A program made the translations under genes and the position numbers. A DNA stretch of 64,000 nt, from NCBI GenBank assembly GCA_030434245.1, contig JAUISX010000004.1, forward strand, positions 1 to 64,000, written 5' to 3'. How positions within the stretch are numbered: position 1 is the first letter of the stretch; the number at the start of each line of letters is the position of its first letter. Under the pieces are notes generated by a model. That model worked only from the letters and a program-made list of their open reading frames with translations, was not told the origin of the DNA and made no database searches. Positions 1 to 64,000 of the stretch are shown one piece after another. This DNA is from Porphyromonadaceae bacterium W3.11. Lineage in GTDB: Bacteria > Bacteroidota > Bacteroidia > Bacteroidales > Porphyromonadaceae.

Positions 1-163
1 GCTGCGGCTTGAAAACTCACAATTGCAGGTCAACCAGCAGGAGCTGATGCGTCAGTTGGAGGCATTGCGTGAGGAGTCAGAAGCCATGAGTGCAGTGCTG
101 AAGGAGATGAACATTTCCATCCCTCGCAGGCGTAGAACTACAACTATTAAAAAGGATGAATAA
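1..163 (+). CDS. C-terminal end of a coiled-coil phage protein (partial)
   Basis: An open frame enters from the left edge and stops with TAA at 161-163. The 53 visible residues are rich in Gln, Glu and Leu with heptad-like spacing (QQELMRQLEALREE), then end in a basic tail RRRRTTTIKKDE. This suggests a coiled coil followed by a charged C-terminus. Its stop codon overlaps the ATG of the next gene (156), so it belongs to the same prophage operon. The function cannot be told from this fragment. Confidence 0.7.
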   Translation, partial: LRLENSQLQVNQQELMRQLEALREESEAMSAVLKEMNISIPRRRRTTTIKKDE

Positions 164-608
164 ACGATACTTAATACTCATGGTAATGCTCATCGCCCTT
201 GCAGGGTGCAGGGCGAAGCAACCTGTGATCCAGCAGGTGCCAATCAAGGAGACCACCCAAGTGGAGCTAAAGACAATTGAGCTACCAGGCGACTCGGTAC
301 TCATGCGAGTGCCGCTCGAACGGCTTTCAAATGGCACTCAGACATCAGGAGTGTCTGTCTCTCCTAAAGGGCTACAGCTGCTATGGCAATTAAGACAAGG
401 TATGCTCGAGCTACAAGCGAGGCACCCTCCAGAGCGCGTCGAGTACCCCGAAACGACTACCATCAAGGAAGTACCCGTGGAAGTGGTCCGAGAGATAGAA
501 GTGAGCCACCTACACTGGTGGCAGAAAGCCTTGATGTGGATCGGGGTAATTAGTATCATTTATATATCAATAAAAGAGGGCATGGAAAATGCTCCGAGGA
601 AATTATAA
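156..608 (+). CDS. Phage lipoprotein with C-terminal membrane segment, possible u-spanin
   Basis: The 150-residue product starts with a lipoprotein signal (MNKRYLILMVMLIALAGC, lipobox LAGC, acylated Cys 18). A mostly polar middle part with proline and charged residues follows, then a hydrophobic stretch near residues 123-142 (WWQKALMWIGVISIIYI) and a short charged tail. A lipoprotein signal plus a C-terminal transmembrane segment is the layout of unimolecular spanins such as phage T1 gp11, which join outer and inner membranes during lysis. That role is inferred from layout alone; no holin or endolysin is visible in the window. It overlaps the preceding gene by 8 bases. It could also be an ordinary envelope protein carried by the phage. 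Confidence 0.75.
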   Translation: MNKRYLILMVMLIALAGCRAKQPVIQQVPIKETTQVELKTIELPGDSVLMRVPLERLSNGTQTSGVSVSPKGLQLLWQLRQGMLELQARHPPERVEYPETTTIKEVPVEVVREIEVSHLHWWQKALMWIGVISIIYISIKEGMENAPRKL

Positions 609-609
609 C

Positions 610-641
610 ACTCTCCGAGAGTTTATGAATACTCTCCGAGA
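610..641 (+). repeat. Two direct copies of an 11-bp motif in an intergenic gap
   Basis: The motif ACTCTCCGAGA occurs at 610-620 and again at 631-641, 21 bp apart. It fills most of the 51-bp gap between the spanin-like gene and the HU-related gene. Genes in this operon otherwise abut or overlap, so the gap stands out. The motif is nearly palindromic. Two copies two helical turns apart would suit a dimeric DNA-binding protein; that is inference. Confidence 0.5.
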
Positions 642-659
642 ATAAATAGTAAGTAGAAT

Positions 660-1115
660 ATGGCATTTGAATATAAGATAGTCCAACGAAAAAGCAAGTT
701 GAATGGAGGGCAGCAGATACAAATGGCTACCCAGATGTCCAAAGGTAAAGTGCCTATCCGAGACATCGCAAAGAGACTTGAGCAAATTACCTCGCTTGGT
801 CGAGGTGATGTGATGAACGTACTGACGCACCTTGGCGAGGTGGTCAGTGAGTATATGCGGTTAGGGTATAGTGTTAATCTTCACGAGCTGGGCACCTTTA
901 CCCCACGCATTTCAAGTAAGTCAGTACCCGCTGGCGAAAAGTTTACCTCTGATTACATTCGAGGTGTTAAGATGCGCTTTACTCCATCTACCTTCATCAA
1001 GGCGGAGCTTAGTAGAGTGAAATTCGAGTGTCAAGCAGATGTGTGCAAGGCACCAACGACCAGCACACCACCTAAGGAGGAAACAACCCCAGAAGAAGGA
1101 GATACAGCAATCTAA
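660..1115 (+). CDS. HU-related DNA-binding protein of the long Bacteroidota type
   Basis: The 151-residue protein matches the HU-related family of Bacteroides and Porphyromonas (longer than HU, TIGR01201 type) in its opening MAFEYKIVQRKSKL, a helix-rich middle (residues 25-70, including GRGDVMNVLTHLGEVVSEYM) and the arm region VNLHELGTFTPRISSKSV, which mirrors the HU pattern around the GFGTF motif. The last 25 residues are a Pro/Thr/Glu-rich tail. It lies between the lipoprotein gene and the tail tube gene inside the phage structural operon. A role in DNA binding is likely from the family; whether it serves packaging, virion DNA or regulation is unknown. Confidence 0.8.
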   Translation: MAFEYKIVQRKSKLNGGQQIQMATQMSKGKVPIRDIAKRLEQITSLGRGDVMNVLTHLGEVVSEYMRLGYSVNLHELGTFTPRISSKSVPAGEKFTSDYIRGVKMRFTPSTFIKAELSRVKFECQADVCKAPTTSTPPKEETTPEEGDTAI

Positions 1116-1142
1116 TAGTAAACAGAATAAAGAGATAATAGT

Positions 1143-1670
1143 ATGTCAACAAATAATCCAATCGCAGTATTACGCATCAAGGAGGCTTACTTCGGAGAGC
1201 CGATTACCTCCAAGGATGCCATCGCAACCACCTCATTTACCACTAAGGCACCGATGCACTTTGATGGAGATGAAGTGGGTCTTTTCCGAGATAAACCCGA
1301 AAAATTTGAAATTGGCGTACACGAAAGCGACTCGCCTATCTACATCACTTACGACGGTGTACCTTACAAGTACACTGGTAGCTTTACCTCAGTAACGAAA
1401 GCACAGATGGCGGAGCTACTGGGTGGCGAAGCGACAGAAGGTGGTGTGGAGCTATCAGCTGATGTTAAGCGCATCCACAAGTCGGTTAAGCTGGTGATGA
1501 GCGACGGCTCGGTCATCGTCGTGCCCAACGCACAGGGATTTGTAACCATGAGCGGCAAAATTGGGAAAAAGAGTGTAGTTACCTTCCCATTCGAGTTCGA
1601 GTGCCTCGGGGCATCGACAGCGTGGAATGTCGCTATGGGTATCTACGATAAGGACCCATCAACGGTATAA
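1143..1670 (+). CDS. Probable major tail tube protein
   Basis: This 175-residue soluble, beta-rich protein has no signal peptide or membrane segment. No domain is named with certainty. Its position is diagnostic: it sits just before a frameshifted tail assembly chaperone and a long tape measure gene, the usual slot for the tail tube protein in siphovirus-like phages. The end of the chain (KSVVTFPFEFECLGAST) would suit a beta-sandwich. No tail sheath gene is seen next to it, which argues against a contractile tail, although a sheath gene upstream of the window cannot be excluded. ATG at 1143 follows the HU-related gene by 27 bases. Confidence 0.6.
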   Translation: MSTNNPIAVLRIKEAYFGEPITSKDAIATTSFTTKAPMHFDGDEVGLFRDKPEKFEIGVHESDSPIYITYDGVPYKYTGSFTSVTKAQMAELLGGEATEGGVELSADVKRIHKSVKLVMSDGSVIVVPNAQGFVTMSGKIGKKSVVTFPFEFECLGASTAWNVAMGIYDKDPSTV

Positions 1671-1673
1671 CCT

Positions 1674-2192
1674 ATGGACGATAGCACAATGAGTGCTCTC
1701 GACCTGATCCTCCAGCGGGGCGTGCGGTTTCGGCTGCCCGCCCCGTTTTGGAAAAGAGTGATAGGGAGAGACACGGTAAAGATTAAGCCCCCCAGTGTGG
1801 GTACCGCTCTTATGATTTTACATGAGGCGGTGATTAATGACTTGGCAGAAGAGGAGATAAGCCAACTATACGTAAATGTAATTACGCCAAAACAACTTCT
1901 CGGAGTTAAACGTATTGTAGCCATAGCGATTCTTGGCAAAGCTCAGCCGAGAGAAAGAGAATTGGCAAGATTAGTGGATAAACTTGACCAAGTACTTCTT
2001 AAAGATCTGTTGCACCTCTATAATCTTACGATGACGATGTGCAGGGGTGAAAATTTTCGGAAAGCTACTCTCTCGGTGTGGGCATTGATAAGGATGCTTC
2101 GGGTGAGGCCACAAAGCAAGACGAGTCAAGAGTCAAAGGACTCGATAGCGTCTTCGGAGTCATCGGCAAGTGGAAACGAGATAGAGGACTAA
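1674..2192 (+). CDS. Tail assembly chaperone, short form (gpG-like)
   Basis: The zero-frame product has 172 residues. It is helical and ends in a Ser/Glu/Lys-rich low-complexity tail, as unshifted chaperone tails often do. It lies 3 bases after the tube gene stop and before the tape measure gene, the slot of lambda gpG/gpGT. A heptamer AAATTTT at 2051-2057 sits in phase for a -1 slip into a second open frame that runs on to 2356. The last 45 residues (2058-2189) are read only by ribosomes that do not slip. The chaperone role is inferred from position and the frameshift design; the sequence itself has no motif I can name. Confidence 0.7.
   Translation: MDDSTMSALDLILQRGVRFRLPAPFWKRVIGRDTVKIKPPSVGTALMILHEAVINDLAEEEISQLYVNVITPKQLLGVKRIVAIAILGKAQPRERELARLVDKLDQVLLKDLLHLYNLTMTMCRGENFRKATLSVWALIRMLRVRPQSKTSQESKDSIASSESSASGNEIED
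2051..2057 (+). promoter_or_regulatory. Slippery heptamer for -1 ribosomal frameshift
   Basis: In the zero frame the codons read GAA AAT TTT CGG. A-AAT-TTT is an X-XXY-YYZ slippery heptamer. The -1 frame has a TGA at 2048-2050, directly before the heptamer, and is open from 2051 to the stop at 2354-2356. The slip window is therefore 2051-2192, and the heptamer sits exactly at its 5' edge. I see no strong stem-loop just downstream. Confidence 0.75.
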
Positions 2193-2356
2193 CACATGAG
2201 GATCTGATGGCTCAGCCACTTGCACTTTTGCTCCTCGAGGACATTGACCAACCATATATCGACTACAAGAGTAGCGAGGAAGATAAGGAGGAAACACCAG
2301 TGATAGAGGGGGCGAAAGAGTTAAGAAGTTTATTAGGCATCAAAGAAGAAAGTTAA
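2057..2356 (+). CDS. Tail assembly chaperone -1 frameshift extension (gpT-like)
   Basis: After a slip at 2057, translation continues in the -1 frame for 99 residues (SESYSLGVGIDKD... to ...LGIKEES). The fusion product would be about 227 residues, starting at 1674. The extension has no ATG near its start; the first possible internal start is GTG at 2078, well inside the upstream gene, so independent translation is unlikely. It is acidic and helical. It ends 3 bases before the tape measure ATG. In lambda and many tailed phages the T part of gpGT recruits the tail tube protein while G binds the tape measure; that division is family knowledge and is not shown here. Confidence 0.7.
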   Translation, partial: SESYSLGVGIDKDASGEATKQDESRVKGLDSVFGVIGKWKRDRGLTHEDLMAQPLALLLLEDIDQPYIDYKSSEEDKEETPVIEGAKELRSLLGIKEES

Positions 2357-2359
2357 AGC

Positions 2360-5300
2360 ATGGATGAGGTAAGCATTGACATACGGCTCAATAGTAACGT
2401 AGAGGAGGAAGCAGGTAAAGCGACCTCGGCCATACAGGAGATGGCGCAAGGTGCTTTGGATGCTCAGGCAAAGCTAAAAGCAACAATGGACTTCAGAAAA
2501 AAGCTAATCAATGAGCTGAAGAATGCCATCATTGAAATCAATGATCAGATACAAGCACTCTCCTCGAAGAATAAAGACTGGGGTCTCACCAAAGATGGGA
2601 AATTCTATAAGCAGGAGCTAGCATCTGTAAATAAAGAAATTGAACTACAGGAAAAGGCGTTGGCAGCTGAAAGCAAAGAACTGGAGAAACTCATAAACGG
2701 ATACGGTTTAATTGCTACGCAAATAAGAAAGACCAAAGCGGAGATGGCAACACTCTCGGCTGCTGGCAAACAGAATAGTGAGACCTACCGCAAGCTGGAG
2801 CGAGACCTCCAAGAATTAGCCGAAGCGCAAGCGATGGTCAATCGTACGGGGCAAGAGCTCGCAAAGGGTAATAGAAGCTGGCAAGGTCTTGCCGATGCTG
2901 TGAGTGCTTTTTCTGGTGCGGCATCAGCTGCCACTGGTGCGTGGACGCTCTTAGGGGGTAGCCAAGAGGACCAAGCCGCCATCCAAACCAAGCTGCAATC
3001 ACTGATGGCGATTACTATTGGTTTGCAGCAGGTGCAAAATGTATTGCTCGAGACCTCTACGTTTCGCATACAGACGGTAACCAAGGTCAAACGCTTTTGG
3101 TCCACCGCAAACACTAAATTAGCCGCATCATTGGGTATGTCTGCGGCAGCAGCCAAAGCACTCACCGCGACAATTACCCTCGGTTTGTCCGTCGCTATCG
3201 GCTTTTTAATCTCAGCTTATGACAAGTGGCAGAGCAAGCAAAAGGCGATACGTGAGGAGCAGGAGCGCTTTGCCTCCTCTGTATCGAATAAAGTTGGTGA
3301 TGTCATTGCTACCTACAAGCGACTACAACAAGAGTTTGTAGCACTCAATGGTAACCTGAAAAAGCAAAAAGAGTTTGTCCAGAAGAATGCCGAAGCTTTT
3401 AAGCAGATGGGTGTAAAGGTAGATGATGTACGATCTGCCGAAAATCTACTGGTTGATAACACCGACGCCTTTGTCAAAAGCGTCATGATTAGGGCTAAGG
3501 CTGCCGCATCCATGGAGCTAGCCAGCGAAAAATACAAAGAGAGCATTCAAAAGATGATGCAGGCAGAGCAAAGAGCTGCCAATCCTACTGGTATGGATAG
3601 CTGGTTTGCATTTGAAGAAAATGTAAGGCAGTTTACTCTGGGCCTTGGGTGGGGAGACACGGATGGAGGTTATATCGCTAAACTAAGAAGTCGTGATATA
3701 GCTGATGACGCTCGTAAGGATAGAGAGGCAGGAGACCTTCTAATACAGAACTCTTTGAACTTTGAAAAAGAATACAAAGAGATCTGGGATAACATCGGAG
3801 TGGTCCCCATCGATACTATCAGTAAGAGTAGTAAGAGTACAGAAAATGCGTACAAAAAAATGTCGGATCGTCTTGCTCAAATCGCCAAGGCTAATGAGGA
3901 GGAACTGCTGGCTATTGAGTTGGCAGCACTTAAGGAGGGGCGCGAGAAGAAGCTCCGAGAGCTGGAGATAGAAAATGAGAAGCGTAAGGCACTCCTCAAG
4001 GAGCGTCAGCGTGAGCTCGAGGAAATCGCCAAGGCGGGAATTGATACTACCGCCCAGCAAGCAAAACTTAAGCTCGTCAGCGACAATGGCGATGCTGAGT
4101 ACCTCCGCAAGGTAGCCGAAGCAAATGCGGCATCTGACCGCATCATCCAAGAGGTGGAGGCAACCCTTGATGCCAAGGTGGCTACCCGACAGGAACAACG
4201 CATTGCCCAAACTAAGCGTGAGTATGATGAGTGGCGGAAGGAGGCGGAAGCACACGTGAGGGATAAGGAGGAGCTTGCCGACATCCTCGTCCGAATAGCT
4301 ACCGAAGAGCAAGCGGAGCTCTCTCGCATCCGAAAGGAGGGCGAGCTGGACCGCATCGACTTCGAGGAGATGATAGCTCTCCGCCGCATACAGATCTCCA
4401 ACAAGCGGTATAACCTTGAGACGGAGCGTGAGGAGGAACTCCTCGAAACGGAGCTGGCATTTGCCCAAAAAAGACAAGCTAAGCTACAGGAGATGCAGGC
4501 GAATGGTGCTGATGTGGGCAAGGAGATAGAGGAGGTCACCGAGCGTATCAAAGACCTCACCGATGCCCTCGAGGATATACCCGTCCGCAAACTGGAGGAG
4601 ATGGGTCGAGGCCTGCAGAGCATTTTCGGCTCGCTGTCTAAGTTGGGCGGAGAAATCGGCGAAACCTTTAGCTCGCTCGCCGAGTCGGTTGGTATTGCTG
4701 TTTCTGGGATAAAGTCCAAACTGTCTATAGATAAAGTGAGCGCTGCCATTTCGGGCATCATGCAGGTGGCAGATGTCGCCATACAGCAGGCTAAGGAAAA
4801 TCGAGAGTTCATGAAGGCGTGGCAGGAGGCAAACGAGTCTGCACTGCAGGTAGCTCGGATGCAACGCATCGAGGCAGCAGGCTATAAAGAGGGTAATATC
4901 TTCGGCGTCGAAAACCCCTACGCACGAGCCATCGCTGGGGCTAAACAGTACGCTAAGACGATGTATGAGCTGCAGGCACTCTCCCGTACCCTTGCCAATG
5001 GCCAAGTGCAGGTGGGTAGCAAAAAGGTAGTATCAGGCAGTAATGTGGCCAAAGGGGCAGCTGGTGGTGCAGCCGCTGGCGGTGTGGTGGGGTCTATATT
5101 TGGACCCATAGGTACAGCCATCGGTGCTGGTATCGGTGCCCTCATTGGTGGTATCTTCGGTGGATCTAAGAAAAAACTGGTGCCAGTTTTCGAATCTCTC
5201 GGCAAAAAGTATAAGGAGATATATGACAAGGATACTTTTGCACTCAACCCCGAAATCCTACAGGACTATGCTAAGCTGGATGACGCCACCAAAAAGTTGG

Positions 5301-5989
5301 TGGACAATTGGGATGCGATTCAAAAGAAAGCGCAGGAGGCGGAGCAACAGATGCGGGATAACTTCCGCTCGCTCTCTGGTGACATTGGTAGCCAGCTCTC
5401 CGAAGCGCTGAAGAAGGGAATAGCCGATGGCGATATCTATGCTGCCTTTGATGACTTCAAGTCGTACGCCTCTAAGGTCATCTACGACATCGGCGAGCAG
5501 ATGATTTTCGCTCAGTTTTTCCAAGAGTCTTTCGATGAGCTCCAGAAGCGGATGGAGGATAGCTTTGGGGCAGGAGGAGACGGTGACATCAGAGACGATA
5601 TCCGTTGGCTGGTCGATTCGGCTCGGGGCAATATCGATGGCTATAAAGATGCCATGGATGCTTTTCGGTCTGAGCTGGAGAAACAAGGTCTGCAGCTCCC
5701 TGATATGGATGCAGGGCGCAAGGCGGAGGCTCGAGGTATTGGTAGGATGACGCAAGACTCTGCAGAGCGACTCGAGGGACTGATGACGGTGCAGGTGGAC
5801 CGACTATCGACCCTCGTAACTTACGCCAAGCAGACGGACGATTACCAGCGTGATGCAAGGGTGTACTTTGCTACCATGATCCGACAGATTGACCGCATCG
5901 CAGCGAATAGCGACTATCTCCGCAAGCTTGATAACATCGCTACTGACATGTATAGAGTGGCACAAGACGGTATTTACCTAAAGAAATAA
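2360..5989 (+). CDS. Tail tape measure protein
   Basis: The 1209-residue protein has long charged coiled-coil stretches (about 30-130, 300-360 and 500-750, rich in Glu, Lys, Arg and Ala). It has a hydrophobic segment around 253-288 (AAAAKALTATITLGLSVAIGF) and a Gly/Ala-rich hydrophobic run around 899-935 (GAAGGAAAGGVVGSIFGPIG onward). This mix of length, coiled coils and hydrophobic islands is typical of tape measure proteins, which set tail length and later act at the host membrane. By the usual rule of about 1.5 angstrom per residue the tail would be near 180 nm. It directly follows the chaperone genes. A 287-residue antisense open frame inside it is a codon-bias shadow. Confidence 0.9.
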   Translation: MDEVSIDIRLNSNVEEEAGKATSAIQEMAQGALDAQAKLKATMDFRKKLINELKNAIIEINDQIQALSSKNKDWGLTKDGKFYKQELASVNKEIELQEKALAAESKELEKLINGYGLIATQIRKTKAEMATLSAAGKQNSETYRKLERDLQELAEAQAMVNRTGQELAKGNRSWQGLADAVSAFSGAASAATGAWTLLGGSQEDQAAIQTKLQSLMAITIGLQQVQNVLLETSTFRIQTVTKVKRFWSTANTKLAASLGMSAAAAKALTATITLGLSVAIGFLISAYDKWQSKQKAIREEQERFASSVSNKVGDVIATYKRLQQEFVALNGNLKKQKEFVQKNAEAFKQMGVKVDDVRSAENLLVDNTDAFVKSVMIRAKAAASMELASEKYKESIQKMMQAEQRAANPTGMDSWFAFEENVRQFTLGLGWGDTDGGYIAKLRSRDIADDARKDREAGDLLIQNSLNFEKEYKEIWDNIGVVPIDTISKSSKSTENAYKKMSDRLAQIAKANEEELLAIELAALKEGREKKLRELEIENEKRKALLKERQRELEEIAKAGIDTTAQQAKLKLVSDNGDAEYLRKVAEANAASDRIIQEVEATLDAKVATRQEQRIAQTKREYDEWRKEAEAHVRDKEELADILVRIATEEQAELSRIRKEGELDRIDFEEMIALRRIQISNKRYNLETEREEELLETELAFAQKRQAKLQEMQANGADVGKEIEEVTERIKDLTDALEDIPVRKLEEMGRGLQSIFGSLSKLGGEIGETFSSLAESVGIAVSGIKSKLSIDKVSAAISGIMQVADVAIQQAKENREFMKAWQEANESALQVARMQRIEAAGYKEGNIFGVENPYARAIAGAKQYAKTMYELQALSRTLANGQVQVGSKKVVSGSNVAKGAAGGAAAGGVVGSIFGPIGTAIGAGIGALIGGIFGGSKKKLVPVFESLGKKYKEIYDKDTFALNPEILQDYAKLDDATKKLVDNWDAIQKKAQEAEQQMRDNFRSLSGDIGSQLSEALKKGIADGDIYAAFDDFKSYASKVIYDIGEQMIFAQFFQESFDELQKRMEDSFGAGGDGDIRDDIRWLVDSARGNIDGYKDAMDAFRSELEKQGLQLPDMDAGRKAEARGIGRMTQDSAERLEGLMTVQVDRLSTLVTYAKQTDDYQRDARVYFATMIRQIDRIAANSDYLRKLDNIATDMYRVAQDGIYLKK

Positions 5990-5993
5990 TGTG

Positions 5994-6740
5994 ATGGCGA
6001 CACTGATCAACAATATAGACATTAATGCACAAGGCATCTACCTCGCACGTCATGGCGCGGAGGAACTCTTTACGCTCCCTAATCTCTCCGATGCGGAGGT
6101 CAATGACTGGCAGGAGGTGGAGGGCTTACAGGTGGACTTTACCACCGTCCAGATCCAGCACCCCGAGGTGGTGGTGCGTTACGTGGTTACTTCGCTCGCC
6201 GCTCGGTCGGCTCTCGAGCAATACCACAAGGCAGAGAGCATTAAGCTAACGCCCCACGGCTGGGGGCGTACCTTTACCCTCCGCAAGGCTAATGCGGACA
6301 ACTGCAAGGTGCTGGCCAAGGGTGATCATATCATGGAAATAGCCTATCGCTATGAGCTGGACGACTTGCCTAAGACTCAGATAACGTCAGATGTGGAGCC
6401 TGTAGTTTTTAGATCAAGATACAAAATTGGAGGTGTCTCACTATCTCAATTTGGAATGGTCATCAACGAGACACATGCGCTCTATACACCTGATGATTTT
6501 AAGGCATTGACGCTCGTGCGAGATATGAGAGAGGCACAACTAATGTGTACGATGTTCGCATCATCTTGGTCGGTGCTGTGGGCTAATCGTGCAGCTCTCT
6601 GGGATGCTCTGCAAGGGGAGTTATCTCTATCTACGGACATGGGCACAACTCTTAAGGCTCGCTACCTCTCATGCTCGACACCTAAGCAGGTGAGCCAGCA
6701 ACCAGTTATCTCATTTACGCTTAATCTACAATTGATATGA
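5994..6740 (+). CDS. Probable distal tail protein (Dit-like)
   Basis: The product is 248 residues from the ATG at 5994; a GTG three bases earlier is in frame but less likely. It has no signal peptide or membrane segment. It opens with MATLINNIDINAQGIYLARHG and looks beta-rich throughout. Its place between tape measure and tail hub/fibre genes is that of the distal tail protein, which forms the ring joining tube and hub in siphoviruses. It overlaps the next gene by 4 bases (ATGA), so the two are translationally coupled. No family name can be given from sequence alone. Confidence 0.55.
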   Translation: MATLINNIDINAQGIYLARHGAEELFTLPNLSDAEVNDWQEVEGLQVDFTTVQIQHPEVVVRYVVTSLAARSALEQYHKAESIKLTPHGWGRTFTLRKANADNCKVLAKGDHIMEIAYRYELDDLPKTQITSDVEPVVFRSRYKIGGVSLSQFGMVINETHALYTPDDFKALTLVRDMREAQLMCTMFASSWSVLWANRAALWDALQGELSLSTDMGTTLKARYLSCSTPKQVSQQPVISFTLNLQLI

Positions 6741-9700
6741 TAACTATATACAACGCACAAGGAACTAAGATTATTGATGTGGCCAACCTCGAGGGGAGCT
6801 ACTGCGATCGCTCGATCATGGGTGGCAGCACCCTCCAGTTGGTGGTTAAATCTGATAAACCTATTGATATCCCTCTTAACTCTTATGTGGAGTATGAGGC
6901 ACGTCGCTATACATTGCTCTACCCAGCGAGCATCAAAAAGCAACACAGCAAGGAGTTTGATTACACCCTGCTTTTTCACGGTGAGGAGGAGCTCCTCTCC
7001 TCCTGTCTCATCAAGGATATCTCGGGTGGCATACCTTACCGAGTGAAGTTTGCCATCACAGCTAAACCGATTGACTTCGTCCGCTGTATCGTGGACTCGC
7101 TCAATGAGCACTACGGCGGTGGGTGGAGTGTTGGCAATGTGATCGAGGCGACCGAACAGACACTCGCCTTTAGTCATGAGTACTGCCTCGGGGCCATCTC
7201 TAGAGTGGCGGAGGTGTTTAATACTGAGTTTAGCGTCGACAATAAGACGGTATCGCTCGGCAAGGTAAGCATCATGGAGGATAACCCTCTACCGATGAGC
7301 TATGGCAATGGTAAGGGGTTCCGCCCTGGCACTGGGCGACACAATGACGGTAAAAAGTCGGCGATCGGCAAACTCTATGTCGAGGGTGGCACACGTAATA
7401 TCGACTACTCAACCTACGGAGCTCAAACACTCCTCCTACCTAAATCTGCAACGCTACAGTACAATGGTCGTACATATCATACGGATGCGCATGGCATGTA
7501 CATCACCTGTGATCAGGCAATCGGCACTGCGGAGGATAGCTACGATGGATCCGCCGTATATCCGATGCGGGAGGGTACAGTGTCTGAGGTCATTGAGGAG
7601 GCAGATGGATACGATTTTACCGACACCTCTATCCCTGAGAGCTTGAATTTTAACGACTACCGTATCAAAGGCGAAAAAGCGGTGGTGGTCTTTCAGACGG
7701 GAGCACTCACAGGGCGGGAGTTTGCTCTTGTGCAAACGAAAGGCAAACTCAGTGGCTATATCCACTCCGAGCGAAAGTTTAAGCTCGTGAGCGAGGAGCA
7801 GGATGGATTTATGATGCCTGGGGGCAACTTTGTCCCCAAGGAAGGTGATAAGTACGCCATCTTCAATATCACCCTCCCTGCCGAATACCTCTCGAACGCT
7901 TCTCAAAGGCTCTTCGAGGAGGCAGTACGATACTTCGATACGGTCATTAATCCTCCCTATATCTTTTCTGGGGAGGTAGATCCCATCTGGGCGAAGAAGG
8001 AGTGGCTACGCATCGGTGGGTATATGCAGCCAGGTGGGCATTTACTTTTTAGCGACCCGCAGTATCACCCCGAGGGATCTGTCATCCGAGTGACGGGTGT
8101 CCGCACACTCCTCGACAAGCCCTACGCTCCACAGCTCACCCTCTCCAATGCACCAGCTGCACTCAGTGTGAGTAACGCCCTCTCCAAGCTCGAAGCAGAC
8201 AAGGTGATAGCCGAGCGAGAGCGGAGGGCACAGCAACGCTCGCAGCGACAGGACTACCAGCAGGCGCTGGAGTTCATCGGGATGGTCGAAAAGGCTATTG
8301 AAGGGCTGGAGGGCTTTACGGCGAGGATAAAACCGAGCGTCGTGGAGACCATGGCAATTCTTATAGGTAGCCAGGCGACACAGTTTGGATTTGTCCAAGC
8401 GATTAATTCGCTTGAGGCTGCCCCTTTTTCTGTGAATTATGACCCCAGCACCAAGCGAGTAATCATCAGTAAGGGCATCATTAGACATCAGACCATCGGC
8501 ATTACCGATATGACTGCTAATCGACCAGCTACCGATTACCGCTACTGGTCAATCCCTGAGTACATCTCACCAGCACTTACTGATGATTTCGCCAGCTACT
8601 ACATATATGCTAAGGTAGATAGAGATGGTGAGATAGGCAATTATCTGCTGTCGGAAAAACCTATAGAAATGGAGAGTAATCCACAGAGCTATCATCTCCT
8701 TATTGGAACTTTATCCAGCATTGTGGATGGCGATAGAGCGTACAATAAGCTATACGGTTACAGCCTTTTCACTCCAGGTCAAATGGTCCTAAATACCATC
8801 TCGAGCACAAACGGTGCTATGACCATTAACCTCGAGACTGGCGAAATCTTTTCGGATAGTATTAGTTTTCGTCGTCCAGATAGTGGGACAAAAACTAATA
8901 TTATTGATTACATTGACGAGCTTGACGAACATCAAGCAATTATAAAAGATGGCACTTGGTGGCGATGGGATGGTGAAAAGTACGTGGATACAGGTGAGGT
9001 CGCTAAGGGCGACTCTGGTCCTCGTGGGCTGCAAGGAGTCCAAGGCCCTCAGGGAGTGCAGGGCATACCAGGTGCTAAAGGAGCGGACGGTAAAACCTCT
9101 TACACTCATATCGCCTACGCTGACAATGCGAGCGGTGGAGGCTTTAGCCAAGATCCAGCTGGAAAGGCATATATCGGTATGTACGTTGACTTTGTGCAAG
9201 AGGATAGCAGCGACCACAAGAAGTATAAGTGGTCACTGATTAAGGGTGCAGATGGGCGCAACGGTACCCCAGGCAAGGCGGGTGCAGATGGTCGCACCCC
9301 TTACCTGCATATCGCCTATGCTAATAGTTCGGATGGTCGGCAAGGGTTTAGCGTGAGCGATAGCCAAGGTAAGTCATATATCGGGCAGTACACCGACTAT
9401 AACCAGGCAGACAGCACCGATCCAACTCAATACAAATGGACGCTCATTAAAGGCCGCGATGGTCGTGACGGTAAGGATGGAAAGGACGGCTTACAAGGAT
9501 TACAAGGGAAAGACGGCAAGGACGGACTCCCTGGTCGTGACGGTAAGGATGGGAAAACTCAATATACCCACATCGCTTATGCCAATAACGCATCGGGTGG
9601 TGGCTTCTCTCAGTCTCCTACTGGAAAGGCTTATATTGGTATGTATGTGGACTTCGTCGCCACAGACTCGAGTGACCCAAAGAAGTATAAGTGGTCGCTC

Positions 9701-12235
9701 ATCAAGGGGGCAGATGGGCGTGACGGCATCGCTGGTAAGGCAGGAAAAGACGGCCGAACCCCTTACCTGCACATCGCTTATGCTAATAGTTCGGATGGTC
9801 GTCAAGGGTTTAGCGTGAGCGATAGCCAAGGCAAGACCTATATCGGCACTTACACCGACTTTGTGAAGGCGGATAGCACAGATCCAAGCAAGTACAAATG
9901 GAGCTTGATCAAGGGGGACAAGGGTGATAAGGGCGACTCTGGTCCTCGTGGGCTGCAAGGAGTCCAAGGTCCTCAGGGAGTGCAGGGCATACCAGGTGCT
10001 AAAGGAGCGGACGGTAAAACCTCTTACACTCATATCGCCTACGCTGACAATGCGAGCGGTGGAGGCTTTAGCCAAGATCCAGCTGGAAAGGCATATATCG
10101 GTATGTACGTGGACTTTGTGCAAGAGGATAGCAGCGACCACAAGAAGTATAAGTGGTCACTGATTAAGGGTGCAGATGGGCGCAACGGTACCCCAGGCAA
10201 GGCGGGTGCAGATGGTCGCACCCCTTACCTGCATATCGCCTACGCCACATCAGCAGACGGAAAGAAGGGTTTTAGTACAACTGTGTCAGCAGGCAAGACC
10301 TATATCGGCACTTACACCGACTTTGTGAAGGCGGACAGCACTACTCCATCAGATTACAAGTGGACGCTCATTAAGGGTGAAAAAGGGGACCGAGGTCCGA
10401 CTGGTCCGAAAGGCGACGGTCTAGACGTCAAGGACACTAGAAATGATAACCAACTGCCAAACTGGTATCGTGAGAATTACCGACTCACAACCGTCAAGGA
10501 GTTTAAGTTTCAAGGTGTTATTGAAATTCCGAAGGTCTGGAGGGATGGCTCGTATTGCACGCTTGAGACGACAGTCAATTGGGGTGATAAAAGTGGCGGT
10601 CGAGTGACGCAGAAAGCGACTCTTAACAGCGGTCAGGAGTTGTATCGTGTCGGTGGTGCTGATGATAGTGCGTGGGGCGAATGGAGCAATCTCAAAGCGG
10701 AGGTACAAGAGATGAACGCTGGACTTTCCAATGCCAACACCCTCATCTCATCGATCGAGACCATCACTAAGCAACTGAAGGAGGGCAAACTTGACGCCAG
10801 CAAGTTCGATGACATCCGCTACCTCACCGACGCCCTCCAGCACGGCGAGACCACCATAGCTGGCGGTCTTCTGCTCACGAAATCCATCCTCATGAGTAAC
10901 GTGAGTGGCGGGATCACAACCGCCATCTCAGGCTACAACGAGGGGGGCGGTGTCGCTTTCGAAGCAGGGATCAAGAACTATAAGCAAGAGAACCACACCT
11001 CCCGAGTGGTAATCAACCACGACGGAACAGCTCGATTCGGCGACATGTATGTCAATACCGAAGATGAGGATGTCGTGAAATTTATAGATCAGTCGTCTGG
11101 AAAAAATCACGAGTATCTGAAGTTTGGCGGGACGGCTCCTTCTGAGAGCTACATGAACGATCAGAGCACAGAGATTAAAGAGTTCCCAATGCCGTCCGCA
11201 CGAGCTAAAAATCGTAGCGGTTCATTCATAATTGGTCGTGAATATGAGAGTATCGAAAGTAACAGAGAGATAAGGCATGAGTTTGAATTGACAGCTACAG
11301 CAGAGGCAGTCGCAATTCGGGAAGATTTTAACGGAGGGCCATCGGTCATGTCAGCTACACAATCCGATTATGGTCCTGGAAGCAACAAGGGTGACAAAGT
11401 AATCACATATCTGCCAGCTTGGGCGAATAGCACGGCTCATGTGGAGGTCAAAGTGTACAATAAATCTGGAGTCGTCGTATGGAGCGACACAAGCACGAAA
11501 GTCACCGCAAGTGCACACGCTAGTGGAGGCTCCGTATCATTAAAGGATATCCTACCCCTTGAGGATATCCAAGATGTGCAGACCCAGACGAAGAAAGTAT
11601 ATATGCGCATTCCAGCAAATGTAATGGTAAAAGGGTACAAATGGAGGGTTTACTTAGTCATCAGTGGCTCGGCAACTCACGGCGGAAGCTCATACGAAGC
11701 ACACACTAAGAACGGGAAGGAGTTTGTCCCCTACGACAAAAGCAAGCCATTCGTAGCTATTGCTAAGGATAAGGTCGCCTTCTTTTTTGGTAGGCAAAGG
11801 CAAATCCTCCTTAATTATGCCTCCGATTGGCTCATGAAAATCATCGGCAACGTCCTCGTCCAGGGAACCATCAAGGCAGACATCCTCGAAGCAGGAGAGT
11901 GGAGAGGCAGCGGAGCCGTCCTCGCTGGTGCAACGTTTGACAAGAATGGAAGGGAGTTAAAAAGCTTCGGGAAGTATAAAAACAGGAAGGGGCAGAGTTC
12001 TGCTTATACAGTCTATTCTTACAATAGTAAGCTCTATACTGTCTACCACTCCATCCCCCACAGCCGATACGTGCCGATAGTGCAGGTGTCAGGAGAAACA
12101 GGAGGCAATGGCGGATGGTCACTAACACCACGAGTCTATAGTGTCTCGGCGTATAGCTTTACCGTTGGGATTATCACCAATGGAGACAACAAAACACGAA
12201 ATGGGCTATCCTACGTAGCTTACCAGGCTGACTAA
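6737..12235 (+). CDS. Tail hub/fibre protein with collagen-like linkers and repeated modules
   Basis: The 1832-residue protein appears to be modular. Residues 1 to about 480 look like a tail hub (tail-associated) region. About 490-520 is a charged helix (KLEADKVIAERERRAQQRSQ). Residues 755-1230 alternate Gly-X-Y collagen-like linkers (GPRGLQGVQGPQGVQGIPG) with six related modules of about 50 residues that begin HIAYA and end YKWSLIKG or YKWTLIKG. About 1230-1330 resembles a pyocin-knob type domain. The last 500 residues are beta-rich and probably include the receptor-binding tip. Collagen-like triple helices are common in phage fibres. Two 315-bp stretches are nearly identical at DNA level, so module number can probably change by recombination. 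The stop codon forms part of a terminator stem. Confidence 0.8.
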   Translation: MITIYNAQGTKIIDVANLEGSYCDRSIMGGSTLQLVVKSDKPIDIPLNSYVEYEARRYTLLYPASIKKQHSKEFDYTLLFHGEEELLSSCLIKDISGGIPYRVKFAITAKPIDFVRCIVDSLNEHYGGGWSVGNVIEATEQTLAFSHEYCLGAISRVAEVFNTEFSVDNKTVSLGKVSIMEDNPLPMSYGNGKGFRPGTGRHNDGKKSAIGKLYVEGGTRNIDYSTYGAQTLLLPKSATLQYNGRTYHTDAHGMYITCDQAIGTAEDSYDGSAVYPMREGTVSEVIEEADGYDFTDTSIPESLNFNDYRIKGEKAVVVFQTGALTGREFALVQTKGKLSGYIHSERKFKLVSEEQDGFMMPGGNFVPKEGDKYAIFNITLPAEYLSNASQRLFEEAVRYFDTVINPPYIFSGEVDPIWAKKEWLRIGGYMQPGGHLLFSDPQYHPEGSVIRVTGVRTLLDKPYAPQLTLSNAPAALSVSNALSKLEADKVIAERERRAQQRSQRQDYQQALEFIGMVEKAIEGLEGFTARIKPSVVETMAILIGSQATQFGFVQAINSLEAAPFSVNYDPSTKRVIISKGIIRHQTIGITDMTANRPATDYRYWSIPEYISPALTDDFASYYIYAKVDRDGEIGNYLLSEKPIEMESNPQSYHLLIGTLSSIVDGDRAYNKLYGYSLFTPGQMVLNTISSTNGAMTINLETGEIFSDSISFRRPDSGTKTNIIDYIDELDEHQAIIKDGTWWRWDGEKYVDTGEVAKGDSGPRGLQGVQGPQGVQGIPGAKGADGKTSYTHIAYADNASGGGFSQDPAGKAYIGMYVDFVQEDSSDHKKYKWSLIKGADGRNGTPGKAGADGRTPYLHIAYANSSDGRQGFSVSDSQGKSYIGQYTDYNQADSTDPTQYKWTLIKGRDGRDGKDGKDGLQGLQGKDGKDGLPGRDGKDGKTQYTHIAYANNASGGGFSQSPTGKAYIGMYVDFVATDSSDPKKYKWSLIKGADGRDGIAGKAGKDGRTPYLHIAYANSSDGRQGFSVSDSQGKTYIGTYTDFVKADSTDPSKYKWSLIKGDKGDKGDSGPRGLQGVQGPQGVQGIPGAKGADGKTSYTHIAYADNASGGGFSQDPAGKAYIGMYVDFVQEDSSDHKKYKWSLIKGADGRNGTPGKAGADGRTPYLHIAYATSADGKKGFSTTVSAGKTYIGTYTDFVKADSTTPSDYKWTLIKGEKGDRGPTGPKGDGLDVKDTRNDNQLPNWYRENYRLTTVKEFKFQGVIEIPKVWRDGSYCTLETTVNWGDKSGGRVTQKATLNSGQELYRVGGADDSAWGEWSNLKAEVQEMNAGLSNANTLISSIETITKQLKEGKLDASKFDDIRYLTDALQHGETTIAGGLLLTKSILMSNVSGGITTAISGYNEGGGVAFEAGIKNYKQENHTSRVVINHDGTARFGDMYVNTEDEDVVKFIDQSSGKNHEYLKFGGTAPSESYMNDQSTEIKEFPMPSARAKNRSGSFIIGREYESIESNREIRHEFELTATAEAVAIREDFNGGPSVMSATQSDYGPGSNKGDKVITYLPAWANSTAHVEVKVYNKSGVVVWSDTSTKVTASAHASGGSVSLKDILPLEDIQDVQTQTKKVYMRIPANVMVKGYKWRVYLVISGSATHGGSSYEAHTKNGKEFVPYDKSKPFVAIAKDKVAFFFGRQRQILLNYASDWLMKIIGNVLVQGTIKADILEAGEWRGSGAVLAGATFDKNGRELKSFGKYKNRKGQSSAYTVYSYNSKLYTVYHSIPHSRYVPIVQVSGETGGNGGWSLTPRVYSVSAYSFTVGIITNGDNKTRNGLSYVAYQAD
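9004..9318 (+). repeat. Direct repeat copy 1 inside the tail fibre gene (315 bp)
   Basis: This stretch matches 9928-10242 at a constant offset of 924 bp, with two mismatches seen by eye (C/T near 9056 and T/G near 9187). It encodes a collagen-like linker, one complete HIAYADNASGG module and the next linker. Such identity, including synonymous positions, points to a recent duplication or ongoing gene conversion. Confidence 0.9.
9928..10242 (+). repeat. Direct repeat copy 2 inside the tail fibre gene (315 bp)
   Basis: Second copy of the 9004-9318 segment. The offset of 924 bp is a multiple of three (308 codons), so recombination between copies would remove or add whole modules and keep the frame. 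Confidence 0.9.
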
Positions 12236-12282
12236 AAGAGAGGGAGGAGCGACCAATTATAGTCGCTCCTCCCTCTCTTTTA
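12233..12282 (+). terminator. Perfect 21-bp hairpin between converging genes
   Basis: Arms 12233-12253 and 12262-12282 are exact reverse complements, with an 8-base loop CAATTATA. The outer ends are A-rich on the left and T-rich on the right, so the structure can act as an intrinsic terminator for both the phage tail operon (ending 12235) and the reverse-strand lipoprotein gene (ending 12299). The TAA stop of the tail fibre gene is the first three bases of the stem. Confidence 0.9.
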
Positions 12283-12298
12283 ACTGTGTGGAGAATCT

Positions 12299-12871
12299 TT
12301 ATTGCTTCCCCGCAGCTTTTAGTGCTTCCCACTCCGCTTTGGTGATGGGAGTCGCTGTAAATGCTTTTTCGAACAGCTCATAAACCTTTTTATAGTCCCC
12401 TGACTTGTATGCTTTGCGAATCCCCTCGCTCGCCTCTTTCATGACAGCATTGGGGATGTAAGCCCCGACGTCACCCTCCGCAATGGGGATAAGGATACGC
12501 ACATCACGCCAATCTAAAAATGCCTCGTTTAATGTTCCGTCTTCGGTTATTATCATCTCCCCCCACATCTTTATCCTGGCGTTAGCGATATCTCTTTGTT
12601 CATCGCCGACTCCAATGCCTGTTTCACGCCCCATATCTGGAGCGTACATGTGAAATGCCAAAGCCTTTTCTACTACCTCCCGAGGCGATAACCTCGTATA
12701 CTTGTCACCCTCTACTTTTGGTATTGTGTTGTCCTCAATTACCCTCATACCCTCATTTTTAATGTTAACATAAACGAAAGCACCATCCTTGAGCACCTTC
12801 GGCTTTTTGTCTCCGTTACACGCTGTAAGCAGTGCCACCACTGCCAGCATCATCACTAATACCTTTTTCAT
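12299..12871 (-). CDS. Prophage-end lipoprotein of unknown function
   Basis: The 190-residue product starts with MKKVLVMMLAVVALLTAC (lipobox LLTAC, acylated Cys 18), so it should be a lipoprotein. The mature part is soluble and mixed alpha/beta with a helical C-terminus (about 140-190, EASEGIRKAYKSGDYKKVYE). I do not recognise the family. It is read against the tail operon, lies between that operon's terminator and the putative phage end, and has its own weak promoter. This is the usual place for a 'moron', a gene a prophage expresses in the lysogen; an effect on host surface or superinfection is possible but unproven. Confidence 0.8.
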   Translation of the reverse strand: MKKVLVMMLAVVALLTACNGDKKPKVLKDGAFVYVNIKNEGMRVIEDNTIPKVEGDKYTRLSPREVVEKALAFHMYAPDMGRETGIGVGDEQRDIANARIKMWGEMIITEDGTLNEAFLDWRDVRILIPIAEGDVGAYIPNAVMKEASEGIRKAYKSGDYKKVYELFEKAFTATPITKAEWEALKAAGKQ

Positions 12872-12906
12872 ATTATTTTAGTTTTTATAATTAATTGATT
12901 CTTTTA

Positions 12907-12914
12907 CAAATATA
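12907..12914 (-). promoter_or_regulatory. Possible -7 element for the prophage lipoprotein gene
   Basis: On the reverse strand the bases read TATATTTG, a match to the Bacteroidota TAnnTTTG element, 36 bases before the ATG at 12871. I see no clear -33 TTTG at the right spacing. The site touches the 22-bp repeat array that starts at 12919, so a protein bound to the array could control it. Confidence 0.4.
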
Positions 12915-12918
12915 CACT

Positions 12919-13028
12919 AATCCGCGTATATAGTTCGCTAAATCCGTTAATATCGTCCAGTGAATTCGTTAGTACTTGTGGATAAATCCGTTAGTACTAA
13001 CGAATAACTCCGTTTATACTTCTTAGTT
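12919..13028 (+). repeat. Five tandem 22-bp repeats, candidate transposase-binding sites at the prophage right end
   Basis: Units start at 12919, 12941, 12963, 12985 and 13007, exactly 22 bp apart and contiguous. The conserved core is AATCCGTTAGTAC; columns 1, 3, 5, 6, 11, 12 and 21 are identical in all five units. Two helical turns per unit places every site on the same DNA face. MuA and TnsB recognise 22-bp sites clustered at element ends. The array lies just beyond the last prophage gene, where the right end of a Mu-like phage would be. Alternatives are replication iterons (no rep gene is near) or an operator for the lipoprotein promoter. Confidence 0.7.
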
Positions 13029-13096
13029 CGTTCTCCACTCGACCACCACCAGAGAGCGAATAATATTATAAATGTACGTGTGCGTCACAATCAAAT

Positions 13097-13180
13097 GAGC
13101 CGTTTCGTTTTTCCTACCACCCATCCAATCAATAAAGAAAAAAGCCATTTCGTTTTGTCTTCGAGAGCCGTTTCGTTTCG
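13097..13180 (+). repeat. Three copies of a 15-bp motif RAGCCRTTTCGTTTT
   Basis: Copies begin at 13097, 13142 and 13165 (spacing 45 and 23 bp). The third copy differs in its last bases. They lie between the 22-bp array and the dispersed palindromic repeat. They share CCGTT with the 22-bp units but are otherwise different. They could be a second set of sites for the phage end or host sequence; I cannot decide which. Confidence 0.5.
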
Positions 13181-13191
13181 ACGGTTATATT

Positions 13192-13277
13192 ATATAAAAG
13201 AGAAATGCTTCTCATAGGAAAAAATTATTTTTCATATGAGAAGGAGAACTGTTTCCTATGAGATGAATTTCATCTCA
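13192..13277 (+). repeat. Dispersed palindromic repeat, copy A
   Basis: This 86-bp segment aligns without gaps to 60128-60213 with about 79% identity by eye. Its centre is an inverted repeat of the form TTCTCATAgGAAAAA / TTTTTCATATGAGAA, followed by GTTTCCTATGAG. Both copies are in non-coding DNA upstream of forward-strand genes. A host-wide repeat here suggests that chromosomal sequence has begun by 13192. The 12872-13510 gap contains no supported gene. Confidence 0.65.
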
Positions 13278-13440
13278 ACATTGGAGCCTTTTTCCAACAG
13301 CATAGCTTCCATATCGTCAGTACTCTATTAGAAGCTTAATAATACCCGCTTGGTAGTTTGAAAACATCTGCTCTCTATCAAACATTCCGACAATAAATCC
13401 AGGTCATTATTTAATTATTCATAAAAAAAGGCCTCTTATT

Positions 13441-13472
13441 TTTTGGAAATTTTATAGAGATTAGTATCTTTG
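13441..13472 (+). promoter_or_regulatory. Bacteroidota-type promoter for the secreted protein gene
   Basis: TTTTG at 13441-13445 and TATCTTTG at 13465-13472 are separated by 19 bases, fitting the -33 TTTG / -7 TAnnTTTG consensus. Transcription should start near 13479, about 30 bases before the ATG at 13511. Confidence 0.7.
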
Positions 13473-13510
13473 GCAAACAAATATCGGTAGTTTACATTAC
13501 AAAATACTAA

Positions 13511-14221
13511 ATGAAAAAGAACACAATAAAAATTATTGCTACGATCGTCCTCATTTTCGTATCCAAAACAGCTTATAGCCAAGCTTTCTCAAAGGATGAT
13601 CCAGTTGGCACTGTGATAGAATACCAAAGAGGAGATAAGGCGGATAACATTGAACGCATGACCTTGGTACAGAAGGAAAGCACAGCTCACGGGGATGAAC
13701 TCACCATACAATTTGGCGAAGGTGACGTCCAAATGAAATGCCTTCGCACTGATGATGAGATAATATGGGATCCTAAAAACCTAGCTCTCATGATCAAAAA
13801 AGCCATTGACGATGAAGACATAAAGTTGAGAGTAAGAGCAAAAGGTGATGGCTTCGTGATTCCATTACAGCCTAAGCTGAATGATAAATACAGAGACCTC
13901 AAATTCAAACTCACATTTAGCATCTACGGACTAAAGCCTAAAGTCAATATCATGGTATTAGACCGTGAGGTCATACGACGAGAAGTGGTAGAGACTCCGA
14001 TGGGCTCATTTGACACTTATTTGCTCCGTAGCAAATGGCGACTCAATATCAAATTTCTGCTCATCATTAATGAGACAGAGGACTTCGAGATGTACCAGTG
14101 GATTGCTCCTGGTCTTGGAGTCATCAAAGAAATTACAACAGATGAAGACGACTTTGAAAACGCCACCCCTGAAATACTTATCAATAAATATATGTCCAAG
14201 GAAAAGGTAACTTCCAATTGA
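13511..14221 (+). CDS. Secreted protein, DUF3108/TapB-like
   Basis: The 236-residue protein has a signal peptide (MKKNTIKIIATIVLIFVSKTAYSQ, cleavage after about residue 22), so it should be exported to the periplasm or outer membrane. The mature part is beta-rich and ends in a charged tail. The pattern of a repeated strand with REVVETPMGSFDTYLLRSKW followed by YQWIAPGLGVIKE resembles DUF3108/TapB-like proteins of Bacteroidota, where the W-APGLG-I motif recurs. The link is tentative and no function is known to me. It has its own promoter and is followed by a strong inverted repeat, so it is probably monocistronic. Confidence 0.75.
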   Translation: MKKNTIKIIATIVLIFVSKTAYSQAFSKDDPVGTVIEYQRGDKADNIERMTLVQKESTAHGDELTIQFGEGDVQMKCLRTDDEIIWDPKNLALMIKKAIDDEDIKLRVRAKGDGFVIPLQPKLNDKYRDLKFKLTFSIYGLKPKVNIMVLDREVIRREVVETPMGSFDTYLLRSKWRLNIKFLLIINETEDFEMYQWIAPGLGVIKEITTDEDDFENATPEILINKYMSKEKVTSN

Positions 14222-14276
14222 CGGACTCTCAGGTCTTTATTAAATAATACAATCAGACCAGCACGATTATAACTTA

Positions 14277-14315
14277 AGTATATGCATATGGAGGCAACTT
14301 CCATATGCATATACT
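14277..14315 (+). terminator. Perfect 16-bp inverted repeat after the secreted protein gene
   Basis: Arms 14277-14292 (AGTATATGCATATGGA) and 14300-14315 are exact reverse complements around a 7-base loop. Each arm itself contains the palindrome ATATGCATAT. It lies 56 bases after the stop at 14221. No T-run follows (ACCCCACCCCC instead), so it is a stem-forming site that may stabilise or end the transcript. The rest of the 14222-14613 gap holds only the promoter element at 14547. Confidence 0.6.
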
Positions 14316-14546
14316 ACCCCACCCCCTTAGGACGATCTCCTCCAACCGGTGATGACGAAGTTTTTAGGCACTGAGTATTTCAATAAAATCAATCAAAGAT
14401 AATCCACTATACTGCTAGCTATATCATTAATACATTGCATCCTTTGATCCTCCTTGAATCACAGCAAGTAATCATGAAAAGCATATACTACATGGGCTTT
14501 AACAAATCTACATATAGTAATAGGACTCATTTCAGCAAAATAATAC

Positions 14547-14554
14547 TATCTTTG
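14547..14554 (+). promoter_or_regulatory. Possible -7 element before the ABC exporter gene
   Basis: TATCTTTG matches TAnnTTTG and lies 60 bases before the GTG start at 14614. No clear -33 TTTG is seen at the expected distance. Confidence 0.5.
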
Positions 14555-14613
14555 ACGTCGTTAAAAGCGTCTCTATTCAGGACGCAAAAATTTGAAAATG
14601 TGACAATACAAGA

Positions 14614-16236
14614 GTGTTCAAATTTCTACACCAAATATCAAAGGGGATACGATCATCTCTTATAGCTCTTATTGCGGTAGGATTAGCAGATGTCTTGCTA
14701 ACTCTAGCCTTTGTGTGGTCCACGAAAGCATTAGTAGATGTTGCGACTGGTGACAGAGAGGGGTCCTTTATCCTATATGTAGGTCTGTTGATAGGGCAGG
14801 TCATTTTACAAATAGCCGTGAGGGCAATAGAGGTTAGAGTCACCCAAATCACAGAGGTCAAGCTCTCTAATCAGATACGATACAAACTTTTTAATCACCT
14901 CCTCCAAATAGAATGGGAACCACTTAGTAAACTAAGAAGAGGAGATATGGTGACTCGATTAATACGTGACACTGATGATGTAGTAAAACTACTCACAAAT
15001 GTCCTCCCAGCTTCTCTGAACGCCACAATACAACTTACTGGGGCCTTCGTATATCTCTACATCCTTGACTGGGAGCTGGCACTCATTCTTACGATGATAA
15101 CTCCAATACTCCTTGGATTTAGTAGAGCTTACTACGTACCAATGAAGAAGTACACTCGCCAAGTAAAAGAGTCTGAGAGCACCATTACTTCTCAAGTGGA
15201 GGAAAGCCTTGTAAACCAATTAGTCATACGCACCTTCGAGAGGCAAGAAGCAGAATTAGAGCGACTTACGACATTACAGGATGATCTACACAAAAAGGTA
15301 GACCTCAGGAGCAAGGTATCACTGTACGCTCGTGCCATTACTGGACTCACCTTTCAAGGGGGCTACGTCATCGCATTCATTAGAGGTGCATACGCTATTT
15401 CGATAGGGGCAATTACTTTCGGTACCCTTACAGCCTTCATGCAATTGGTTGGCCGTATTCATCGACCTTTACGCGAACTCACACGATTGGTGCCACAGTC
15501 TATCATCGCAAAAGCGGCCACTGAACGACTAAATGAGGTTTTTGGGATGCCAACAGAAAACTGTGCAGAGAAGATCGTGCTAGACGAGCCCTTCACCTTA
15601 GAGATAAATGAACTCACTTACATTTATCCTGGTGACAGAAAAGTAATCATAACAGACCTTTCCTTCAGCGTTGCTCCAGGCGAGACAGTGGCCTTAATGG
15701 GCGAAACCGGAGCTGGTAAAACAACGCTATTGAGACTGATCCTAGCACTGGTCAAACCGCAAAAAGGAAGCATAAGTCTGACCCAAGGGTCTCTGCAATA
15801 CCCTGTCTCTGCATGTACGAGAGGTAACTTTGTGTATGTACCACAGGAGAACTTGCTCTTTAGTGGATCGATTCGTGATAATCTGCTGGTCGGCAACCCC
15901 GACGCAGATGAGTCTATGCTCATCAATGCGTTGAAGACAGCGTCCGCATCCTTTGTACTCAAATTTCCTCAAGGAATGGATACCGTGATCGGCGAGGGCG
16001 GAATGGGGTTATCAAAAGGGGAAGCTCAACGCATAACCATAGCCCGATCTCTATTACGACCAGGTAATATACTACTCCTAGATGAAGCAACCTCAGCACT
16101 AGATGAAGAGACAGAAAAAAAGTTTCTTAGTAACCTAAAGAAAGAATTAAATGGACGATCAGTTATATTTATAACTCATCATTCAGAAGTCGCTTCGCAA
16201 TGTGACAAGGTTTTTCTTTTGAAGAAAAAAGATTAG
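14614..16236 (+). CDS. ABC exporter, fused permease and ATPase
   Basis: The 540-residue half transporter has an N-terminal type IV exporter membrane domain (six likely helices, residues about 15-300) and a C-terminal ATPase. Walker A is GETGAGKTT (363-371), the signature is LSKGE (466-470) instead of LSGGQ, Walker B is ILLLDE (D490, E491), and the H-loop is ITHH (His 522). It would act as a dimer in the inner membrane to export a lipid, peptide or drug; the substrate cannot be told. The GTG at 14614 is the best start, since the upstream in-frame ATG at 14599 is followed at once by TGA. It is slightly shorter than MsbA-type exporters (about 580). Confidence 0.85.
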   Translation: MFKFLHQISKGIRSSLIALIAVGLADVLLTLAFVWSTKALVDVATGDREGSFILYVGLLIGQVILQIAVRAIEVRVTQITEVKLSNQIRYKLFNHLLQIEWEPLSKLRRGDMVTRLIRDTDDVVKLLTNVLPASLNATIQLTGAFVYLYILDWELALILTMITPILLGFSRAYYVPMKKYTRQVKESESTITSQVEESLVNQLVIRTFERQEAELERLTTLQDDLHKKVDLRSKVSLYARAITGLTFQGGYVIAFIRGAYAISIGAITFGTLTAFMQLVGRIHRPLRELTRLVPQSIIAKAATERLNEVFGMPTENCAEKIVLDEPFTLEINELTYIYPGDRKVIITDLSFSVAPGETVALMGETGAGKTTLLRLILALVKPQKGSISLTQGSLQYPVSACTRGNFVYVPQENLLFSGSIRDNLLVGNPDADESMLINALKTASASFVLKFPQGMDTVIGEGGMGLSKGEAQRITIARSLLRPGNILLLDEATSALDEETEKKFLSNLKKELNGRSVIFITHHSEVASQCDKVFLLKKKD

Positions 16237-16411
16237 GACTCTCCCGACTAAACATATTCACAATTCGGGAGTGCTACATTTAGCCTCATTCTCGCGAATC
16301 ACTAACTTTACGACTCTTACCTGAGCATTTGCAAGGTGAATAAAACACAAGATTCTAGGTCTGAGGGTATGAGAGGATACTTAGGTAGGTAACCAAACCT
16401 GAATGAGAAAA

Positions 16412-16433
16412 TGCAGTAGATGAACCTACTGCA
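16412..16433 (+). terminator. Probable terminator of the ABC exporter gene
   Basis: TGCAGTAG and CTACTGCA form an 8-bp stem with a 6-base loop, and a T-run (TTTTTT) follows about 15 bases later near 16448. A weaker stem CTCCCGA/TCGGGAG lies at 16241-16271. Nothing coding was seen in 16237-16632. Confidence 0.45.
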
Positions 16434-16477
16434 ATGCCTTCGATTAATTTTTTCTAAGACATAAACATATTAAAAGA

Positions 16478-16535
16478 AGCCGTTACAGAGTTGAGACTAT
16501 GGTGCGACACCAAGGTCATTTACTCTATAACGGCT
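16478..16535 (-). terminator. Long imperfect hairpin downstream of the oxidoreductase operon
   Basis: AGCCGTTACAGAGT (16478-16491) pairs with ACTCTATAACGGCT (16522-16535) with one mismatch. An inner stem GGTG/CACC with GAC/GTC flanks lies between them. Read on the reverse strand, the stem is followed by TTCTTTTAA, so it can end the reverse operon whose last gene stops at 16633. The inner second hairpin is more elaborate than a plain terminator needs. Confidence 0.55.
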
Positions 16536-16632
16536 ATAATTATATAAGGACTGTCAAAAGGGACAGACCCCTTAAGCATATTTTCATTTTAGAAAAAGCC
16601 TCAGCTTCTTCTCCGCATTCAAACAAGAGTCA

Positions 16633-17193
16633 TTAGATCTCAGCCTTAGACTCAAGCTTGACAATCTCCATACCCCTCTTAAGAGCATCTTCATTTAAAG
16701 GGATAAGCTTGTGATGGCGTTCTGGTAGTACCTTATAAAGACCATCTCTTACGTTAGAGAGCTCAATCATTGGGGCTACTTTGAGTAATCCCCCTAGCAC
16801 TATCATATTGAACACCTTAGAGTTATTCATCTTATTTGCCTCCTCTGCTGCATCTACACGATACACATTCACATCCTTACGCTCTGGAACGTTAGCTACA
16901 CCATTTGAGTCATACAAAAGAATCCCCCCAGGCTTAACGGTAGGCATAAACTTATCCATAGATGGCTGATTAAGGACAATCGCAACATCATAACTATTTA
17001 GGATAGGAGAACTAATTCTATCATCACTAATAATAACTGTAACATTAGCTGTTCCGCCACGCTGCTCAGGTCCATATGAAGGCATCCAACTAACTTCTTT
17101 TCCCCCTACTAGTCCTGAATATGCAAGGATTTTCCCCATAGAGAGGACACCCTGACCACCAAATCCAGCGATTACAATTTCGTATTTTTTCAT
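16633..17193 (-). CDS. korC: 2-oxoacid:ferredoxin oxidoreductase, gamma subunit
   Basis: The 186-residue protein opens with IVIAGFGGQGVLSMGKILAYSG, the typical start of the gamma (domain III) subunit of 2-oxoacid:acceptor oxidoreductases, and carries SYGPEQRGGTANVTV, also typical. These enzymes decarboxylate a 2-oxoacid to an acyl-CoA and pass electrons to ferredoxin in the cytoplasm. It is the last gene of the reverse operon (ferredoxin, alpha, small membrane protein, beta, gamma). The split four-subunit form fits either 2-oxoglutarate (Kor) or branched-chain 2-oxoacid (Vor) enzymes; sequence alone does not settle the substrate. Confidence 0.85.
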   Translation of the reverse strand: MKKYEIVIAGFGGQGVLSMGKILAYSGLVGGKEVSWMPSYGPEQRGGTANVTVIISDDRISSPILNSYDVAIVLNQPSMDKFMPTVKPGGILLYDSNGVANVPERKDVNVYRVDAAEEANKMNNSKVFNMIVLGGLLKVAPMIELSNVRDGLYKVLPERHHKLIPLNEDALKRGMEIVKLESKAEI

Positions 17194-17225
17194 TTCAGTA
17201 TTATCTTATTAATTGAGTATCAATA

Positions 17226-18023
17226 TCAAATATCCTTTAAGTCACCTAGTGGGTAAGCTGGATGCATATTATCAATCATCCATTCATTAGCCTTTTCAGG
17301 ACTCATTTTCCATCCTGAGTTACAAGTAGATACCACCTCTACAACAGAGCAACCCTTTTTATTCATAGAGTTCTCAAATGCCTTCATAAGAGCCTTCTTA
17401 GTCTTACGTACAGCAGGAGCAGTATTAACACTCTGACGAGTCACGTATGCAACACCTGGAAGCTCCTTAAGTAGATTAGTAATATTTAGTGGATATCCAT
17501 TAAGCTCTACATTACGTCCAGCAGGACATGTAGCAGTCTTCATCCCCTCTAGGGTAGTAGGAGCCATCTGACCTCCAGTCATCCCGTAGATACCATTATT
17601 AATGAAGATAATAGTGATATTCTCACCTCTATTGGCCGCGTGAATAGTTTCCGCTGTTCCGATAGCCGCTAAGTCACCATCACCTTGGTAAGTAAAGACG
17701 AGCTTATCAGGCTGTAATCGTTTCACAGCAGTAGCTAAAGCTGGTGCACGACCGTGAGCTGCTTCTTGCCAATCGATATCGATGTAATTATATGCAAATA
17801 CAGCACACCCCACAGGAGCGATACCAACAGCTTTCTCTCCCATGTTCATCTCCTCTAGCACTTCTGCAACTAGCTTATGTACTACGCCATGGCTACAGCC
17901 TGGGCAGTAGTGCATAGTATTGTCATTTAAAAGTGTAGGTTTCTTATATACCAGATTTTCAGGTCGAATTAGCTCACTTACGTTCGCTGTTGTTTCGCCC
18001 ATTATTTGCTTTTCTTGGTTCAT
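17226..18023 (-). CDS. korB: 2-oxoacid:ferredoxin oxidoreductase, beta subunit (TPP-binding)
   Basis: This 265-residue subunit has the thiamine diphosphate signature GDGDLAAIG followed by NNGIYGMTGGQMAPTT, and CPGCSHG near the N-terminus, all typical of beta subunits of this family. It provides the TPP active site with the alpha subunit. I placed the start at ATG 18023 (MNQEKQIMGETTANV), four bases after the stop of the small membrane protein gene; a longer frame to 18056 would overlap that gene, and ATG 18002 is also possible. CTTCPAGR near residue 165 and EVVSTCNSGW near the end are normal for the family. Confidence 0.88.
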   Translation of the reverse strand: MNQEKQIMGETTANVSELIRPENLVYKKPTLLNDNTMHYCPGCSHGVVHKLVAEVLEEMNMGEKAVGIAPVGCAVFAYNYIDIDWQEAAHGRAPALATAVKRLQPDKLVFTYQGDGDLAAIGTAETIHAANRGENITIIFINNGIYGMTGGQMAPTTLEGMKTATCPAGRNVELNGYPLNITNLLKELPGVAYVTRQSVNTAPAVRKTKKALMKAFENSMNKKGCSVVEVVSTCNSGWKMSPEKANEWMIDNMHPAYPLGDLKDI

Positions 18024-18027
18024 GATA

Positions 18028-18252
18028 TTATTTACTTTTATCGTTTTCAAAATCAAAATCTATTTTCCTTTTACGCCTCTTTCTTCTCTCAACAATTTTA
18101 ATTCCATATTGTACTAAGCGAATCACTACGGCTGATATACCAAGTGAGTAAAACCAGATTCGATCATTTAGCACAAAAAATACTACAATAGCAGCTATGG
18201 CTAATAGCATAAATATCGTGGTAAGAATTTGTTGGAGTCCCTGGGTATTCAT
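18028..18252 (-). CDS. Small two-helix membrane protein inside the oxidoreductase operon
   Basis: The 74-residue protein has two hydrophobic segments (about 9-28 and 31-49) and a very basic then acidic tail (ERRKRRKRKIDFDFENDKSK). It lies between alpha and beta subunit genes, 25 bases after the alpha stop and 4 bases before the beta start, so it is co-transcribed and probably coupled. I do not recognise a family. The basic end would face the cytoplasm, where it could hold the soluble enzyme at the membrane; that is inference. The start is the first ATG after the alpha gene. Confidence 0.75.
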   Translation of the reverse strand: MNTQGLQQILTTIFMLLAIAAIVVFFVLNDRIWFYSLGISAVVIRLVQYGIKIVERRKRRKRKIDFDFENDKSK

Positions 18253-18277
18253 TGTACGGAAGTAGATTAATTATAAA

Positions 18278-19357
18278 TTAGAACTTGAAAAAATCCTTCA
18301 TCGCTGCCATTACTTCATCTGGAGAGAATAACATTCCACCCATACGACCATAATGGTACACAGGAGCCTTTCCATTAACTGCAAGTCGCACGTCTTCTAC
18401 CATCTGACCGGCATTGAGCTCTACGCTAATGAAGCCTTTGGCTTGGTTTGCTAACTCTGCAATTCTCTTACTTGGGAATGGCCATAGCGTAATAGGTCTG
18501 ATCATACCTACCTTGAGACCTTGCTCACGGCATAGCTCTACAACTTTTTGGCAAATACGGCTACCTGAACCAAAGGCTACGATGATATACTCAGCATCTT
18601 CAGTCTGGCTTTCCTCAAATAGCACTTCGTTCTTTTCGATAGTATCATACTTCTCTTGGAAGCGAAGGTTATTCTGCTCCATAACTGGAGAGCTTAGCTC
18701 TAAAGAAGTGATAATAGAACGCTCTTCAGGCTTATGACCTACAGTCGCCCATGGGTATTTTTCACGAATTTCCTCGTCTGTCATTCTTGGTTTTTGCTCT
18801 GGCAAATGTACCTTCTCCATCATTTGGCCAATAACACCATCAGAAAGAATCAAGACAGGGTTACGATACTTGAAAGCTAAATCAAATCCCATTCCTACAA
18901 AATCAGCCATCTCTTGAACAGAGTTAGGAGCTAGTGTGATCAGCCTATAGTCACCGTGTCCGCCACCCTTAACAGCTTGGAAATAGTCTGCTTGGCTAGG
19001 CTGAATAGTCCCAAGACCAGGACCACCTCTCATGACGTTAGCCAACACGCAAGGAAGCTCAGCTCCTGCCAGATAACTGACGCCCTCCATCATCAAACTA
19101 AAGCCTGGGCTAGATGTAGTAGTCATCACTTTTTTACCACATGCAGCACCGCCATATACCATATTTATAGACGAAACCTCACTTTCTGCCTGAAGAACTA
19201 CCATCCCAGTAGTTTCCCATGGAGCTTCTTCAGTTAAGCATTCTAATACCTCACTTTGTGGAGTTATAGGGTATCCAAAATATCCATCGGCTCCGGCACG
19301 GATTGCAGCATGCGCAAGAGCTTCATTTCCTTTTAATAGTTTTACTTCTTTTTCCAT
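18278..19357 (-). CDS. korA: 2-oxoacid:ferredoxin oxidoreductase, alpha subunit (VorB/KorA)
   Basis: The 359-residue protein begins with LLKGNEALAHAAIRAGADGYFGYPITPQSEV, the pyrimidine-binding domain start of alpha subunits. It continues with ESEVSSINMVYGGAACGKKVMTTTSSPG and RGGPGLGTIQPSQAD, both hallmarks, and a C-terminal domain (about 230-359) with FGSGSRICQKVVE and RPITLWPFP. Length and motifs agree with complete VorB/KorA proteins of Bacteroidota. With beta, gamma and ferredoxin subunits it oxidises a 2-oxoacid to acyl-CoA. Which acid is used remains open. Confidence 0.88.
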   Translation of the reverse strand: MEKEVKLLKGNEALAHAAIRAGADGYFGYPITPQSEVLECLTEEAPWETTGMVVLQAESEVSSINMVYGGAACGKKVMTTTSSPGFSLMMEGVSYLAGAELPCVLANVMRGGPGLGTIQPSQADYFQAVKGGGHGDYRLITLAPNSVQEMADFVGMGFDLAFKYRNPVLILSDGVIGQMMEKVHLPEQKPRMTDEEIREKYPWATVGHKPEERSIITSLELSSPVMEQNNLRFQEKYDTIEKNEVLFEESQTEDAEYIIVAFGSGSRICQKVVELCREQGLKVGMIRPITLWPFPSKRIAELANQAKGFISVELNAGQMVEDVRLAVNGKAPVYHYGRMGGMLFSPDEVMAAMKDFFKF

Positions 19358-19416
19358 AATGTCTATTTGTGGTTATTCATTAATATCTACTCATTACCTC
19401 AGTAGAGAGTTATCGC

Positions 19417-19653
19417 TTACTTACTGCGAGGTGCTCTGTACACAGTAATACACCCATCAGGACATACTAGTCCACAATTGCCACATCCGATACAAGTATC
19501 AGGTGTTTGCATATAAGCAAAGTGGTATCCCTTATCATTAATCTCTGAAGGATGTAGGTTTAAGGTGTTTGTTGGACATGAAACAACGCAAAGGTTACAC
19601 CCTTTACAACGCTGTTGATTAACCACAACGGTTCCTTTTAATGTTGAAGTCAT
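19417..19653 (-). CDS. korD: 2-oxoacid:ferredoxin oxidoreductase, delta (ferredoxin) subunit
   Basis: The 78-residue protein carries two 4Fe-4S motifs: Cys 16, 19, 22 and 26 (CKGCNLCVVSCP) and Cys 54, 57, 60 and 64 (CIGCGNCGLVCP). This is the size and spacing of the delta subunit that accepts electrons from the TPP site. It is the first gene of the operon, 59 bases before the alpha gene, with a good promoter upstream. Confidence 0.9.
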   Translation of the reverse strand: MTSTLKGTVVVNQQRCKGCNLCVVSCPTNTLNLHPSEINDKGYHFAYMQTPDTCIGCGNCGLVCPDGCITVYRAPRSK

Positions 19654-19748
19654 AACACAAAAAATATTTACACGTTATTATATATTATATCAGCAAAGAG
19701 ATATACATTTAGAAGAAAATGCTATACTCTCCATAATAGCCTTAGACC

Positions 19749-19777
19749 AAAGTTACCTAAATTCATTCAAAAGGACA
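19749..19777 (-). promoter_or_regulatory. Promoter of the 2-oxoacid oxidoreductase operon
   Basis: On the reverse strand TTG (19777-19775) is followed after 18 bases by TAACTTTG (19756-19749), close to the Bacteroidota -33/-7 consensus. Transcription would start near 19742, giving a leader of about 90 bases. I see nothing else in the 315-bp gap 19654-19968. Confidence 0.6.
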
Positions 19778-19968
19778 ATATATCGTAACAGATTGATAGT
19801 AAATAGATTTAGGCATATAAACAACGCTAGGATGCACATTTTAACAAATCAGACCACAATAACTTCTTATTTTGCTTTGTGGACCCTACAAAATTTCTGA
19901 GTTTAACATTATTCTAACTCCTTTTTTATGGTTATTTGATGTTATTTTTGACTCTTTGTTATGAAAAG

Positions 19969-20442
19969 TCATAAAGAATCGACAGGAAGAGTACGAATGT
20001 CAGAGGGTAATGAACCTCCTTCAACGAAGCTCATCATGAACTGCGTAATGATGACGATAAGCGATATAATAAGTATGGCTAAAGCTATAAAAAAAGCCCA
20101 TTGCCAAATCTTCTCTTTTTTAGAGAACTGCCTCTGGCTGTCCCACTGCTTATAATTACTCCACCATGCTTGCCTACGACCAACTATACCTAAGTATATG
20201 GAAATTCCCAGATCAATAATCGTAAATCCGCCAGCTACAATAAAGAAGCCATTAGAGGGGTTACCATCCATGACGAAAAGAGGTAAGATCAACATCAATA
20301 ATATAATGTATCCTATCTTATAATAAAGTGGCCAATAGACGCCAAAAAAGAGCCCCCAGATCCACCTGAACCCGAACGCACCCCAGCTCCAATGGTAAAT
20401 ATTACCCTCCTGGCTTTTATGTTGCTTCTTATTCTTCATCAA
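19969..20442 (-). CDS. Inner-membrane protein, DUF2628-like
   Basis: The 157-residue product has a polar start, then a Trp-rich segment (HWSWGAFGFRWIWGLFFGVYWPLYY) and about four hydrophobic helices (roughly 42-60, 66-86, 111-138). The motif W-W-A-F-x-W-W followed by a short helix resembles DUF2628 membrane proteins, whose role is unknown. The start could be either of two adjacent ATGs (20442 or 20439). A TATCTTTG element at 20451-20444 lies so close that a transcript from it would be nearly leaderless. It stands alone between the oxidoreductase operon and a lipoprotein gene. Confidence 0.7.
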   Translation of the reverse strand: MMKNKKQHKSQEGNIYHWSWGAFGFRWIWGLFFGVYWPLYYKIGYIILLMLILPLFVMDGNPSNGFFIVAGGFTIIDLGISIYLGIVGRRQAWWSNYKQWDSQRQFSKKEKIWQWAFFIALAILIISLIVIITQFMMSFVEGGSLPSDIRTLPVDSL

Positions 20443-20631
20443 CCAAAGATACTCTTTTGCATTGAATTATGGAAGCTTTATTACCCTCGTCCCATTAATT
20501 GTACAAATATTATATTTATCGATCACCTGCGTACCAACTTTATCCAAAGCAACTCATTATCAATCTGTTTAAACAACCCAGAACTTTCAAGAGAATAATA
20601 ATTTCTAATCACTTACCGCAAATTTATGACA

Positions 20632-20672
20632 TCAAAAAGGGGGGCTTGGTTTTATATGAAAACCAAGCCCCC
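20632..20672 (-). terminator. Strong intrinsic terminator
   Basis: Arms 20640-20653 (GGGGGCTTGGTTTT) and 20659-20672 are perfect complements with loop ATATG. On the reverse strand the stem is followed by a further C and TTTTT (20638-20634), so it ends the lipoprotein gene that stops at 20751. I see nothing else in the gap 20443-20750. Confidence 0.9.
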
Positions 20673-20750
20673 GAAAAACTTGTATTGTATCTGTAATTGT
20701 CAGATAGCTATTAAAACGTATGAACTCAACTTACCTAGTAATAAAAAAGA

Positions 20751-21140
20751 TCAATTCTTCTTTATTAGAGTATATTGGCGTCCTTCAAACTTCATAATGC
20801 AGGTATTCCCATTAACGACGAGGTTATGCTTCACATGACCACCATTAGCTTGCAATATATTTAATGTCAACTTATGATCAGCGTATCGATAACTACCAGT
20901 ATACTCATTTTCTGATTTCTCATACCCTGATTTTTCTACAAAAGTAAATTTAAATGTATTATCCATAAGCTGTAACTCAAGCTTATGATACACTCCACCT
21001 GTTTCATACTGCTCACAACCCCATACCGTTCCACTTAAAGACTTATCAGAGGGCTTTTCATTATTCTTTTGGCAACCCGTAGCAACTAGGGCGACAAGCA
21101 TGAACATACATGCGGCAAGAAATAAATTCTGTTTATTCAT
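20751..21140 (-). CDS. Small lipoprotein, unknown function
   Basis: From ATG 21140 the product has 129 residues with a lipoprotein signal MNKQNLFLAACMFMLVALVATGC (acylated Cys 23). The frame is open to 21167, but those extra residues would spoil the signal. The mature part looks like one small beta-barrel or lipocalin-like domain with alternating strands (LSGTVWGCEQYETGGVYHKL, LELQLMDNTFKFTFVEK, NEYTGSYRYADHKLTLNIL). The family is not known to me, although many Bacteroidota have short lipoproteins of this kind. It has a TACCTTTG element on the reverse strand at 21183-21176 and a strong terminator. Confidence 0.75.
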   Translation of the reverse strand: MNKQNLFLAACMFMLVALVATGCQKNNEKPSDKSLSGTVWGCEQYETGGVYHKLELQLMDNTFKFTFVEKSGYEKSENEYTGSYRYADHKLTLNILQANGGHVKHNLVVNGNTCIMKFEGRQYTLIKKN

Positions 21141-21317
21141 CATACTAATTCTAATTAAAACAATCATTTAACTTTCAAAGGTACTTCAAAAGCCCATAAT
21201 AGAGAATGCCGGCACATAGAAATAATCTTAAAAGCGACATCTGTACCCCCCATTAATATCTTAATATTAATAAAGAGTACAGATGTACTAAATTCTAATT
21301 CCTATAACAGGCTTATT

Positions 21318-22871
21318 TCACAAACCCCATCCAGGATTTTGTTGTTTGGCAATTTCAGGATTTGTCTTAATATCATTACTTGGGATAGCCCAAACAAATT
21401 TATCATGTCCAGCAGGGATCTCAAGGTTAAGCCCTACTCCACTATACAGATAAGGTGTTGAACCATCTCTTCTCGCCTGAGGTGCATAACGTTTCATTGG
21501 CATATTCCAACGACGAAGATCCCAAAGACGGAACCCTTCAAATGCTAATTCTCTAGTACGCTCATCTTGTATTTCCTTAAACAACCTAGAGCCAGTAGAT
21601 TTAACAGCACTTAAGCCACGGCTCAAGCGAAGATCATTTAGATACCTAGTAGCTCGGACTGCGTCATCCATCATAAAAGCAGACTCAGATGCTATAAGAT
21701 ACTGCTCAGCAATTCGAAAAACTTTAGGTTCGGTCAAACTATTTGGGACATAACCACCCCAAACATCATACAAGCTACCAAAGAGTGATGCATACTCCTT
21801 ATCGCCCTTAAACTTAGATATAACATATAGAGAATATGTTTCATCGCCATAAAGACACTTTTGCTCCTCAAAATAAACCTTTTTACGTAGATCAGTATCA
21901 GAATATAAATCTAAAACCCACTGAGTAGGTAAATAATCAGGATTATTTCTAAGGCCGTACTTTTCCTCATATAGTGTAGTTGGAGAATAATAATTGGATG
22001 TATTAGGAAGTTCATTAGGTCTCTCAATACGTAATTGTAATATCTCCTCTGTACTTAGGCTACTATGCCACATCAATCTATAATTCTCTTCACTAGGTAT
22101 AGTTAGAGGGTATGATGCTGACGAAATCAATGATTCTGCAAGCTCTAGAGCACCGGCCCAATCAGACATATAAAATTTAACTCTAGCCTCAAGTGCAATA
22201 ACAGCATCAATGGTGATACCAAAGGCCATCGCACTACCTTTATTTGGAGCTAATAACTTTTTAGCTTCCTTGATATCTACATTTAGAATATGATCATAAA
22301 CAGCCTTGTTAGTTGAACGACCAGGCATTCCAAAAGGGGCATACTCTAAAGTCAAAGGCACACTCAAATCAGTTTCTGCAGTTTCTGCATGGTATGGTGC
22401 ACCATATCGTATTGCTAAATTAAAAAGATAGTAAGCACGTAAAAAATGTGCCACGCCAGTCGCTTTCGCCACTGTAGCTTCCTCATCTGGATTACTAGTA
22501 GGCACCTTTGCAAAACGAGGCAATGCATAATTAATATTTTTAATTCTGCTGTAATACGCTTGCCATACGCTACCTAGGTCTTCATTACTGGCCTTAAATG
22601 GCTCCCAATCATAAGCGTTACTCATATTATTAGAGAAGCCTACAGAGGCATTAAGTTGGTCGGCTTGAACATCCTGAAGATTCTCAAAAATACCTTTTTG
22701 GACAGTTCTGAAACCAGCCATAAAACCAGCCTCCCAATATCTAACATGATCTACAGTCTTTAGAGACTGATGCTCAGGTATAGCATTTGATGGTAGCCTA
22801 TCTAAGTTACATGAAGCTAACAATAGCGATATGGCGATACCATAGATTACTCTTAAATATAATTTATTCAT
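21318..22871 (-). CDS. SusD/RagB-family nutrient-binding lipoprotein
   Basis: The 517-residue lipoprotein (MNKLYLRVIYGIAISLLLASC, acylated Cys 21) has the SusD/RagB layout: N-terminal SusD-like part with a TPR-type helical core (HFLRAYYLFNLAIRYG around 150) and a C-terminal RagB part ending with RTRELAFEGFRLWDLRRWN and IPSNDIKTNPEIAKQQNPGW, both strong family marks. It forms the lid of the SusC-type transporter encoded just upstream (21-base gap) at the cell surface. In P. gingivalis the related RagAB pair imports oligopeptides, which fits the protease in this locus, but ligand cannot be read from sequence. Confidence 0.92.
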   Translation of the reverse strand: MNKLYLRVIYGIAISLLLASCNLDRLPSNAIPEHQSLKTVDHVRYWEAGFMAGFRTVQKGIFENLQDVQADQLNASVGFSNNMSNAYDWEPFKASNEDLGSVWQAYYSRIKNINYALPRFAKVPTSNPDEEATVAKATGVAHFLRAYYLFNLAIRYGAPYHAETAETDLSVPLTLEYAPFGMPGRSTNKAVYDHILNVDIKEAKKLLAPNKGSAMAFGITIDAVIALEARVKFYMSDWAGALELAESLISSASYPLTIPSEENYRLMWHSSLSTEEILQLRIERPNELPNTSNYYSPTTLYEEKYGLRNNPDYLPTQWVLDLYSDTDLRKKVYFEEQKCLYGDETYSLYVISKFKGDKEYASLFGSLYDVWGGYVPNSLTEPKVFRIAEQYLIASESAFMMDDAVRATRYLNDLRLSRGLSAVKSTGSRLFKEIQDERTRELAFEGFRLWDLRRWNMPMKRYAPQARRDGSTPYLYSGVGLNLEIPAGHDKFVWAIPSNDIKTNPEIAKQQNPGWGL

Positions 22872-22892
22872 AATGTTTTTTATTCGTCAGAC

Positions 22893-25800
22893 TTAAAAGT
22901 TCAATTCTACTCCTAAAGTAAACTGTTTGGTATTAGGATTCATGCCTCGTGAAGCATTACTATTATCTTCAGGATCTTGCCCCTGGAATTTAGTAAAGGT
23001 CAAAAGGTTACGACCAGATAAGAAAATTTTCGCACCAGTCAAAGCACTCTGTTTTTCTAATAAACTTTTTGGTATTGTATACCCGAGAGTTAAATTTTTA
23101 AGTCTCATGAAAGATGCATTTTCAAGATAACGTGTATCGTATGAAAGTGCCTCTCCATATTTTCTCTGATACTCAAGGCTAGGATACTTTGCATTCTGAA
23201 GGGGTTTTTTCCAGTAGTCCATAACATCTCGATCTTGAGCAAACCCTTGTGCTGCATATTTCATAGGGTTTTCCAAAAAATAACGATCCAGAGATAGTAT
23301 ATGCTTTCCAAGAAAAAATGCAAAATCAGCCTGTAGTGAAAATCCTTTCCAATTAGCAACCAAGCCAAAACCACCGGAGAATGGTGCATAACGAGCAATA
23401 CCTGAATTTTGATCAAGAATATCAGAATGCTCGGAAGTTAACATAGTCTCATCCTTATTAGTACGCTCTGGATAAAAAACGCCATTCTCACTTTCAGGAA
23501 TGTACCAACGAGGATATCCATTCTTAGGATTAATATCCTTAAAGATAGGTAAAACATACATAATCGGTTTTCCAACTATATATCCCACACCAGTATTTGG
23601 AATAATCCATGAGTCACGACCTTGGAATAATTCAATCACTTTATCTTTATTATAGTTAAAGTTAAAGTATGCAGACAATCCATAATCTTTTCCAGAAAGT
23701 ATATCTGCTGAAATATTTAAGTCAATACCTCTATTCTGATACTTACCAACATTCTTCTTAACAAAAGCATATTGACCAGATAACTCTAGACCTGAAGTAT
23801 ATGGATATGGGACATCCATCAGCATATCAGAAGTTAAGCGATCATACAGCTCTACTTTTAGGTGAAGTCGATTAAAGACATCAAGACTAACGCCCAAAGT
23901 AGTTTTTCTTTGCTTCTCCCAACCTAGATCAGGATTACCTGGACTTACTAACCCCCAGCCTTTTATTCCATTATACTGGCTATAGTTTCCAACAAGTGCG
24001 AGAGATTCATAATAATCAATATCAGCGTTACCCTGTGTACCAGTACTTAAACGCAAATCAAGATCATCAATCCAATCTACATTCTCAAGGAACGATTCCT
24101 TCTTTGCCTTCCATAAAAGTCCAGCAGACCAGAACAACCCGTTTCTCTTATTTGCACCGAAAACAGAAGAGGCATCATTTCTAAGTACTAGGTCTACATA
24201 ATATTTATCATCGTAGTCATACCCAAATTGTCCAAAAAACGAAAGAAAAGCATATTCATATTCATTTTCAGAGATTCTGATGTCCTTTGTTGCAGCAGAA
24301 AGCAAGGTCAGATTATCATCCACCAATCCGCCTCCTGATGCACCAAAGCCATCGGCTTTGAATTCAGTATATTCATGACCACCTAAAAGAGAGAAATGAT
24401 GAATATCGTCGAAATTAAACTTATACTCTGCTACAGTATTTGTAGATAGTGAGTAACCACCATTAAACGATCTCGTCTTACTACCATGACCTTCATTCTT
24501 GATATATGAAGGTTTGGATAAACTGTTGTAGATATTATAGTTGAGAGTCACTCCTACTTGTGAACGGATTTGAAAATTTTCAAATGGAGTGATTGTCAAA
24601 CTACCGATTGTGTTTAATACTAAATCTCTTGTATTATATAGATTCTTATCTATAACATATTTAGGATTAAGAAAAAGGAACACAGCGGGGATGGGACGAT
24701 CATATATTTCTTCACCATTCTCATCATACGGAGAATAGTATGGTGCTATATATGGTGCAAATCCTCCTCCAAATGAATTAGAAGGATAAGGAACCGTCTT
24801 AGTATTAGAATAGAACAAACTTGCGTTTAGCCCTAACTTAATGTAATCATTCAAAGTAGAATTTAAATTAAGTCGGGTATTCAACTTATTATATGATGAT
24901 CCCGCTCTAAGACCCTCTTGATCAAAAAAACCTAATGAGAAGAAATAATTTGTTCTACCCATTCCTCCTGAGACATTAACATCGGCCTGATATGTTGGGG
25001 CATTCTGATAAAAGTATTTATACCACTTGGTATTGTTCATACCATACTTCTTTTTCATCTCATCCAACTCAGCACCTGTCTTGATTCCAAACTCTTCTAA
25101 CATTTGAAAAGTCTCATCAGTATTTTGAAGCCTATTATAGTAACTAGTATTAGCAAGTGACGAAATACCATACTGTGCTCTTACATTGATCTTTGCCTTT
25201 TCTGACATTGACCCACGCTTAGTCGTTACATATATCACACCATTTGCAGCTCTTGCTCCATAGATGGAAGTAGCAGCAGCATCTTTAAGAAACTGCATAC
25301 TCTCAAAGTCGTTAGAGTTCATCCCTTGTATGATACCTGCCGATACAGGCATACCATCAAGGATATACAAAGGTGCAGATCCAGAGTTAATAGACCCTCT
25401 ACCATGCAACTTAACAGATGCAACAGCACTTGGCTCTCCAGAAGAAGTAGAAACTTGTACACCAGCGACCTTACCCTGAACAGCATCAAAAATATTCGCT
25501 GTCGGCTTCTCTGTCAAATCCTTAGAACCGACTTTTACAATAGAAGCAGACGTAGCCGCTACCTTCTTTGAAGCATAACCTACTACTACGACTTCATCTA
25601 AGAGCTCAGAACTAGGTTTTAGTTGGACCTTCATGTCCGCTGATGCCGGCACTTCTTGAGTATCATAACCGATGAAGCTAAATATGATTATTTCTCCCTT
25701 AGTTGCCTTTAGTTTAAATTTACCATCAAAGTCAGTTGATGCTCCTACGGTTGGATTATTCTTAAGACTAACCCTAGCTCCAATTAGAGGCTCATTATTC

Positions 25801-25898
25801 TCGTCTATCACAAGCCCTTGTACGTTGATGTCTTGTCCGAAAGCGATCTTTATAGTAAATAGGATCATTCCGAACATCATCAAAAATTTATTTTTCAT
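22893..25898 (-). CDS. SusC/RagA-family TonB-dependent outer-membrane transporter
   Basis: From ATG 25898 (MKNKFLMMFGMILFTIKIAFGQ, signal peptide) the protein has 1001 residues; the open frame extends to 25967, but those residues do not look like a signal. It has a carboxypeptidase-D regulatory-like domain (about 25-100, VQGLVIDENNEPLIGARVSL), a TonB box-like LDEVVVVGY, the plug with LYILDGMPV and GARAANGVIYVTTKRG, and a long beta-barrel ending in FTLGVELNF. These are SusC hallmarks. With the SusD partner it imports a ligand across the outer membrane. A 167-bp gap precedes it, so it may also have its own promoter. Confidence 0.93.
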   Translation of the reverse strand: MKNKFLMMFGMILFTIKIAFGQDINVQGLVIDENNEPLIGARVSLKNNPTVGASTDFDGKFKLKATKGEIIIFSFIGYDTQEVPASADMKVQLKPSSELLDEVVVVGYASKKVAATSASIVKVGSKDLTEKPTANIFDAVQGKVAGVQVSTSSGEPSAVASVKLHGRGSINSGSAPLYILDGMPVSAGIIQGMNSNDFESMQFLKDAAATSIYGARAANGVIYVTTKRGSMSEKAKINVRAQYGISSLANTSYYNRLQNTDETFQMLEEFGIKTGAELDEMKKKYGMNNTKWYKYFYQNAPTYQADVNVSGGMGRTNYFFSLGFFDQEGLRAGSSYNKLNTRLNLNSTLNDYIKLGLNASLFYSNTKTVPYPSNSFGGGFAPYIAPYYSPYDENGEEIYDRPIPAVFLFLNPKYVIDKNLYNTRDLVLNTIGSLTITPFENFQIRSQVGVTLNYNIYNSLSKPSYIKNEGHGSKTRSFNGGYSLSTNTVAEYKFNFDDIHHFSLLGGHEYTEFKADGFGASGGGLVDDNLTLLSAATKDIRISENEYEYAFLSFFGQFGYDYDDKYYVDLVLRNDASSVFGANKRNGLFWSAGLLWKAKKESFLENVDWIDDLDLRLSTGTQGNADIDYYESLALVGNYSQYNGIKGWGLVSPGNPDLGWEKQRKTTLGVSLDVFNRLHLKVELYDRLTSDMLMDVPYPYTSGLELSGQYAFVKKNVGKYQNRGIDLNISADILSGKDYGLSAYFNFNYNKDKVIELFQGRDSWIIPNTGVGYIVGKPIMYVLPIFKDINPKNGYPRWYIPESENGVFYPERTNKDETMLTSEHSDILDQNSGIARYAPFSGGFGLVANWKGFSLQADFAFFLGKHILSLDRYFLENPMKYAAQGFAQDRDVMDYWKKPLQNAKYPSLEYQRKYGEALSYDTRYLENASFMRLKNLTLGYTIPKSLLEKQSALTGAKIFLSGRNLLTFTKFQGQDPEDNSNASRGMNPNTKQFTLGVELNF

Positions 25899-26065
25899 AC
25901 CATTATTATCATATTGACATTTATACATCATCAATCCATCAATATGAAGGATATAATGAAGGTACAATTATCATTATTTTACATCTTAAAATTACTTCTA
26001 AAATCGATCAAGCAATACTCATTTTTGAGCGAAAATACTTATGACAACATAGAAGTCAACACAAA

Positions 26066-27439
26066 TTAATAATCACTAAATGGTCTTACCGAAAATTTAT
26101 ACTTATCCGTATTACCTGTTAAGATTGAACGATGGATACGAACCTCTGACTTATCAAATTCCACACCATGCAATTTATATTTATTAAATCCACTGTTTTG
26201 GTAATCATCAGAAGCAGGATAAAAACCTTTTGTTCCGAGATACACATGTGAATTACCACTTATATAACCTGCAGTTGGGAAAAGACGCTTTACATACTTA
26301 GCACTACTATCGCTCCAGAAATCTTCTTTTGAAATAGCATCCAAAGTCATCTTAGCATCACTTCCAATCAAGCGAGCAGTTACTTCGAGTGCAGACATAT
26401 TATTATCTTCTCCGAAATTAACCAAGCGGTATCTATAGGCAGTTCGCATACGATTGTCATCTCCAATGAATTTAATACCATAAACGACACCGCCAGACAC
26501 TGAATTATATTCCGCAGTGTATTCTTTTTCCTCTTGGCCTTTACCAACTTTTATAGTTTCCTTTACACTCTCCTTAACTTTACTTTCGGTAAAGGAAATA
26601 ATGCCAGAAGAAGGGAACACGCCCAGCCATTCTGAAGCTGATGGGAAATGATAAATACCAGCTAAAAAGCGTTCTGCAAAAAGACTCTTAGCCTCATCGA
26701 ACGAGAACATTCCAAGCTGATCAATACCATTAGAAGTTGCAAAACTCTTACCTTCAGTAGCAACACCGAATTCTGAAACATACTCTAATGCAAGTTTATC
26801 AGGATCATAGACTCCAGGATTATCCGAACCGCCAGCATTCTTGGAAATCGTAAAAGTCTTTCCATCAAAGTTAATAACTATAGCTGCATCGGTTTCTGTT
26901 ATTGAAAAGGTATCTGTGGCATCAAGCCCCTTAGCACGTACTCTTTCACCATTTTCATCCCTTAAAACCTTCCATGTTGCGCCATCATCTGTACTAATTT
27001 GCCAAAAGCCGTCAGCTGTAATCTGCACTTTAGGCATCTTTCCATCTTCTGCTTTAGCCTTAATAGGTTCCCCACCTGAATCTCTCATAAGTTCACCATT
27101 AATAGTCCAGTATAAAGTCCCATTAAGCTCTTTCACAGAAATATCTGGTGTTTTTCCGTTCCTTCCATTCATCAAACTAAGCTTACTACCGTCAGACATA
27201 ATGAGTTCATAACCATATGAAGTCTCAGTCCACTTTTCGATAGATTTCTTTCCAGCTTCGGCGTCAATGAGAACCTGAAGAGTTTCGATTCTTGAATTAG
27301 CATTTTTCATTAAATTCTCAAGGTTACTCACCCTTGATTTTAAATCCTCAAGGTCTTGATTAATTGACGATAGATCAGTACATGATACTGCAATTATCAA
27401 AAGCAGAAGGCCACATGTAAAATTTGCGATTTTCTTCAT
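26066..27439 (-). CDS. Surface lipoprotein with coiled coil, DUF4988-like N-terminus and FISUMP-like C-terminus
   Basis: The 457-residue lipoprotein has signal MKKIANFTCGLLLLIIAVSC (acylated Cys 20). Residues about 22-65 form a coiled coil (DLEDLKSRVSNLENLMKNA). Residues about 70-205 carry repeated W-containing strands (YGYELIMSDGSKL, LYWTINGELMRD, GFWQISTDDGATW) like the DUF4988/PL29-lyase N-terminal region found on Bacteroidota surface proteins. The C-terminal third (RLFPTAGYISG, GTKGFYPASDD, SVRPFSDY) resembles the FISUMP/FGE-like domain. It sits where SusE/SusF-type ligand-binding lipoproteins are usually encoded, directly before susC. Binding of the imported ligand is inferred from position. 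Confidence 0.75.
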   Translation of the reverse strand: MKKIANFTCGLLLLIIAVSCTDLSSINQDLEDLKSRVSNLENLMKNANSRIETLQVLIDAEAGKKSIEKWTETSYGYELIMSDGSKLSLMNGRNGKTPDISVKELNGTLYWTINGELMRDSGGEPIKAKAEDGKMPKVQITADGFWQISTDDGATWKVLRDENGERVRAKGLDATDTFSITETDAAIVINFDGKTFTISKNAGGSDNPGVYDPDKLALEYVSEFGVATEGKSFATSNGIDQLGMFSFDEAKSLFAERFLAGIYHFPSASEWLGVFPSSGIISFTESKVKESVKETIKVGKGQEEKEYTAEYNSVSGGVVYGIKFIGDDNRMRTAYRYRLVNFGEDNNMSALEVTARLIGSDAKMTLDAISKEDFWSDSSAKYVKRLFPTAGYISGNSHVYLGTKGFYPASDDYQNSGFNKYKLHGVEFDKSEVRIHRSILTGNTDKYKFSVRPFSDY

Positions 27440-27470
27440 TTTCAGTCTATATAATTTGGTTATTTAACAC

Positions 27471-28439
27471 TCAATAATTGTATGATAGACTCAGTACAAG
27501 CCTATCACTGTAGTTCGTATTCAGCCCTTTCAAGTAGGCAAAGTCTATTGAACCACCCATAAACTTAGCCCCAACACCAGCTGTCCAATGGCTAGTGTAC
27601 CTTGTACCTATCTGAACACCGGTCCTGAAGCTAACAAGATCAAACACGGTATATTCTCCTCCAAGGTTCGCTTGAAAAACCTGATTCTTAATAGGCAAAA
27701 AGAAATATCTAGCTCCTACTAAAGAGGTAATCTTATGAATATCACCTAACTTGACAGTTAGGTCGGAAGTTATTTCTGCTTTAGCTGGGAGATTATATCT
27801 CTCAGATGACGAATAGTAAAGATGGGTTCCAAAATTAGAGACCCGTGCGGCCACATTAAGTGTTGCTAAAGAACGTGCGATACTGAAATCAGTAAGGTAA
27901 TTAGCTCCTACAGAGAAACTTCCTGCATAAGCAGGACGGCCTGTATAGCTCTGGATAAACGACATCGTAGCAAAAGCACTAAACTGATCGTTAATCCTAA
28001 AAGCATAACCAAGATCGGCAGCCCAATCAAAGGGGTTATATTTCCTTATGTCCTGATCATCGTATGGCCCATCTATAATTTGATATGACAGCCCTCCTTG
28101 GTAGCGAAATCCAGCAAATACTACATGTCTATTCAAAAACTTAGCACCTAAAGATATTGAACCATTCTTAAGACGACCCGATGCTTCTTCATAAGTTGGA
28201 TATAACATTCCATTTGCAGAGATCGTGTACTTATTAGGCTGATACAATATAGAAGCTGGATTAATATACAGATAATTGCTCTTCGCACTCATTAATGTTG
28301 CACTACCCATGGATGCTGCTCGTGCATCAACTGGTGCTTCTAGTATTGGGAGAAGACGATTCTGAGCATTCATTTCAAGAGAGGCTAACCCTATTGAAAG
28401 AATGAGTAGAAGGTACTTTTCAAAAAACTTAATTCTCAT
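27471..28439 (-). CDS. PorV/PorQ-family outer-membrane beta-barrel
   Basis: The 322-residue protein has a signal peptide (ending near MNAQ, residue 26) and the PorV/PorQ family start LEAPVDARAASMGSATLMSAKSN with NPASIL, then regular amphipathic strands to a C-terminal aromatic residue (VLSLSYNY). In T9SS, PorV shuttles cargo from the translocon SprA/Sov to the attachment complex. This gene lies 58 bases after the gene for a T9SS cargo protease, so it may be a dedicated partner of that cargo. It could instead be a general barrel of the family; the true PorV and PorQ genes are probably elsewhere. Confidence 0.8.
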   Translation of the reverse strand: MRIKFFEKYLLLILSIGLASLEMNAQNRLLPILEAPVDARAASMGSATLMSAKSNYLYINPASILYQPNKYTISANGMLYPTYEEASGRLKNGSISLGAKFLNRHVVFAGFRYQGGLSYQIIDGPYDDQDIRKYNPFDWAADLGYAFRINDQFSAFATMSFIQSYTGRPAYAGSFSVGANYLTDFSIARSLATLNVAARVSNFGTHLYYSSSERYNLPAKAEITSDLTVKLGDIHKITSLVGARYFFLPIKNQVFQANLGGEYTVFDLVSFRTGVQIGTRYTSHWTAGVGAKFMGGSIDFAYLKGLNTNYSDRLVLSLSYNY

Positions 28440-28497
28440 ATTATTTATTCATTTTACCAAAAATATTTATTTGGAATCTCTTATACTCTAAAGTAGA

Positions 28498-31332
28498 TTA
28501 TTTCTTTAAAATACTTCGTACTGTTTCACGACCATCTACTTTTATCACTAAGACATAAGAACCTGGCATCAAATGTTTCATATCAATCTGTGCAGCTCCA
28601 GAATCATTCACCTTCGCATCTTCTTGGAAAATTAATTCTCCATTCACACTTTGAACTTTTACATGGGCGGCATTGTATTTTGGATTAAGCCATATATTAA
28701 GCTCTCGCTGAACAGGTATAGGCCATACCGCAAATACGTCAGAAGTAGCATCCTCGGTGACTGTAACTTCTATGGTAGTATTGGTTGTCATATAGCCATT
28801 ACTTGCTGTAACCACAATAGAAGTTTTTCCAGGTTTTTCTCCAATAATAAATAAATGACCAGCCTCATTAATAAAGGTACTAGCAACAGCTGGATTACTA
28901 GATATAGCCTTAAAGCTGTGGCTCAAGAAGTAAGGTTTTTCGAAATAACTAGGAAGTGCCAATTCTATCGGTTCACTATGAATACCAACTAAAAGTGGCT
29001 GAATAGGTGACTTAAGAATTGGTTTCTTGATATACACGACTCTGAACGGAACACTAAACGTTTTGGTAAGTCCTAACTCGTCTGTCAAAACAACTTTAAC
29101 GGCATGCTCTCCTTCACCTAAAACTGGACGAATTACGAACTCAATTCCATTTGTGACCTTTCTGTGTGTAATACCTCCTCTGTCACCTGCTATTTCATAG
29201 CTCCAAGAATGACCATCTATATCCTTTACATCTAAGAGATATGTACTTCTATCAATAACGAAGATAGGTTCACTTGGAATGTTTGAAATTTCAGGAGCAT
29301 GATTCACTTTTGTATCACCAGCGAAAAAACTTGGTTCTGAAGTATTACCCCACTTGTCATATGCTACTAAAGCAAAATGATATGTAGTGGCAGGCTCAAG
29401 AGAAGAAACAGTAAAACTCATCTCATCACCAGGTTTTGTTCCGACACCACTGATGAATCCATTAGCTGTTCCTGATACATCACCATCTGTAAGATAATTA
29501 TTCTTATCTAGTGGCTTATTAGATACATACAATCTATATCTGAGAGGTTGATTATCATCCTCGTCACTTGGAACAACCCAATACACGGTAAGTGCAGTAA
29601 ATGCATTTTCAGTGGACTTATCTTTAATAATCTCTGGTTTATCAGGTGCTTTGTGATCATTCTTCAGTGTAAGTGCTGCATATGCATCAATAGTACCTAT
29701 ACCAAGCTTTCCAGCATATTGTGGATTAACCTTGTCCAGATCCACTGGAAGTACTGACGCAAGCATACGCGCTTTTAGCTCATCATTTGTAAATCCCTGT
29801 CCACCAAACTTAGATAAGACAAGAGCAGCAACACCTGAAATATGTGGACATGCCATAGATGTACCATGATAGTAATGATACTCTTCTCCATTCAACATAG
29901 CAGGTGCCATTGTACTAAGCACACCTGCTTTTTCACCATACCTCTGCATATCACCACCTGGTGCAGCAATATCTACCCAATCACCGTAAGTAGAATAACT
30001 AGCTTTTGTAAAGTTAGGAGCAACTGCTGACACAGCTATTACGCGCTCGTAATTAGCTGGAGGAGTGGGATAATCCAAGTTGTCATTACCCGCTGCAAAA
30101 AATACGATTCCACCTTTCATTGGAGAGTCTTTTCTTTGCTCGCCATAATTTGGATCATCTTTAACCAGGACTGTTCCGGCTTTATCGATAAAAAAGTCAA
30201 TAGCCTCTTTTATGACATCTGGCATAACTTCAACCCCTGATGCAAAAGGGTAACCCCATGAATTCTGAGAAATAGTAGCACCATTTAGAGCTCCATATAT
30301 GATGGCATTAGCAATGTTCTCTGTTGAAGCACCTTTTGTAGTCACACCATCAGGATTCGCTCTAAGAATTGCAGCAGACATCAGACGTACTCCAGTTGCC
30401 TTTGGGTCTTTATCATTTCCACCAGCTACTCCTGCAACACCTATTCCATTATTCGATCTCGCTGCTACTGTACCTGCTACGTGAGTACCGTGACCATCTG
30501 CATCAGGGAGAATATCTGCTGAATTAGAGACAAAACAGAATCCATGAATATCATCTTTATATCCGTTATCGTCATCATCATGGTCATTCTTGGCCTCGCC
30601 TGGGTTGACCCATAGATTATCTACCAAATCTGGATGAGTCACATCAATACCGCCATCAACGACACAAACAATTACATTCGGTGTTCCGGTGGTTATTTCC
30701 CATGCTTTAAAAAGATTAATATCACAGCCTTGCTTTGACCAATATTTGTCTCCTAAATTGTTGTAGTGCCATTGAAGAGGTAAGTATTCATCATCAAATG
30801 GATATTTATCAGAGCGAATGAGATCATATACGTGTTCTTCGCCTTGAGCAGAGCCAAAAACTTCGGCTTTACATGAATACTCCACTTTTTCGATCTCTGC
30901 GACACTATTTAGTAAAGAAAAGGCAGAGGGCAAAGGGGTTTCTTCATCAAAACTTGCAATATACCACCGATCAAGCCCCGCATCCTTTAGTGCACCCTCG
31001 AATTTTCCAGAGGGAAGGACAAGACGTTCTACCTTGTGCGTATTCATCGCACTCAAAGCAGCAGACATAGGTCCAGGCACAGATGACATCTGAATGACAC
31101 CAGAATTGATAAGCTTTATATCTCTTGATGTCTCTCGACCAACCTTAAAAATAATCTTGCCTGGTATCGCACTCTTCGGAGCATACAAGGACGAAGTGTT
31201 TCTTTCAGAAACATTTTGGTCACTTGTCTGAGAAGACGTTAATACTACTTCTCTCTTATTCTCACACCCATATATGCTAAAAAGAGAGGCAACCAAGACT
31301 ATTAGCAGATTAAATATATATTTTTTCTTCAT
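28498..31332 (-). CDS. Subtilisin-like (S8) protease with lipobox and T9SS sorting domain
   Basis: The 944-residue protein starts with a lipoprotein signal (MKKKYIFNLLIVLVASLFSIYGC, Cys 23). After a pro-region comes the S8 catalytic domain with Asp 226 (VDGGIDVTHPD), His 281 (HGTHVAG), oxyanion Asn 416 (AAGND) and Ser 492 (GTSMACPH), so all active residues are present. A fibronectin III-like domain follows (about 565-670), then Ig or cadherin-like domains, and a C-terminal T9SS type A sorting domain (about 865-944, WPIPVQRELNIW to LVIKVDGRETVRSILKK). The enzyme should cleave proteins at the cell surface. Having both a lipobox and a T9SS signal is odd. The SusCD pair nearby could import its products. 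Confidence 0.9.
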   Translation of the reverse strand: MKKKYIFNLLIVLVASLFSIYGCENKREVVLTSSQTSDQNVSERNTSSLYAPKSAIPGKIIFKVGRETSRDIKLINSGVIQMSSVPGPMSAALSAMNTHKVERLVLPSGKFEGALKDAGLDRWYIASFDEETPLPSAFSLLNSVAEIEKVEYSCKAEVFGSAQGEEHVYDLIRSDKYPFDDEYLPLQWHYNNLGDKYWSKQGCDINLFKAWEITTGTPNVIVCVVDGGIDVTHPDLVDNLWVNPGEAKNDHDDDDNGYKDDIHGFCFVSNSADILPDADGHGTHVAGTVAARSNNGIGVAGVAGGNDKDPKATGVRLMSAAILRANPDGVTTKGASTENIANAIIYGALNGATISQNSWGYPFASGVEVMPDVIKEAIDFFIDKAGTVLVKDDPNYGEQRKDSPMKGGIVFFAAGNDNLDYPTPPANYERVIAVSAVAPNFTKASYSTYGDWVDIAAPGGDMQRYGEKAGVLSTMAPAMLNGEEYHYYHGTSMACPHISGVAALVLSKFGGQGFTNDELKARMLASVLPVDLDKVNPQYAGKLGIGTIDAYAALTLKNDHKAPDKPEIIKDKSTENAFTALTVYWVVPSDEDDNQPLRYRLYVSNKPLDKNNYLTDGDVSGTANGFISGVGTKPGDEMSFTVSSLEPATTYHFALVAYDKWGNTSEPSFFAGDTKVNHAPEISNIPSEPIFVIDRSTYLLDVKDIDGHSWSYEIAGDRGGITHRKVTNGIEFVIRPVLGEGEHAVKVVLTDELGLTKTFSVPFRVVYIKKPILKSPIQPLLVGIHSEPIELALPSYFEKPYFLSHSFKAISSNPAVASTFINEAGHLFIIGEKPGKTSIVVTASNGYMTTNTTIEVTVTEDATSDVFAVWPIPVQRELNIWLNPKYNAAHVKVQSVNGELIFQEDAKVNDSGAAQIDMKHLMPGSYVLVIKVDGRETVRSILKK

Positions 31333-31425
31333 AATCTATTACTAATTTTTGCATTTAATGTTTCATTCAAATCACAAAACACAAACACCATCTTATTCAA
31401 ATAAAATTGTGACATCTGAGATAAA

Positions 31426-33102
31426 TCATTTTCCTGAAGATAACAGTTTATCTTGACGTACTACCTCCTCGTGAGCCATAGACAAAAAAGCTTCTCTTTC
31501 TGCTGCAGTTTGAGCACCTAAATCTCTATGGAAATAACTTATTGCCAAAACAGGCATTAGATCCATAACGGAATTAAACCTAGTACCACGAGGGATAATA
31601 AGAATCTTTTTCTCTTCATTATACCATTGAGTAAGTCCATCAACCTCCTTTATATACTTAAAGCCAGAAGCTACAAGAAGGTTTTGAAACTCTTCAGTTA
31701 GATAGTATTTTCTTTCGCTTAAAAATGCTCCCAAATGAACATCATTAAAAACAGCTACCAATTGATCTAGCTTATCAGCAATTTCACCCGTATTTGGATC
31801 TACTTCTGAATCATTCATACCGAAAATACGTGCAACTAATGGACTTAGACTTGGGTCAACTGTATACTGAGACTCTACGACAATACTTGGATGCTTCTTA
31901 CTCCGTGTTTCATAATCAAGGGTTGAACCATTTGCCAGCTCATTTTCCTTGATTTTTGCGTAAGTCCAATCACCAAACAAATACTCATATTTATCAAATG
32001 GGAACTTACTAAACGTCTTATATGGCTCTGTCTGTTTTCCTCTTGACTTAAGTGTAATTGTAGAAGGCTTGGTTTCATCCTTATTAATTTTCATGACCAA
32101 ACCATAAGCTGCTTCAGAATTAGACCCAGAAAAGACCAAAATCTTACTAGAAGGATCTACAGTATTATTTGATATGGCAAATCCATTATACGACAAAAAA
32201 TCCATAAACTCACTAGACTGTAAAACGTCTGGAGCATAGGATGTTATTACTATGTTTGTAATAAGTTTTGAAGATGTGTCAATATTATAGACAACATCAG
32301 AATAGACCGACGATGCATAAACAAATTTTACTGTCACACTACCTGGCTGACCAAGCAAACCGGCTGCGGCTGAATACTCAAGCAAAAAGTTGCCATTATT
32401 TTCTTCAAATGCAATGACTTCATAAGGGGTAGACCTTCTTTCCAAAAGAGGGAGTGCATATTTGGCATTTTTTCGTCTAGGTTGCTGAGTGAAATTCACG
32501 ACAACAACTTTTCCAGACATATTAACATACATCTGAGCAACTCTCTCTTTTAGTGTAGAATTAGCATCAGCAATTACTTTTATAAACCCGCCAATCCGAT
32601 TTGCATGTAGCCACTCTTTACCATCTTCAATTTCAAAAGACCAATCAGAATCATTTGAGGATACATCTATCAAAATGGCTTGTCCATCAGACAATAGGTC
32701 TATATCTTTTGGGGAAACATCTAAAAGCGTAATAGCCTGACTTTGCGTAACAGTTACCAATTCTTTAACACCGCCTGCTACCACTAAAATACCAGACTTT
32801 CTTTTTTCCCCAGACCTATTCTCTTTAGCTGAGACATAGATCCCCTTGTCCTTATACTCTACTTTAAGCCAACTAGGATCTAGAGAGACAGCTTTAACTA
32901 TTGCTTGATTAGTTTTAACTGTTATTTGAGGAATATAGCCAGCTTCAACCTCTTTGCTTGTAAATTCTAGAGATTGAGATGAAAGCTCTAGCACCGCAGG
33001 CTCCGTATTTCTATCCATCTCATCCTCAGGTACACAAGATATAGCTAACACTATAAAAGTCAAGAAGACAGAGGTTAATCTTATCATTGTTTTCACATTC
33101 AT
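31426..33102 (-). CDS. BACON-domain lipoprotein, long paralogue
   Basis: The 558-residue product (ATG 33102; 33105 also possible) has a lipoprotein signal ending ISC. Two BACON-like beta-sandwich domains follow (about 35-120 and 125-208), each ending with a V/I-T-Q-x-Q strand (VTVTQSQ, VVNFTQQ). Residues about 215-315 align with the neighbour gene (LPLLERRSTPYEVIAFEENN versus LPLLKKSPTKHEIIEYEKKQ). About 230 further residues have no counterpart in the neighbour; the segment AHEEVVRQDKLLSSGK ends the chain. BACON domains usually act as surface binding or spacer modules. It precedes the protease gene by 93 bases. Confidence 0.8.
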   Translation of the reverse strand: MNVKTMIRLTSVFLTFIVLAISCVPEDEMDRNTEPAVLELSSQSLEFTSKEVEAGYIPQITVKTNQAIVKAVSLDPSWLKVEYKDKGIYVSAKENRSGEKRKSGILVVAGGVKELVTVTQSQAITLLDVSPKDIDLLSDGQAILIDVSSNDSDWSFEIEDGKEWLHANRIGGFIKVIADANSTLKERVAQMYVNMSGKVVVVNFTQQPRRKNAKYALPLLERRSTPYEVIAFEENNGNFLLEYSAAAGLLGQPGSVTVKFVYASSVYSDVVYNIDTSSKLITNIVITSYAPDVLQSSEFMDFLSYNGFAISNNTVDPSSKILVFSGSNSEAAYGLVMKINKDETKPSTITLKSRGKQTEPYKTFSKFPFDKYEYLFGDWTYAKIKENELANGSTLDYETRSKKHPSIVVESQYTVDPSLSPLVARIFGMNDSEVDPNTGEIADKLDQLVAVFNDVHLGAFLSERKYYLTEEFQNLLVASGFKYIKEVDGLTQWYNEEKKILIIPRGTRFNSVMDLMPVLAISYFHRDLGAQTAAEREAFLSMAHEEVVRQDKLLSSGK

Positions 33103-33170
33103 CATTTACCTTATACAAATATTTTTAAAAGCATACCGAGTTCGCACAGAATTGTAATAAAATCAATGCT

Positions 33171-34211
33171 TTACCCCTTGATTGGAGTAAAAATAACCTT
33201 CGAATCCTTCAATTCATTAACTACGACCTCGACGTCAAAACCAGTTGAAGTACTAGTTCCAGTATAATTATCAGATCCCTTTTGAACTTTTATTTCAAAC
33301 CCCTTGTCTATTAATGTTTGCTTAAATTCATCTGATTTTAGAGTCTTAGCATCATCAGAAATCATCACTATCTGGTGAATAGACTTAGTTGCTGCAGTTA
33401 TGCTATATGTTACAGACTGAAACACAGGAGAAGCATAAAGGAATACTACATAAGGGATATCAATAGGTTCACCCAGTTCACTGTCCACATACTTGACAAC
33501 AAAACTTCCTTGCTTCTTCTCATATTCAATAATTTCATGCTTTGTCGGACTTTTCTTCAACAACGGAAGACCAAATCTAGCCCCGTTATTAAAAGCTTGT
33601 TGAGTAATGGACAATTCTTTAGGATTAGTACCTTTGACCTGTACGTAAATCTGACCTTGCCTTTCACTACTGTTTGTATTTGGTGCTATAGATAATTGGA
33701 GGAAGTTATCAATACGAGTCACATTGATCCAATCTTCCGCTGATTCATCAATCTCATAGTTCCATTCACCTCCATTTGACCTAACATCCACTATTAAGGT
33801 TTTACCTTCTGCTGGAACTACCATCTCAGTTTCTGATAACTCTAAATACAGAGCTGAACCCATTTGAACCACTTTAACTACTTCAAATTTTGTTCCAGCA
33901 AAAACTAACAAACTAGTCTCTCTCTTTTCACCTGAATTATTAGGCTTTGCAGATATATAAATAGTCTTATTACGATACTGAGCTTCTAACCAGTCAGGAG
34001 CGAGAGATTGTACTTTTACAATTTGCTGATTAGTCGTAACGGTCAATAGAGGGGCTACTTCTTGAGATTCACTTGGTAATTCTAGTGCATATTGCGATAA
34101 TTCTAAAGTTTCCGGCTCCATTAGTGCCTTACCTCCTTCTTGCATAGAACAAGAGCTACTCATAATAGCAATAAATACCATTATTGTAATTAAGTTTATC
34201 ACACGTTTCAT
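33171..34211 (-). CDS. BACON-domain lipoprotein, short paralogue
   Basis: From ATG 34211 (MKRVINLITIMVFIAIMSSSC, acylated Cys 21) the protein has 346 residues; the frame is open to 34250, but the extra 13 residues would break the signal. It has two BACON-like domains (about 30-120 and 122-205), ending in VVKVVQMG and LSITQQ. A third domain (about 215-325) is shared with the downstream paralogue (YVVFLYASPVFQSVTYSITA). It lacks the paralogue's long C-terminal extension. As first gene of the reverse-strand locus it probably starts the operon. A surface location and binding role are inferred from the family. Confidence 0.8.
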   Translation of the reverse strand: MKRVINLITIMVFIAIMSSSCSMQEGGKALMEPETLELSQYALELPSESQEVAPLLTVTTNQQIVKVQSLAPDWLEAQYRNKTIYISAKPNNSGEKRETSLLVFAGTKFEVVKVVQMGSALYLELSETEMVVPAEGKTLIVDVRSNGGEWNYEIDESAEDWINVTRIDNFLQLSIAPNTNSSERQGQIYVQVKGTNPKELSITQQAFNNGARFGLPLLKKSPTKHEIIEYEKKQGSFVVKYVDSELGEPIDIPYVVFLYASPVFQSVTYSITAATKSIHQIVMISDDAKTLKSDEFKQTLIDKGFEIKVQKGSDNYTGTSTSTGFDVEVVVNELKDSKVIFTPIKG

Positions 34212-34321
34212 TTTAACATTAATTAGCGCCCAGACCATTAAGAATTCCACCTCAACACTCCAAGCAAGTTAATATTTTATAATTTATTCACGTCGATCGC
34301 TATCATTTTAAACACAGAGTG

Positions 34322-34329
34322 CAAACATA
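34322..34329 (-). promoter_or_regulatory. Possible -7 element of the protease/SusCD locus
   Basis: The reverse strand reads TATGTTTG, matching TAnnTTTG, 111 bases before the ATG of the first lipoprotein gene. No convincing -33 element is seen. The gaps between the seven genes that follow are 21 to 167 bases, which allows one long transcript. Confidence 0.45.
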
Positions 34330-34486
34330 CAAAAATATAACTTCATCGTAATTAAAACGTAACACTTTAACATTTAAATAATATTATTAAATCAGTTGAT
34401 TAATCAAATCATTAAATACAAGAATCAGAGTATATCAATCAACGAAAGATAAATGGTAAAAATGACTATGTTTCATCTTTTCTTTT

Positions 34487-34494
34487 TATCTTTG
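34487..34494 (+). promoter_or_regulatory. Possible -7 element of the thioredoxin gene
   Basis: TATCTTTG at 34487-34494 fits TAnnTTTG. Transcription would begin near 34501, which rules out the in-frame starts at 34453 and 34459 and favours 34510 or 34540. The -33 region is weak. Confidence 0.5.
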
Positions 34495-34539
34495 AGGATG
34501 ATAAAGAATATGGGTGGAGGTTACAAGCGAAAAGAACTC

Positions 34540-35010
34540 ATGAACTTAAATAAAATATTAAAGGATGCTGGCATTCTAATTGTCATCTTTCTGGTGGTTG
34601 GTATCATTTCGGGACACATTGATATATCCCCTAAAAAAGCAAACCAAAGTAATGCAACCGTTGTGGAGATTAATCAATCTCAGTTTGCTGAGCTTATTTT
34701 TGATTTTGAAAAAGGGGGCGAATGGAAGTTCAGTGGAGACAAGCCCGTGGTCATAGACTTTTATGCTACTTGGTGCGGACCATGCAAGAGACTGCGTCCC
34801 CGTCTGGAACAATTGGCAAGTGAATATGGTGACCAAATTATTGTTTACTCTATTGATGCCGAATTAGCACCTCACCTTTCAGCTTATATGGGTGTGGATC
34901 GTTTTCCAACAGTTTTCTTTGTACCATTGGAGGGCATTCCTTACAAGAGTGTAGGATTAATACCTCTTTACAAACTAAGAAAAGGCGTTGAAAAAATTTT
35001 AGAAAATTAG
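34540..35010 (+). CDS. Membrane-anchored thioredoxin-family protein
   Basis: From ATG 34540 the protein has 156 residues: an N-terminal hydrophobic helix (about 10-26, AGILIVIFLVVGIISG), a short linker, and a thioredoxin domain with the active site WCGPC (78-82) and cis-proline Pro 123 (RFPTV). It should face the periplasm, anchored in the inner membrane, and reduce or exchange disulfides. A start at 34510 (MGGGYKRKELM) is also open; 34453 would lie before the likely transcription start. It ends 23 bases before phoH. Confidence 0.85.
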   Translation: MNLNKILKDAGILIVIFLVVGIISGHIDISPKKANQSNATVVEINQSQFAELIFDFEKGGEWKFSGDKPVVIDFYATWCGPCKRLRPRLEQLASEYGDQIIVYSIDAELAPHLSAYMGVDRFPTVFFVPLEGIPYKSVGLIPLYKLRKGVEKILEN

Positions 35011-35033
35011 AAATAAAAGGGAAACCAATTTTG

Positions 35034-36008
35034 ATGAACGAAAGAATATTCTTACTTGAAGACACCGATCCACAAATCTTTTATGGAGCCAATAATCGCA
35101 ACCTACACTTACTGAAAGAGACACATCCTAAGTTACGGATCATAGCACGTGGGAACGTGATTAAAGTGATTGGTGAGCCAGAGGAGATGAATAATTTTCT
35201 TAAGTTACTCAATCAATTAGAGGCATACGCCACTGAATACAACATGCTTAGCGAGGACATTATTAGGGAGATGATTCAGGGCGAGTATAAGGAGATGAAG
35301 AGCAATTCTGATGGTGTCATCATCTATGGTGCTGGAGGGCGTCCGATAACACCAAAGTCTGCCAACCAGACTAGGATGATCAAAATCATTGAGCAAAATG
35401 ACTTGGTCTTCGCTACAGGTCCAGCTGGATCAGGTAAGACATTCCTAGCCATCGTAATGGCAGTAAAGATGCTAAAAAATAAAAGTGCTCGACGTATCAT
35501 TCTAAGTCGACCAGCAGTGGAGGCAGGTGAAAAACTGGGCTTCCTTCCAGGTGAAATGAAGGACAAACTAGATCCCTATCTTCAACCTCTCTATGATGCG
35601 TTACAGGAATTGATACCCGCGGCCAAACTAAGAGAACACATTGAGAATGGTGTGATTCAGATAGCACCTCTAGCCTATATGCGTGGTAGGACATTGAATG
35701 ATGCTGTGATTATTTTAGATGAAGCCCAAAATACGACCCCTCACCAGATGAAGATGTTCTTAACCCGCTTAGGTCAAAATGCTAAGATGATTATCACTGG
35801 TGATATTACCCAAGTCGATCTCCCTCGTGGCGTTCAATCCGGACTGAAACAGGCTAAGCAAATTCTTGAGGAGACCTCCGGTATTGGGTGGATAAACTTT
35901 GAGAAGAAAGATATCATGAGACACGGATTGGTACAAGCTATTGTCGAAGCATATGAAGGCTTTGAAAGACAAGAAGCTGAGAATCGGAATGACAAGACAA
36001 GTAAATAA
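35034..36008 (+). CDS. phoH: PhoH-family ATPase
   Basis: The 324-residue protein (ATG 35034; the TTG before it is unlikely) has the PhoH ATPase core: Walker A GPAGSGKT (129-136), SRPAVEAGEKLGFLPGEMKDK (a strong PhoH motif), Walker B VIILDEAQN (Asp 229, Glu 230) and TGDITQVDLPRG. Residues 1-110 form the family's N-terminal region with a KH-like look (LRIIARGNVIKVIGE). PhoH proteins are cytoplasmic and linked to RNA metabolism and ribosome or YbeY functions. The order phoH-purC is common in Bacteroidota. Confidence 0.92.
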   Translation: MNERIFLLEDTDPQIFYGANNRNLHLLKETHPKLRIIARGNVIKVIGEPEEMNNFLKLLNQLEAYATEYNMLSEDIIREMIQGEYKEMKSNSDGVIIYGAGGRPITPKSANQTRMIKIIEQNDLVFATGPAGSGKTFLAIVMAVKMLKNKSARRIILSRPAVEAGEKLGFLPGEMKDKLDPYLQPLYDALQELIPAAKLREHIENGVIQIAPLAYMRGRTLNDAVIILDEAQNTTPHQMKMFLTRLGQNAKMIITGDITQVDLPRGVQSGLKQAKQILEETSGIGWINFEKKDIMRHGLVQAIVEAYEGFERQEAENRNDKTSK

Positions 36009-36043
36009 ACACATATAATAATACACATATATAAATATAAGTT

Positions 36044-36994
36044 ATGGCTAATGCACTAGTAAATACTGAACTAAAGCTACCTAATCTCAAAAGCCTATAT
36101 CATGGAAAGGTAAGAGATGTCTATACCATGGATAATGATTTACTGATCATGGTGGTTACAGACCGTATCTCTGCTTTTGACAAGATATTACCTGAGGGTA
36201 TTCCATATAAAGGTGAGATCCTAAATAAAATTGCAGCAAAGAACTTAGATGCCACTGCTGATATTGTAAAGAACTGGAAGATTGATACTCCAGACCCCAT
36301 GGTCACAGCAGGACACGCCTGCGAACCTTTCAAAGTGGAAATGGTCATTCGTGGCTATATCACAGGAAGTGCTTGGAGAGCATATGCCAATGGTAAGAGA
36401 TCGGTAAGTGGCATTCAACTCCCTGAAGGACTGAAGGAAAATCAAAAGTTTGACAAACCCATCATCACCCCTACGACTAAGGCTGATGCAGGTCATGACG
36501 AAGAGATCTCTCGAGAGGAGATTATCTCCAGTGGACTGGTCGATCGTGAGGACTATTTGGAACTTGAGCGTATCACATACGAACTATTTCAGAGAGGAAC
36601 AAAACTAGCTGAGGAAAAGGGGTTAATTCTAGTTGACACAAAGTATGAGTTTGGCAAAAAAAATGGCGAAATCTATCTCATTGATGAGATACATACTCCG
36701 GACTCTAGCCGTTATTTTTATAAAGATACCTACGAAGAGCTTTTCAGCAAAGGGATGCCACAGCGACAGCTCTCCAAGGAATTTGTGAGAAAATGGCTCA
36801 TGGACAAGGGTTTTTCAGGAGAAGAGGGACAGGAAATGCCAGAAATGACTCCTGAATATTGTGATACTGTGACAAAAAGGTACATCGAATTATATGAAAA
36901 GCTAACGGGCGAAACCTTCGTAAAACATCCTACCAGTGAATTACACGATAGGATTGAAAGAAATGTCGTAGCTTGGTTGGAGTCAAGAAAGTAA
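36044..36994 (+). CDS. purC: Phosphoribosylaminoimidazole-succinocarboxamide synthase
   Basis: The 316-residue protein shows SAICAR synthetase motifs: [13 protein letters not shown] at the start (nucleotide-binding loop), [56 protein letters not shown] and [10 protein letters not shown]. It joins aspartate to CAIR in purine synthesis. The length (about 310) fits the longer PurC type of Bacteroidota and eukaryotes instead of the 240-residue E. coli type. It is followed after 4 bases by ubiE/menG. Confidence 0.95.
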
Positions 36995-36998
36995 TATA

Positions 36999-37769
36999 AT
37001 GTCAAATAATTTTGCGGATAAAATCCGCTCTATGTTCGATACCATAGCTCCCACATACGATAAGCTGAACAGACTAAATAGTTTTGGTCTAGACCTTCAA
37101 TGGCGAAAGGATCTTATCAATCACGTAGCTATGGAAAAGCCGAAACGAATCCTGGACTTAGCTGCTGGTACTGGTGATTTATCTATCATGTTAGCTAAAG
37201 CGTGCCCTGAAGCAGCAGTGATAGCTGGAGATATGTCTATCGGAATGTTAGAGATAGCAAGAAAAAAGGCTAACTCAGAACGACTTCCTCAAATTGAGAT
37301 CCAAGAAATGGATGCCATGAACCTTCCATACCAGGATCCACAATTTGATGCTATTACGTGTGCCTTCGGAATACGTAATTTTGAAAGCATTGCCCATTCA
37401 TATAGGGAGATGTATAGGGTAGTTCGTCCTGGAGGCATGGTTGCTATATTAGAGCTTTGCGAGCCAAAAGGCTCCATTATTCATAAGCTCTATGATATGC
37501 ATGTAAACGTAACTATGCCTACACTCGCTTCAGCTGTAGGACACAATAAGTGGGCGTATCAGTATCTTGCTCGGAGTATAGAGGAAGTTCCTCAAAGAGA
37601 GGAAATGACTCAGCTCATGAAGATGGCTGGATTTATAAACACATACCACAAGGTCTATTTCCCATACGTATGTGCTCTGTATGTGGGGTACAAGCCACTA
37701 CATTCAGAAACAAATGTGATACTGAGTGACATCGAGAAGAAGAAAAGAGAAGAACTGTGGCAAAAGTAG
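36999..37769 (+). CDS. ubiE: Demethylmenaquinone methyltransferase
   Basis: This 256-residue class I methyltransferase has motif I LDLAAGTGDLSI (SAM binding), and the UbiE/MenG marks MFDTIAPTYDKLNRLNSFGLD at the start, CAFGIRNF and RPGGMVAILE. It methylates demethylmenaquinone in menaquinone synthesis, fitting an anaerobe with menaquinone. It overlaps the aroE start by 13 bases. The C-terminal part (VPQREEMTQLMKMAGF) is normal for the family. Confidence 0.92.
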   Translation: MSNNFADKIRSMFDTIAPTYDKLNRLNSFGLDLQWRKDLINHVAMEKPKRILDLAAGTGDLSIMLAKACPEAAVIAGDMSIGMLEIARKKANSERLPQIEIQEMDAMNLPYQDPQFDAITCAFGIRNFESIAHSYREMYRVVRPGGMVAILELCEPKGSIIHKLYDMHVNVTMPTLASAVGHNKWAYQYLARSIEEVPQREEMTQLMKMAGFINTYHKVYFPYVCALYVGYKPLHSETNVILSDIEKKKREELWQK

Positions 37770-38509
37770 AGATTTTTGGGTTGCTCGGCTGTAACATCAG
37801 TTACAGCCGTTCACCCGAAATTTTTCATAAACTGTGGGAAGGAGATTCAACCCCCAGAGAGTATAGGCTAATTGATACTAACGATCCAACCTCATTTATT
37901 GAGGAGGTTCGTCAGGACTCCTCTTGGAGAGGTTTCAGCGTAACTATTCCTTATAAGGAGTGGATCATTCCATATCTTGATGACCTTACAGTTGTAGGCA
38001 AGAGCATTGGAGCGATTAACGCCGTCAGGGTACTTAATGGACATCTGATTGGTCATAACACCGACGTTTCTGGTTTTCTCACGCCTCTAGCTCCCTATTT
38101 TAATAACGGTTTTTTATCCCCTGATAAACAAGCCTTAGTACTTGGTACTGGGGGTGCAGCCAAGGCGGTCAGATATGGGCTTGAAAGCAAAGGGATAAAA
38201 GTGATGACCGTATCTCGAAGCAAAGAGCGAGGAGACCTGACTTACGAAGAAATGACCAAAAACCTACTGCATAACACCTCTATTATTGTCAATGCTACGC
38301 CCCTTGGAGGTAAACAATATCCACACTTGGCCCCTCCTATCCCTTACCATCTATTGAATGCTAACCATCTTCTCTACGACCTCACATACACAGATAATAG
38401 CGGTTTCTTAGCCCATGCTCCAAATGAGTGCCAAAAGCTAAATGGTATGGCTATGCTTGAAGCTCAAGCCATCTCCGCACTACAATTCTTTGTTAACGGC
38501 AAACTCTAA
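37757..38509 (+). CDS. aroE: Shikimate dehydrogenase
   Basis: The 250-residue protein shows the substrate site (NISYSRSPEIFHKLW), the catalytic Lys in VTIPYKEWI, GAINAVRV, HNTDVSGF, the dinucleotide-binding loop LGTGGAAKAV and NATPLGG. It reduces 3-dehydroshikimate to shikimate with NADPH. Together with aroQ at 47.6 kb it shows an active shikimate route. It starts with GTG at 37757 inside the end of ubiE. A little short compared with E. coli AroE (272). Confidence 0.92.
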   Translation: MAKVEIFGLLGCNISYSRSPEIFHKLWEGDSTPREYRLIDTNDPTSFIEEVRQDSSWRGFSVTIPYKEWIIPYLDDLTVVGKSIGAINAVRVLNGHLIGHNTDVSGFLTPLAPYFNNGFLSPDKQALVLGTGGAAKAVRYGLESKGIKVMTVSRSKERGDLTYEEMTKNLLHNTSIIVNATPLGGKQYPHLAPPIPYHLLNANHLLYDLTYTDNSGFLAHAPNECQKLNGMAMLEAQAISALQFFVNGKL

Positions 38510-38899
38510 TTGGCTGCCGTCCTCAGCAACTTCATTATCTGATAATTGTGGTGCTTTCTACCATACAGTAACAAAAGGCAAAAAAAAGGTTACATCATCC
38601 GAATGCAATAACAACGAGTTATTGGTATCGTGTTAAACAACACTTCGAATCCATTTATTAGCGGAATAAAAATAGGGAAAGAAAAAATCTTCTCTTACTC
38701 GAATCATTCTATTTAGGCTCCAAAAATATGGCTCTTTCAGGAATAATATAATACTCCACGCATAAATATCTAAATCGGTAGCTATTCGGGATAAATGAAA
38801 GGGTGTTTTTTATGAATTTGTACACTATTGGAATATAAGTTGGGGTAATATTTAGTTACCTTTGCATGAGATACAGATTAAGAAAAGATGTAACTTGAT
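38510..38899 (+). other. Non-coding gap with a promoter element before pnuC
   Basis: This 390-bp gap has no supported gene. TACCTTTG at 38857-38864 is a good TAnnTTTG element 35 bases before the pnuC ATG. I looked for a TPP riboswitch (CTGAGA and ACCTGATCTGG-type motifs) because of the thiamine genes downstream and found none. A short stem GTAAC/GTTAC with a long A-rich loop at 38567-38592 is weak. Confidence 0.5.
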
Positions 38900-39481
38900 A
38901 TGGAACTCATTCAAATAATAGAGTTGGTAGCTGCGACGATAGGCATACTCTATGTATGGTTAGAGCTTAAGGCTAGTATATGGCTATGGCCAGTGGGTAT
39001 TATCTTACCACTATTTTACATGTATATCTCATGGAAGAGTCACGTGTATGGTAATATTTTTGTCAATATATACTATCTTATAGCCTGTATCTATGGTTGG
39101 CAAGAATGGCTAAAGATGAGGAAGCAGGAGCAGAAAAAGGATATCATCACGCGTCTTGGGAAAAAGAGGGGATATTACTTCCTTATGATCACAGTGCTAT
39201 TGATCCTCTTCTTAGGGCCAGTCTTCAGGAGATTTATGGAGAGTCCCTTTCCTTATTGGGACGCATTAGCCACCTCCGTTAGCTTAGTGGGGATGTGGCT
39301 TTTGGCAAAGAAACATATCGAGAACTGGTACTGCTGGATTCTTTCTAATCTCATCTACAGCGTCCTCTACTTTTATCAAGGATTTGTCATTACTGGCGTA
39401 TTCTTTACGGTGTACACAGGGATGGCTATTTATGGTTACTTTAACTGGAAGCGAATGATGCTAAATCAAGAAGTGATATGA
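38900..39481 (+). CDS. PnuC-family vitamin transporter, probably for thiamine (PnuT)
   Basis: The 193-residue protein has about seven hydrophobic helices and PnuC family marks: LIACIYGWQEW, WDALATSVSLVGMWLLAKK and IENWYCWILSNLIYSVLYFYQG (with the WxxW motif). The family moves nicotinamide riboside or, for some members, thiamine by facilitated diffusion, trapped by phosphorylation. Its stop overlaps the start of a thiamine pyrophosphokinase gene by 4 bases, so thiamine is the likely substrate (the PnuT subgroup). This is inferred from context; the sequence itself does not separate PnuC from PnuT to my eye. Confidence 0.8.
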   Translation: MELIQIIELVAATIGILYVWLELKASIWLWPVGIILPLFYMYISWKSHVYGNIFVNIYYLIACIYGWQEWLKMRKQEQKKDIITRLGKKRGYYFLMITVLLILFLGPVFRRFMESPFPYWDALATSVSLVGMWLLAKKHIENWYCWILSNLIYSVLYFYQGFVITGVFFTVYTGMAIYGYFNWKRMMLNQEVI

Positions 39482-40131
39482 GTCTAGACCTTTCCGATAC
39501 TTATTTACCTCAGGTGGCGATTATAGCCAATGGAGATCTTCGCCTAAATAGCACTATATCTATGCTATTAGACAACGTGCCACATATTATAGTGTGCGAT
39601 GGTGCGACATCATCTTTTTTGGCTCTCTGTAGTAGGAGACCTGATGTAATCATTGGGGATGGAGACTCTGTTGATGATAGAGACTTGGAGCGAATAGGAA
39701 TGAAATTTACGTGGATTCCAGACCAAGAGACTAACGACCTCACTAAGGCGGTCACGTATGCTCTTCAGAAAGGGTGGAACCAAATCTGTATATTGGGAGC
39801 TTCGGGTAGGAGAGAAGACCATACGCTTGGTAATATTGCTCTGCTCGCAGAGTATTATGATATGGGTGCTGAGGTTCGTATGATAACCGATTATGGGGTG
39901 ATGTTCCCATTCAAAGGATTGCTTAGGATAGAGGTTGCTATTCAACAGCAGCTATCTTTCTTCGCACTTCGTCCATCTCCCATGAGTGCTAGAGGGGTGG
40001 CATATCCTTTTGAAAATCGCACATTTAATGCTCTCTGGGAAGCGACTCTTAATTATGCAGTAGAGGAAGTGGTAGAAGTAGAAAGCGAAGAAGTAGCACT
40101 CATTTATATTGCAAACGAGGTTAGAGGTTAG
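39478..40131 (+). CDS. thiN: Thiamine pyrophosphokinase
   Basis: The 217-residue protein has family motifs: IVCDGATSSFL, DVIIGDGDSVDD, DQETNDLTKAV (the acidic motif for Mg-ATP) and GASGRREDHTLGNI. It turns thiamine into thiamine diphosphate with ATP in the cytoplasm. Its start overlaps pnuC by 4 bases, consistent with uptake followed by trapping. TPP is the cofactor of the 2-oxoacid oxidoreductase encoded at 16.6-19.7 kb. Confidence 0.9.
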   Translation: MSLDLSDTYLPQVAIIANGDLRLNSTISMLLDNVPHIIVCDGATSSFLALCSRRPDVIIGDGDSVDDRDLERIGMKFTWIPDQETNDLTKAVTYALQKGWNQICILGASGRREDHTLGNIALLAEYYDMGAEVRMITDYGVMFPFKGLLRIEVAIQQQLSFFALRPSPMSARGVAYPFENRTFNALWEATLNYAVEEVVEVESEEVALIYIANEVRG

Positions 40132-40132
40132 C

Positions 40133-40762
40133 ATGCAGGATAAAAAATATTATATCGTGTGGGAGGGTAAAAATCCTGGGGTGTACAACTCGTGGGATGA
40201 GTGTAAGGCTGAGGTACATGGGTATCCTAAAGCTAAATATAAGTCGTATAAAGGGATTAGCGAGGAGGACGCCCAGCGTCTTTTCGAAAGTGGTCCTGAG
40301 CCTCCTGAAAAGAAAGATTCGAAGAGCCAGAGAGTACGGAAAAACAGTGATGAGATTATCCCAGATGCTATTGCTGTAGATGCCTCTACTCGCCATAACC
40401 CAGGACCAATGGAGTATCAAGGTGTAGTTGTGGAGACGGGCGATGTGGTCTTTTCGAGTAAGTTATACCCTGTTGGCACCAATAACATAGGGGAGTTCCT
40501 CGCTATAGTACATGCTATGGCCTGGATGAAGCAGCATGATTATTATGTGCCTATCTATAGTGACAGTAGGAATGCCATTGCATGGGTCGAAAAGGCGGTA
40601 TGCAAAACAAAGCTTGAGCGTAATCAGGCTACAGAGGAGCTCTACCGACACGTAGAACGTGCCATAAAGTGGCTTAAGAGCAATGACCTTAGTAAGTATA
40701 AGATCATAAAGTGGCAGACACGTGAATGGGGTGAAATTCCTGCAGATTATGGACGTAAGTAA
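40133..40762 (+). CDS. rnhA: Ribonuclease H with N-terminal viroplasmin-like domain
   Basis: From ATG 40133 the protein has 209 residues. Residues 1-47 are the viroplasmin/RNase H1 hybrid-binding domain (YYIVWEGKNPGVYNSWDECK, VHGYPKAKYKSYKG). After a charged linker comes the RNase H fold with acidic residues Asp 83 (AVDAST), Glu 121 (NNIGEF) and Asp 144 (YSDSRNA). It cleaves RNA in RNA/DNA hybrids. This layout is like eukaryotic RNase H1 and some Gram-positive and Bacteroidota enzymes. One base separates it from the thiN stop. Confidence 0.9.
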   Translation: MQDKKYYIVWEGKNPGVYNSWDECKAEVHGYPKAKYKSYKGISEEDAQRLFESGPEPPEKKDSKSQRVRKNSDEIIPDAIAVDASTRHNPGPMEYQGVVVETGDVVFSSKLYPVGTNNIGEFLAIVHAMAWMKQHDYYVPIYSDSRNAIAWVEKAVCKTKLERNQATEELYRHVERAIKWLKSNDLSKYKIIKWQTREWGEIPADYGRK

Positions 40763-40768
40763 GGATAG

Positions 40769-41758
40769 ATGAAGAAGGGTATTTTACTGATTAATACAGG
40801 ATCGCCAGTTACTCCAGAGGTTGATGATGTGAAACAGTACTTAACTGATTTCCTCACAGACCCCAGAGTCATAAACATTCCCTACCTCTTTAGGCATATC
40901 TTGGTCAAGGGGATTATCGCACCTAAGAGAGCCCCTAAATCGGCTGATAAGTATCGCTTAATCTGGACCCCCGAGGGATTCCCTTTGCAGATCTTAACCG
41001 ATGAATTGGCTGAAAGGATGTCTTCGCTGGGGCAGCTGCCAGTTTACTCATCGATGAGATATAATCGTGGGAGTGTAGATGATGCCTTGATGAGGGCTGC
41101 ACAGGATGATATTGAGGAATTAATTATACTTCCGCTTTTCCCTCACTATGCGATGAGTAGCTATGAGAGTGCCGTGCAGCACGTAGTAGCACAGCATAAG
41201 AAGGGACTTTATACCTATGCTCTCAAATGTGTTCGTCCTTACTTTGACCACCCAGCATACATTGACCTGTTGGTTGAACAAATCGCTACTTATGCTAAGT
41301 CTCATAGCGATCTACTCCTTTCATACCATGGGATACCGCTTTCTCAGACTAAGTCATACCTAGGAAATAGAGATAAGGATTACGAAGCTCAGTGCAATAA
41401 GATGACTGAACTAATCTTTTCTTCTGATAAGATTCAGTCCTTGCATCTAAAGCCCGTAGTAGGCTATCAATCAAGACTCGGGAATAATAAGTGGCTAAGT
41501 CCTGCTACAGAAGATCAGATACGAACTTTGGCAAGAGACAGCAGAGTGATCTCTGTGTTCTGTCCTAGCTTTGTGTGTGATAATCTGGAAACTTCATGGG
41601 AGATAGACATTCATGAGCGAGACAATTTCATTAAAGCTGGTGGAAAAGATCTCACATTCATCCCCTGCCCTAATGCTTCTGCAGCTTGTGCTGAGGTCTT
41701 ACTTCTAGTAGCCATAGATGGCGATGCCACAAATGCGACTGAATGGACCAAACCTTAA
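40769..41758 (+). CDS. hemH: Ferrochelatase
   Basis: The 329-residue protein shows ferrochelatase marks: LLINTGSP at the start, YLTDFLTDPRVINIP, MRYNRGSVDDAL, LPLFPHYAMSSYESAV, the catalytic His in LLSYHGIPLSQ, and FVCDNLETSWEID with the conserved Glu. It inserts ferrous iron into protoporphyrin. With hemE at 52.1 kb it shows at least part of a haem pathway in this strain. It is followed closely by a metallo-beta-lactamase-fold gene. Confidence 0.93.
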   Translation: MKKGILLINTGSPVTPEVDDVKQYLTDFLTDPRVINIPYLFRHILVKGIIAPKRAPKSADKYRLIWTPEGFPLQILTDELAERMSSLGQLPVYSSMRYNRGSVDDALMRAAQDDIEELIILPLFPHYAMSSYESAVQHVVAQHKKGLYTYALKCVRPYFDHPAYIDLLVEQIATYAKSHSDLLLSYHGIPLSQTKSYLGNRDKDYEAQCNKMTELIFSSDKIQSLHLKPVVGYQSRLGNNKWLSPATEDQIRTLARDSRVISVFCPSFVCDNLETSWEIDIHERDNFIKAGGKDLTFIPCPNASAACAEVLLLVAIDGDATNATEWTKP

Positions 41759-41766
41759 TTAGATTT

Positions 41767-42480
41767 ATGAACAGATACCTTTACTTTATTCACCATAGCA
41801 GTTACTCATATGTCAGTGCTAAGTCTATGCTTCTTTTTGACTATTATGGGACTTCACCTATCTTGGAGATTCTTGCAGAGCACATTGACAAACACTTATA
41901 CATCTTTTGCACACACTCACATGGCGATCATTATAGCAGGGATGTTCATACTCTCTTTAGAGACCATCCAGCTGGAGTTAGTTATATCTTCCACGAAGAA
42001 GTTCGCCATGCTGTACCTACAGAGTATCAAGATGAAGTTATATACTTAGATACTGGGGATATAAAGAGTATTGACGCTCTCAATATCAAGGCGTATGGAA
42101 GTACAGACTTAGGTGGCTCATTTTACATACAAGACGAGGACTTTCAACTCTTTCATGCTGGAGATCTAAATAACTGGCATTGGAATGAGGAGGCCTCTCC
42201 TAAGTACGTCCAGATTTATGAAGAGCAGTGGCATAAGGAGTTATCTGCATTGAAGAGAGATGAGCTGACACTCAACCTGCTCATGTTCCCAACTGATTTA
42301 CGTCTAGGTAAGGATTACCTGAAGGGGCTTAAGGAATTGATGGATGTAGTACCCTGTGATACCTTGGCACCTATGCATATGAATGGAGAGCTTAATGATC
42401 TGTCCGAATTAGAGGCTATCTGCGAGCAAAATAACACTCGTTTATTATTCCCACAACCGCTGGTGAGTCGGCCTCTATAA
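41767..42480 (+). CDS. Metallo-beta-lactamase-fold hydrolase
   Basis: The 237-residue protein (ATG 41767; ATG 41743 inside hemH is also open) has the metal motif THSHGDHYSRD and later HAGDLNNWHW, LMFPTDLRLG and LAPMHMNGE with further metal-binding Asp and His. It resembles the UlaG-like L-ascorbate lactonase/hydrolase branch. The substrate is unknown. It may be co-transcribed with hemH and the transporter gene that starts 7 bases after it. Confidence 0.8.
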   Translation: MNRYLYFIHHSSYSYVSAKSMLLFDYYGTSPILEILAEHIDKHLYIFCTHSHGDHYSRDVHTLFRDHPAGVSYIFHEEVRHAVPTEYQDEVIYLDTGDIKSIDALNIKAYGSTDLGGSFYIQDEDFQLFHAGDLNNWHWNEEASPKYVQIYEEQWHKELSALKRDELTLNLLMFPTDLRLGKDYLKGLKELMDVVPCDTLAPMHMNGELNDLSELEAICEQNNTRLLFPQPLVSRPL

Positions 42481-42486
42481 CCCGCT

Positions 42487-43407
42487 ATGATTAAAGCAGC
42501 TCGAATATTCAAGGATTACGCCCTTTTGTGGGCTATGCTACTTGGAGCCATTTTTCACCCGTGGCTTTATCATCTTTCGCCTATCCTCCCTTATAATCTA
42601 TTCCTTATGCTGACGCTATCATATACTCGTATTAAGCCTAGGGACCTAAAGGTGAAGAAAGCCCATATCATTATGTTGGTAGTACAATGGTTGTTAGGTA
42701 TCATCAGCTATCTAATTTTAGCACCCTATAGCGCGGTAATAGCGATGGGGGTCTCTCTCATCATTCTTACTCCTACTGCGACGGCCGCCTCTGTCATCAC
42801 TTATATGCTGGGCGGGAGTATAGCATTTGTGACTACCTTTTTGATTATTAGTAATGTGGCGATTGCCTTACTTGGTCCCCTATTGATTAGTGGAGTGAGT
42901 CCTGATATTGCCTCATCATATAGTGCTACGGTGATAAGAATTTTATCACAAGTATCTCTACTGTTACTACTCCCATTAGGCTTGGTATGGTTACTACGGT
43001 ATAAGCTTCCCAAATGGCACGAAAAACTAGCACAGCGTTCGGGTGACACCTTCTATATCTGGGCGTTTACCGTACTCATAGTCTCAGCAAAAGCGATCCA
43101 TTCCTTTAGAGTCAATGATTCACTTACACTTCAGTATGGGATCCTACTGGGATTTGTTACCTTTGTGACTACGGTCACCCTATACTTCATCGGAGGCAGG
43201 ATTGCGAAGTGGAATGGACACGATGTGGTCAATGGTAGACAAGCGTTAGGGCAGAAGAATACAATCTTTGCGATATGGCTAGCGATGGCTTTTCTCCCAG
43301 AGGCTGTAACATTGATTCCCATCTTTTATATCATTTGGCAGAATGTCATCAACTCATTAGAAATATCGGTTTACAAGCACAACGCCTCACAACCAAAGGA
43401 ATTATAA
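42487..43407 (+). CDS. Bile acid:sodium symporter-family (BASS/SBF) membrane transporter
   Basis: The 306-residue protein has about nine or ten hydrophobic helices. Motifs LTPTATAASVITYMLGGSIAFVTT and GRQALGQKNTIFAIWLAMAFL recall the BASS family (conserved crossover helices with N and Q/E residues). Substrates in bacteria range from bile acids to pantoate and sulfate, so none is assigned. It overlaps no gene and lies 11 bases before the next one. Confidence 0.75.
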   Translation: MIKAARIFKDYALLWAMLLGAIFHPWLYHLSPILPYNLFLMLTLSYTRIKPRDLKVKKAHIIMLVVQWLLGIISYLILAPYSAVIAMGVSLIILTPTATAASVITYMLGGSIAFVTTFLIISNVAIALLGPLLISGVSPDIASSYSATVIRILSQVSLLLLLPLGLVWLLRYKLPKWHEKLAQRSGDTFYIWAFTVLIVSAKAIHSFRVNDSLTLQYGILLGFVTFVTTVTLYFIGGRIAKWNGHDVVNGRQALGQKNTIFAIWLAMAFLPEAVTLIPIFYIIWQNVINSLEISVYKHNASQPKEL

Positions 43408-43418
43408 TAATAGTAATT

Positions 43419-43853
43419 ATGGCACGAATAAGCAAAGACATGACTTCACTTATCCTGGATGGAGAGAGAAATCCAGAGCAAGCTCGTTTTTTACAAATAC
43501 GAAATGAGATTCGCCGAGAGTTAGATACAGGAAAATACCCTATCCGTGTGGATATTACTTGGGCATATGAAGGAGATCATGCAGGCATGCCTACAGAAAA
43601 TACTATGAAGCTCATGGAGGAGTTCGAAGATGTACTAATTCCTGCTATGGAAAAGAATAACCTAGCATTACAGGCATACCAATTGACTGGTGAGGGGGAG
43701 CGTCTATGGTGCTTTTACACTCGAAACATAGGGGCCTTCGAAGAGACCCTGAATCATGCTACAGATGAGCTCCCGCATCTGCCCCTTACCTTCTACGCAG
43801 AGGAAGACCGAAATGCAGAAGCATTCGCCGAGGTGGAGATGCTCTTGGAATGA
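43419..43853 (+). CDS. DUF695-like cytoplasmic protein
   Basis: From ATG 43419 (MARISKDMTSLILDG) the protein has 144 residues without signal or membrane segment. A longer frame to 43275 overlaps the transporter gene and is unlikely. The layout ITWAYEGDHAGMPTENTMKLMEEFED, GEGERLWCFYTRN and LPLTFYAEEDRN resembles DUF695, a small domain of unknown function with conserved aromatic and acidic residues. It converges with the permease gene; their stops are separated by one base. Confidence 0.7.
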   Translation: MARISKDMTSLILDGERNPEQARFLQIRNEIRRELDTGKYPIRVDITWAYEGDHAGMPTENTMKLMEEFEDVLIPAMEKNNLALQAYQLTGEGERLWCFYTRNIGAFEETLNHATDELPHLPLTFYAEEDRNAEAFAEVEMLLE

Positions 43854-43854
43854 A

Positions 43855-45066
43855 TTACTGTGCCTTAGGTGCTGAACGACGGAATAAACGATACGCAAGA
43901 CGGCTACTAAGCCACCCAATAAGTAGGATAATTATTCCAATCCAAAGTAAATCTAGAGGACGTAACTCTACAGGATAGGTGTTGATGATAAAGGCTCCGT
44001 CACTACCACCTGCAAACTTCGCAAAGCCATACTTGGCCTGAAGTAGCACAAGGAGTACCCCAAGAGAGAGGCCAATCACTAGCCCAGTAATGGAGAGTAG
44101 CCAACCTTCGAATACGATAACCGCATCTATCATCCTCTCTCTAGCTCCCATAAATCGGAGGGTGTCTGTATCATCACGCTTCTCTAGCACCAGCATGCCA
44201 AGTGTACTAATCACACCAAAGAGAGAGAGTATTAACACAAAGAAAAGGAGTAGGAAGCTCACCCACTTCTCAACCTTTAAGACTCTATATACCTCCGGAT
44301 GTTGCTGGTATCTATCTAGCAGTTCGTACTCTTTCGGCAATTTCTTAGCGAGAATATCGGCTTCAGCAGCAGATACATCTTCTCGCAAAGCAAGGTAACT
44401 CACCTCATCCCCACTATATTGGAGGAGATTTCTAACAATTTGAATAGGTAGAAAAATCACTTTGCTATCTTCTAACTGATCTAGTCGAAGAGTACCTGAG
44501 ATCACAAAATCTTGGGTGTTGAAGTTCTTGTTAGGCATCACCATTGAGATCCTCCCAACCCTCTTCGGAACGGTAATCTTCAGTGGCGTGCGGTACTCAA
44601 CACCGGCTCCCAATTCGTATGCCAATGCTAAGGCAGTTACAGCTAATGGGTGTTGAGCATCCCCAACATCAAAAGAACCATCAAAGACAAAAGACTCCAA
44701 TGGCAAAAGTTTTTGGTACTCTTTTTCAATACCAATCAGCATTGCTGTAGTACTATTTTCCTCGTATGATGCTAACGCCTGCTCTTTCAGCACCCCTTGA
44801 GTGTTAGGAATCGATAATAAAGATGGAGAAAAAGGCTTTCCATCAATACGCTGAACAATGTACTTAGGTGTCAGTACGGAAAACTGTGAGGTAGTAAAGC
44901 GTTCAAAGCCATTGAATACGGAGAGTACGACGATCATTGAGAGAGCCACAAGAGCTATCCCAATAACAGATACTAAGGACATAACATTGACCGCATTGGT
45001 ACTTTTCCTAGAGAAGAAATACCGCCATGCTATGAAAAATGCACTTTTGAGTTCGTGCTTCCGCAT
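43855..45066 (-). CDS. FtsX/LolE-family ABC transporter permease
   Basis: The 403-residue protein has a first helix after an amphipathic start (FFIAWRYFFSRKSTNAVNVMSLVSVIGIALVALSMIVV), a large extracytoplasmic domain (about 50-255) and three C-terminal helices, the MacB/LolE layout. FLLLFFVLILSLFGVISTLGMLVLEKRDDTDTLRFMGA is typical. LolC/E-type permeases extract lipoproteins for outer-membrane transport; this role fits but is not proven. No ATPase gene is adjacent. It is the last gene of an operon with rbfA. Confidence 0.85.
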   Translation of the reverse strand: MRKHELKSAFFIAWRYFFSRKSTNAVNVMSLVSVIGIALVALSMIVVLSVFNGFERFTTSQFSVLTPKYIVQRIDGKPFSPSLLSIPNTQGVLKEQALASYEENSTTAMLIGIEKEYQKLLPLESFVFDGSFDVGDAQHPLAVTALALAYELGAGVEYRTPLKITVPKRVGRISMVMPNKNFNTQDFVISGTLRLDQLEDSKVIFLPIQIVRNLLQYSGDEVSYLALREDVSAAEADILAKKLPKEYELLDRYQQHPEVYRVLKVEKWVSFLLLFFVLILSLFGVISTLGMLVLEKRDDTDTLRFMGARERMIDAVIVFEGWLLSITGLVIGLSLGVLLVLLQAKYGFAKFAGGSDGAFIINTYPVELRPLDLLWIGIIILLIGWLSSRLAYRLFRRSAPKAQ

Positions 45067-45093
45067 AAACCAGATACGCTTTATATGAAGGCT

Positions 45094-45453
45094 TTACTTC
45101 TTATCCTTAGGATTATTATTAATACCCAAGAGCTCATCAATACGAGCGGCATACGCTTCGCTTGTATCCAAGTCAAAAATGAGTTCAGGTATAATACGCA
45201 GTTGCTGACCCATCCGCTTCCCTAGATCAAAACGTATCTGAGACGTATTGTTCTTAATGTTCTTCATAATCTGAGGAGCTCTATCATCTGGAAAGATACT
45301 TAGAAAAGCCCTAGCAGAACTAAGGTCTGGGCTCAATCTTACCTCTGTGACAGAGACTATCACACCACGCATTTTCTGTGTCTCTTCTTGAAAGAGCTTT
45401 CCTAGCTCTTTCTGTATTTCTCTAGCAACTTTAGTTGTTCTTAATTCATCCAT
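45094..45453 (-). CDS. rbfA: Ribosome-binding factor A
   Basis: The 119-residue protein has RbfA features: TTKVAREIQKELGKLFQEE, VSVTEVRLSPDLSSARAFLSIF (KH-like strand and helix) and IRFDLGKRMGQQLRIIPELIFDLDTS. It matures the 30S subunit. It lies 2 bases after the O-methyltransferase stop and 27 bases before the permease gene, a common Bacteroidota order. Confidence 0.92.
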   Translation of the reverse strand: MDELRTTKVAREIQKELGKLFQEETQKMRGVIVSVTEVRLSPDLSSARAFLSIFPDDRAPQIMKNIKNNTSQIRFDLGKRMGQQLRIIPELIFDLDTSEAYAARIDELLGINNNPKDKK

Positions 45454-45455
45454 AA

Positions 45456-46103
45456 TTATTCTATTCTAATCAAGGTCAGCCCATCACGCAATGGTAGTAG
45501 CAACTTTTCCATACGATTATCGTGGGCGACGAGTTCATTAAATTCCCTTATCCCTCTTGTCTGAGGATCATGGCTCTTGGGATCTAGTAATTTTCCACCC
45601 CAAAGGGTATTATCGGCAATGATATAACTATCACTTTTCATACGATCCGACAAGATACGATAATATTCTGGGTATAAAGCTTTATTAGCATCTAGGTAAA
45701 CCAACTGAAACTCCTCCAAAGGCAGTGTAGGTAATATTTTTACAGCATCACCGATTAACAACTCAATCTTTTTTGAGACCCCAGCCTTATCAAACAGATC
45801 CAAGATCCGCTGCTCCAGTTCATCATTTACCTCAATAGTGGTTAATAAGGCATCCTCTGAAAGACCTTCTGCGATACAGAGGGCCGAGTAACCAATGTAC
45901 GTACCTAACTCGAGAACTCTTTTGGGAGCAATCATCTTGACCAAGAATTTGAGAAAACGACCTTGAATATGCCCCGACACCATACGTGGATGTATAAGTG
46001 TTCGATAAGCCTCTCGAGTTAGATCTTGTAAAATCTCCGGCTCTGGTGAAGAATGCTCCGAAATATACTCCTCAAGAGCCATTTCTTGGAGTCTATTATT
46101 CAC
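45456..46103 (-). CDS. O-methyltransferase (caffeoyl-CoA type fold)
   Basis: The 215-residue protein has MVSGHIQGRFLKFLVKMIAPKRVLELGTYIGYSALCIAEGL, the SAM-binding motif of the family, and LVYLDANKALYPEYYRIL with ADNTLWGGKLLD, which hold metal-binding Asp and Asn residues. It uses SAM to methylate an unknown hydroxyl compound. Its ATG lies within the end of pyk (8-base overlap), so translation is coupled. Confidence 0.9.
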   Translation of the reverse strand: MNNRLQEMALEEYISEHSSPEPEILQDLTREAYRTLIHPRMVSGHIQGRFLKFLVKMIAPKRVLELGTYIGYSALCIAEGLSEDALLTTIEVNDELEQRILDLFDKAGVSKKIELLIGDAVKILPTLPLEEFQLVYLDANKALYPEYYRILSDRMKSDSYIIADNTLWGGKLLDPKSHDPQTRGIREFNELVAHDNRMEKLLLPLRDGLTLIRIE

Positions 46104-47550
46104 CGCGTGAGTTTTTCCTGTAAAATTCTATTGCTTCACTCACCTTATTCAGATCCAAACTGGTCGTTCCAACTTCATGTGTTAAGGTTCCACCAATGTA
46201 GGCAACCATATCATCAGGCTTCAAGACCCCTTCAGCCAAGAGGATCTCTAATGACTCAGCATAGTAGCTGCGGTGTTTTTGATTAGCAGCATTAACACGA
46301 GGGAAAACACCATAAGATAATACCAACTGACGAGCAACCTGAGGGTTCTTGCAAAGTGCATAAATAGGAGCCTTACCTCTATACGCACTAAGGTTACGAG
46401 CAGTACGTCCAGTAGCCGCATCATTAAGAATGGCTTTCACTCCTAGCTTCTCAATGGACTTAACTGTATATTTAGCAAGATAGCTGGTCACATCCACAAC
46501 GTCATTCTCTCCCTTCTCGGGTTTGAAATTATTGCTATAACTCTTATGCTTCTCTGCTTCACGAATGATCTGTCTCATAGTATAAACAGCTTCCACTGGG
46601 TATTTACCATAAGCTGTTTCACCACTAAGCATCACCGCGTCAGTACCTGAAAAAATAGCCCCAGCAACATCTGAAACCTCAGCACGAGTAGGGCGAGGAT
46701 TGGTAATCATTGAGTGAAGCATCTGGGTACATACAATAACAGGCTTCTTCTTCAGGATACACTTATGAATGATTAGATTTTGGACAGCTGGTATCCGCTC
46801 CATAGCCAGCTCTATCCCGAGGTCTCCACGAGCAATCATGATACCATCACTTGCCTCTATAATCTCATCTATATTATCTACCCCCTCTTGATTTTCAATC
46901 TTTGCAATAATCTTAATCCCATCTCCTCCAAGCTCATCCAAAACAGCTTGAACCGCTTCTATATCAGCTTTATTCCGAACAAATGAATGTGCTATAAAGT
47001 CCATCCCTAGATCAATAGCATACTTGATAGCACGCTTATCTTGCTCACTTACAGAAGGGAGCTCTATCCTTACGCCAGGCACATTAATACTTTTGCGTGA
47101 GCCTAATATACCGTCGTTGAGAACGACACAATGTAGTACAGTATCTGTCTTACCTTGCACTTGTAATTCTATCTCACCATCATCAATTAAGATCCTCGTC
47201 CCAACAGGGATATCTCTAACAAAGTGTCTGTAATTGACACTTAACAATGTGGCCGAACTCTTCGCTTCTGGATCCGCGATGATGTCTATTTTCGATCCAT
47301 TAGTAAGCTCAATAGGCTCCCCACCCTCTAAGGTAGTACTGCGAATTTCTGCCCCTTTCGTATCCACCAAGAGTGCTACCATATCACTGACAGCTCTCAC
47401 GTTGGATGCAATTCTGGAAAAACCCTCCTCTGTAAGGTGTGCAGAGTTCATACGGACGACATCTACACCTCCATCAATTATCTTCTGTAAAAACGGTATA
47501 TCGCATCTCAAATCTGAGATTGTAGCGATCATTTTTGTTGACTTTATCAT
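46096..47550 (-). CDS. pyk: Pyruvate kinase
   Basis: The 484-residue protein shows pyruvate kinase motifs: VDVVRMNSAHLT, VDTKGAEIRS (usually TKGPEIR), IKIIAKIENQEGVDNIDEII, DGIMIARGDLGIEL (Mg and catalytic site), PTRAEVSDVAGAIFSGTDAVMLSGETAYGKYP, and a C-terminal domain. It forms pyruvate and ATP from phosphoenolpyruvate. The N-terminal ATISDLRCD replaces the common TIGPAS, as seen in some Bacteroidota enzymes. It is 38 bases after the aroQ stop. Confidence 0.95.
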   Translation of the reverse strand: MIKSTKMIATISDLRCDIPFLQKIIDGGVDVVRMNSAHLTEEGFSRIASNVRAVSDMVALLVDTKGAEIRSTTLEGGEPIELTNGSKIDIIADPEAKSSATLLSVNYRHFVRDIPVGTRILIDDGEIELQVQGKTDTVLHCVVLNDGILGSRKSINVPGVRIELPSVSEQDKRAIKYAIDLGMDFIAHSFVRNKADIEAVQAVLDELGGDGIKIIAKIENQEGVDNIDEIIEASDGIMIARGDLGIELAMERIPAVQNLIIHKCILKKKPVIVCTQMLHSMITNPRPTRAEVSDVAGAIFSGTDAVMLSGETAYGKYPVEAVYTMRQIIREAEKHKSYSNNFKPEKGENDVVDVTSYLAKYTVKSIEKLGVKAILNDAATGRTARNLSAYRGKAPIYALCKNPQVARQLVLSYGVFPRVNAANQKHRSYYAESLEILLAEGVLKPDDMVAYIGGTLTHEVGTTSLDLNKVSEAIEFYRKNSRGE

Positions 47551-47588
47551 TTCTTATTTCTAATTTTAGAATATTTATTACGATTTAT

Positions 47589-48020
47589 TTAATATGGCTT
47601 TCTTGATACCAAATGTGCTAATGCTAATCGATATCCATCCAAACCAAAGCCTTGTAACATAGCGTCACACACCTCCGTCAGCACCGTGACATGCCGATGA
47701 GGCTCACGAGCAGCAATCTTTGATATATGCACTTCAATCACAGGACATGTAAGGATACGTATAGCATCAGCAATAGCATAAGAGTAGTGAGAGAGAGCTC
47801 CAGCATTTATAATAACACCATGAGCATCAGCAGCTTCTACTTGGAGATAGTCAATAATATCTCCCTCATGATTGCTTTGAAAATATATAATATCAAATGA
47901 CGGATATAAGTCTCTCAGACGCTCCAAGTACATGTCAAATGGAGTATTACCATAAATATCTGGTTCACGTACACCTAATAGATTAAGGTTAGGTCCGTTA
48001 ATAATATGGATTGGTTTCAT
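47589..48020 (-). CDS. aroQ: 3-dehydroquinate dehydratase, type II
   Basis: From ATG 48020 the protein has 143 residues, normal for type II enzymes; the frame is open to 48113, but the upstream 31 residues are unlike the family. It has INGPNLNLLGVREPDIYG with the catalytic Tyr, INAGALSHYSYAIADAI, and EVHISKIAARE with the catalytic His. It makes 3-dehydroshikimate. First gene of the aroQ-pyk-methyltransferase-rbfA-permease operon. Confidence 0.93.
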   Translation of the reverse strand: MKPIHIINGPNLNLLGVREPDIYGNTPFDMYLERLRDLYPSFDIIYFQSNHEGDIIDYLQVEAADAHGVIINAGALSHYSYAIADAIRILTCPVIEVHISKIAAREPHRHVTVLTEVCDAMLQGFGLDGYRLALAHLVSRKPY

Positions 48021-48636
48021 ACACGTTTGATTACTTCCTTTTAAATAATATCTAATACAAAGGTACTCAATTTTTATCTTTGTGTAGACTTTTATATACA
48101 AAATATTCCTCATATGATAAGCCTCACGTTACAAGACAGTTAAGATAGCCATCACATCTCAAAGAAATCAACCCCTTCACATAAAACTTGAAAATATAAC
48201 GTATCTGATTAAAAGGAATAAAAGGTAAAAAGAAGTGAATTATTCGACTTAAGATTAGTTCACTTGGATTTAGTCATGTTAGCAAACATATTATGAACAC
48301 AAATAGAACTTACGATACAAATTCCGACTTAATTAACTCGTTACTCAGAGACAACCCAGTCCATGCAGTAATCATAATTAACAAAAACAGATAAAATATC
48401 CAAGAACAGCCCCCTGGCTACTTTTACTTATATCACCTATTATACCATAGCGGTATGCAAACAATTATCAAACTAACTATTACACTCGGACTTTATAAAA
48501 ATAAAGATACAGACTGATTACTGACAGAGTCTAAGAAACCGTACCATTTAATAATGTGAGGTAAGCTTTTTTTGGTAAGTTTGTACAGATAAGAAATGTA
48601 TAAACGAAAGAAATAATTTATTGATAGAAAAGGACT
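48021..48636 (+). other. Non-coding gap between diverging aroQ and pepE
   Basis: The 616-bp gap has a reverse TACCTTTG element at 48065-48058 (38 bases before the aroQ ATG), a forward TATCTTTG at 48075-48082, and TAAGTTTG at 48576-48583 before pepE. None has a clear -33 partner. In related genomes a xerD gene often lies here; none is present. A 33-codon open frame at 48293-48394 has no support. I see no strong hairpin. Confidence 0.45.
48576..48583 (+). promoter_or_regulatory. Possible -7 element of pepE
   Basis: TAAGTTTG fits TAnnTTTG and lies 54 bases before the ATG at 48637. The -33 element is not clear. Confidence 0.45.
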
Positions 48637-49350
48637 ATGAGACTACTATTAATCAGCAATTCAGCATCTCCAGGGGAGAGCTATCTAGAGAAACCAGCCA
48701 GCGACATCAAATCATTTTTAGGAGATGAGCGGAGCAAAGAAGTGGTATTCATCCCATTTGCTGGAGTAACTTTTAGTTTTGATGAATATGTTGAGAAGGT
48801 GAATAAGGCTCTATCTGGTGTCGGTGTAACAGTTAAGGGCATTCACACCTTTGAAAATCCAATCAAAGCCATCATGGAGGCGAAAGCTATCATGGTAGGT
48901 GGAGGTAACACATTCCAGCTAACTAAGATGATGCAAGAGCAAGGACTCATACAGGCCATAAGAGAAGCGGTAAAGAGTGGTACTCCATACCTCGGCTGGA
49001 GTGCAGGAAGTAATGTAGCCTGTCCTACACTATGCACGACTAATGATATGCCTATCCTAGAGCCAATCAGCTTCGAAGCCTTGAACCTGATTCCTTTTCA
49101 AATCAACCCCCACTACCTAGATGCTCATCCAACCAATCATGGTGGAGAGACCCGTGAACAACGTCTTCTAGAATATATTGCAGCCAACAGGGATATGTAT
49201 GTCGCTGGACTGCGTGAGGGGAGTCGCTTCTTGATAGAAGATGATAAAATCACATTAAAGGGAGAGAATAACTTGCGTGTATTTAAATATGGAGAGGAGA
49301 TCAAGGAGTATAAGCCCTCTGAGGACCTTTCCTTCTTAATGAAGCGATAA
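48637..49350 (+). CDS. pepE: Dipeptidase E (peptidase family S51)
   Basis: The 237-residue protein has VGGGNTFQLTKMM and the nucleophile motif GWSAGSNV (Ser 122), followed by NPHYLDAHPTNHGGETREQRL, which holds the conserved His, all typical of PepE. The enzyme cleaves Asp-X dipeptides in the cytoplasm and suits an organism living on peptides. It starts a run of forward genes through tpiA and hemE. The start fits the family N-terminus (MRLLLISNSA). Confidence 0.92.
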   Translation: MRLLLISNSASPGESYLEKPASDIKSFLGDERSKEVVFIPFAGVTFSFDEYVEKVNKALSGVGVTVKGIHTFENPIKAIMEAKAIMVGGGNTFQLTKMMQEQGLIQAIREAVKSGTPYLGWSAGSNVACPTLCTTNDMPILEPISFEALNLIPFQINPHYLDAHPTNHGGETREQRLLEYIAANRDMYVAGLREGSRFLIEDDKITLKGENNLRVFKYGEEIKEYKPSEDLSFLMKR

Positions 49351-49369
49351 TTTCATACGATTTTAATCA

Positions 49370-49957
49370 ATGGATAGTATTCAAACATCCAAGGGTGGTA
49401 AATCACATGACACTGAGCATCAATATGATGAAGTGCTCAATACTTGTCGCACCTTATTCGGTAAGAAATTCAAAGACTATGGTGCATCATGGCGTGTCAT
49501 GCGTCCTTCAGCCGTGACCGATCAAATCTTCATCAAGGCTCAGAGGATTAGATCTGTTCAAGAAAGTGGGAAAAATCTAGTTAACGAGAGCCTAAAAGGA
49601 GAATTTATAGGCATCGTTAACTATGGGATTATGGGGCTGGTTCAACTTGAACACAGCTATAATAACACCCCTAATGAGGATAGAGAAGAGCTGATGTCAT
49701 GGTACGATACCTACGCTGGAAGAAGTAGGCAACTGATGCTTGCCAAGAATCATGACTACGGTGAAGCATGGAGGAGTATGCGAATCTCTAGTATCACCGA
49801 TATCATCCTCCAAAAGGTATTTCGGACAAAACAGATCGAAGATAATCGTGGAGAGGTAAGCGTTAGCGAAGGCATTGATGCTAACTACTTAGACATGATT
49901 AATTATGCCATCTTCGCACTCATACTCATATCCGAAGGGATAGATCCAATGCAATAA
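49370..49957 (+). CDS. DUF1599 protein (nucleotide modification-associated domain)
   Basis: The 195-residue cytoplasmic protein has two related halves, each with a K-x(2-3)-DYG-x-(S/A)-WR-x-MR motif: FKDYGASWRVMRPSAVTDQI (about 34-53) and NHDYGEAWRSMRISSITDII (about 126-145). This duplication is typical of DUF1599. The family is thought to relate to nucleotide metabolism or modification; no reaction is known to me. It abuts the next gene (0-base gap), the DoxX-like membrane protein, a pairing also seen in other Bacteroidota. Confidence 0.85.
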   Translation: MDSIQTSKGGKSHDTEHQYDEVLNTCRTLFGKKFKDYGASWRVMRPSAVTDQIFIKAQRIRSVQESGKNLVNESLKGEFIGIVNYGIMGLVQLEHSYNNTPNEDREELMSWYDTYAGRSRQLMLAKNHDYGEAWRSMRISSITDIILQKVFRTKQIEDNRGEVSVSEGIDANYLDMINYAIFALILISEGIDPMQ

Positions 49958-51313
49958 ATGGTTGATATAGATAAAGCTACAAAAGGGAGCATAGAAACCG
50001 TTAAGAGTTACCTCCAAACCGAGGGCCTTGAGAGTAGTCGCTCCACGAAAGTGTGGAGGATGATTTGTCTCATTGCACAGCTGATAGTCGGATGTACTTT
50101 CGTGTTTTCTAGCTTGATGAAAGGCATTGATCCTACGGGTACAGCCATCAAGATTGGAGAATATGCATCCTCGTTTGGCATACCACTTTCTGATGACCTA
50201 TCTTCCTTTTTTGCGATATTCCTCAATGTGCTCGAGGGTTTATTGGGAATCGCACTACTCTTGGGGCTAGTACCAAGATTGACGAGCGGCATATTGCTAG
50301 TTTTGATGAGCGGTATGACGTTACTAACACTTTACATTGTAATTTACAATCCAGTCAAAGACTGTGGGTGTTTTGGTGATGCCCTAAAGATCAGTAACAC
50401 AGCAACCTTTCTCAAGAACCTCATCCTACTGCCACTAACCATCCTACTTTGGATCAAACGAAGTCGCTGGGTAAGACTGTTAGATGAGAGCTGGGATGTG
50501 ACACTGATTATCGTCAGCATGCTACTCCTCATCAACTTTAACATGTACCCCGTTAAGCATCTCCCTGCTATTGACTTCCGTCCATATAAGGTCGGTAGTA
50601 ATCTGAAGGAACTAACACTCACGGGCGGCTCAGAGGGAGAATATGAATACCTCTTTGTGTATGAAAAAGAGGGAAAAGAGAAAACCTTTAGCCTAGAGGA
50701 GCTTAGTAACATTGATGACTCTTGGACCTATGTAAGAGATGAGACTAGGGTAATCAAGGAGGCACAGCAGCCAGCGGGGTCAGATTTTGTATTACTCCGA
50801 GAGGACGGCTCTAACGCGATGGAGCAAATCGCTTATGAAAAAGGGAGAGCATTATTGCTGATCACCCCCGACTTCAATAAGATCAGTCGTAAGCTTCTGA
50901 ACCGCATTCTTGAATTCCAAAAGAGATCTGATGAGAAGCTGTACTTAGCAGTAAGTAATGGTGGAGAGATCTGGGAGAGCGAAAAAAATAAGCCGTTTGA
51001 ACACGAATTTAAGGAAATACTTTTCTTAGATAAGACGACTGCCAAAACGGTTATTCGCAGTAACCCTGGGTTATTGGTGATCAAGGAAGGAAAAATTGTG
51101 CGAAAGCTCTCTGCCAAGGACTTCGACAAGCTGATGAAGAAGGATTCTTTTGTGAAGAACCCTTATCAACCCGTTGAGAAATATAGTAAATTCAAGAGCT
51201 ATTTCTACTCTTTTGGTCCTTTAGCTGTATATGCTATCATACTAGTCATACTCGGCTGGATACACGGAAATCAGAGGAGAAAATTAAGAAGATCTACATT
51301 TACTAGAGAATAA
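49958..51313 (+). CDS. DoxX/MauE-like membrane protein with thioredoxin-like domain
   Basis: The 451-residue protein has an N-terminal DoxX/MauE-type four-helix region (about 28-150) with the motif DCGCFGDALKIS, whose cysteines recall redox membrane proteins. After another helix (about 180) comes an extracytoplasmic part (about 195-410), where residues about 285-385 look like a thioredoxin fold without a CXXC site (ALLLITPDFNK, LYLAVSNGGEIW, NPGLLVIKEGKIV). A last helix lies near 415-435. A redox role in the envelope is inferred. It is between DUF1599 and tpiA genes. Confidence 0.75.
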   Translation: MVDIDKATKGSIETVKSYLQTEGLESSRSTKVWRMICLIAQLIVGCTFVFSSLMKGIDPTGTAIKIGEYASSFGIPLSDDLSSFFAIFLNVLEGLLGIALLLGLVPRLTSGILLVLMSGMTLLTLYIVIYNPVKDCGCFGDALKISNTATFLKNLILLPLTILLWIKRSRWVRLLDESWDVTLIIVSMLLLINFNMYPVKHLPAIDFRPYKVGSNLKELTLTGGSEGEYEYLFVYEKEGKEKTFSLEELSNIDDSWTYVRDETRVIKEAQQPAGSDFVLLREDGSNAMEQIAYEKGRALLLITPDFNKISRKLLNRILEFQKRSDEKLYLAVSNGGEIWESEKNKPFEHEFKEILFLDKTTAKTVIRSNPGLLVIKEGKIVRKLSAKDFDKLMKKDSFVKNPYQPVEKYSKFKSYFYSFGPLAVYAIILVILGWIHGNQRRKLRRSTFTRE

Positions 51314-51355
51314 GTAAGAATAAGAAACAATCATATAGATAAAAAAATTAGAACG

Positions 51356-52111
51356 ATGAGAAAGAATATTGTTGCGGGTAACTGGAAGATGAATACCACA
51401 CTCCAAGAGGGTGTCCAACTCGCTAAGGATGTAAGAAAATCAATAGAGGGAAAAGAATTACAATGTGATGTGATCCTAGGGGTCCCATTCACTCACCTAA
51501 CAGAAGTCGTAAAGGCTGTAGAAGGCTCTCAGATTGGGGTAGCTGCTGAAAACTGTGCCGCTGAAGCAAAGGGGGCGTACACTGGTGAGGTCTCGGCTGA
51601 GATGGTTGCAAGTACTGGAGCAAAGTACGTCATCTTAGGTCATAGCGAAAGACGTAGCTACTATGGAGAAACATCTGCTATCCTAACAAAGAAAGTAGAA
51701 TTGGCTCTGGCTAATGATCTTAAGCCTATTTTCTGCATAGGGGAAGTTCTGGAGGAGCGTGAGGCAGGAAAGCACTTTGAAGTAGTAGAGAAGCAGATAA
51801 CAGAGGCTCTCTTTAACCTCTCAGAGGACGACTTCCGTAAGATCACACTAGCATACGAACCAGTATGGGCAATCGGTACTGGCAAGACTGCCACAAGCGA
51901 ACAAGCACAAGAAATTCACCACCATATCCGCTCTGTTATCTCTAAGAAATATGGGCAGACTGTAGCAGAAGATACCACAATCCTTTATGGTGGTAGCTGC
52001 AATGGCAGTAATGCTCACGAACTATTCTCTAAGAGTGATGTGGATGGAGGTTTAATAGGCGGTGCCTCTTTATCCGCAGAGAAGTTCTTACCCGTTATTT
52101 TAGGTTTTTAA
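51356..52111 (+). CDS. tpiA: Triosephosphate isomerase
   Basis: The 251-residue protein has all catalytic residues: Lys 11 (GNWKMN), His 96 (LGHSERR) and Glu 168 ([11 protein letters not shown]), plus the phosphate-binding [10 protein letters not shown] and GGLIGGASL. It interconverts dihydroxyacetone phosphate and glyceraldehyde 3-phosphate in glycolysis. It lies 42 bases after the DoxX-like gene. Confidence 0.96.
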
Positions 52112-52126
52112 TTGATTTGATATAAT

Positions 52127-53185
52127 ATGCTCAAGAACGATCTTATGCTCCGTACACTTCGGGGTGAAAAGACCGAACAGACCCCTGTGTGGTTGATGCG
52201 TCAGGCAGGACGTTATCTACCTGAGTATCGTGAACTGAGGAAGAAAGCAGGCTCTTTCATGAACCTCGCTACTCATCCCGAGTATGCTTGCGAAATAACG
52301 CTCCAGCCATTACGACGATTTCCCCTAGATGCAGCTATCATCTTTAGTGATATCCTGACCATTCCAGATGCGATGGGCTTGGGACTTCACTTTGAAGAAG
52401 GGGTCGGTCCTAAGTTTGAAAGACCATTAAGTCAGGAGAAGGATTTTTTATCACTGACCAAACCTGATGTCGAGGATGACCTCGGTTATGTGATGGATGC
52501 TATCCGACTCACAAGGAAGGAACTTGATGGGAAAGTGCCTTTAATTGGATTCTGTGGAAGTCCTTTCACACTAGCATGCTACATGATAGATGGTGGTGGG
52601 AGCAAACATTTCATTAAGACGAAGCAATTGATATACAATCGCCCGGACTTAATGCACCACTTACTAAAGGTGCTATCCGATGCACTGATTGACTATCTAA
52701 CCGCTCAGGTCAAGGCTGGGGCACAGATACTCCAAATTTTCGATACTTGGGGCGGTATCTTAACCACCCCAGCTTTTGCCAACTTCAGTCTCTCATATAC
52801 AGAGAAGATTGTGGAGGCCTTGAAGAAAGCACCTGAGACATCAGAGGTACCAGTGATTGCTTTTACCAAAGAAGCTCCACTAGCGTGGTACAAGATGTAC
52901 GAGAATATACAAGTGGACTGTGTCGGAATTGACTGGAGACACGAGCTAGACCTTGTCTCTAATAGCATCCGTAACATTGCTATCCAAGGGAACCTAGATC
53001 CTCTATCGCTTATTGGTTCAGATGAACACATTGTAAGTACCATCCACCAGATTCTTAAATCTGTGAGCAAGGACACTCCGCACATTTTTAATCTGGGTCA
53101 TGGTATGGATAAGAATATTCATCCCGATAAGGTGGCTTTGCTCGTTGATACAGTACATAGCTACTCTAGAGAACTGAAGAAGTAA
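52127..53185 (+). CDS. hemE: Uroporphyrinogen decarboxylase
   Basis: The 352-residue protein has the family signature WLMRQAGRYLPEYR, IIFSDILTIPDAMGLGLHFEEGVGP with the catalytic Asp, GFCGSPFTLACYMI and the C-terminal FNLGHGMDKNIHPDKV. It makes coproporphyrinogen III in haem synthesis. Together with hemH it shows that this strain keeps late haem pathway steps. 15 bases follow the tpiA stop. Confidence 0.95.
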   Translation: MLKNDLMLRTLRGEKTEQTPVWLMRQAGRYLPEYRELRKKAGSFMNLATHPEYACEITLQPLRRFPLDAAIIFSDILTIPDAMGLGLHFEEGVGPKFERPLSQEKDFLSLTKPDVEDDLGYVMDAIRLTRKELDGKVPLIGFCGSPFTLACYMIDGGGSKHFIKTKQLIYNRPDLMHHLLKVLSDALIDYLTAQVKAGAQILQIFDTWGGILTTPAFANFSLSYTEKIVEALKKAPETSEVPVIAFTKEAPLAWYKMYENIQVDCVGIDWRHELDLVSNSIRNIAIQGNLDPLSLIGSDEHIVSTIHQILKSVSKDTPHIFNLGHGMDKNIHPDKVALLVDTVHSYSRELKK

Positions 53186-53198
53186 TATCAAGTAAGAT

Positions 53199-53807
53199 AT
53201 GATTGAATATATTCGTGGAATAGTGACTAGCCGCACACCAGCCTCTGCTGTGATAGAGGCTAATGGTGTGGGCTACTTACTCTCCATTTCACTTAATAGT
53301 TATAATCTCATTCGTGAGGGAGAGGAGGTTACGCTATTAGTGCATGAAGTGATTCGTGAAGATATGCACGAGCTTTATGGCTTTGCAGAAGAGAGTGAAA
53401 GGCGGCTATTCCGACTACTTATTACGGTGAAAGGGATAGGTCCAGCTAGTGGCAGACTGATGATATCGTCATTTCCACCCAAGGAGCTTTCTCGGATGAT
53501 TGCTGAGGGAGATGAATTGGGGCTCAAAAGTATCAAGGGGGTCGGAACACGTACAGCACAACAAATTATTGTAGAGCTCAAAAGCAAAGTGGAGAGCGAG
53601 ATGTCGGAATATCTTGTGGGCATTGACTCCAAAGAAACAGCCGCAGCATCTGCGGAGAAAAAAGAGATGGCGAGCGAAGCCGAGAAAGCATTTATCGCTC
53701 TGGGTTACACCCCTGCCGCTTCACGAAAAGTCATCACGAAACTGCTCAAGGAGTCGCCTACACTTTCGCTCAACGACTTAATTAGACAAGGACTACGTCT
53801 CCTATAA
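53199..53807 (+). CDS. ruvA: Holliday junction branch migration protein RuvA
   Basis: The 202-residue protein has the RuvA OB-fold start (MIEYIRGIVTSRTPASAVIEANGVGYLLSIS), HEVIREDMHELYGF, helix-hairpin-helix motifs (TVKGIGPASGRLMIS and IKGVGTRTAQQIIVELK) and the C-terminal UBA-like domain III (EKAFIALGYTPAASRKVI). It binds Holliday junctions for RuvB. Next to sprA/sov, as in P. gingivalis. Confidence 0.95.
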   Translation: MIEYIRGIVTSRTPASAVIEANGVGYLLSISLNSYNLIREGEEVTLLVHEVIREDMHELYGFAEESERRLFRLLITVKGIGPASGRLMISSFPPKELSRMIAEGDELGLKSIKGVGTRTAQQIIVELKSKVESEMSEYLVGIDSKETAAASAEKKEMASEAEKAFIALGYTPAASRKVITKLLKESPTLSLNDLIRQGLRLL

Positions 53808-53825
53808 ATCTAGCCAACACGATGT

Positions 53826-56800
53826 ATGCGGTGGCAACGAATATTACTCACCCTGCTTCTCATTGCTTTATCGATGACAGCAATGGCTCAACAGTGGAGC
53901 AGAGATTCGATTGCGTACCAGCCCAGTCGTGACTTATATCTCATATACCAGCGTGACTCTCTAGGGGCTTGGCAACTCCGGAATGTCTTAAAGGGGGATG
54001 AGTATCTGAGAGAGAGATTAGACACCCTCAATTGGTCTCGCTTCTACAGCTTGAATAAGCATAAAAGCCTTCAGCCTAAGGAAAGACCTACCCTCAAGCT
54101 CCAAGCCAATGGGTATCTAAGGCTGAACCTGAATAACACAACCATAACGGACGATAATCCAGCTATACCTGTAGGACTACGTCGGAGAAGCTTTGTGGAC
54201 TTTAAGCAATTGGCTAATATTCACCTACAAGGCTCATACGGCGAGCGGATCAAGCTCGACCTCTCATACAATACCGAGACGGCATTAGCCAGTCAGCGAC
54301 GTCGGTTAAGACTTCAGTTTGAAGGTGAGGAACATGATTTTATCCAACGTATTCAGGCTGGGAATGTCCGAATGGAGAGCAGAAATCCTCTTATTGACAC
54401 AGGTCAAGAGCTCTTTGGTATTCGTGGTGATTTTCTTCTAGGCCCCTTTTCTCTTCAAGTCGTAGCTAGCAGGCAGCATAGTGAAGAGAGAAGGATTGTC
54501 GTACAAGGGGGACGACAACTTCGTCAGGTGGAACGCAAATCATCGGACTACGATGTGGCTCAACACTTCTTCCTTTCAGAATTCTTTGCTCAGCAATATG
54601 ACTATGCCCTCAGAGCCATCCCACTCATTGAGAGCGAACTATACATCGACCGTATCGAGGTCTGGGTCAGCACTTCACGCGAGGGCTCTTTGCTTCCAAA
54701 TATTGAACCGATTGTCGCCTACACATCGGCGAGTCTGGTGGATAATACCCCTCCGAGTGAACAATCCTTTGGTACCAGCCCGACCCTACATATCCCTTCA
54801 GCACAACGATTGCCCGAAAGTGCTTATACCCTCAACCCCACGCTGGGCTTTATCTCACTCAATACCCCCCTGAGCGAAGGGCAAGTCTTAGCTGTCGCAT
54901 ATAGCTACACATATCAAGGCAAAAAGTATCAAGTCGGAGACTTTCAATCCAGTAATGGGGAAAGAAAGACGGCACTCATCAGTGGACAAGACCTATCTCC
55001 CAATTCTCCCCTCTGGGATTTGATGATGAAAAATGGCTACTCCTTACAGAGCGGGCAAAGACAACTAACAAGTGAGGATTTACAAGTAGCACTACTGCTG
55101 AGAGACCCATCCGCTGGGATTGAGAAAGCTATAGTCGAGAGGGGGGAGCAAGCTGGGAGAAGTTGGCTAGACCTTTTTGGCTGGGATCGCACCAATCGGA
55201 GCGGATCTACGAATGAGCCTGATGGACAATTTGACCTCATTGAGGGCGTCACATATTCTAGCAAAAGTAGCACGCTCTTCCTTCCTTTTAGACGACCCTT
55301 CGAGTCGGTTCCACAGGAAGCCAATAATGGAGCCTCATTTTACCCAGTTTACACTAGCCTATATGACCTCTCTCGACGAGAGGCCCAGCAATCGGCTGAG
55401 TTAGACCGCTTCGTTATTCGCAGCCAAGTCTCTGGAAGTTCCACCCAAATAGTCTCCCTAGATTCACGAGAATTAACCCCTGGCTCCGTAAGAGTAGAAA
55501 GTGGGGGACGAACCCTTACGGAAGGGAACGACTATACCATCAATTATGCCACGGGTTATCTAACACTCACTAGTGAAACAAATGAACGTGTAGAGATTAT
55601 CATTCAGGAGCATGAACGCAGCCGAAGGAAAGAAAAATCTCTCGTCGGGACAGAGCTTAATTGGTCTCCACTAGCAGGCCTGAATATAGGTACTTCATGG
55701 CTGACCTACTGGGAAGATAGCCATAGAGACAGGATACGCTGGGGAGAAGAAGCCCTTAAAAGTATGATGTGGGGAATTCATGCCAGTTATAAAAGTTCTG
55801 GCATGGCTCCTACTCGCTGGCTCAATGAGTGGTGGGGAATGGATCTCAAAGAGCCCTCAGCACTAGAAATACAGACCTCCTACGCTCAGCTCCACTCATC
55901 TTACAACCTACCCGATGAAAACGACCACATCATTATTGAGGACTTTGAACAAGGTAATCAATGGATAGACCTCACCTTTCCACTTAAGTGGCAATTAGGC
56001 TCCCTACCCTCACCCGAGCTTCGGGCTCAGATGGCTTGGTTCACGATCGATCCTCTACTTGTCGCAGACGGTGCTAAGTACCAACCAGATCACCTTAGAG
56101 CTGATAAGGAGCAGAGAAAGCATCCACTCGTGCGACAGGTCATGACTCAGGAGCTATTTCCCAAGCGGGATCAAAACCCTATACTCCCAAACAATCTTAT
56201 GCTCCTCAACCTTTCCTATTACCCAGAGGAGAGAGGGCCATACAATCTTGATGCTTCACTCATCACACCCGAAGGGAAAACGAATAATCCCGCCTCTCTA
56301 TGGGGAAGCATTATGACCACCCTACCCATCCGTGACTTAGAGAGTAGTCGCTACAGTTACATAGAAGTTTGGATGCTAGACCCCTACTCTGTAGGCTTGG
56401 ATAGCGAGGGGACACTACTCCTCGATTTGGGAAAAATAAAAGAAGAAATCATACCTGACGGAGGCTTATCCTACGAGGGGGCTCAGGAGAAAAGCCAGAC
56501 AGAATGGGGTAAAAGAGCAAGTCAGCCACCGCAGCTATACGGATTTGATGCGACTGGGAATATTCCTATGGAAGTCCAAGATGTAGGGCTAAACGGATTG
56601 AGTTCCAAAGAGGAGAAAGGACACCCTACGTACGCAAACTATCTAGAGCAGCTCACCAACATAACCAATATGGACCCATGGAAAGATCAGCCCTTTGGTA
56701 ATCCAGAACAGGATCCTGCTGGCGATGACTATCAATTCTTCCTTGGCGATAAATGGGATCAAATAAAGGCTCCAATCCTCGAAAGATACAAGTACATCAA

Positions 56801-59800
56801 TGGGACAGAAGGGAATGCACTGGATAATGTCATACAGGGTGTTAGGAGTGCCGCCACTTGGCAACCCGATACCGAAGACCTCAATAGAGATATGATACAA
56901 AGCCTTGAGGAGAGTTTCTTCCGCTACGAAGTCTCTATTTCTAAAGCAGGCTTAAGTAACGTGAACCCCAATATCGTGAGTGAGAAAATCTTACAAAATG
57001 GCGAACGGTGGGTCAAACTTCGTATTCCTCTCAAAGAGCCTACCACTATTCTAGGCAATAATCCATCGTTGCAGGATGTCCGCACCGTTAGGCTCTCGCT
57101 TACTAACTTTCATAAACGGATACACCTCCGTCTGGCTCAATTACGTATCATCTCTACCGCATGGAGTAGCTATGATGCAGCCATAGACCCATCTGACCGT
57201 CGAACTGCAGCACTACACGTCGGCTCTCTCAGTACAGAGGAGGATAGCGATCGACAACCTATACCGTACGTTTCTCCCCCTGGAATACATAGAGAGATTC
57301 GTCATCAAGCCATCTCTTTAGCTCGCGATGATGAGCAAGCTCTAGCACTTGAATTCTCAGAGATAGAGCCAGAGCAAGCCGTAGCCGTTTTTCAGGAGCA
57401 GTCATTGGATCTCCGCCACTATAAGCAATTACAGCTATTCACTCATCTACACTCTCCATTGTTAATTACAAAAGGGGAGGTGGAGCTATTCATTCGTATC
57501 GGTCAGGATTATACCGAAAACTACTATGAGTATGCCCTTCAACTCACCCCGACACCTATAAGTGATTACCAAGGCATGGGTGAGCACGAGCTACAACAAT
57601 TGATATGGTTACCTAATAACCAACTGAACATAACGCTCGAAGCACTAACACATCTCAAACAGGAAAGGGCACAAACTGGAGCGGACCCCTCAGTGCCATT
57701 TATACGAGCGATACTATCAAGCAATCAAGGAGAAAAGATGAGCATCAAAGGACATCCAACCTTAGGTAAAGTCTCAGCCATGTTGATTGGAGTCAGAAAT
57801 AGGTCAGATCACACCATCAGAGGAGAGGTCTGGATCAACGAACTCGCCCTAACAGGTGCTAGAGATCTCGGTGGAAAAGCATTTCAAGGCTCCATGAGAG
57901 CAAATTTAGCTGAGCTAGCCAGCCTTGAATTAGATGGACGATACCAATCTGCCGGATTTGGTGGCGTTACACAAGACCTTCGAAAAAGTGAATTAATGGA
58001 CCTAAAAGCCTTCAACATAAGGTCCAAACTAGAACTCGGACTACTGCTCCCCTCTTCATGGCAAGTGAATGCGCCTATTATATATGCTTATAATATCCAA
58101 CGAAGTAGTCCGCTCTATGACCCCTACAATAACGATCTCCGCTATCTCCCTTCGGATAATCATCGTGCTGGCAGGATGGAGATGCTACAAAGCTTCGAAA
58201 TCAAAGACCTCTATGCAGATCCCAAGAGAGATCAAAAACGTTTCTACCATATTAACAATTTCCATTTTACTTATCATCTACTAAATCGCAAAAGCTATTC
58301 ACCTGAATTGGAAGATGACATCAATAGGCACGCTCGTAGTGATCTAACCTATACCTTCGAGCCAAGACAGCAAAATTATTATCGTCTTTCTAGCCGATGG
58401 AATCGTCTGTACCATTACCAACGTTACACTGGCAGTAATGAGCAAACCACCCTCAACACATTATTAAGCCGGTGGGATTGGGAACGAGCCCTTAATATTC
58501 GCCAGCAGATCCTTCCAGGGCTTCAAGCTGTTATCCAAAGCAATACGATGGCTCTAATCGATGAGCCCTTTGAGCAAAATCACTTATATGACAAGAGTGC
58601 TGAGTTCAAACTATTCACTCAAAAAATTGGCAGAGATATACTCTCTCTAGGAAAAACCATGCACTACAACAACATGATAGAACTAGGGTATCGATTACCT
58701 CTCTTTCACAAACGTGGATGGCAAGGGCTACAAGGTACAGCCACTTGGCGAAGTAACTACAGATGGGATAGAGGCCGTCATATCACAGGCAGAGAAATAG
58801 GGAATCGAGCTGAGAATGCCACGTATCTGGACGTACTCCTTCGGTATGACTTCTCTAACCTATATCCAAAGGGGAAAGCACAATTCGTCAAGTCAATGGG
58901 CATCCATTATAGACAAACCACAGGCAGTGCCATACCCGGACTTTTACCAGAGGCAGGAAAAGCGCTTGGTTTTTCGATATACCAAAAGGAATTGGCCCCT
59001 TCTATTCTCTACTTTCTAGGATTAGATCATCACAATAAAGAACTCAGACGAGTTTACGACAGAGGATGGATTACCACTGATAAAAGTCAAATTCGCCCAC
59101 TAACCTACTTCAGTCGCGACGAGATTGACGCCACCCTTCACATGACGCCGATTAAAGGCCTTGAGATCGACCTACATTGGCTCACCTCTAATCATCGACA
59201 TCACGAGTTACGAGGTGACGTGAGCAGCCTCGAACTCCTTACCAACGGGTCTCAACGATTTTCCATCATAGCACACAAAGGCTCTAAGCAACTGGATGTT
59301 AATAACCTACAGGAATCATTCTTCCAAAAGTATGCTATAGGAGGTCGCTTCAAAGACGGACTCCCTTCTCTCCTTTCAACACTTCCAAATATGGAAATAG
59401 CCTACCACTTCACACACCTACATCCTTGGCTTACAGAGCAATTTACTCACCTTCAGATAAGACATCGATATGCATCTTATATCGATATTCCCAATTATCA
59501 CCTATCCGATGATGAGTCAATGCCATACATACCATCCATGACTATAACCGAAGACTTCAACCCGCTAATAGGACTCAGTATTGGGACAAAAAGTGGGATA
59601 AATATTGAAGAGCGATATATCCAAAGAAAGAGCTACACCCTACTCTCCACTTCTCAGCAGTTATTAGAGCAGTCAGATCACGAGGTAAGCTCTGCCATAA
59701 ATGTAGCCTTTAAGTTCAAACCTCTATTCCAAAGCACACTCAAATGGCTACATAGCTTTGAGCAACAGCTCTCTTTACAATTACATCATAGATACACCAA

Positions 59801-60020
59801 AAGTCTCCTACACACCGAGATACTTACGAATGGCTCTAGAAGTGCTACACAAGGTGTCCTAAATCATACACTACAGGTCTCTGCTGAATATGGGCTTTCG
59901 GAAGTGATTAGCTTAAGGGCTTTTTATGAACTCCAAAACCGACGCCCTCTCGTCAGCAATTATAGTTACCCATACCGCCGTACATCCTACGGCATCATCC
60001 TCAATCTGCAATTCCATTAA
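53826..60020 (+). CDS. sprA: Type IX secretion translocon SprA/Sov
   Basis: The 2064-residue outer-membrane protein has a signal peptide (MRWQRILLTLLLIALSMTAMAQ) and an early DSIAYQPSRDLYLIY strand. It shows SprA-type segments such as YLRLNLNNTTITDDNPAIPVG, LDLSYNTE, GNVRMESRNPLI, GFISLNTPLSEGQVLAVAYSYTYQGKKYQVG and a C-terminus ending in an aromatic-rich strand (SYGIILNLQFH). SprA forms the giant 36-strand pore of T9SS. The gene directly follows ruvA. It is clearly shorter than the roughly 2400-2500 residues I know for SprA and Sov. The S8 protease at 28.5 kb, with its sorting domain, is a likely substrate. Confidence 0.88.
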   Translation: MRWQRILLTLLLIALSMTAMAQQWSRDSIAYQPSRDLYLIYQRDSLGAWQLRNVLKGDEYLRERLDTLNWSRFYSLNKHKSLQPKERPTLKLQANGYLRLNLNNTTITDDNPAIPVGLRRRSFVDFKQLANIHLQGSYGERIKLDLSYNTETALASQRRRLRLQFEGEEHDFIQRIQAGNVRMESRNPLIDTGQELFGIRGDFLLGPFSLQVVASRQHSEERRIVVQGGRQLRQVERKSSDYDVAQHFFLSEFFAQQYDYALRAIPLIESELYIDRIEVWVSTSREGSLLPNIEPIVAYTSASLVDNTPPSEQSFGTSPTLHIPSAQRLPESAYTLNPTLGFISLNTPLSEGQVLAVAYSYTYQGKKYQVGDFQSSNGERKTALISGQDLSPNSPLWDLMMKNGYSLQSGQRQLTSEDLQVALLLRDPSAGIEKAIVERGEQAGRSWLDLFGWDRTNRSGSTNEPDGQFDLIEGVTYSSKSSTLFLPFRRPFESVPQEANNGASFYPVYTSLYDLSRREAQQSAELDRFVIRSQVSGSSTQIVSLDSRELTPGSVRVESGGRTLTEGNDYTINYATGYLTLTSETNERVEIIIQEHERSRRKEKSLVGTELNWSPLAGLNIGTSWLTYWEDSHRDRIRWGEEALKSMMWGIHASYKSSGMAPTRWLNEWWGMDLKEPSALEIQTSYAQLHSSYNLPDENDHIIIEDFEQGNQWIDLTFPLKWQLGSLPSPELRAQMAWFTIDPLLVADGAKYQPDHLRADKEQRKHPLVRQVMTQELFPKRDQNPILPNNLMLLNLSYYPEERGPYNLDASLITPEGKTNNPASLWGSIMTTLPIRDLESSRYSYIEVWMLDPYSVGLDSEGTLLLDLGKIKEEIIPDGGLSYEGAQEKSQTEWGKRASQPPQLYGFDATGNIPMEVQDVGLNGLSSKEEKGHPTYANYLEQLTNITNMDPWKDQPFGNPEQDPAGDDYQFFLGDKWDQIKAPILERYKYINGTEGNALDNVIQGVRSAATWQPDTEDLNRDMIQSLEESFFRYEVSISKAGLSNVNPNIVSEKILQNGERWVKLRIPLKEPTTILGNNPSLQDVRTVRLSLTNFHKRIHLRLAQLRIISTAWSSYDAAIDPSDRRTAALHVGSLSTEEDSDRQPIPYVSPPGIHREIRHQAISLARDDEQALALEFSEIEPEQAVAVFQEQSLDLRHYKQLQLFTHLHSPLLITKGEVELFIRIGQDYTENYYEYALQLTPTPISDYQGMGEHELQQLIWLPNNQLNITLEALTHLKQERAQTGADPSVPFIRAILSSNQGEKMSIKGHPTLGKVSAMLIGVRNRSDHTIRGEVWINELALTGARDLGGKAFQGSMRANLAELASLELDGRYQSAGFGGVTQDLRKSELMDLKAFNIRSKLELGLLLPSSWQVNAPIIYAYNIQRSSPLYDPYNNDLRYLPSDNHRAGRMEMLQSFEIKDLYADPKRDQKRFYHINNFHFTYHLLNRKSYSPELEDDINRHARSDLTYTFEPRQQNYYRLSSRWNRLYHYQRYTGSNEQTTLNTLLSRWDWERALNIRQQILPGLQAVIQSNTMALIDEPFEQNHLYDKSAEFKLFTQKIGRDILSLGKTMHYNNMIELGYRLPLFHKRGWQGLQGTATWRSNYRWDRGRHITGREIGNRAENATYLDVLLRYDFSNLYPKGKAQFVKSMGIHYRQTTGSAIPGLLPEAGKALGFSIYQKELAPSILYFLGLDHHNKELRRVYDRGWITTDKSQIRPLTYFSRDEIDATLHMTPIKGLEIDLHWLTSNHRHHELRGDVSSLELLTNGSQRFSIIAHKGSKQLDVNNLQESFFQKYAIGGRFKDGLPSLLSTLPNMEIAYHFTHLHPWLTEQFTHLQIRHRYASYIDIPNYHLSDDESMPYIPSMTITEDFNPLIGLSIGTKSGINIEERYIQRKSYTLLSTSQQLLEQSDHEVSSAINVAFKFKPLFQSTLKWLHSFEQQLSLQLHHRYTKSLLHTEILTNGSRSATQGVLNHTLQVSAEYGLSEVISLRAFYELQNRRPLVSNYSYPYRRTSYGIILNLQFH

Positions 60021-60363
60021 TATCCCTCACCGCACGAAAAAAAAGAGGTAACACATTGGAAAAAAGAGAGAAACAAAATCTAACTCATGTATAATTTGAA
60101 GAGTTAAAAACTGTCAAAATCTGTGATATATAAAGCAGAAACGTTTCTCATATGAAAAAGATATTTTTTATATGAGAAGAAAAACTCTTTCCTATAGGAA
60201 GAAATTTTGCTCATCACAGAGTGTGTCTTCTTCTGAACGGATCCGATACATTTCATCCCTGATATATACCTCTATGACATTGCCTTAAGACAGAGGCAAT
60301 CACAACTATTAGTATCAATGTCAGAAACTATTGTCACCCTCATCTATTTACAAAAATAATGAT
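60021..60363 (+). other. Non-coding gap after sprA with the second palindromic repeat
   Basis: There is no supported gene here. It holds repeat copy B at 60128-60213. I see no clear terminator just after the sprA stop at 60020; the sequence there is CCGCACGAAAAAAAAGAGG without a stem. Confidence 0.5.
60128..60213 (+). repeat. Dispersed palindromic repeat, copy B
   Basis: Gap-free alignment with 13192-13277 over 86 bp (about 79% by eye). The inverted repeat TTTCTCATATGAAAAA / TTTTTTATATGAGAA is conserved; most differences lie in the outer 25 bases. Copies are 47 kb apart and both lie in the same orientation in gaps before forward genes. Confidence 0.65.
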
Positions 60364-60371
60364 TATCTTTG
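60364..60371 (+). promoter_or_regulatory. -7 element for the B12 uptake operon
   Basis: TATCTTTG matches TAnnTTTG and lies just before the riboswitch, so the transcript (start near 60378) would begin with the aptamer. I could not find a -33 TTTG at ideal distance; TTG at 60331-60333 is too far. Confidence 0.55.
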
Positions 60372-60375
60372 CGGC

Positions 60376-60566
60376 TGTAATTTAGGTGATACGGATCAAT
60401 AATCTATTGATAGCCGTATTAAAAGGGAATCAGGTGTAAATCCTGAGCAATACCCGTTGCTGTAAGTCTCAAAAAGCACTTATTCGCACTCATATAGATC
60501 CACTGAGGGAATTTCTCCCTTGGGAAGGAAGCGAATAAGGAGACAAGCCAGAAAACCTGCCTAAAT
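60376..60566 (+). promoter_or_regulatory. Cobalamin riboswitch
   Basis: It contains all main marks of the aptamer: GATACGG paired with CCGTAT early on, AGGGAATCAGGTGTAAATCC, GAGCAATACCCGTTGCTGTAA, GGGAAGGAAGCG and the B12 box AGCCAGAAAACCTGCC at 60546-60561. Cobalamin binding would shut off the receptor genes that follow. The expression platform lies in 60567-60688. Confidence 0.93.
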
Positions 60567-60688
60567 ATTTTTTATAACCAGAGACGTCACTTTCGGGATT
60601 AAGAGTGCGGTAGGTTCGATAAAGATAGCATAATATCATTATGCGTTCTTTCTTCCCTTAATGACGCTCACAACCGTGCAAAAAATTG

Positions 60689-62779
60689 ATGATTGATACC
60701 TTATGTATTGGTCAAAAGAGAAGAGTTGGGTATTTGACACTCGCCCTTTTACTTCTTGCTTTTGGTAATACGCTACGCGTACAAGCTCAGTACAACAAGG
60801 AGGATTCAGTAAGATGGGACATGGCACTACCTAATGTAGAGGTAGTGGCAAAGCGTCCTTATGAAATCATTCCTCCACAAAGGCTAAATGGTCCAGAGCT
60901 AAAAAAACTAAGTAGTTTTTCCGTTGCTGATGCGATTCGTTATTTCTCGGGCGTACAGGTCAAAGACTACGGTGGCATAGGTGGTTTGAAGACCATCAAT
61001 GTCAGAAGTATGGGGAGCCATCATGTCGGAGTCTTTTACGACGGTGTACAACTAGGGAATGCACAAAATGGTCAGGTGGACCTAGGGAAGTTCTCATTAG
61101 ATAATATTGAGGAAATATCTCTATACAATGGGCAAAAGAGTGAGACACTGCAATCGGCAAAAGACTTTGCCTCCGCAAGTTCTGTCTACCTACGCTCAAG
61201 GACGCCATCTTTTAAGGGCGACAAGAGATATCATATTAGGGCTAGCTTTAAGACTGGTTCGTTTGACCTTATCAATCCAGCCATTTACTATGAGCAAAAG
61301 ATTAGCGACCACGTTTCGATGTCTGCTAGTGCCGAATTGGTAAAATCATCAGGTAAATATAAATTTCGATACAGACGGGTACACCCTGCCACTCATGAGG
61401 TGATGTATGATACCACAGCCATTCGTCAGAATGGAGATATTCTCTCACTCAGAGCAGAAGCAGGGTTATATGGAGACTTAAGACAAGGGAATTGGAAAGT
61501 AAAAGGATACTTTTACAACTCCAAACGTGGGATCCCTGGTGCTATCGTTAACAATGTCTTCAAACACGCACAGAGGCAATGGGATCGAAGCCTATTTGTG
61601 CAAGGCTCTTTGAACAAATCGATTGGAGATCGATATAGCTTTGAGGTAAACGCCAAGTGGGCTTACGACTATATGCATTATGTGAATCCTGATACTACTC
61701 TAATGCTCATTGACAATCAATTCAATCAAATTGAGTGGTATCTCTCAATGGCTAATAGGTACAAGATCAAAGAGTGGTGGAACGTATCTCTGGCCTCAGA
61801 TGTGATTTATAATACTCTCGAGTCAGATATGGATGGATTCGTCTATCCCAAACGTTTTACGTGGCTCACAGCTCTCTCTACTGCGATCGATACAAATAAG
61901 ATAAAATCTCAAGCAAGTCTTCTCTCCACATTTGTAAGAGAGAACATAGATAGAGGAAATGTACACGAGGATGATGAGGCCGAGTCAGCACCAGACAAGT
62001 TCGAGCTGACCCCTTCTCTATTTGTCACGTACAAGCCGTGGGAGGACTATGACTTTAACATAAGGGCATTTTATAAATACATCTTTAGGATGCCGACATT
62101 CAATGACCTATACTATACCGACATTGGCAATATTAAGCTTAAGCCAGAGTACACGCACCAGTATAATATTGGATTTCAATATGCCCAGAAGTATGATAAG
62201 GGGATTGTCCAAGGATGGGATGTACAGTCTGACTTTTACTTCAATAAGGTAACAGATAAGATCGTTGCGGTACCCAAAGGAAGTGGTCAGTATAGATGGA
62301 TGATGATGAACCTTGGCTATGTGGAGATTCTGGGGATGGACTTTGCGACTTCTGGTACGTTCAGACTAGGTAGTGAGTTAGCTCTCAATCTAAAACTAAC
62401 CTACACCTACCAGAACGCCCGGGACTTCACGAAGAGAGAGAACCCCTTCCTCCAAGAGACCACTTATGGAGGACAGATAGCTTATATTCCATGGCATAGT
62501 GGCTCGGTATTGGGAAGTCTGCTCTGGCGTGGCTGGCAGCTCAATTATAGCTTTATATACGTAGGTGAGCGGTATCATAGCTCTGCTAACATCAGAGAAG
62601 ATTATGAGCAGCCATGGTACACAAACGACTTGACATTAGTCAAAACGTTTAAATGGAAAGGAATAGACTACAGACTAGCTGCTGAAGTTAATAACTTTCT
62701 TAATCAAGACTATGAGGTCATTCTCAACTACCCAATGCCAAAGCGTAATTACAAGTTCAGCGTAACAATAGAAATATGA
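60689..62779 (+). CDS. btuB: BtuB-like TonB-dependent cobalamin receptor
   Basis: The 696-residue protein (ATG 60689; a TTG just before is in frame) has a signal peptide ending near VQAQ, a plug domain (about 55-170: VEVVAKRPYEIIPPQRLNG, GGLKTINVRSMGSHHVGVFYDGVQLG) and a beta-barrel ending in the TonB-dependent receptor C-terminus (YDRLAAEVNNFLNQDYEVILNYPMP-like run, last residue Ile after KFSVTIEI). No CarboxypepD domain is present, unlike SusC. Position below a cobalamin riboswitch points to vitamin B12 or other corrinoids. Stop overlaps the next ATG by 4 bases. Confidence 0.9.
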   Translation: MIDTLCIGQKRRVGYLTLALLLLAFGNTLRVQAQYNKEDSVRWDMALPNVEVVAKRPYEIIPPQRLNGPELKKLSSFSVADAIRYFSGVQVKDYGGIGGLKTINVRSMGSHHVGVFYDGVQLGNAQNGQVDLGKFSLDNIEEISLYNGQKSETLQSAKDFASASSVYLRSRTPSFKGDKRYHIRASFKTGSFDLINPAIYYEQKISDHVSMSASAELVKSSGKYKFRYRRVHPATHEVMYDTTAIRQNGDILSLRAEAGLYGDLRQGNWKVKGYFYNSKRGIPGAIVNNVFKHAQRQWDRSLFVQGSLNKSIGDRYSFEVNAKWAYDYMHYVNPDTTLMLIDNQFNQIEWYLSMANRYKIKEWWNVSLASDVIYNTLESDMDGFVYPKRFTWLTALSTAIDTNKIKSQASLLSTFVRENIDRGNVHEDDEAESAPDKFELTPSLFVTYKPWEDYDFNIRAFYKYIFRMPTFNDLYYTDIGNIKLKPEYTHQYNIGFQYAQKYDKGIVQGWDVQSDFYFNKVTDKIVAVPKGSGQYRWMMMNLGYVEILGMDFATSGTFRLGSELALNLKLTYTYQNARDFTKRENPFLQETTYGGQIAYIPWHSGSVLGSLLWRGWQLNYSFIYVGERYHSSANIREDYEQPWYTNDLTLVKTFKWKGIDYRLAAEVNNFLNQDYEVILNYPMPKRNYKFSVTIEI

Positions 62780-63960
62780 GAAATCAACAGAGAATATATT
62801 TTTGGATACTCCTATTGAGTCTCGTCGTCCCACTCATTAGCTCATGCCGTGGAGATGTGGAGCTGATTCTCTCCGAAGAGAAAAAACTGACTCCAGATCC
62901 TATAGCAGCGGAGGATTATGTGGGGTTCTACCTTCTGAACGAAGGAAATATGGGCTCCAATAAGAGCACCTTAGACTTTTTAGAGTTCGAGACAGGTATA
63001 TATCATCGTAACATCTATGCTGAAATCAATCCAACCGTCCCAAAAGAGATGGGAGATGTGGGAAATGATATCAAAATCTATGGCAATAGAGTATATGCTG
63101 TCATTAACTGTTCGAATAAGGTAGAGGTCATGGATGCGTACACTACCAAAAGGATTGGACAGGTGGAGATCCCTAATTGCCGATACATCAAGTTTGATGG
63201 TGCTTATGCGTATGTAACCTCATACGCAGGCCCCGTCAAGATAGACCCGAACTACACTCAACTCGGATACGTCGCCAAAGTTGATACCGCTACACTTCAG
63301 GTCGTTGGGAGATGCTTAGTGGGATTTCAACCAGATGAGTTAGAGATAGTAGAGGGTAAGATATATGTAGCCAATTCAGGTGGATATATGGGTGCTGGAG
63401 ACCTTAGAGGATATGAACGCACTGTATCTGTGATTGACATTGCCACATTTACAGAAGAAAAGAGAATTGATGTAGCATGGAATCTTCATAGAATACGTGC
63501 GGACAAAAGAGGAGATCTATGGGTCAGTTCTAGAGGGGATTATAAGGGCTATCCCTCACGCTTATACTTTATTGATCGAAAAAAAGGAGAGGTAACAGAT
63601 ACTATTCCAGTATCGGCCACACACTATTGGTTGGATGATGATCTGCTCTATGTCTACGGGGCAGAATACAGCTATATCAATAAAAGTGAGTGGTCCTTTT
63701 CCTACGCTATCGTGAATACTCTAACTCATGAGATCGTCACAAAGAATATCATAACGGATGGAACTAATAAATTGATAGAGATGCCATACGGAATAATGGT
63801 ACACCCTGTCACAAAAAATATATACATCACTGATGCTGGGAACTTTGTCACACCTGGAGCACTATACTGCTTTTCACCATACGGAGAAATGAAGTGGCGG
63901 GTACGAGCTGGCAACATACCAGCACACTTTACACTATTACCCAAAAAGAAACATAATTAA
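62776..63960 (+). CDS. BtuG-like surface beta-propeller lipoprotein
   Basis: The 394-residue lipoprotein (signal with acylated Cys 24, VVPLISSC) has a YncE/DUF5074-type seven-bladed propeller pattern, with repeats such as VGNDIKIYGNRVYAVINCSNKVEVMD, RYIKFDGAYAYVTSYAG, QPDELEIVEGKIYVANSG and MPYGIMVHPVTKNIYITDAG. It matches the layout of Bacteroides BtuG, a surface protein that captures cobalamin with very high affinity and passes it to BtuB. It is coupled to btuB (ATGA overlap) and controlled by the same riboswitch. I leave the symbol empty because the match is by layout. Confidence 0.8.
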   Translation: MRNQQRIYFWILLLSLVVPLISSCRGDVELILSEEKKLTPDPIAAEDYVGFYLLNEGNMGSNKSTLDFLEFETGIYHRNIYAEINPTVPKEMGDVGNDIKIYGNRVYAVINCSNKVEVMDAYTTKRIGQVEIPNCRYIKFDGAYAYVTSYAGPVKIDPNYTQLGYVAKVDTATLQVVGRCLVGFQPDELEIVEGKIYVANSGGYMGAGDLRGYERTVSVIDIATFTEEKRIDVAWNLHRIRADKRGDLWVSSRGDYKGYPSRLYFIDRKKGEVTDTIPVSATHYWLDDDLLYVYGAEYSYINKSEWSFSYAIVNTLTHEIVTKNIITDGTNKLIEMPYGIMVHPVTKNIYITDAGNFVTPGALYCFSPYGEMKWRVRAGNIPAHFTLLPKKKHN

Positions 63961-63962
63961 AT

Positions 63963-64000
63963 ATGAAACGGATAACTAGAACCATCATTTACACGAGTGT
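63963..64000 (+). CDS. Start of a further gene of the B12 operon (partial)
   Basis: ATG at 63963, 2 bases after the previous stop, opens a frame of 12 residues (MKRITRTIIYTS) that runs off the window. A basic start followed by hydrophobic residues suggests a signal peptide. The function is not visible. Confidence 0.6.
   Translation, partial: MKRITRTIIYTS

Follow-up and report, generated by a model that had tools for sequence, protein, structure and literature searches.

A tandem array of 22-bp dyads inside the right end of a Mu-like Porphyromonadaceae prophage, probably a regulator-binding element

Five contiguous 22-bp units just inside the right end of a Mu-like prophage (positions 12919 to 13028 of the window, the 64,000-nucleotide stretch of DNA analysed here) are probably tandem dyadic operator sites, helically phased, for a dimeric regulator encoded by the phage. 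The units repeat, are dyadic, recur at three kinds of place, are restricted to prophages within the genome and differ between allelic right ends; protein binding, cooperativity and control of the adjacent genes are proposed from these features. To the eye, the end array of a transposase hardly differs from a regulatory array just inside that end, and here the two could be told apart.

The window corresponds to C4:1-64000 of a 2.63-Mb draft genome which belongs to the same genus as Porphyromonas levii and P. bennonis. Its contig starts within the prophage, with tape-measure-like, tail and collagen-repeat fibre genes up to 12235, followed by an oppositely oriented lipoprotein gene and then the array.

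1 to 13189, plus strand: Mu-like prophage, right-hand part with late and tail genes; the left part lies on another contig
12299 to 12871, minus strand: predicted lipoprotein gene, 190 aa, moron-like, with homologues in other phages

As the window holds the late half only, the MuA and MuB genes were read in sister prophages, two of which are complete (C1:282.36-316.8k, 34,474 bp, and C2:241.1-273.6k) while others are partial (C1 at 647.6k, termed C1b; C3; C5; C9; and C2 at 12.77k, termed C2b). In sister prophage L019, a MuA-like transposase (8873-10963; PHROG transposase, E 3e-65) is followed by a MuB-like protein (10986-11825; PHROG DNA transposition protein, E 3e-40). A search of the genome with the Pfam family Mu-transpos_C gave no match, and neither did its control. 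The original prediction of a Mu-like element is borne out by these two genes, by a short target duplication and by the fact that no integrase or att site was met in the prophage analysis, which together identify a transposable prophage of the Mu type. At least five close Mu-like prophages (on C1, C2, C3, C4, C5 and C9) reside in the genome with their immunity and right-end modules swapped, next to more distant ones at C4:290k, C2:507k and C4:417k. Within the tail fibre gene, three 462-bp repeats (window 9004-10371) encode collagen-like and structural repeats.

The description of the array as five contiguous 22-bp repeats with more divergent outer units stood up to examination. The units start at 12919, 12941, 12963, 12985 and 13007, and their sequences are given in minus-strand reading:

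12919 to 12940, minus strand: array unit 1, nearest the promoter, TAGCGAACTATATACGCGGATT
12941 to 12962, minus strand: array unit 2, CACTGGACGATATTAACGGATT
12963 to 12984, minus strand: array unit 3, TATCCACAAGTACTAACGAATT
12985 to 13006, minus strand: array unit 4, TATTCGTTAGTACTAACGGATT, a near-perfect dyad with 9 of 10 pairs
13007 to 13028, minus strand: array unit 5, AACTAAGAAGTATAAACGGAGT, the most divergent unit

The repetition is far above chance. The self-match is 0.62 at a lag of 22 and 0.58 at a lag of 44, with about 0.1-0.4 at the other lags between 5 and 49; none of 5000 dinucleotide shuffles matched this periodicity, and the array is the top 110-bp stretch for periods of 15-30 across the 64-kb window; and the core AATCCGTTAGTAC, with at most 2 mismatches, is found 6 times in the window against 1.2 expected. 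TRF alone detects only the inner 2.4 copies because the outer units have diverged.

On the minus strand the unit reads TAT(C/T)CG-N8-AACGGATT, and each 22-bp unit holds a dyad of about 20 bp, ATCCGt-N8-aCGGAT, with TA at its centre. When 13 units from three arrays are pooled, the conserved positions are both half-sites and the central TA, in a symmetric profile, with complementary pairing of 59% at the TA axis against at most 44%, and mostly 20-30%, at other axes. Judged by its sequence, the unit has the shape of a dimer-binding site that recurs every two helical turns. Since a period of 22 bp puts successive sites on one face of the helix, a phage-encoded dimer could bind the units of about 20 bp cooperatively along that face.

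The motif is confined to prophages within this genome: a two-unit pattern has 14 exact matches in the 2.63 Mb, all within prophage arrays, and its reversed control has none. Outside this genome, no array of the motif was found in the genus and family, with scattered matches at about the control level, and none in public phage records. Three kinds of place carry it, namely the right end (array a), the interval between MuB and the next gene (array b) and a position about 30 bp before an AAA ATPase gene (array c). Arrays b and c are intergenic within the early operon, about 5.4-5.5 kb and 7.6 kb inside the left end, and all five sister left halves keep their order at a distance of about 2.15 kb. 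As would be the case for a regulator-binding array, the dyads lie upstream of genes, and arrays a, b and c share one orientation relative to the downstream gene.

The true ends of the prophage follow from comparison of the sister copies, the left terminus being TAGGGGGG and the right one the TTATA at window position 13189. The array is therefore near the end, as had been predicted, although it lies about 160 bp inside the terminus and not at it. The complete C1 sister (34,474 bp) has another motif, AACGAA(A/G)(C/T)G, in exactly 6 copies, at positions 13, 106, 436 and 34386, 34431, 34454 and nowhere else; all copies face inward, three at the left and three inverted at the right. Three P. gingivalis phages carry it at 13, 108 and 438-439, so that the positions of the left end sites are conserved even though the transposases of these phages share only about 33% identity with that of the prophage. 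The right-end copies in the window are as follows:

13100 to 13109, minus strand: putative transposase end site R3, AACGAAACGG; sister counterpart at 34386 of 34474
13145 to 13154, minus strand: putative transposase end site R2, AACGAAATGG
13168 to 13177, minus strand: putative transposase end site R1, AACGAAACGG
13189: right terminus of the prophage, ...GGTTATA
13190 to 13193: candidate 4-bp target duplication TTAT; the same TTAT precedes the left end at C1:647.65k

Mu itself has three transposase sites per end (PMC3362531), and the prophage has comparable sites (AACGAAACGG, 3 + 3, inverted) distinct from the 22-bp array. These sites, rather than the 22-bp units, are the candidates for transposase binding. 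The original prediction had taken the units for sites of a MuA/TnsB-like transposase at the right end, and they could also be cast as an internal enhancer bound by the transposase, since the enhancer of Mu is internal and bound by a separate MuA domain (PMC3362531). The MuA- and MuB-like proteins of a Mu-like element, a unit length of 22 bp and an end only about 160 bp away would all suit such a role, and the predicted MuA-like gene does exist in the sister copies. The role is nevertheless very unlikely, because the true ends carry the other motif, two of the three arrays sit in intergenic DNA of the early operon, and C2b shares the right end without having an array. Moreover, the left end, where matching inverted repeats had been expected, is free of the 22-bp motif and its nearest array is about 5.4 kb inside, an outcome which the original prediction had itself named as speaking against transposase binding. 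The transposase of the P. levii phage points the same way, being 68% identical to that of the prophage while its 22-bp arrays differ in sequence. In contrast to the end sites of Mu, then, the array has another motif, lies inside the ends, has no left-end copy, is dyadic and recurs between genes.

A short target duplication is present as predicted, with a length of 4 bp fitting better than the 5 bp that had been suggested. The flanks of four left/right pairs show CATA (C1), AATT (C3/C5), TAAA (C2) and TTAT (C1b/window); the C1 and C2 pairs each sit on one contig, whereas the C3/C5 and C1b/window pairings, and with them the joining of the window's right end to the left end at C1:647.65k, are inferred. 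A 4-bp duplication fits all four pairs and leaves TA at both termini, while a 5-bp duplication starting with A fits three of four; the duplication is thus apparently 4 bp, compared with 5 bp in Mu. For P. gingivalis transposable phages, 4-bp bounding repeats are reported as well (PMC10367356). The prophage family is inserted at no fewer than 5 different sites in the genome. A search of relatives for the empty site of the window prophage did not find its two flanks adjacent. A palindromic element of about 51 bp (window 13190-13240), with dozens of copies in the genome, adjoins the prophage. The left end contains GGTGGTCGA repeats (L019 6505-6730), of which CTCGACCACCACC is an inverted copy located between the array and the right-end sites (window 13033-13056).

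At the other side of array a lies the lipoprotein gene, and here the original prediction, which put the array behind the last phage gene, was mistaken about direction: the gene at 12299-12871 points left, so the array precedes its promoter instead of following a terminal gene.

12907 to 12914, minus strand: putative -7 promoter box of the lipoprotein gene, TATATTTG, matching TAnnTTTG

The consensus of the Bacteroidota -7 promoter box is TAnnTTTG. TATATTTG is 4 bp from array a and 35 bp ahead of the start codon, and such proximity means that the array probably covers the -33 region. Occupancy of array a would then act on the DNA ahead of the -7 box and so control the lipoprotein promoter, either by repression or by activation. 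The lipoprotein allele of C2b, which is free of the array, has a -7 box of its own, TAAGTTTG, and the array therefore looks like an added regulatory element. No TAnnTTTG box was found within 160 bp upstream of the genes behind arrays b and c. Homologues of the lipoprotein occur in the sister prophages, the C4:290k prophage and phages of G011 and L127; its AlphaFold model (pLDDT 44) is too poor for use.

The position of the promoter also bears on the idea that the units are a functionless tandem duplication near gene starts or a 5' leader element acting at the RNA level. Tandem repeats do adjoin start codons in several related phages, that of P. bennonis even entering the ATG, and the inverted repeats could form hairpins. 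Array a, being upstream of the lipoprotein promoter, would be absent from that mRNA, which argues against an RNA element. Rfam searches around the array gave sub-threshold matches only and none on the array itself. Diverged units conserve only the symmetric half-sites and the central TA, and one motif is present at three unlinked places, so that both versions of this idea are improbable.

The preferred reading, regulator binding, extends to the early operon, where the same putative regulator would also bind array b behind MuB and array c ahead of the AAA ATPase gene, and the two arrays might gate the second half of the operon. Between them lies a gene for a small serine recombinase (Resolvase PF00239, E 6e-31; PHROG DNA invertase), 36 bp from array c. 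It is unlikely that the arrays are res/gix-like recombination sites of this enzyme, despite the proximity of the gene, the central TA of the dyads and the variation of cassettes at array a (C1 and C5 carry a KilA-N gene there). The gene is present in only 2 of 122 related phages and 22-bp arrays are also found in phages without it, the five sister left halves show neither deletion nor inversion, and a 20-bp dyad is short for the dimer site of a serine recombinase. The segment from MuB to AAA (L019 11826-14063) forms a cassette with the recombinase inside and arrays b and c as borders, and it contains an ORF in which the AAA start is fused to the MuB end. The P. levii phage has a single array between MuB and AAA; together with the fused ORF, this suggests that arrays b and c may both derive from a single ancestral array through a tandem duplication.

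Contiguous direct repeats of 22 bp also resemble iterons, and genes for HU-HIG and AAA proteins stand beside some of the arrays. A replication, partition or packaging function, in which the array would be bound by a replication initiator, a ParB-like protein or a terminase, is nonetheless highly improbable: the prophage proteins tested included none recognisable as Rep- or Par-like, the arrays lie at several gene starts, one sister right end has none, and Mu-like phages replicate by transposition.

To narrow down the protein that might bind the operator-like arrays, the differences between the sister copies must be considered. Their right ends take three forms: the lipoprotein gene with five units (window and C2), the lipoprotein gene with two units and a KilA-N gene (C1 and C5), and another lipoprotein allele with no array and unchanged end sites (C2b). 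C3 and C1b have a different CI-like repressor and a different early HTH protein, yet their arrays b and c are identical to the others. The array is therefore optional, lies outside the core end and is independent of the immunity module. Divergence between the sister copies in the early region that they share is only 2-3%, and the swap of modules could therefore have left too little time for the arrays to respond. The comparison with the P. levii phage, where the DNA-binding domain of CI is almost identical and the array motif is different, is free of this weakness and bears on CI only. As far as sequence allows, CI is excluded as the binder by both comparisons, the same CI domain going with a different array in P. 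levii, and arrays b and c staying identical beside another CI in C3 and C1b.

The early HTH protein (phrog_16858) was initially preferred, since its recognition helix differs from phage to phage. It is an unlikely binder, as the HTH protein of C3 and C1b is 34% identical to it while arrays b and c are identical, and the presence of a related early HTH gene in the C4:290k Mu-like phage, which has no array, weakens its case further. A host regulator is rejected since no host arrays exist genome-wide. This leaves proteins of the modules shared by the sister copies as candidates, one of them a three-helix protein of 70-100 aa at the end of the early operon, where Mu has Mor/C; it is conserved in the phage group and its model has a pLDDT of 80, with no PHROG match and no PDB match by Foldseek.

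Related phages have 22-bp-period arrays of their own sequence. The P. levii phage carries arrays of the ACTAGTGATGGGTG type in the MuB-AAA interval and upstream of a HU-HIG gene, P. bennonis has an array of the CTACTAGTAC type which reaches into the HU-HIG start codon, and GTTTGGTACGYRAAGTATTTCT units are found at a gene start in the G011 prophage. A threshold scan found no intergenic 22-bp array in the C4:290k phage, the P. gingivalis phages or the hankyphage relative tested. Across 122 non-redundant related phage loci, repeated noncoding 8-mers favour spacings of 11-12, 21-22, 32, 42-44 and 53-57; the enrichment near multiples of 10.5-11 bp (a modest result, reached in 59 of 5000 permutations) is confounded by 12-bp repeats and mixes several kinds of repeat. 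It is conceivable, though less likely than not, that Bacteroidota transposable phages share an undescribed control layout, in which a small number of gene starts carry tandem dyads with a period of 22 bp (two turns), each phage has its own motif, and the dyads are bound by a fast-diverging regulator distinct from the immunity repressor.

Among the close parallels to the array are phage operator clusters such as Mu c/Ner and lambda OL/OR, which consist of tandem dyads beside a promoter with one motif per phage. The array likewise consists of tandem dyads adjoining a promoter. Unlike these clusters, it is situated away from the repressor and early promoter, its binder is apparently not the immunity repressor, and the arrays have 3-5 contiguous copies with an exact 22-bp period. 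In cluster A mycobacteriophages, each stoperator is one asymmetric site to which the immunity repressor binds; stoperators share with the present motif the intergenic location, the orientation fixed to transcription and the differences between related phages (PMC9283540, PMC6550527). By contrast, the units described here are tandem dyads at three places only, and CI is excluded on sequence grounds. The hankyphage and the P. gingivalis transposable phages (PMC12135933, PMC10367356) belong to the same Bacteroidota Mu-like lineage and have gene order, MuA, MuB and AAA in common with the prophage; the passages located in the two papers do not describe 22-bp arrays. The P. gingivalis phages share the end sites as well.

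Regulation of Bacteroidota transposable phages beyond the CI-like repressor has been little studied, and the arrays suggest that gene control has a second level, separate from CI, in phages that are common in oral and gut Bacteroidota. In addition, the true termini of this Porphyromonas transposable phage, which is present in multiple copies, are now mapped together with its candidate transposase sites.

Several other features were observed in the same phages. The DNA-binding half of CI and the adjacent operator region (L019 7043-7777, compared with 5037-5777 of P. levii phage L076) are nearly identical and the rest is 60-70% alike, which indicates a recent exchange at the CI region. In the interval that separates the CI gene from the left end, TAGGGTGGAC is present in five copies (L019 6740-6850) with 12-bp and longer spacings, about 390-490 bp from the left end, and is possibly a transposition enhancer or an operator; similar TTTAGGGTTACA/TTTAGGGTATGCA arrays occupy the same region in many related phages. 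A second intergenic repeat, CTCTCCGAGAG, forms pairs 21 bp apart and 20-30 bp ahead of start codons, at window 611-652 (before the HU-HIG gene at 660) and at L019 11931-11975 (before the gene of 158 aa that follows MuB).

Follow-up and report, generated by a model that had tools for sequence, protein, structure and literature searches.

The window, by which we mean the whole 64,000-nucleotide stretch of Porphyromonadaceae bacterium W3.11 DNA analyzed here, carries seven genes on the reverse strand that encode two BACON lipoproteins, an S8 subtilase, a PorV-like barrel, a DUF4988 lipoprotein and a SusC/SusD pair (Table 1). ORF calls and domain searches confirmed the position and order that an earlier note on this DNA had given for all seven, and the gaps between them (65, 93, 58, 31, about 137-167 and 21 bases, 5′ to 3′) match its range of 21-167 bases; the fifth gap, between the DUF4988 gene and susC, varies with the start chosen for SusC. 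Pattern matching placed TAnnTTTG boxes, which we take to be of the Bacteroidota -7 type, at 34337 and 34329 upstream of the short BACON gene, and together with a hairpin behind susD these would fit, though not prove, a single transcript for the seven genes. In line with the earlier claim that the protease is the only enzyme of the locus, domain searches of the seven genes returned zero glycosidase or lyase catalytic domains, and the locus is not a glycan polysaccharide utilization locus, in which carbohydrate-active enzymes accompany SusCD. The fifth gene, previously described as FISUMP-like, has no FISUMP match in Pfam at E<0.1 and is a DUF4988 gene instead; three DUF4988 genes follow the PorV gene in a related cassette, L020.

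Table 1. Features of the window described in the text.
Feature	Position	Strand	Evidence
BACON lipoprotein, short form: two BACON domains, C-terminal part truncated	33171..34211	-	PF13004 45.8 bits; N-terminal signal and Cys
BACON lipoprotein, long form	31426..33105	-	PF13004 43.5 bits
S8 subtilase with lipoprotein signal and type A T9SS CTD	28498..31332	-	Peptidase_S8 145 bits, Por_Secre_tail 33 bits
PorV-like 14-strand outer-membrane barrel, cassette clade	27471..28439	-	NF033709 144.8 bits; tree
DUF4988 lipoprotein, coiled-coil N-terminus, accessory	26066..27439	-	PF16378 120.6 bits
SusC/RagA-type TonB-dependent transporter	22893..about 25900-25928	-	TIGR04056 719 bits
SusD/RagB-type lipoprotein	21318..22871	-	PF07980 77.4 bits (SusD_RagB)
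Two candidate Bacteroidota -7 boxes (TATTTTTG, TATGTTTG), 5′ of the first gene	34322..34337	-	pattern only
Candidate terminator hairpin 3′ of SusD	21238..21285	-	20-pair stem
Divergent SprA/Sov translocon homologue, context, outside the cassette	53826..60020	+	TIGR04189, 1211 bits summed

The S8 protein of the window consists of a lipoprotein signal (SIYGC), an S8_N prodomain, the catalytic domain, FN3/Ig-like domains and a type A CTD at about residues 865-944. Its motifs VVDGG, HGTHVAG and GTSMACPH preserve an intact Asp-His-Ser triad (Asp near 226, His near 281, Ser near 492), as expected of an active subtilase, and among the 39 S8 proteins that we found paired with a PorV-family gene, GTSxA is present in all and HGTHVAG in 37. 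PF18962 detected the type A CTD in all three S8 copies of this genome (33-39 bits, cut-off 27), while TIGR04183 scored the window protein at 17.1 bits, under its cut-off of 23. The lipoprotein signal had been overlooked in the earlier note. A lipobox-like Cys ends a hydrophobic stretch in each of the 36 full-length paired S8 proteins (33 called by rule and 3 by eye), in place of the signal-peptidase-I-type Sec signal expected of T9SS type A cargo, and no lipoprotein signal was found in 16 ordinary type A cargos of Porphyromonas COT-290, our comparison genome with a full T9SS. Acidic residues directly follow the Cys in every S8 protein with a rule-detected Cys (37/37), a pattern similar to the export signal published for Bacteroidota surface lipoproteins (PMC5080379); as the fit is loose, surface export is what we infer from it. 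A Lys near the C-terminus, which in solved structures touches PorV (PMC10994853), is present in the tails of the listed paired S8 proteins.

The core cassette is one or more BACON lipoprotein genes, then an S8 subtilase gene with a type A CTD, then a gene for a PorV-family barrel. The W3.11 genome (2.63 Mb, 99.98% complete) has exactly three S8 genes, and its type A CTDs, also exactly three, are encoded by these very genes; all three have a BACON lipoprotein gene upstream and a PorV-family gene downstream; SusCD follows the window copy only. Transposase genes lie beside two of these three cassettes (L004:15315-17755 and L005:15361-17116), and one of the flanking transposases appears to be inserted in a metallophosphatase gene. 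A protease query against 84,980 species genomes gave 79 loci, and with further stretches of the same genomes added, we counted at least 39 distinct S8-PorV pairs across Bacteroidales, spanning Porphyromonas, Bacteroides, Odoribacter, Marinilabiliaceae, Prolixibacteraceae, Dysgonomonadaceae and Rikenellaceae, with up to six divergent protease paralogs per genome. The gap from S8 to PorV ranges from -4 to 90 bases in the 39 loci, a 4-base overlap being common, and a BACON gene lies immediately 5′ of S8 in 24 of them. Barrel and protease co-diverge: the distances among S8 proteins correlate with those among PorV proteins (r=0.79), above the maximum of 0.745 reached in 2000 trials of within-genome partner swaps. 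A barrel query in 149 other Bacteroidales genomes, a survey of barrel matches only, placed an S8 gene directly upstream in six of the eight new loci that were read. The proposal that the protease and PorV-like genes are recurring neighbors thus stands, since the 39 loci and the barrel-based search reject chance adjacency. The seven-gene set, in turn, was not borne out as a conserved unit, as relatives' loci keep the core and SusCD is missing at most cassettes, including the other two of this genome; the locus is two things joined, a conserved protease cassette and an optional SusCD pair.

Two other groups of S8 proteins came from the protease scan and served as contrast. A second family of about 2500 residues (L044-L098, e.g. 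L046 and L053) has the same N-terminal and catalytic domains, and none of its loci in the scan has a PorV neighbor. In Tidjanibacter (L072, L075, L076, L078 and L166), tandem runs of 3-5 S8 lipoproteins carry CTD-like tails, with no barrel gene adjacent to the arrays; one Tidjanibacter genome apparently has a single orphan PorV-like gene, which adjoins a BACON gene.

The barrel of the window belongs to the PorV/PorQ family (NF033709, cut-off 90), yet it scores only 50.6 bits against the PorV equivalog profile NF033710 (cut-off 250) and 34.8 bits against that of PorQ (cut-off 220). In the tree, a 97/90 branch separates the cassette barrels, including the paralogs of L004 and L005, from canonical PorV and PorQ, and a block of about 37 residues of canonical PorV is missing from the cassette barrels. 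Cut-offs and tree together reject the identification of the cassette barrel as canonical PorV or PorQ. Elsewhere, a PorV-like gene at L168:9674-10606 (genome G069) lies downstream of oligopeptide-transporter-like and DUF1460-like genes, with no adjoining CTD protein.

Profile searches of the W3.11 genome found no PorM, PorN or PorU, the PorU search giving only weak matches to the CTDs themselves; as for all T9SS absences given here, very divergent parts could escape such searches. The motor, ring and translocon of a working T9SS are therefore not all there, SprA being present and PorM and PorN absent, nor is PorU, by which a CTD would be removed. SprA adjoins ruvA in this genome, and canonical PorV (G000:C3:113405-114442) adjoins ispF. 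The protease of the earlier note keeps its type A tail, recognized by PF18962, but its secretion by the T9SS is doubtful, as it is a lipoprotein in a genome without PorM, PorN and PorU. The three genes are jointly absent, in an identical pattern over three profile searches, from 13 of the 23 cassette genomes (this one and 12 others). W3.11 and five Porphyromonas relatives nevertheless keep SprA and canonical PorV, while the other seven lack these as well; six of the seven are metagenome assemblies, which may be incomplete, and Odoribacter laneus is the only cultured isolate. Within the 13 genomes, a PorV-like gene lies directly 3′ of 35 of the 37 type A CTD genes, and each of the 35 non-canonical PorV-family genes has a CTD gene directly upstream; as each genome was picked for having one pair, this selection leaves about 22 of the 35 pairs unbiased. 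The two unpaired CTD genes encode a second O. laneus S8 protein and, in a metagenome-assembled Porphyromonas, an unrelated protein. The cassette is also found in 10 full-T9SS genomes (e.g. Bacteroides oleiciplenus and Carboxylicivirga), where use of SprA is possible. In B. oleiciplenus YIT 12058 (L024/G005), SprA, PorU, PorM, PorN and canonical PorV were all found; reviews describe Bacteroides as lacking a T9SS.

In locus L020, which comes from a SprA-less genome, the stop codon of the protease and the start of the barrel share one frame, and this natural read-through allowed the barrel and the C-terminal 100 residues of the protease to be folded as a single chain with AlphaFold2, using 11 paired rows. 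The model reached a mean pLDDT of 91.8 and a pTM of 0.85, with the linker alone uncertain, and among PDB entries it best matches the PorV of the substrate-bound translocon (8gl6/6h3i). A CTD left unplaced relative to the barrel would, by our estimate, have given a pTM near 0.65-0.70, and placement was judged from these scores rather than from coordinates or an error matrix. The type A CTD is thus predicted to dock on its cassette barrel, and because the chain is tethered, the prediction is weaker than a multimer test. In a solved structure, SprA accounts for over half of the contact made by the CTD (PMC10994853), so a CTD on the barrel alone may bind weakly.

The two BACON lipoproteins of the window are 34-35% identical. 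The long form has two BACON domains and two copies of an alpha/beta domain (AlphaFold2 mean pLDDT 89.9). The region of the latter (residues about 212-556) matched no Pfam family, and a search of the PDB with the C-terminal half gave no clear fold match, only Ig-like stacks.

For the SusC of the window, the nearest solved structure is RagA (E 4e-198, its bit score being double that of the next SusC), and for its SusD it is RagB, which makes this a RagAB-type pair and peptide import a fair reading. In P. gingivalis, RagAB imports gingipain-cut peptides (PMC11817032), and peptide uptake by the RagAB-like pair of the window is plausible. Under a strict rule, 5 of the 39 cassettes share their gene run with a SusC, where 1-2 are expected, a modest excess with P ranging from 0.003 to 0.075 depending on SusC density; under a loose rule, SusC-SusD pairs lie near 9/39 (about a quarter), and the independent barrel-search sample added two further neighbors. 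P. levii, P. somerae, P. macacae, Maribellus and others have SusCD beside cassettes, so that the lack of protease, PorV-like and SusCD co-occurrence in relatives, which the earlier note had named as counting against its proposal, is not what we found. The window SusC is most closely related to proteins of P. levii (48% identical) and P. somerae (46%), whose genes lie upstream of a different protease paralog; the association has therefore arisen more than once. Such repeated origin favors a functional link and leaves SusCD outside the core. From the idea of a protein utilization locus we therefore retain the RagAB-like SusCD that recurs by cassettes and drop the seven-gene unit, with T9SS secretion of the protease in doubt.

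Taken together, we consider it somewhat probable that the core is a protease display cassette, a lipoprotein-barrel pair independent of the T9SS, with the CTD acting as a permanent anchor. The S8 protease would be made as a lipoprotein and would reach the outer face of the outer membrane, most likely by the Bacteroidota surface-lipoprotein route, where its CTD would dock, from the extracellular side, on the PorV-like barrel whose gene directly follows that of the protease. There it would remain on the barrel uncut, and a docked and uncut CTD would serve as an anchor and not as an export tag, so that the motor, the sortase and, in some genomes, the translocon would not be needed for display. 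For the BACON lipoproteins encoded upstream, the probable role is either to bind or present substrate or to regulate the protease. As the window cassette is joined to a RagAB-type SusCD, its probable task would be the cutting of host or dietary protein at the surface, followed by oligopeptide import. For the broader proposal, in which a CTD and a PorV-family partner form a permanent complex that displays lipoprotein enzymes, as a two-gene module, in bacteria without a T9SS, we see even chances.

The main rival explanation makes the cassette PorV a dedicated SprA-dependent shuttle, the protease passing through SprA onto its own barrel and the motor being replaced or unneeded, which would be the type A counterpart of the type B CTD/SprF pairs. 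The retention of SprA and canonical PorV in W3.11 and its five relatives fits this, as do the cassettes of the full-T9SS genomes and the cognate shuttles encoded directly downstream of type B substrates (PMC12618676), but gene order is unchanged in the seven cassette genomes without SprA, where the explanation fails unless those assemblies are incomplete. Also against a shuttle, the proteases carry lipoprotein signals, which the 16 ordinary cargos checked lack, and in Flavobacterium, motor loss traps substrate on SprA (PMC10994853); overall, we find SprA-dependent shuttling unlikely.

Other rivals concern what the protease is for. The view in the earlier note of one seven-gene protein-utilization locus with a T9SS-secreted protease draws on the likeness of SusCD to RagA/RagB and on the strict, loose and independent counts of SusCD neighbors, and we hold it to be very doubtful in that form, as most cassettes lack SusCD, the pair in P. 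levii and P. somerae lies upstream and not downstream, by other protease paralogs, and the T9SS motor, ring protein and sortase are absent. It is also possible, if improbable, that the enzyme is a surface maturation or defense protease that trims surface proteins, toxins of competitors or host immune proteins, with the BACON proteins as inhibitors or targets and SusCD as an unrelated neighbor. The BACON gene directly upstream in 24/39 cassettes recalls the cognate inhibitors of the Tannerella KLIKK proteases, and the many divergent paralogs per genome suggest different targets. However, the BACON lipoproteins, with two BACON and two further domains, are large, unlike the small potempins, and the recurring SusCD neighbors point to nutrition.

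The component families of the display cassette are all known. In the open-access papers searched, we found no account of genomes without a T9SS in which a lipoprotein with a type A CTD has a PorV-family barrel of its own. Annotation pipelines take this CTD as proof of T9SS secretion, all type A CTDs are stated to use PorV (PMC12618676), and CTDs are described as tracking the T9SS with few exceptions, which are unnamed (PMC10202324). If true, CTD proteases with private barrels in T9SS-less genomes would break both rules and offer a minimal two-protein system for CTD binding to a PorV-type barrel. The module could then be what is left of a T9SS since lost, or it could predate T9SS shuttling and have given rise to it. 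It would also suggest that gut, oral and animal-associated Bacteroidales have a system for digesting protein at their surface.

The proposed display pair shares a type A CTD with a conserved Lys and a PorV-family barrel with the T9SS type A cargo and PorV of P. gingivalis and F. johnsoniae, but has a lipoprotein signal rather than one of the signal peptidase I type, one barrel per protease rather than one PorV for all, and, in 13 cassette genomes, no PorM, PorN or PorU and often no SprA. The type B CTD/PorP-SprF pairs of F. johnsoniae likewise have a cognate barrel encoded directly downstream and anchor their protein without release, whereas the cassette combines a type A CTD with the PorV family and type B pairs need the T9SS translocon. 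Tannerella KLIKK proteases resemble the cassette proteins in being CTD-bearing secreted proteases with an adjoining lipoprotein gene, but they use the T9SS, and the adjoining genes encode their cognate inhibitors, the potempins, which are small; we know of no dedicated PorV-like gene for them. The RagAB of P. gingivalis offers the nearest solved relatives of the window SusC and SusD, and no subtilase/PorV-like cassette beside ragAB is known to us. An uncut CTD held at the surface by a PorV-family barrel has precedents in PorU on PorV and PorZ on PorQ (PMC10202324), although these are T9SS-delivered and process other cargo, while the protein bound in the cassette would be a subtilase lipoprotein. 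BamG is a 14-strand FadL-type barrel whose extracellular loops hold the surface lipoprotein BamH (PMC12578637), which, unlike the cassette protease, has no CTD, is part of BAM and involves no protease. By analogy, the proposed complex of S8 protease and barrel would be comparable to SusD on SusC or to BamH on BamG.
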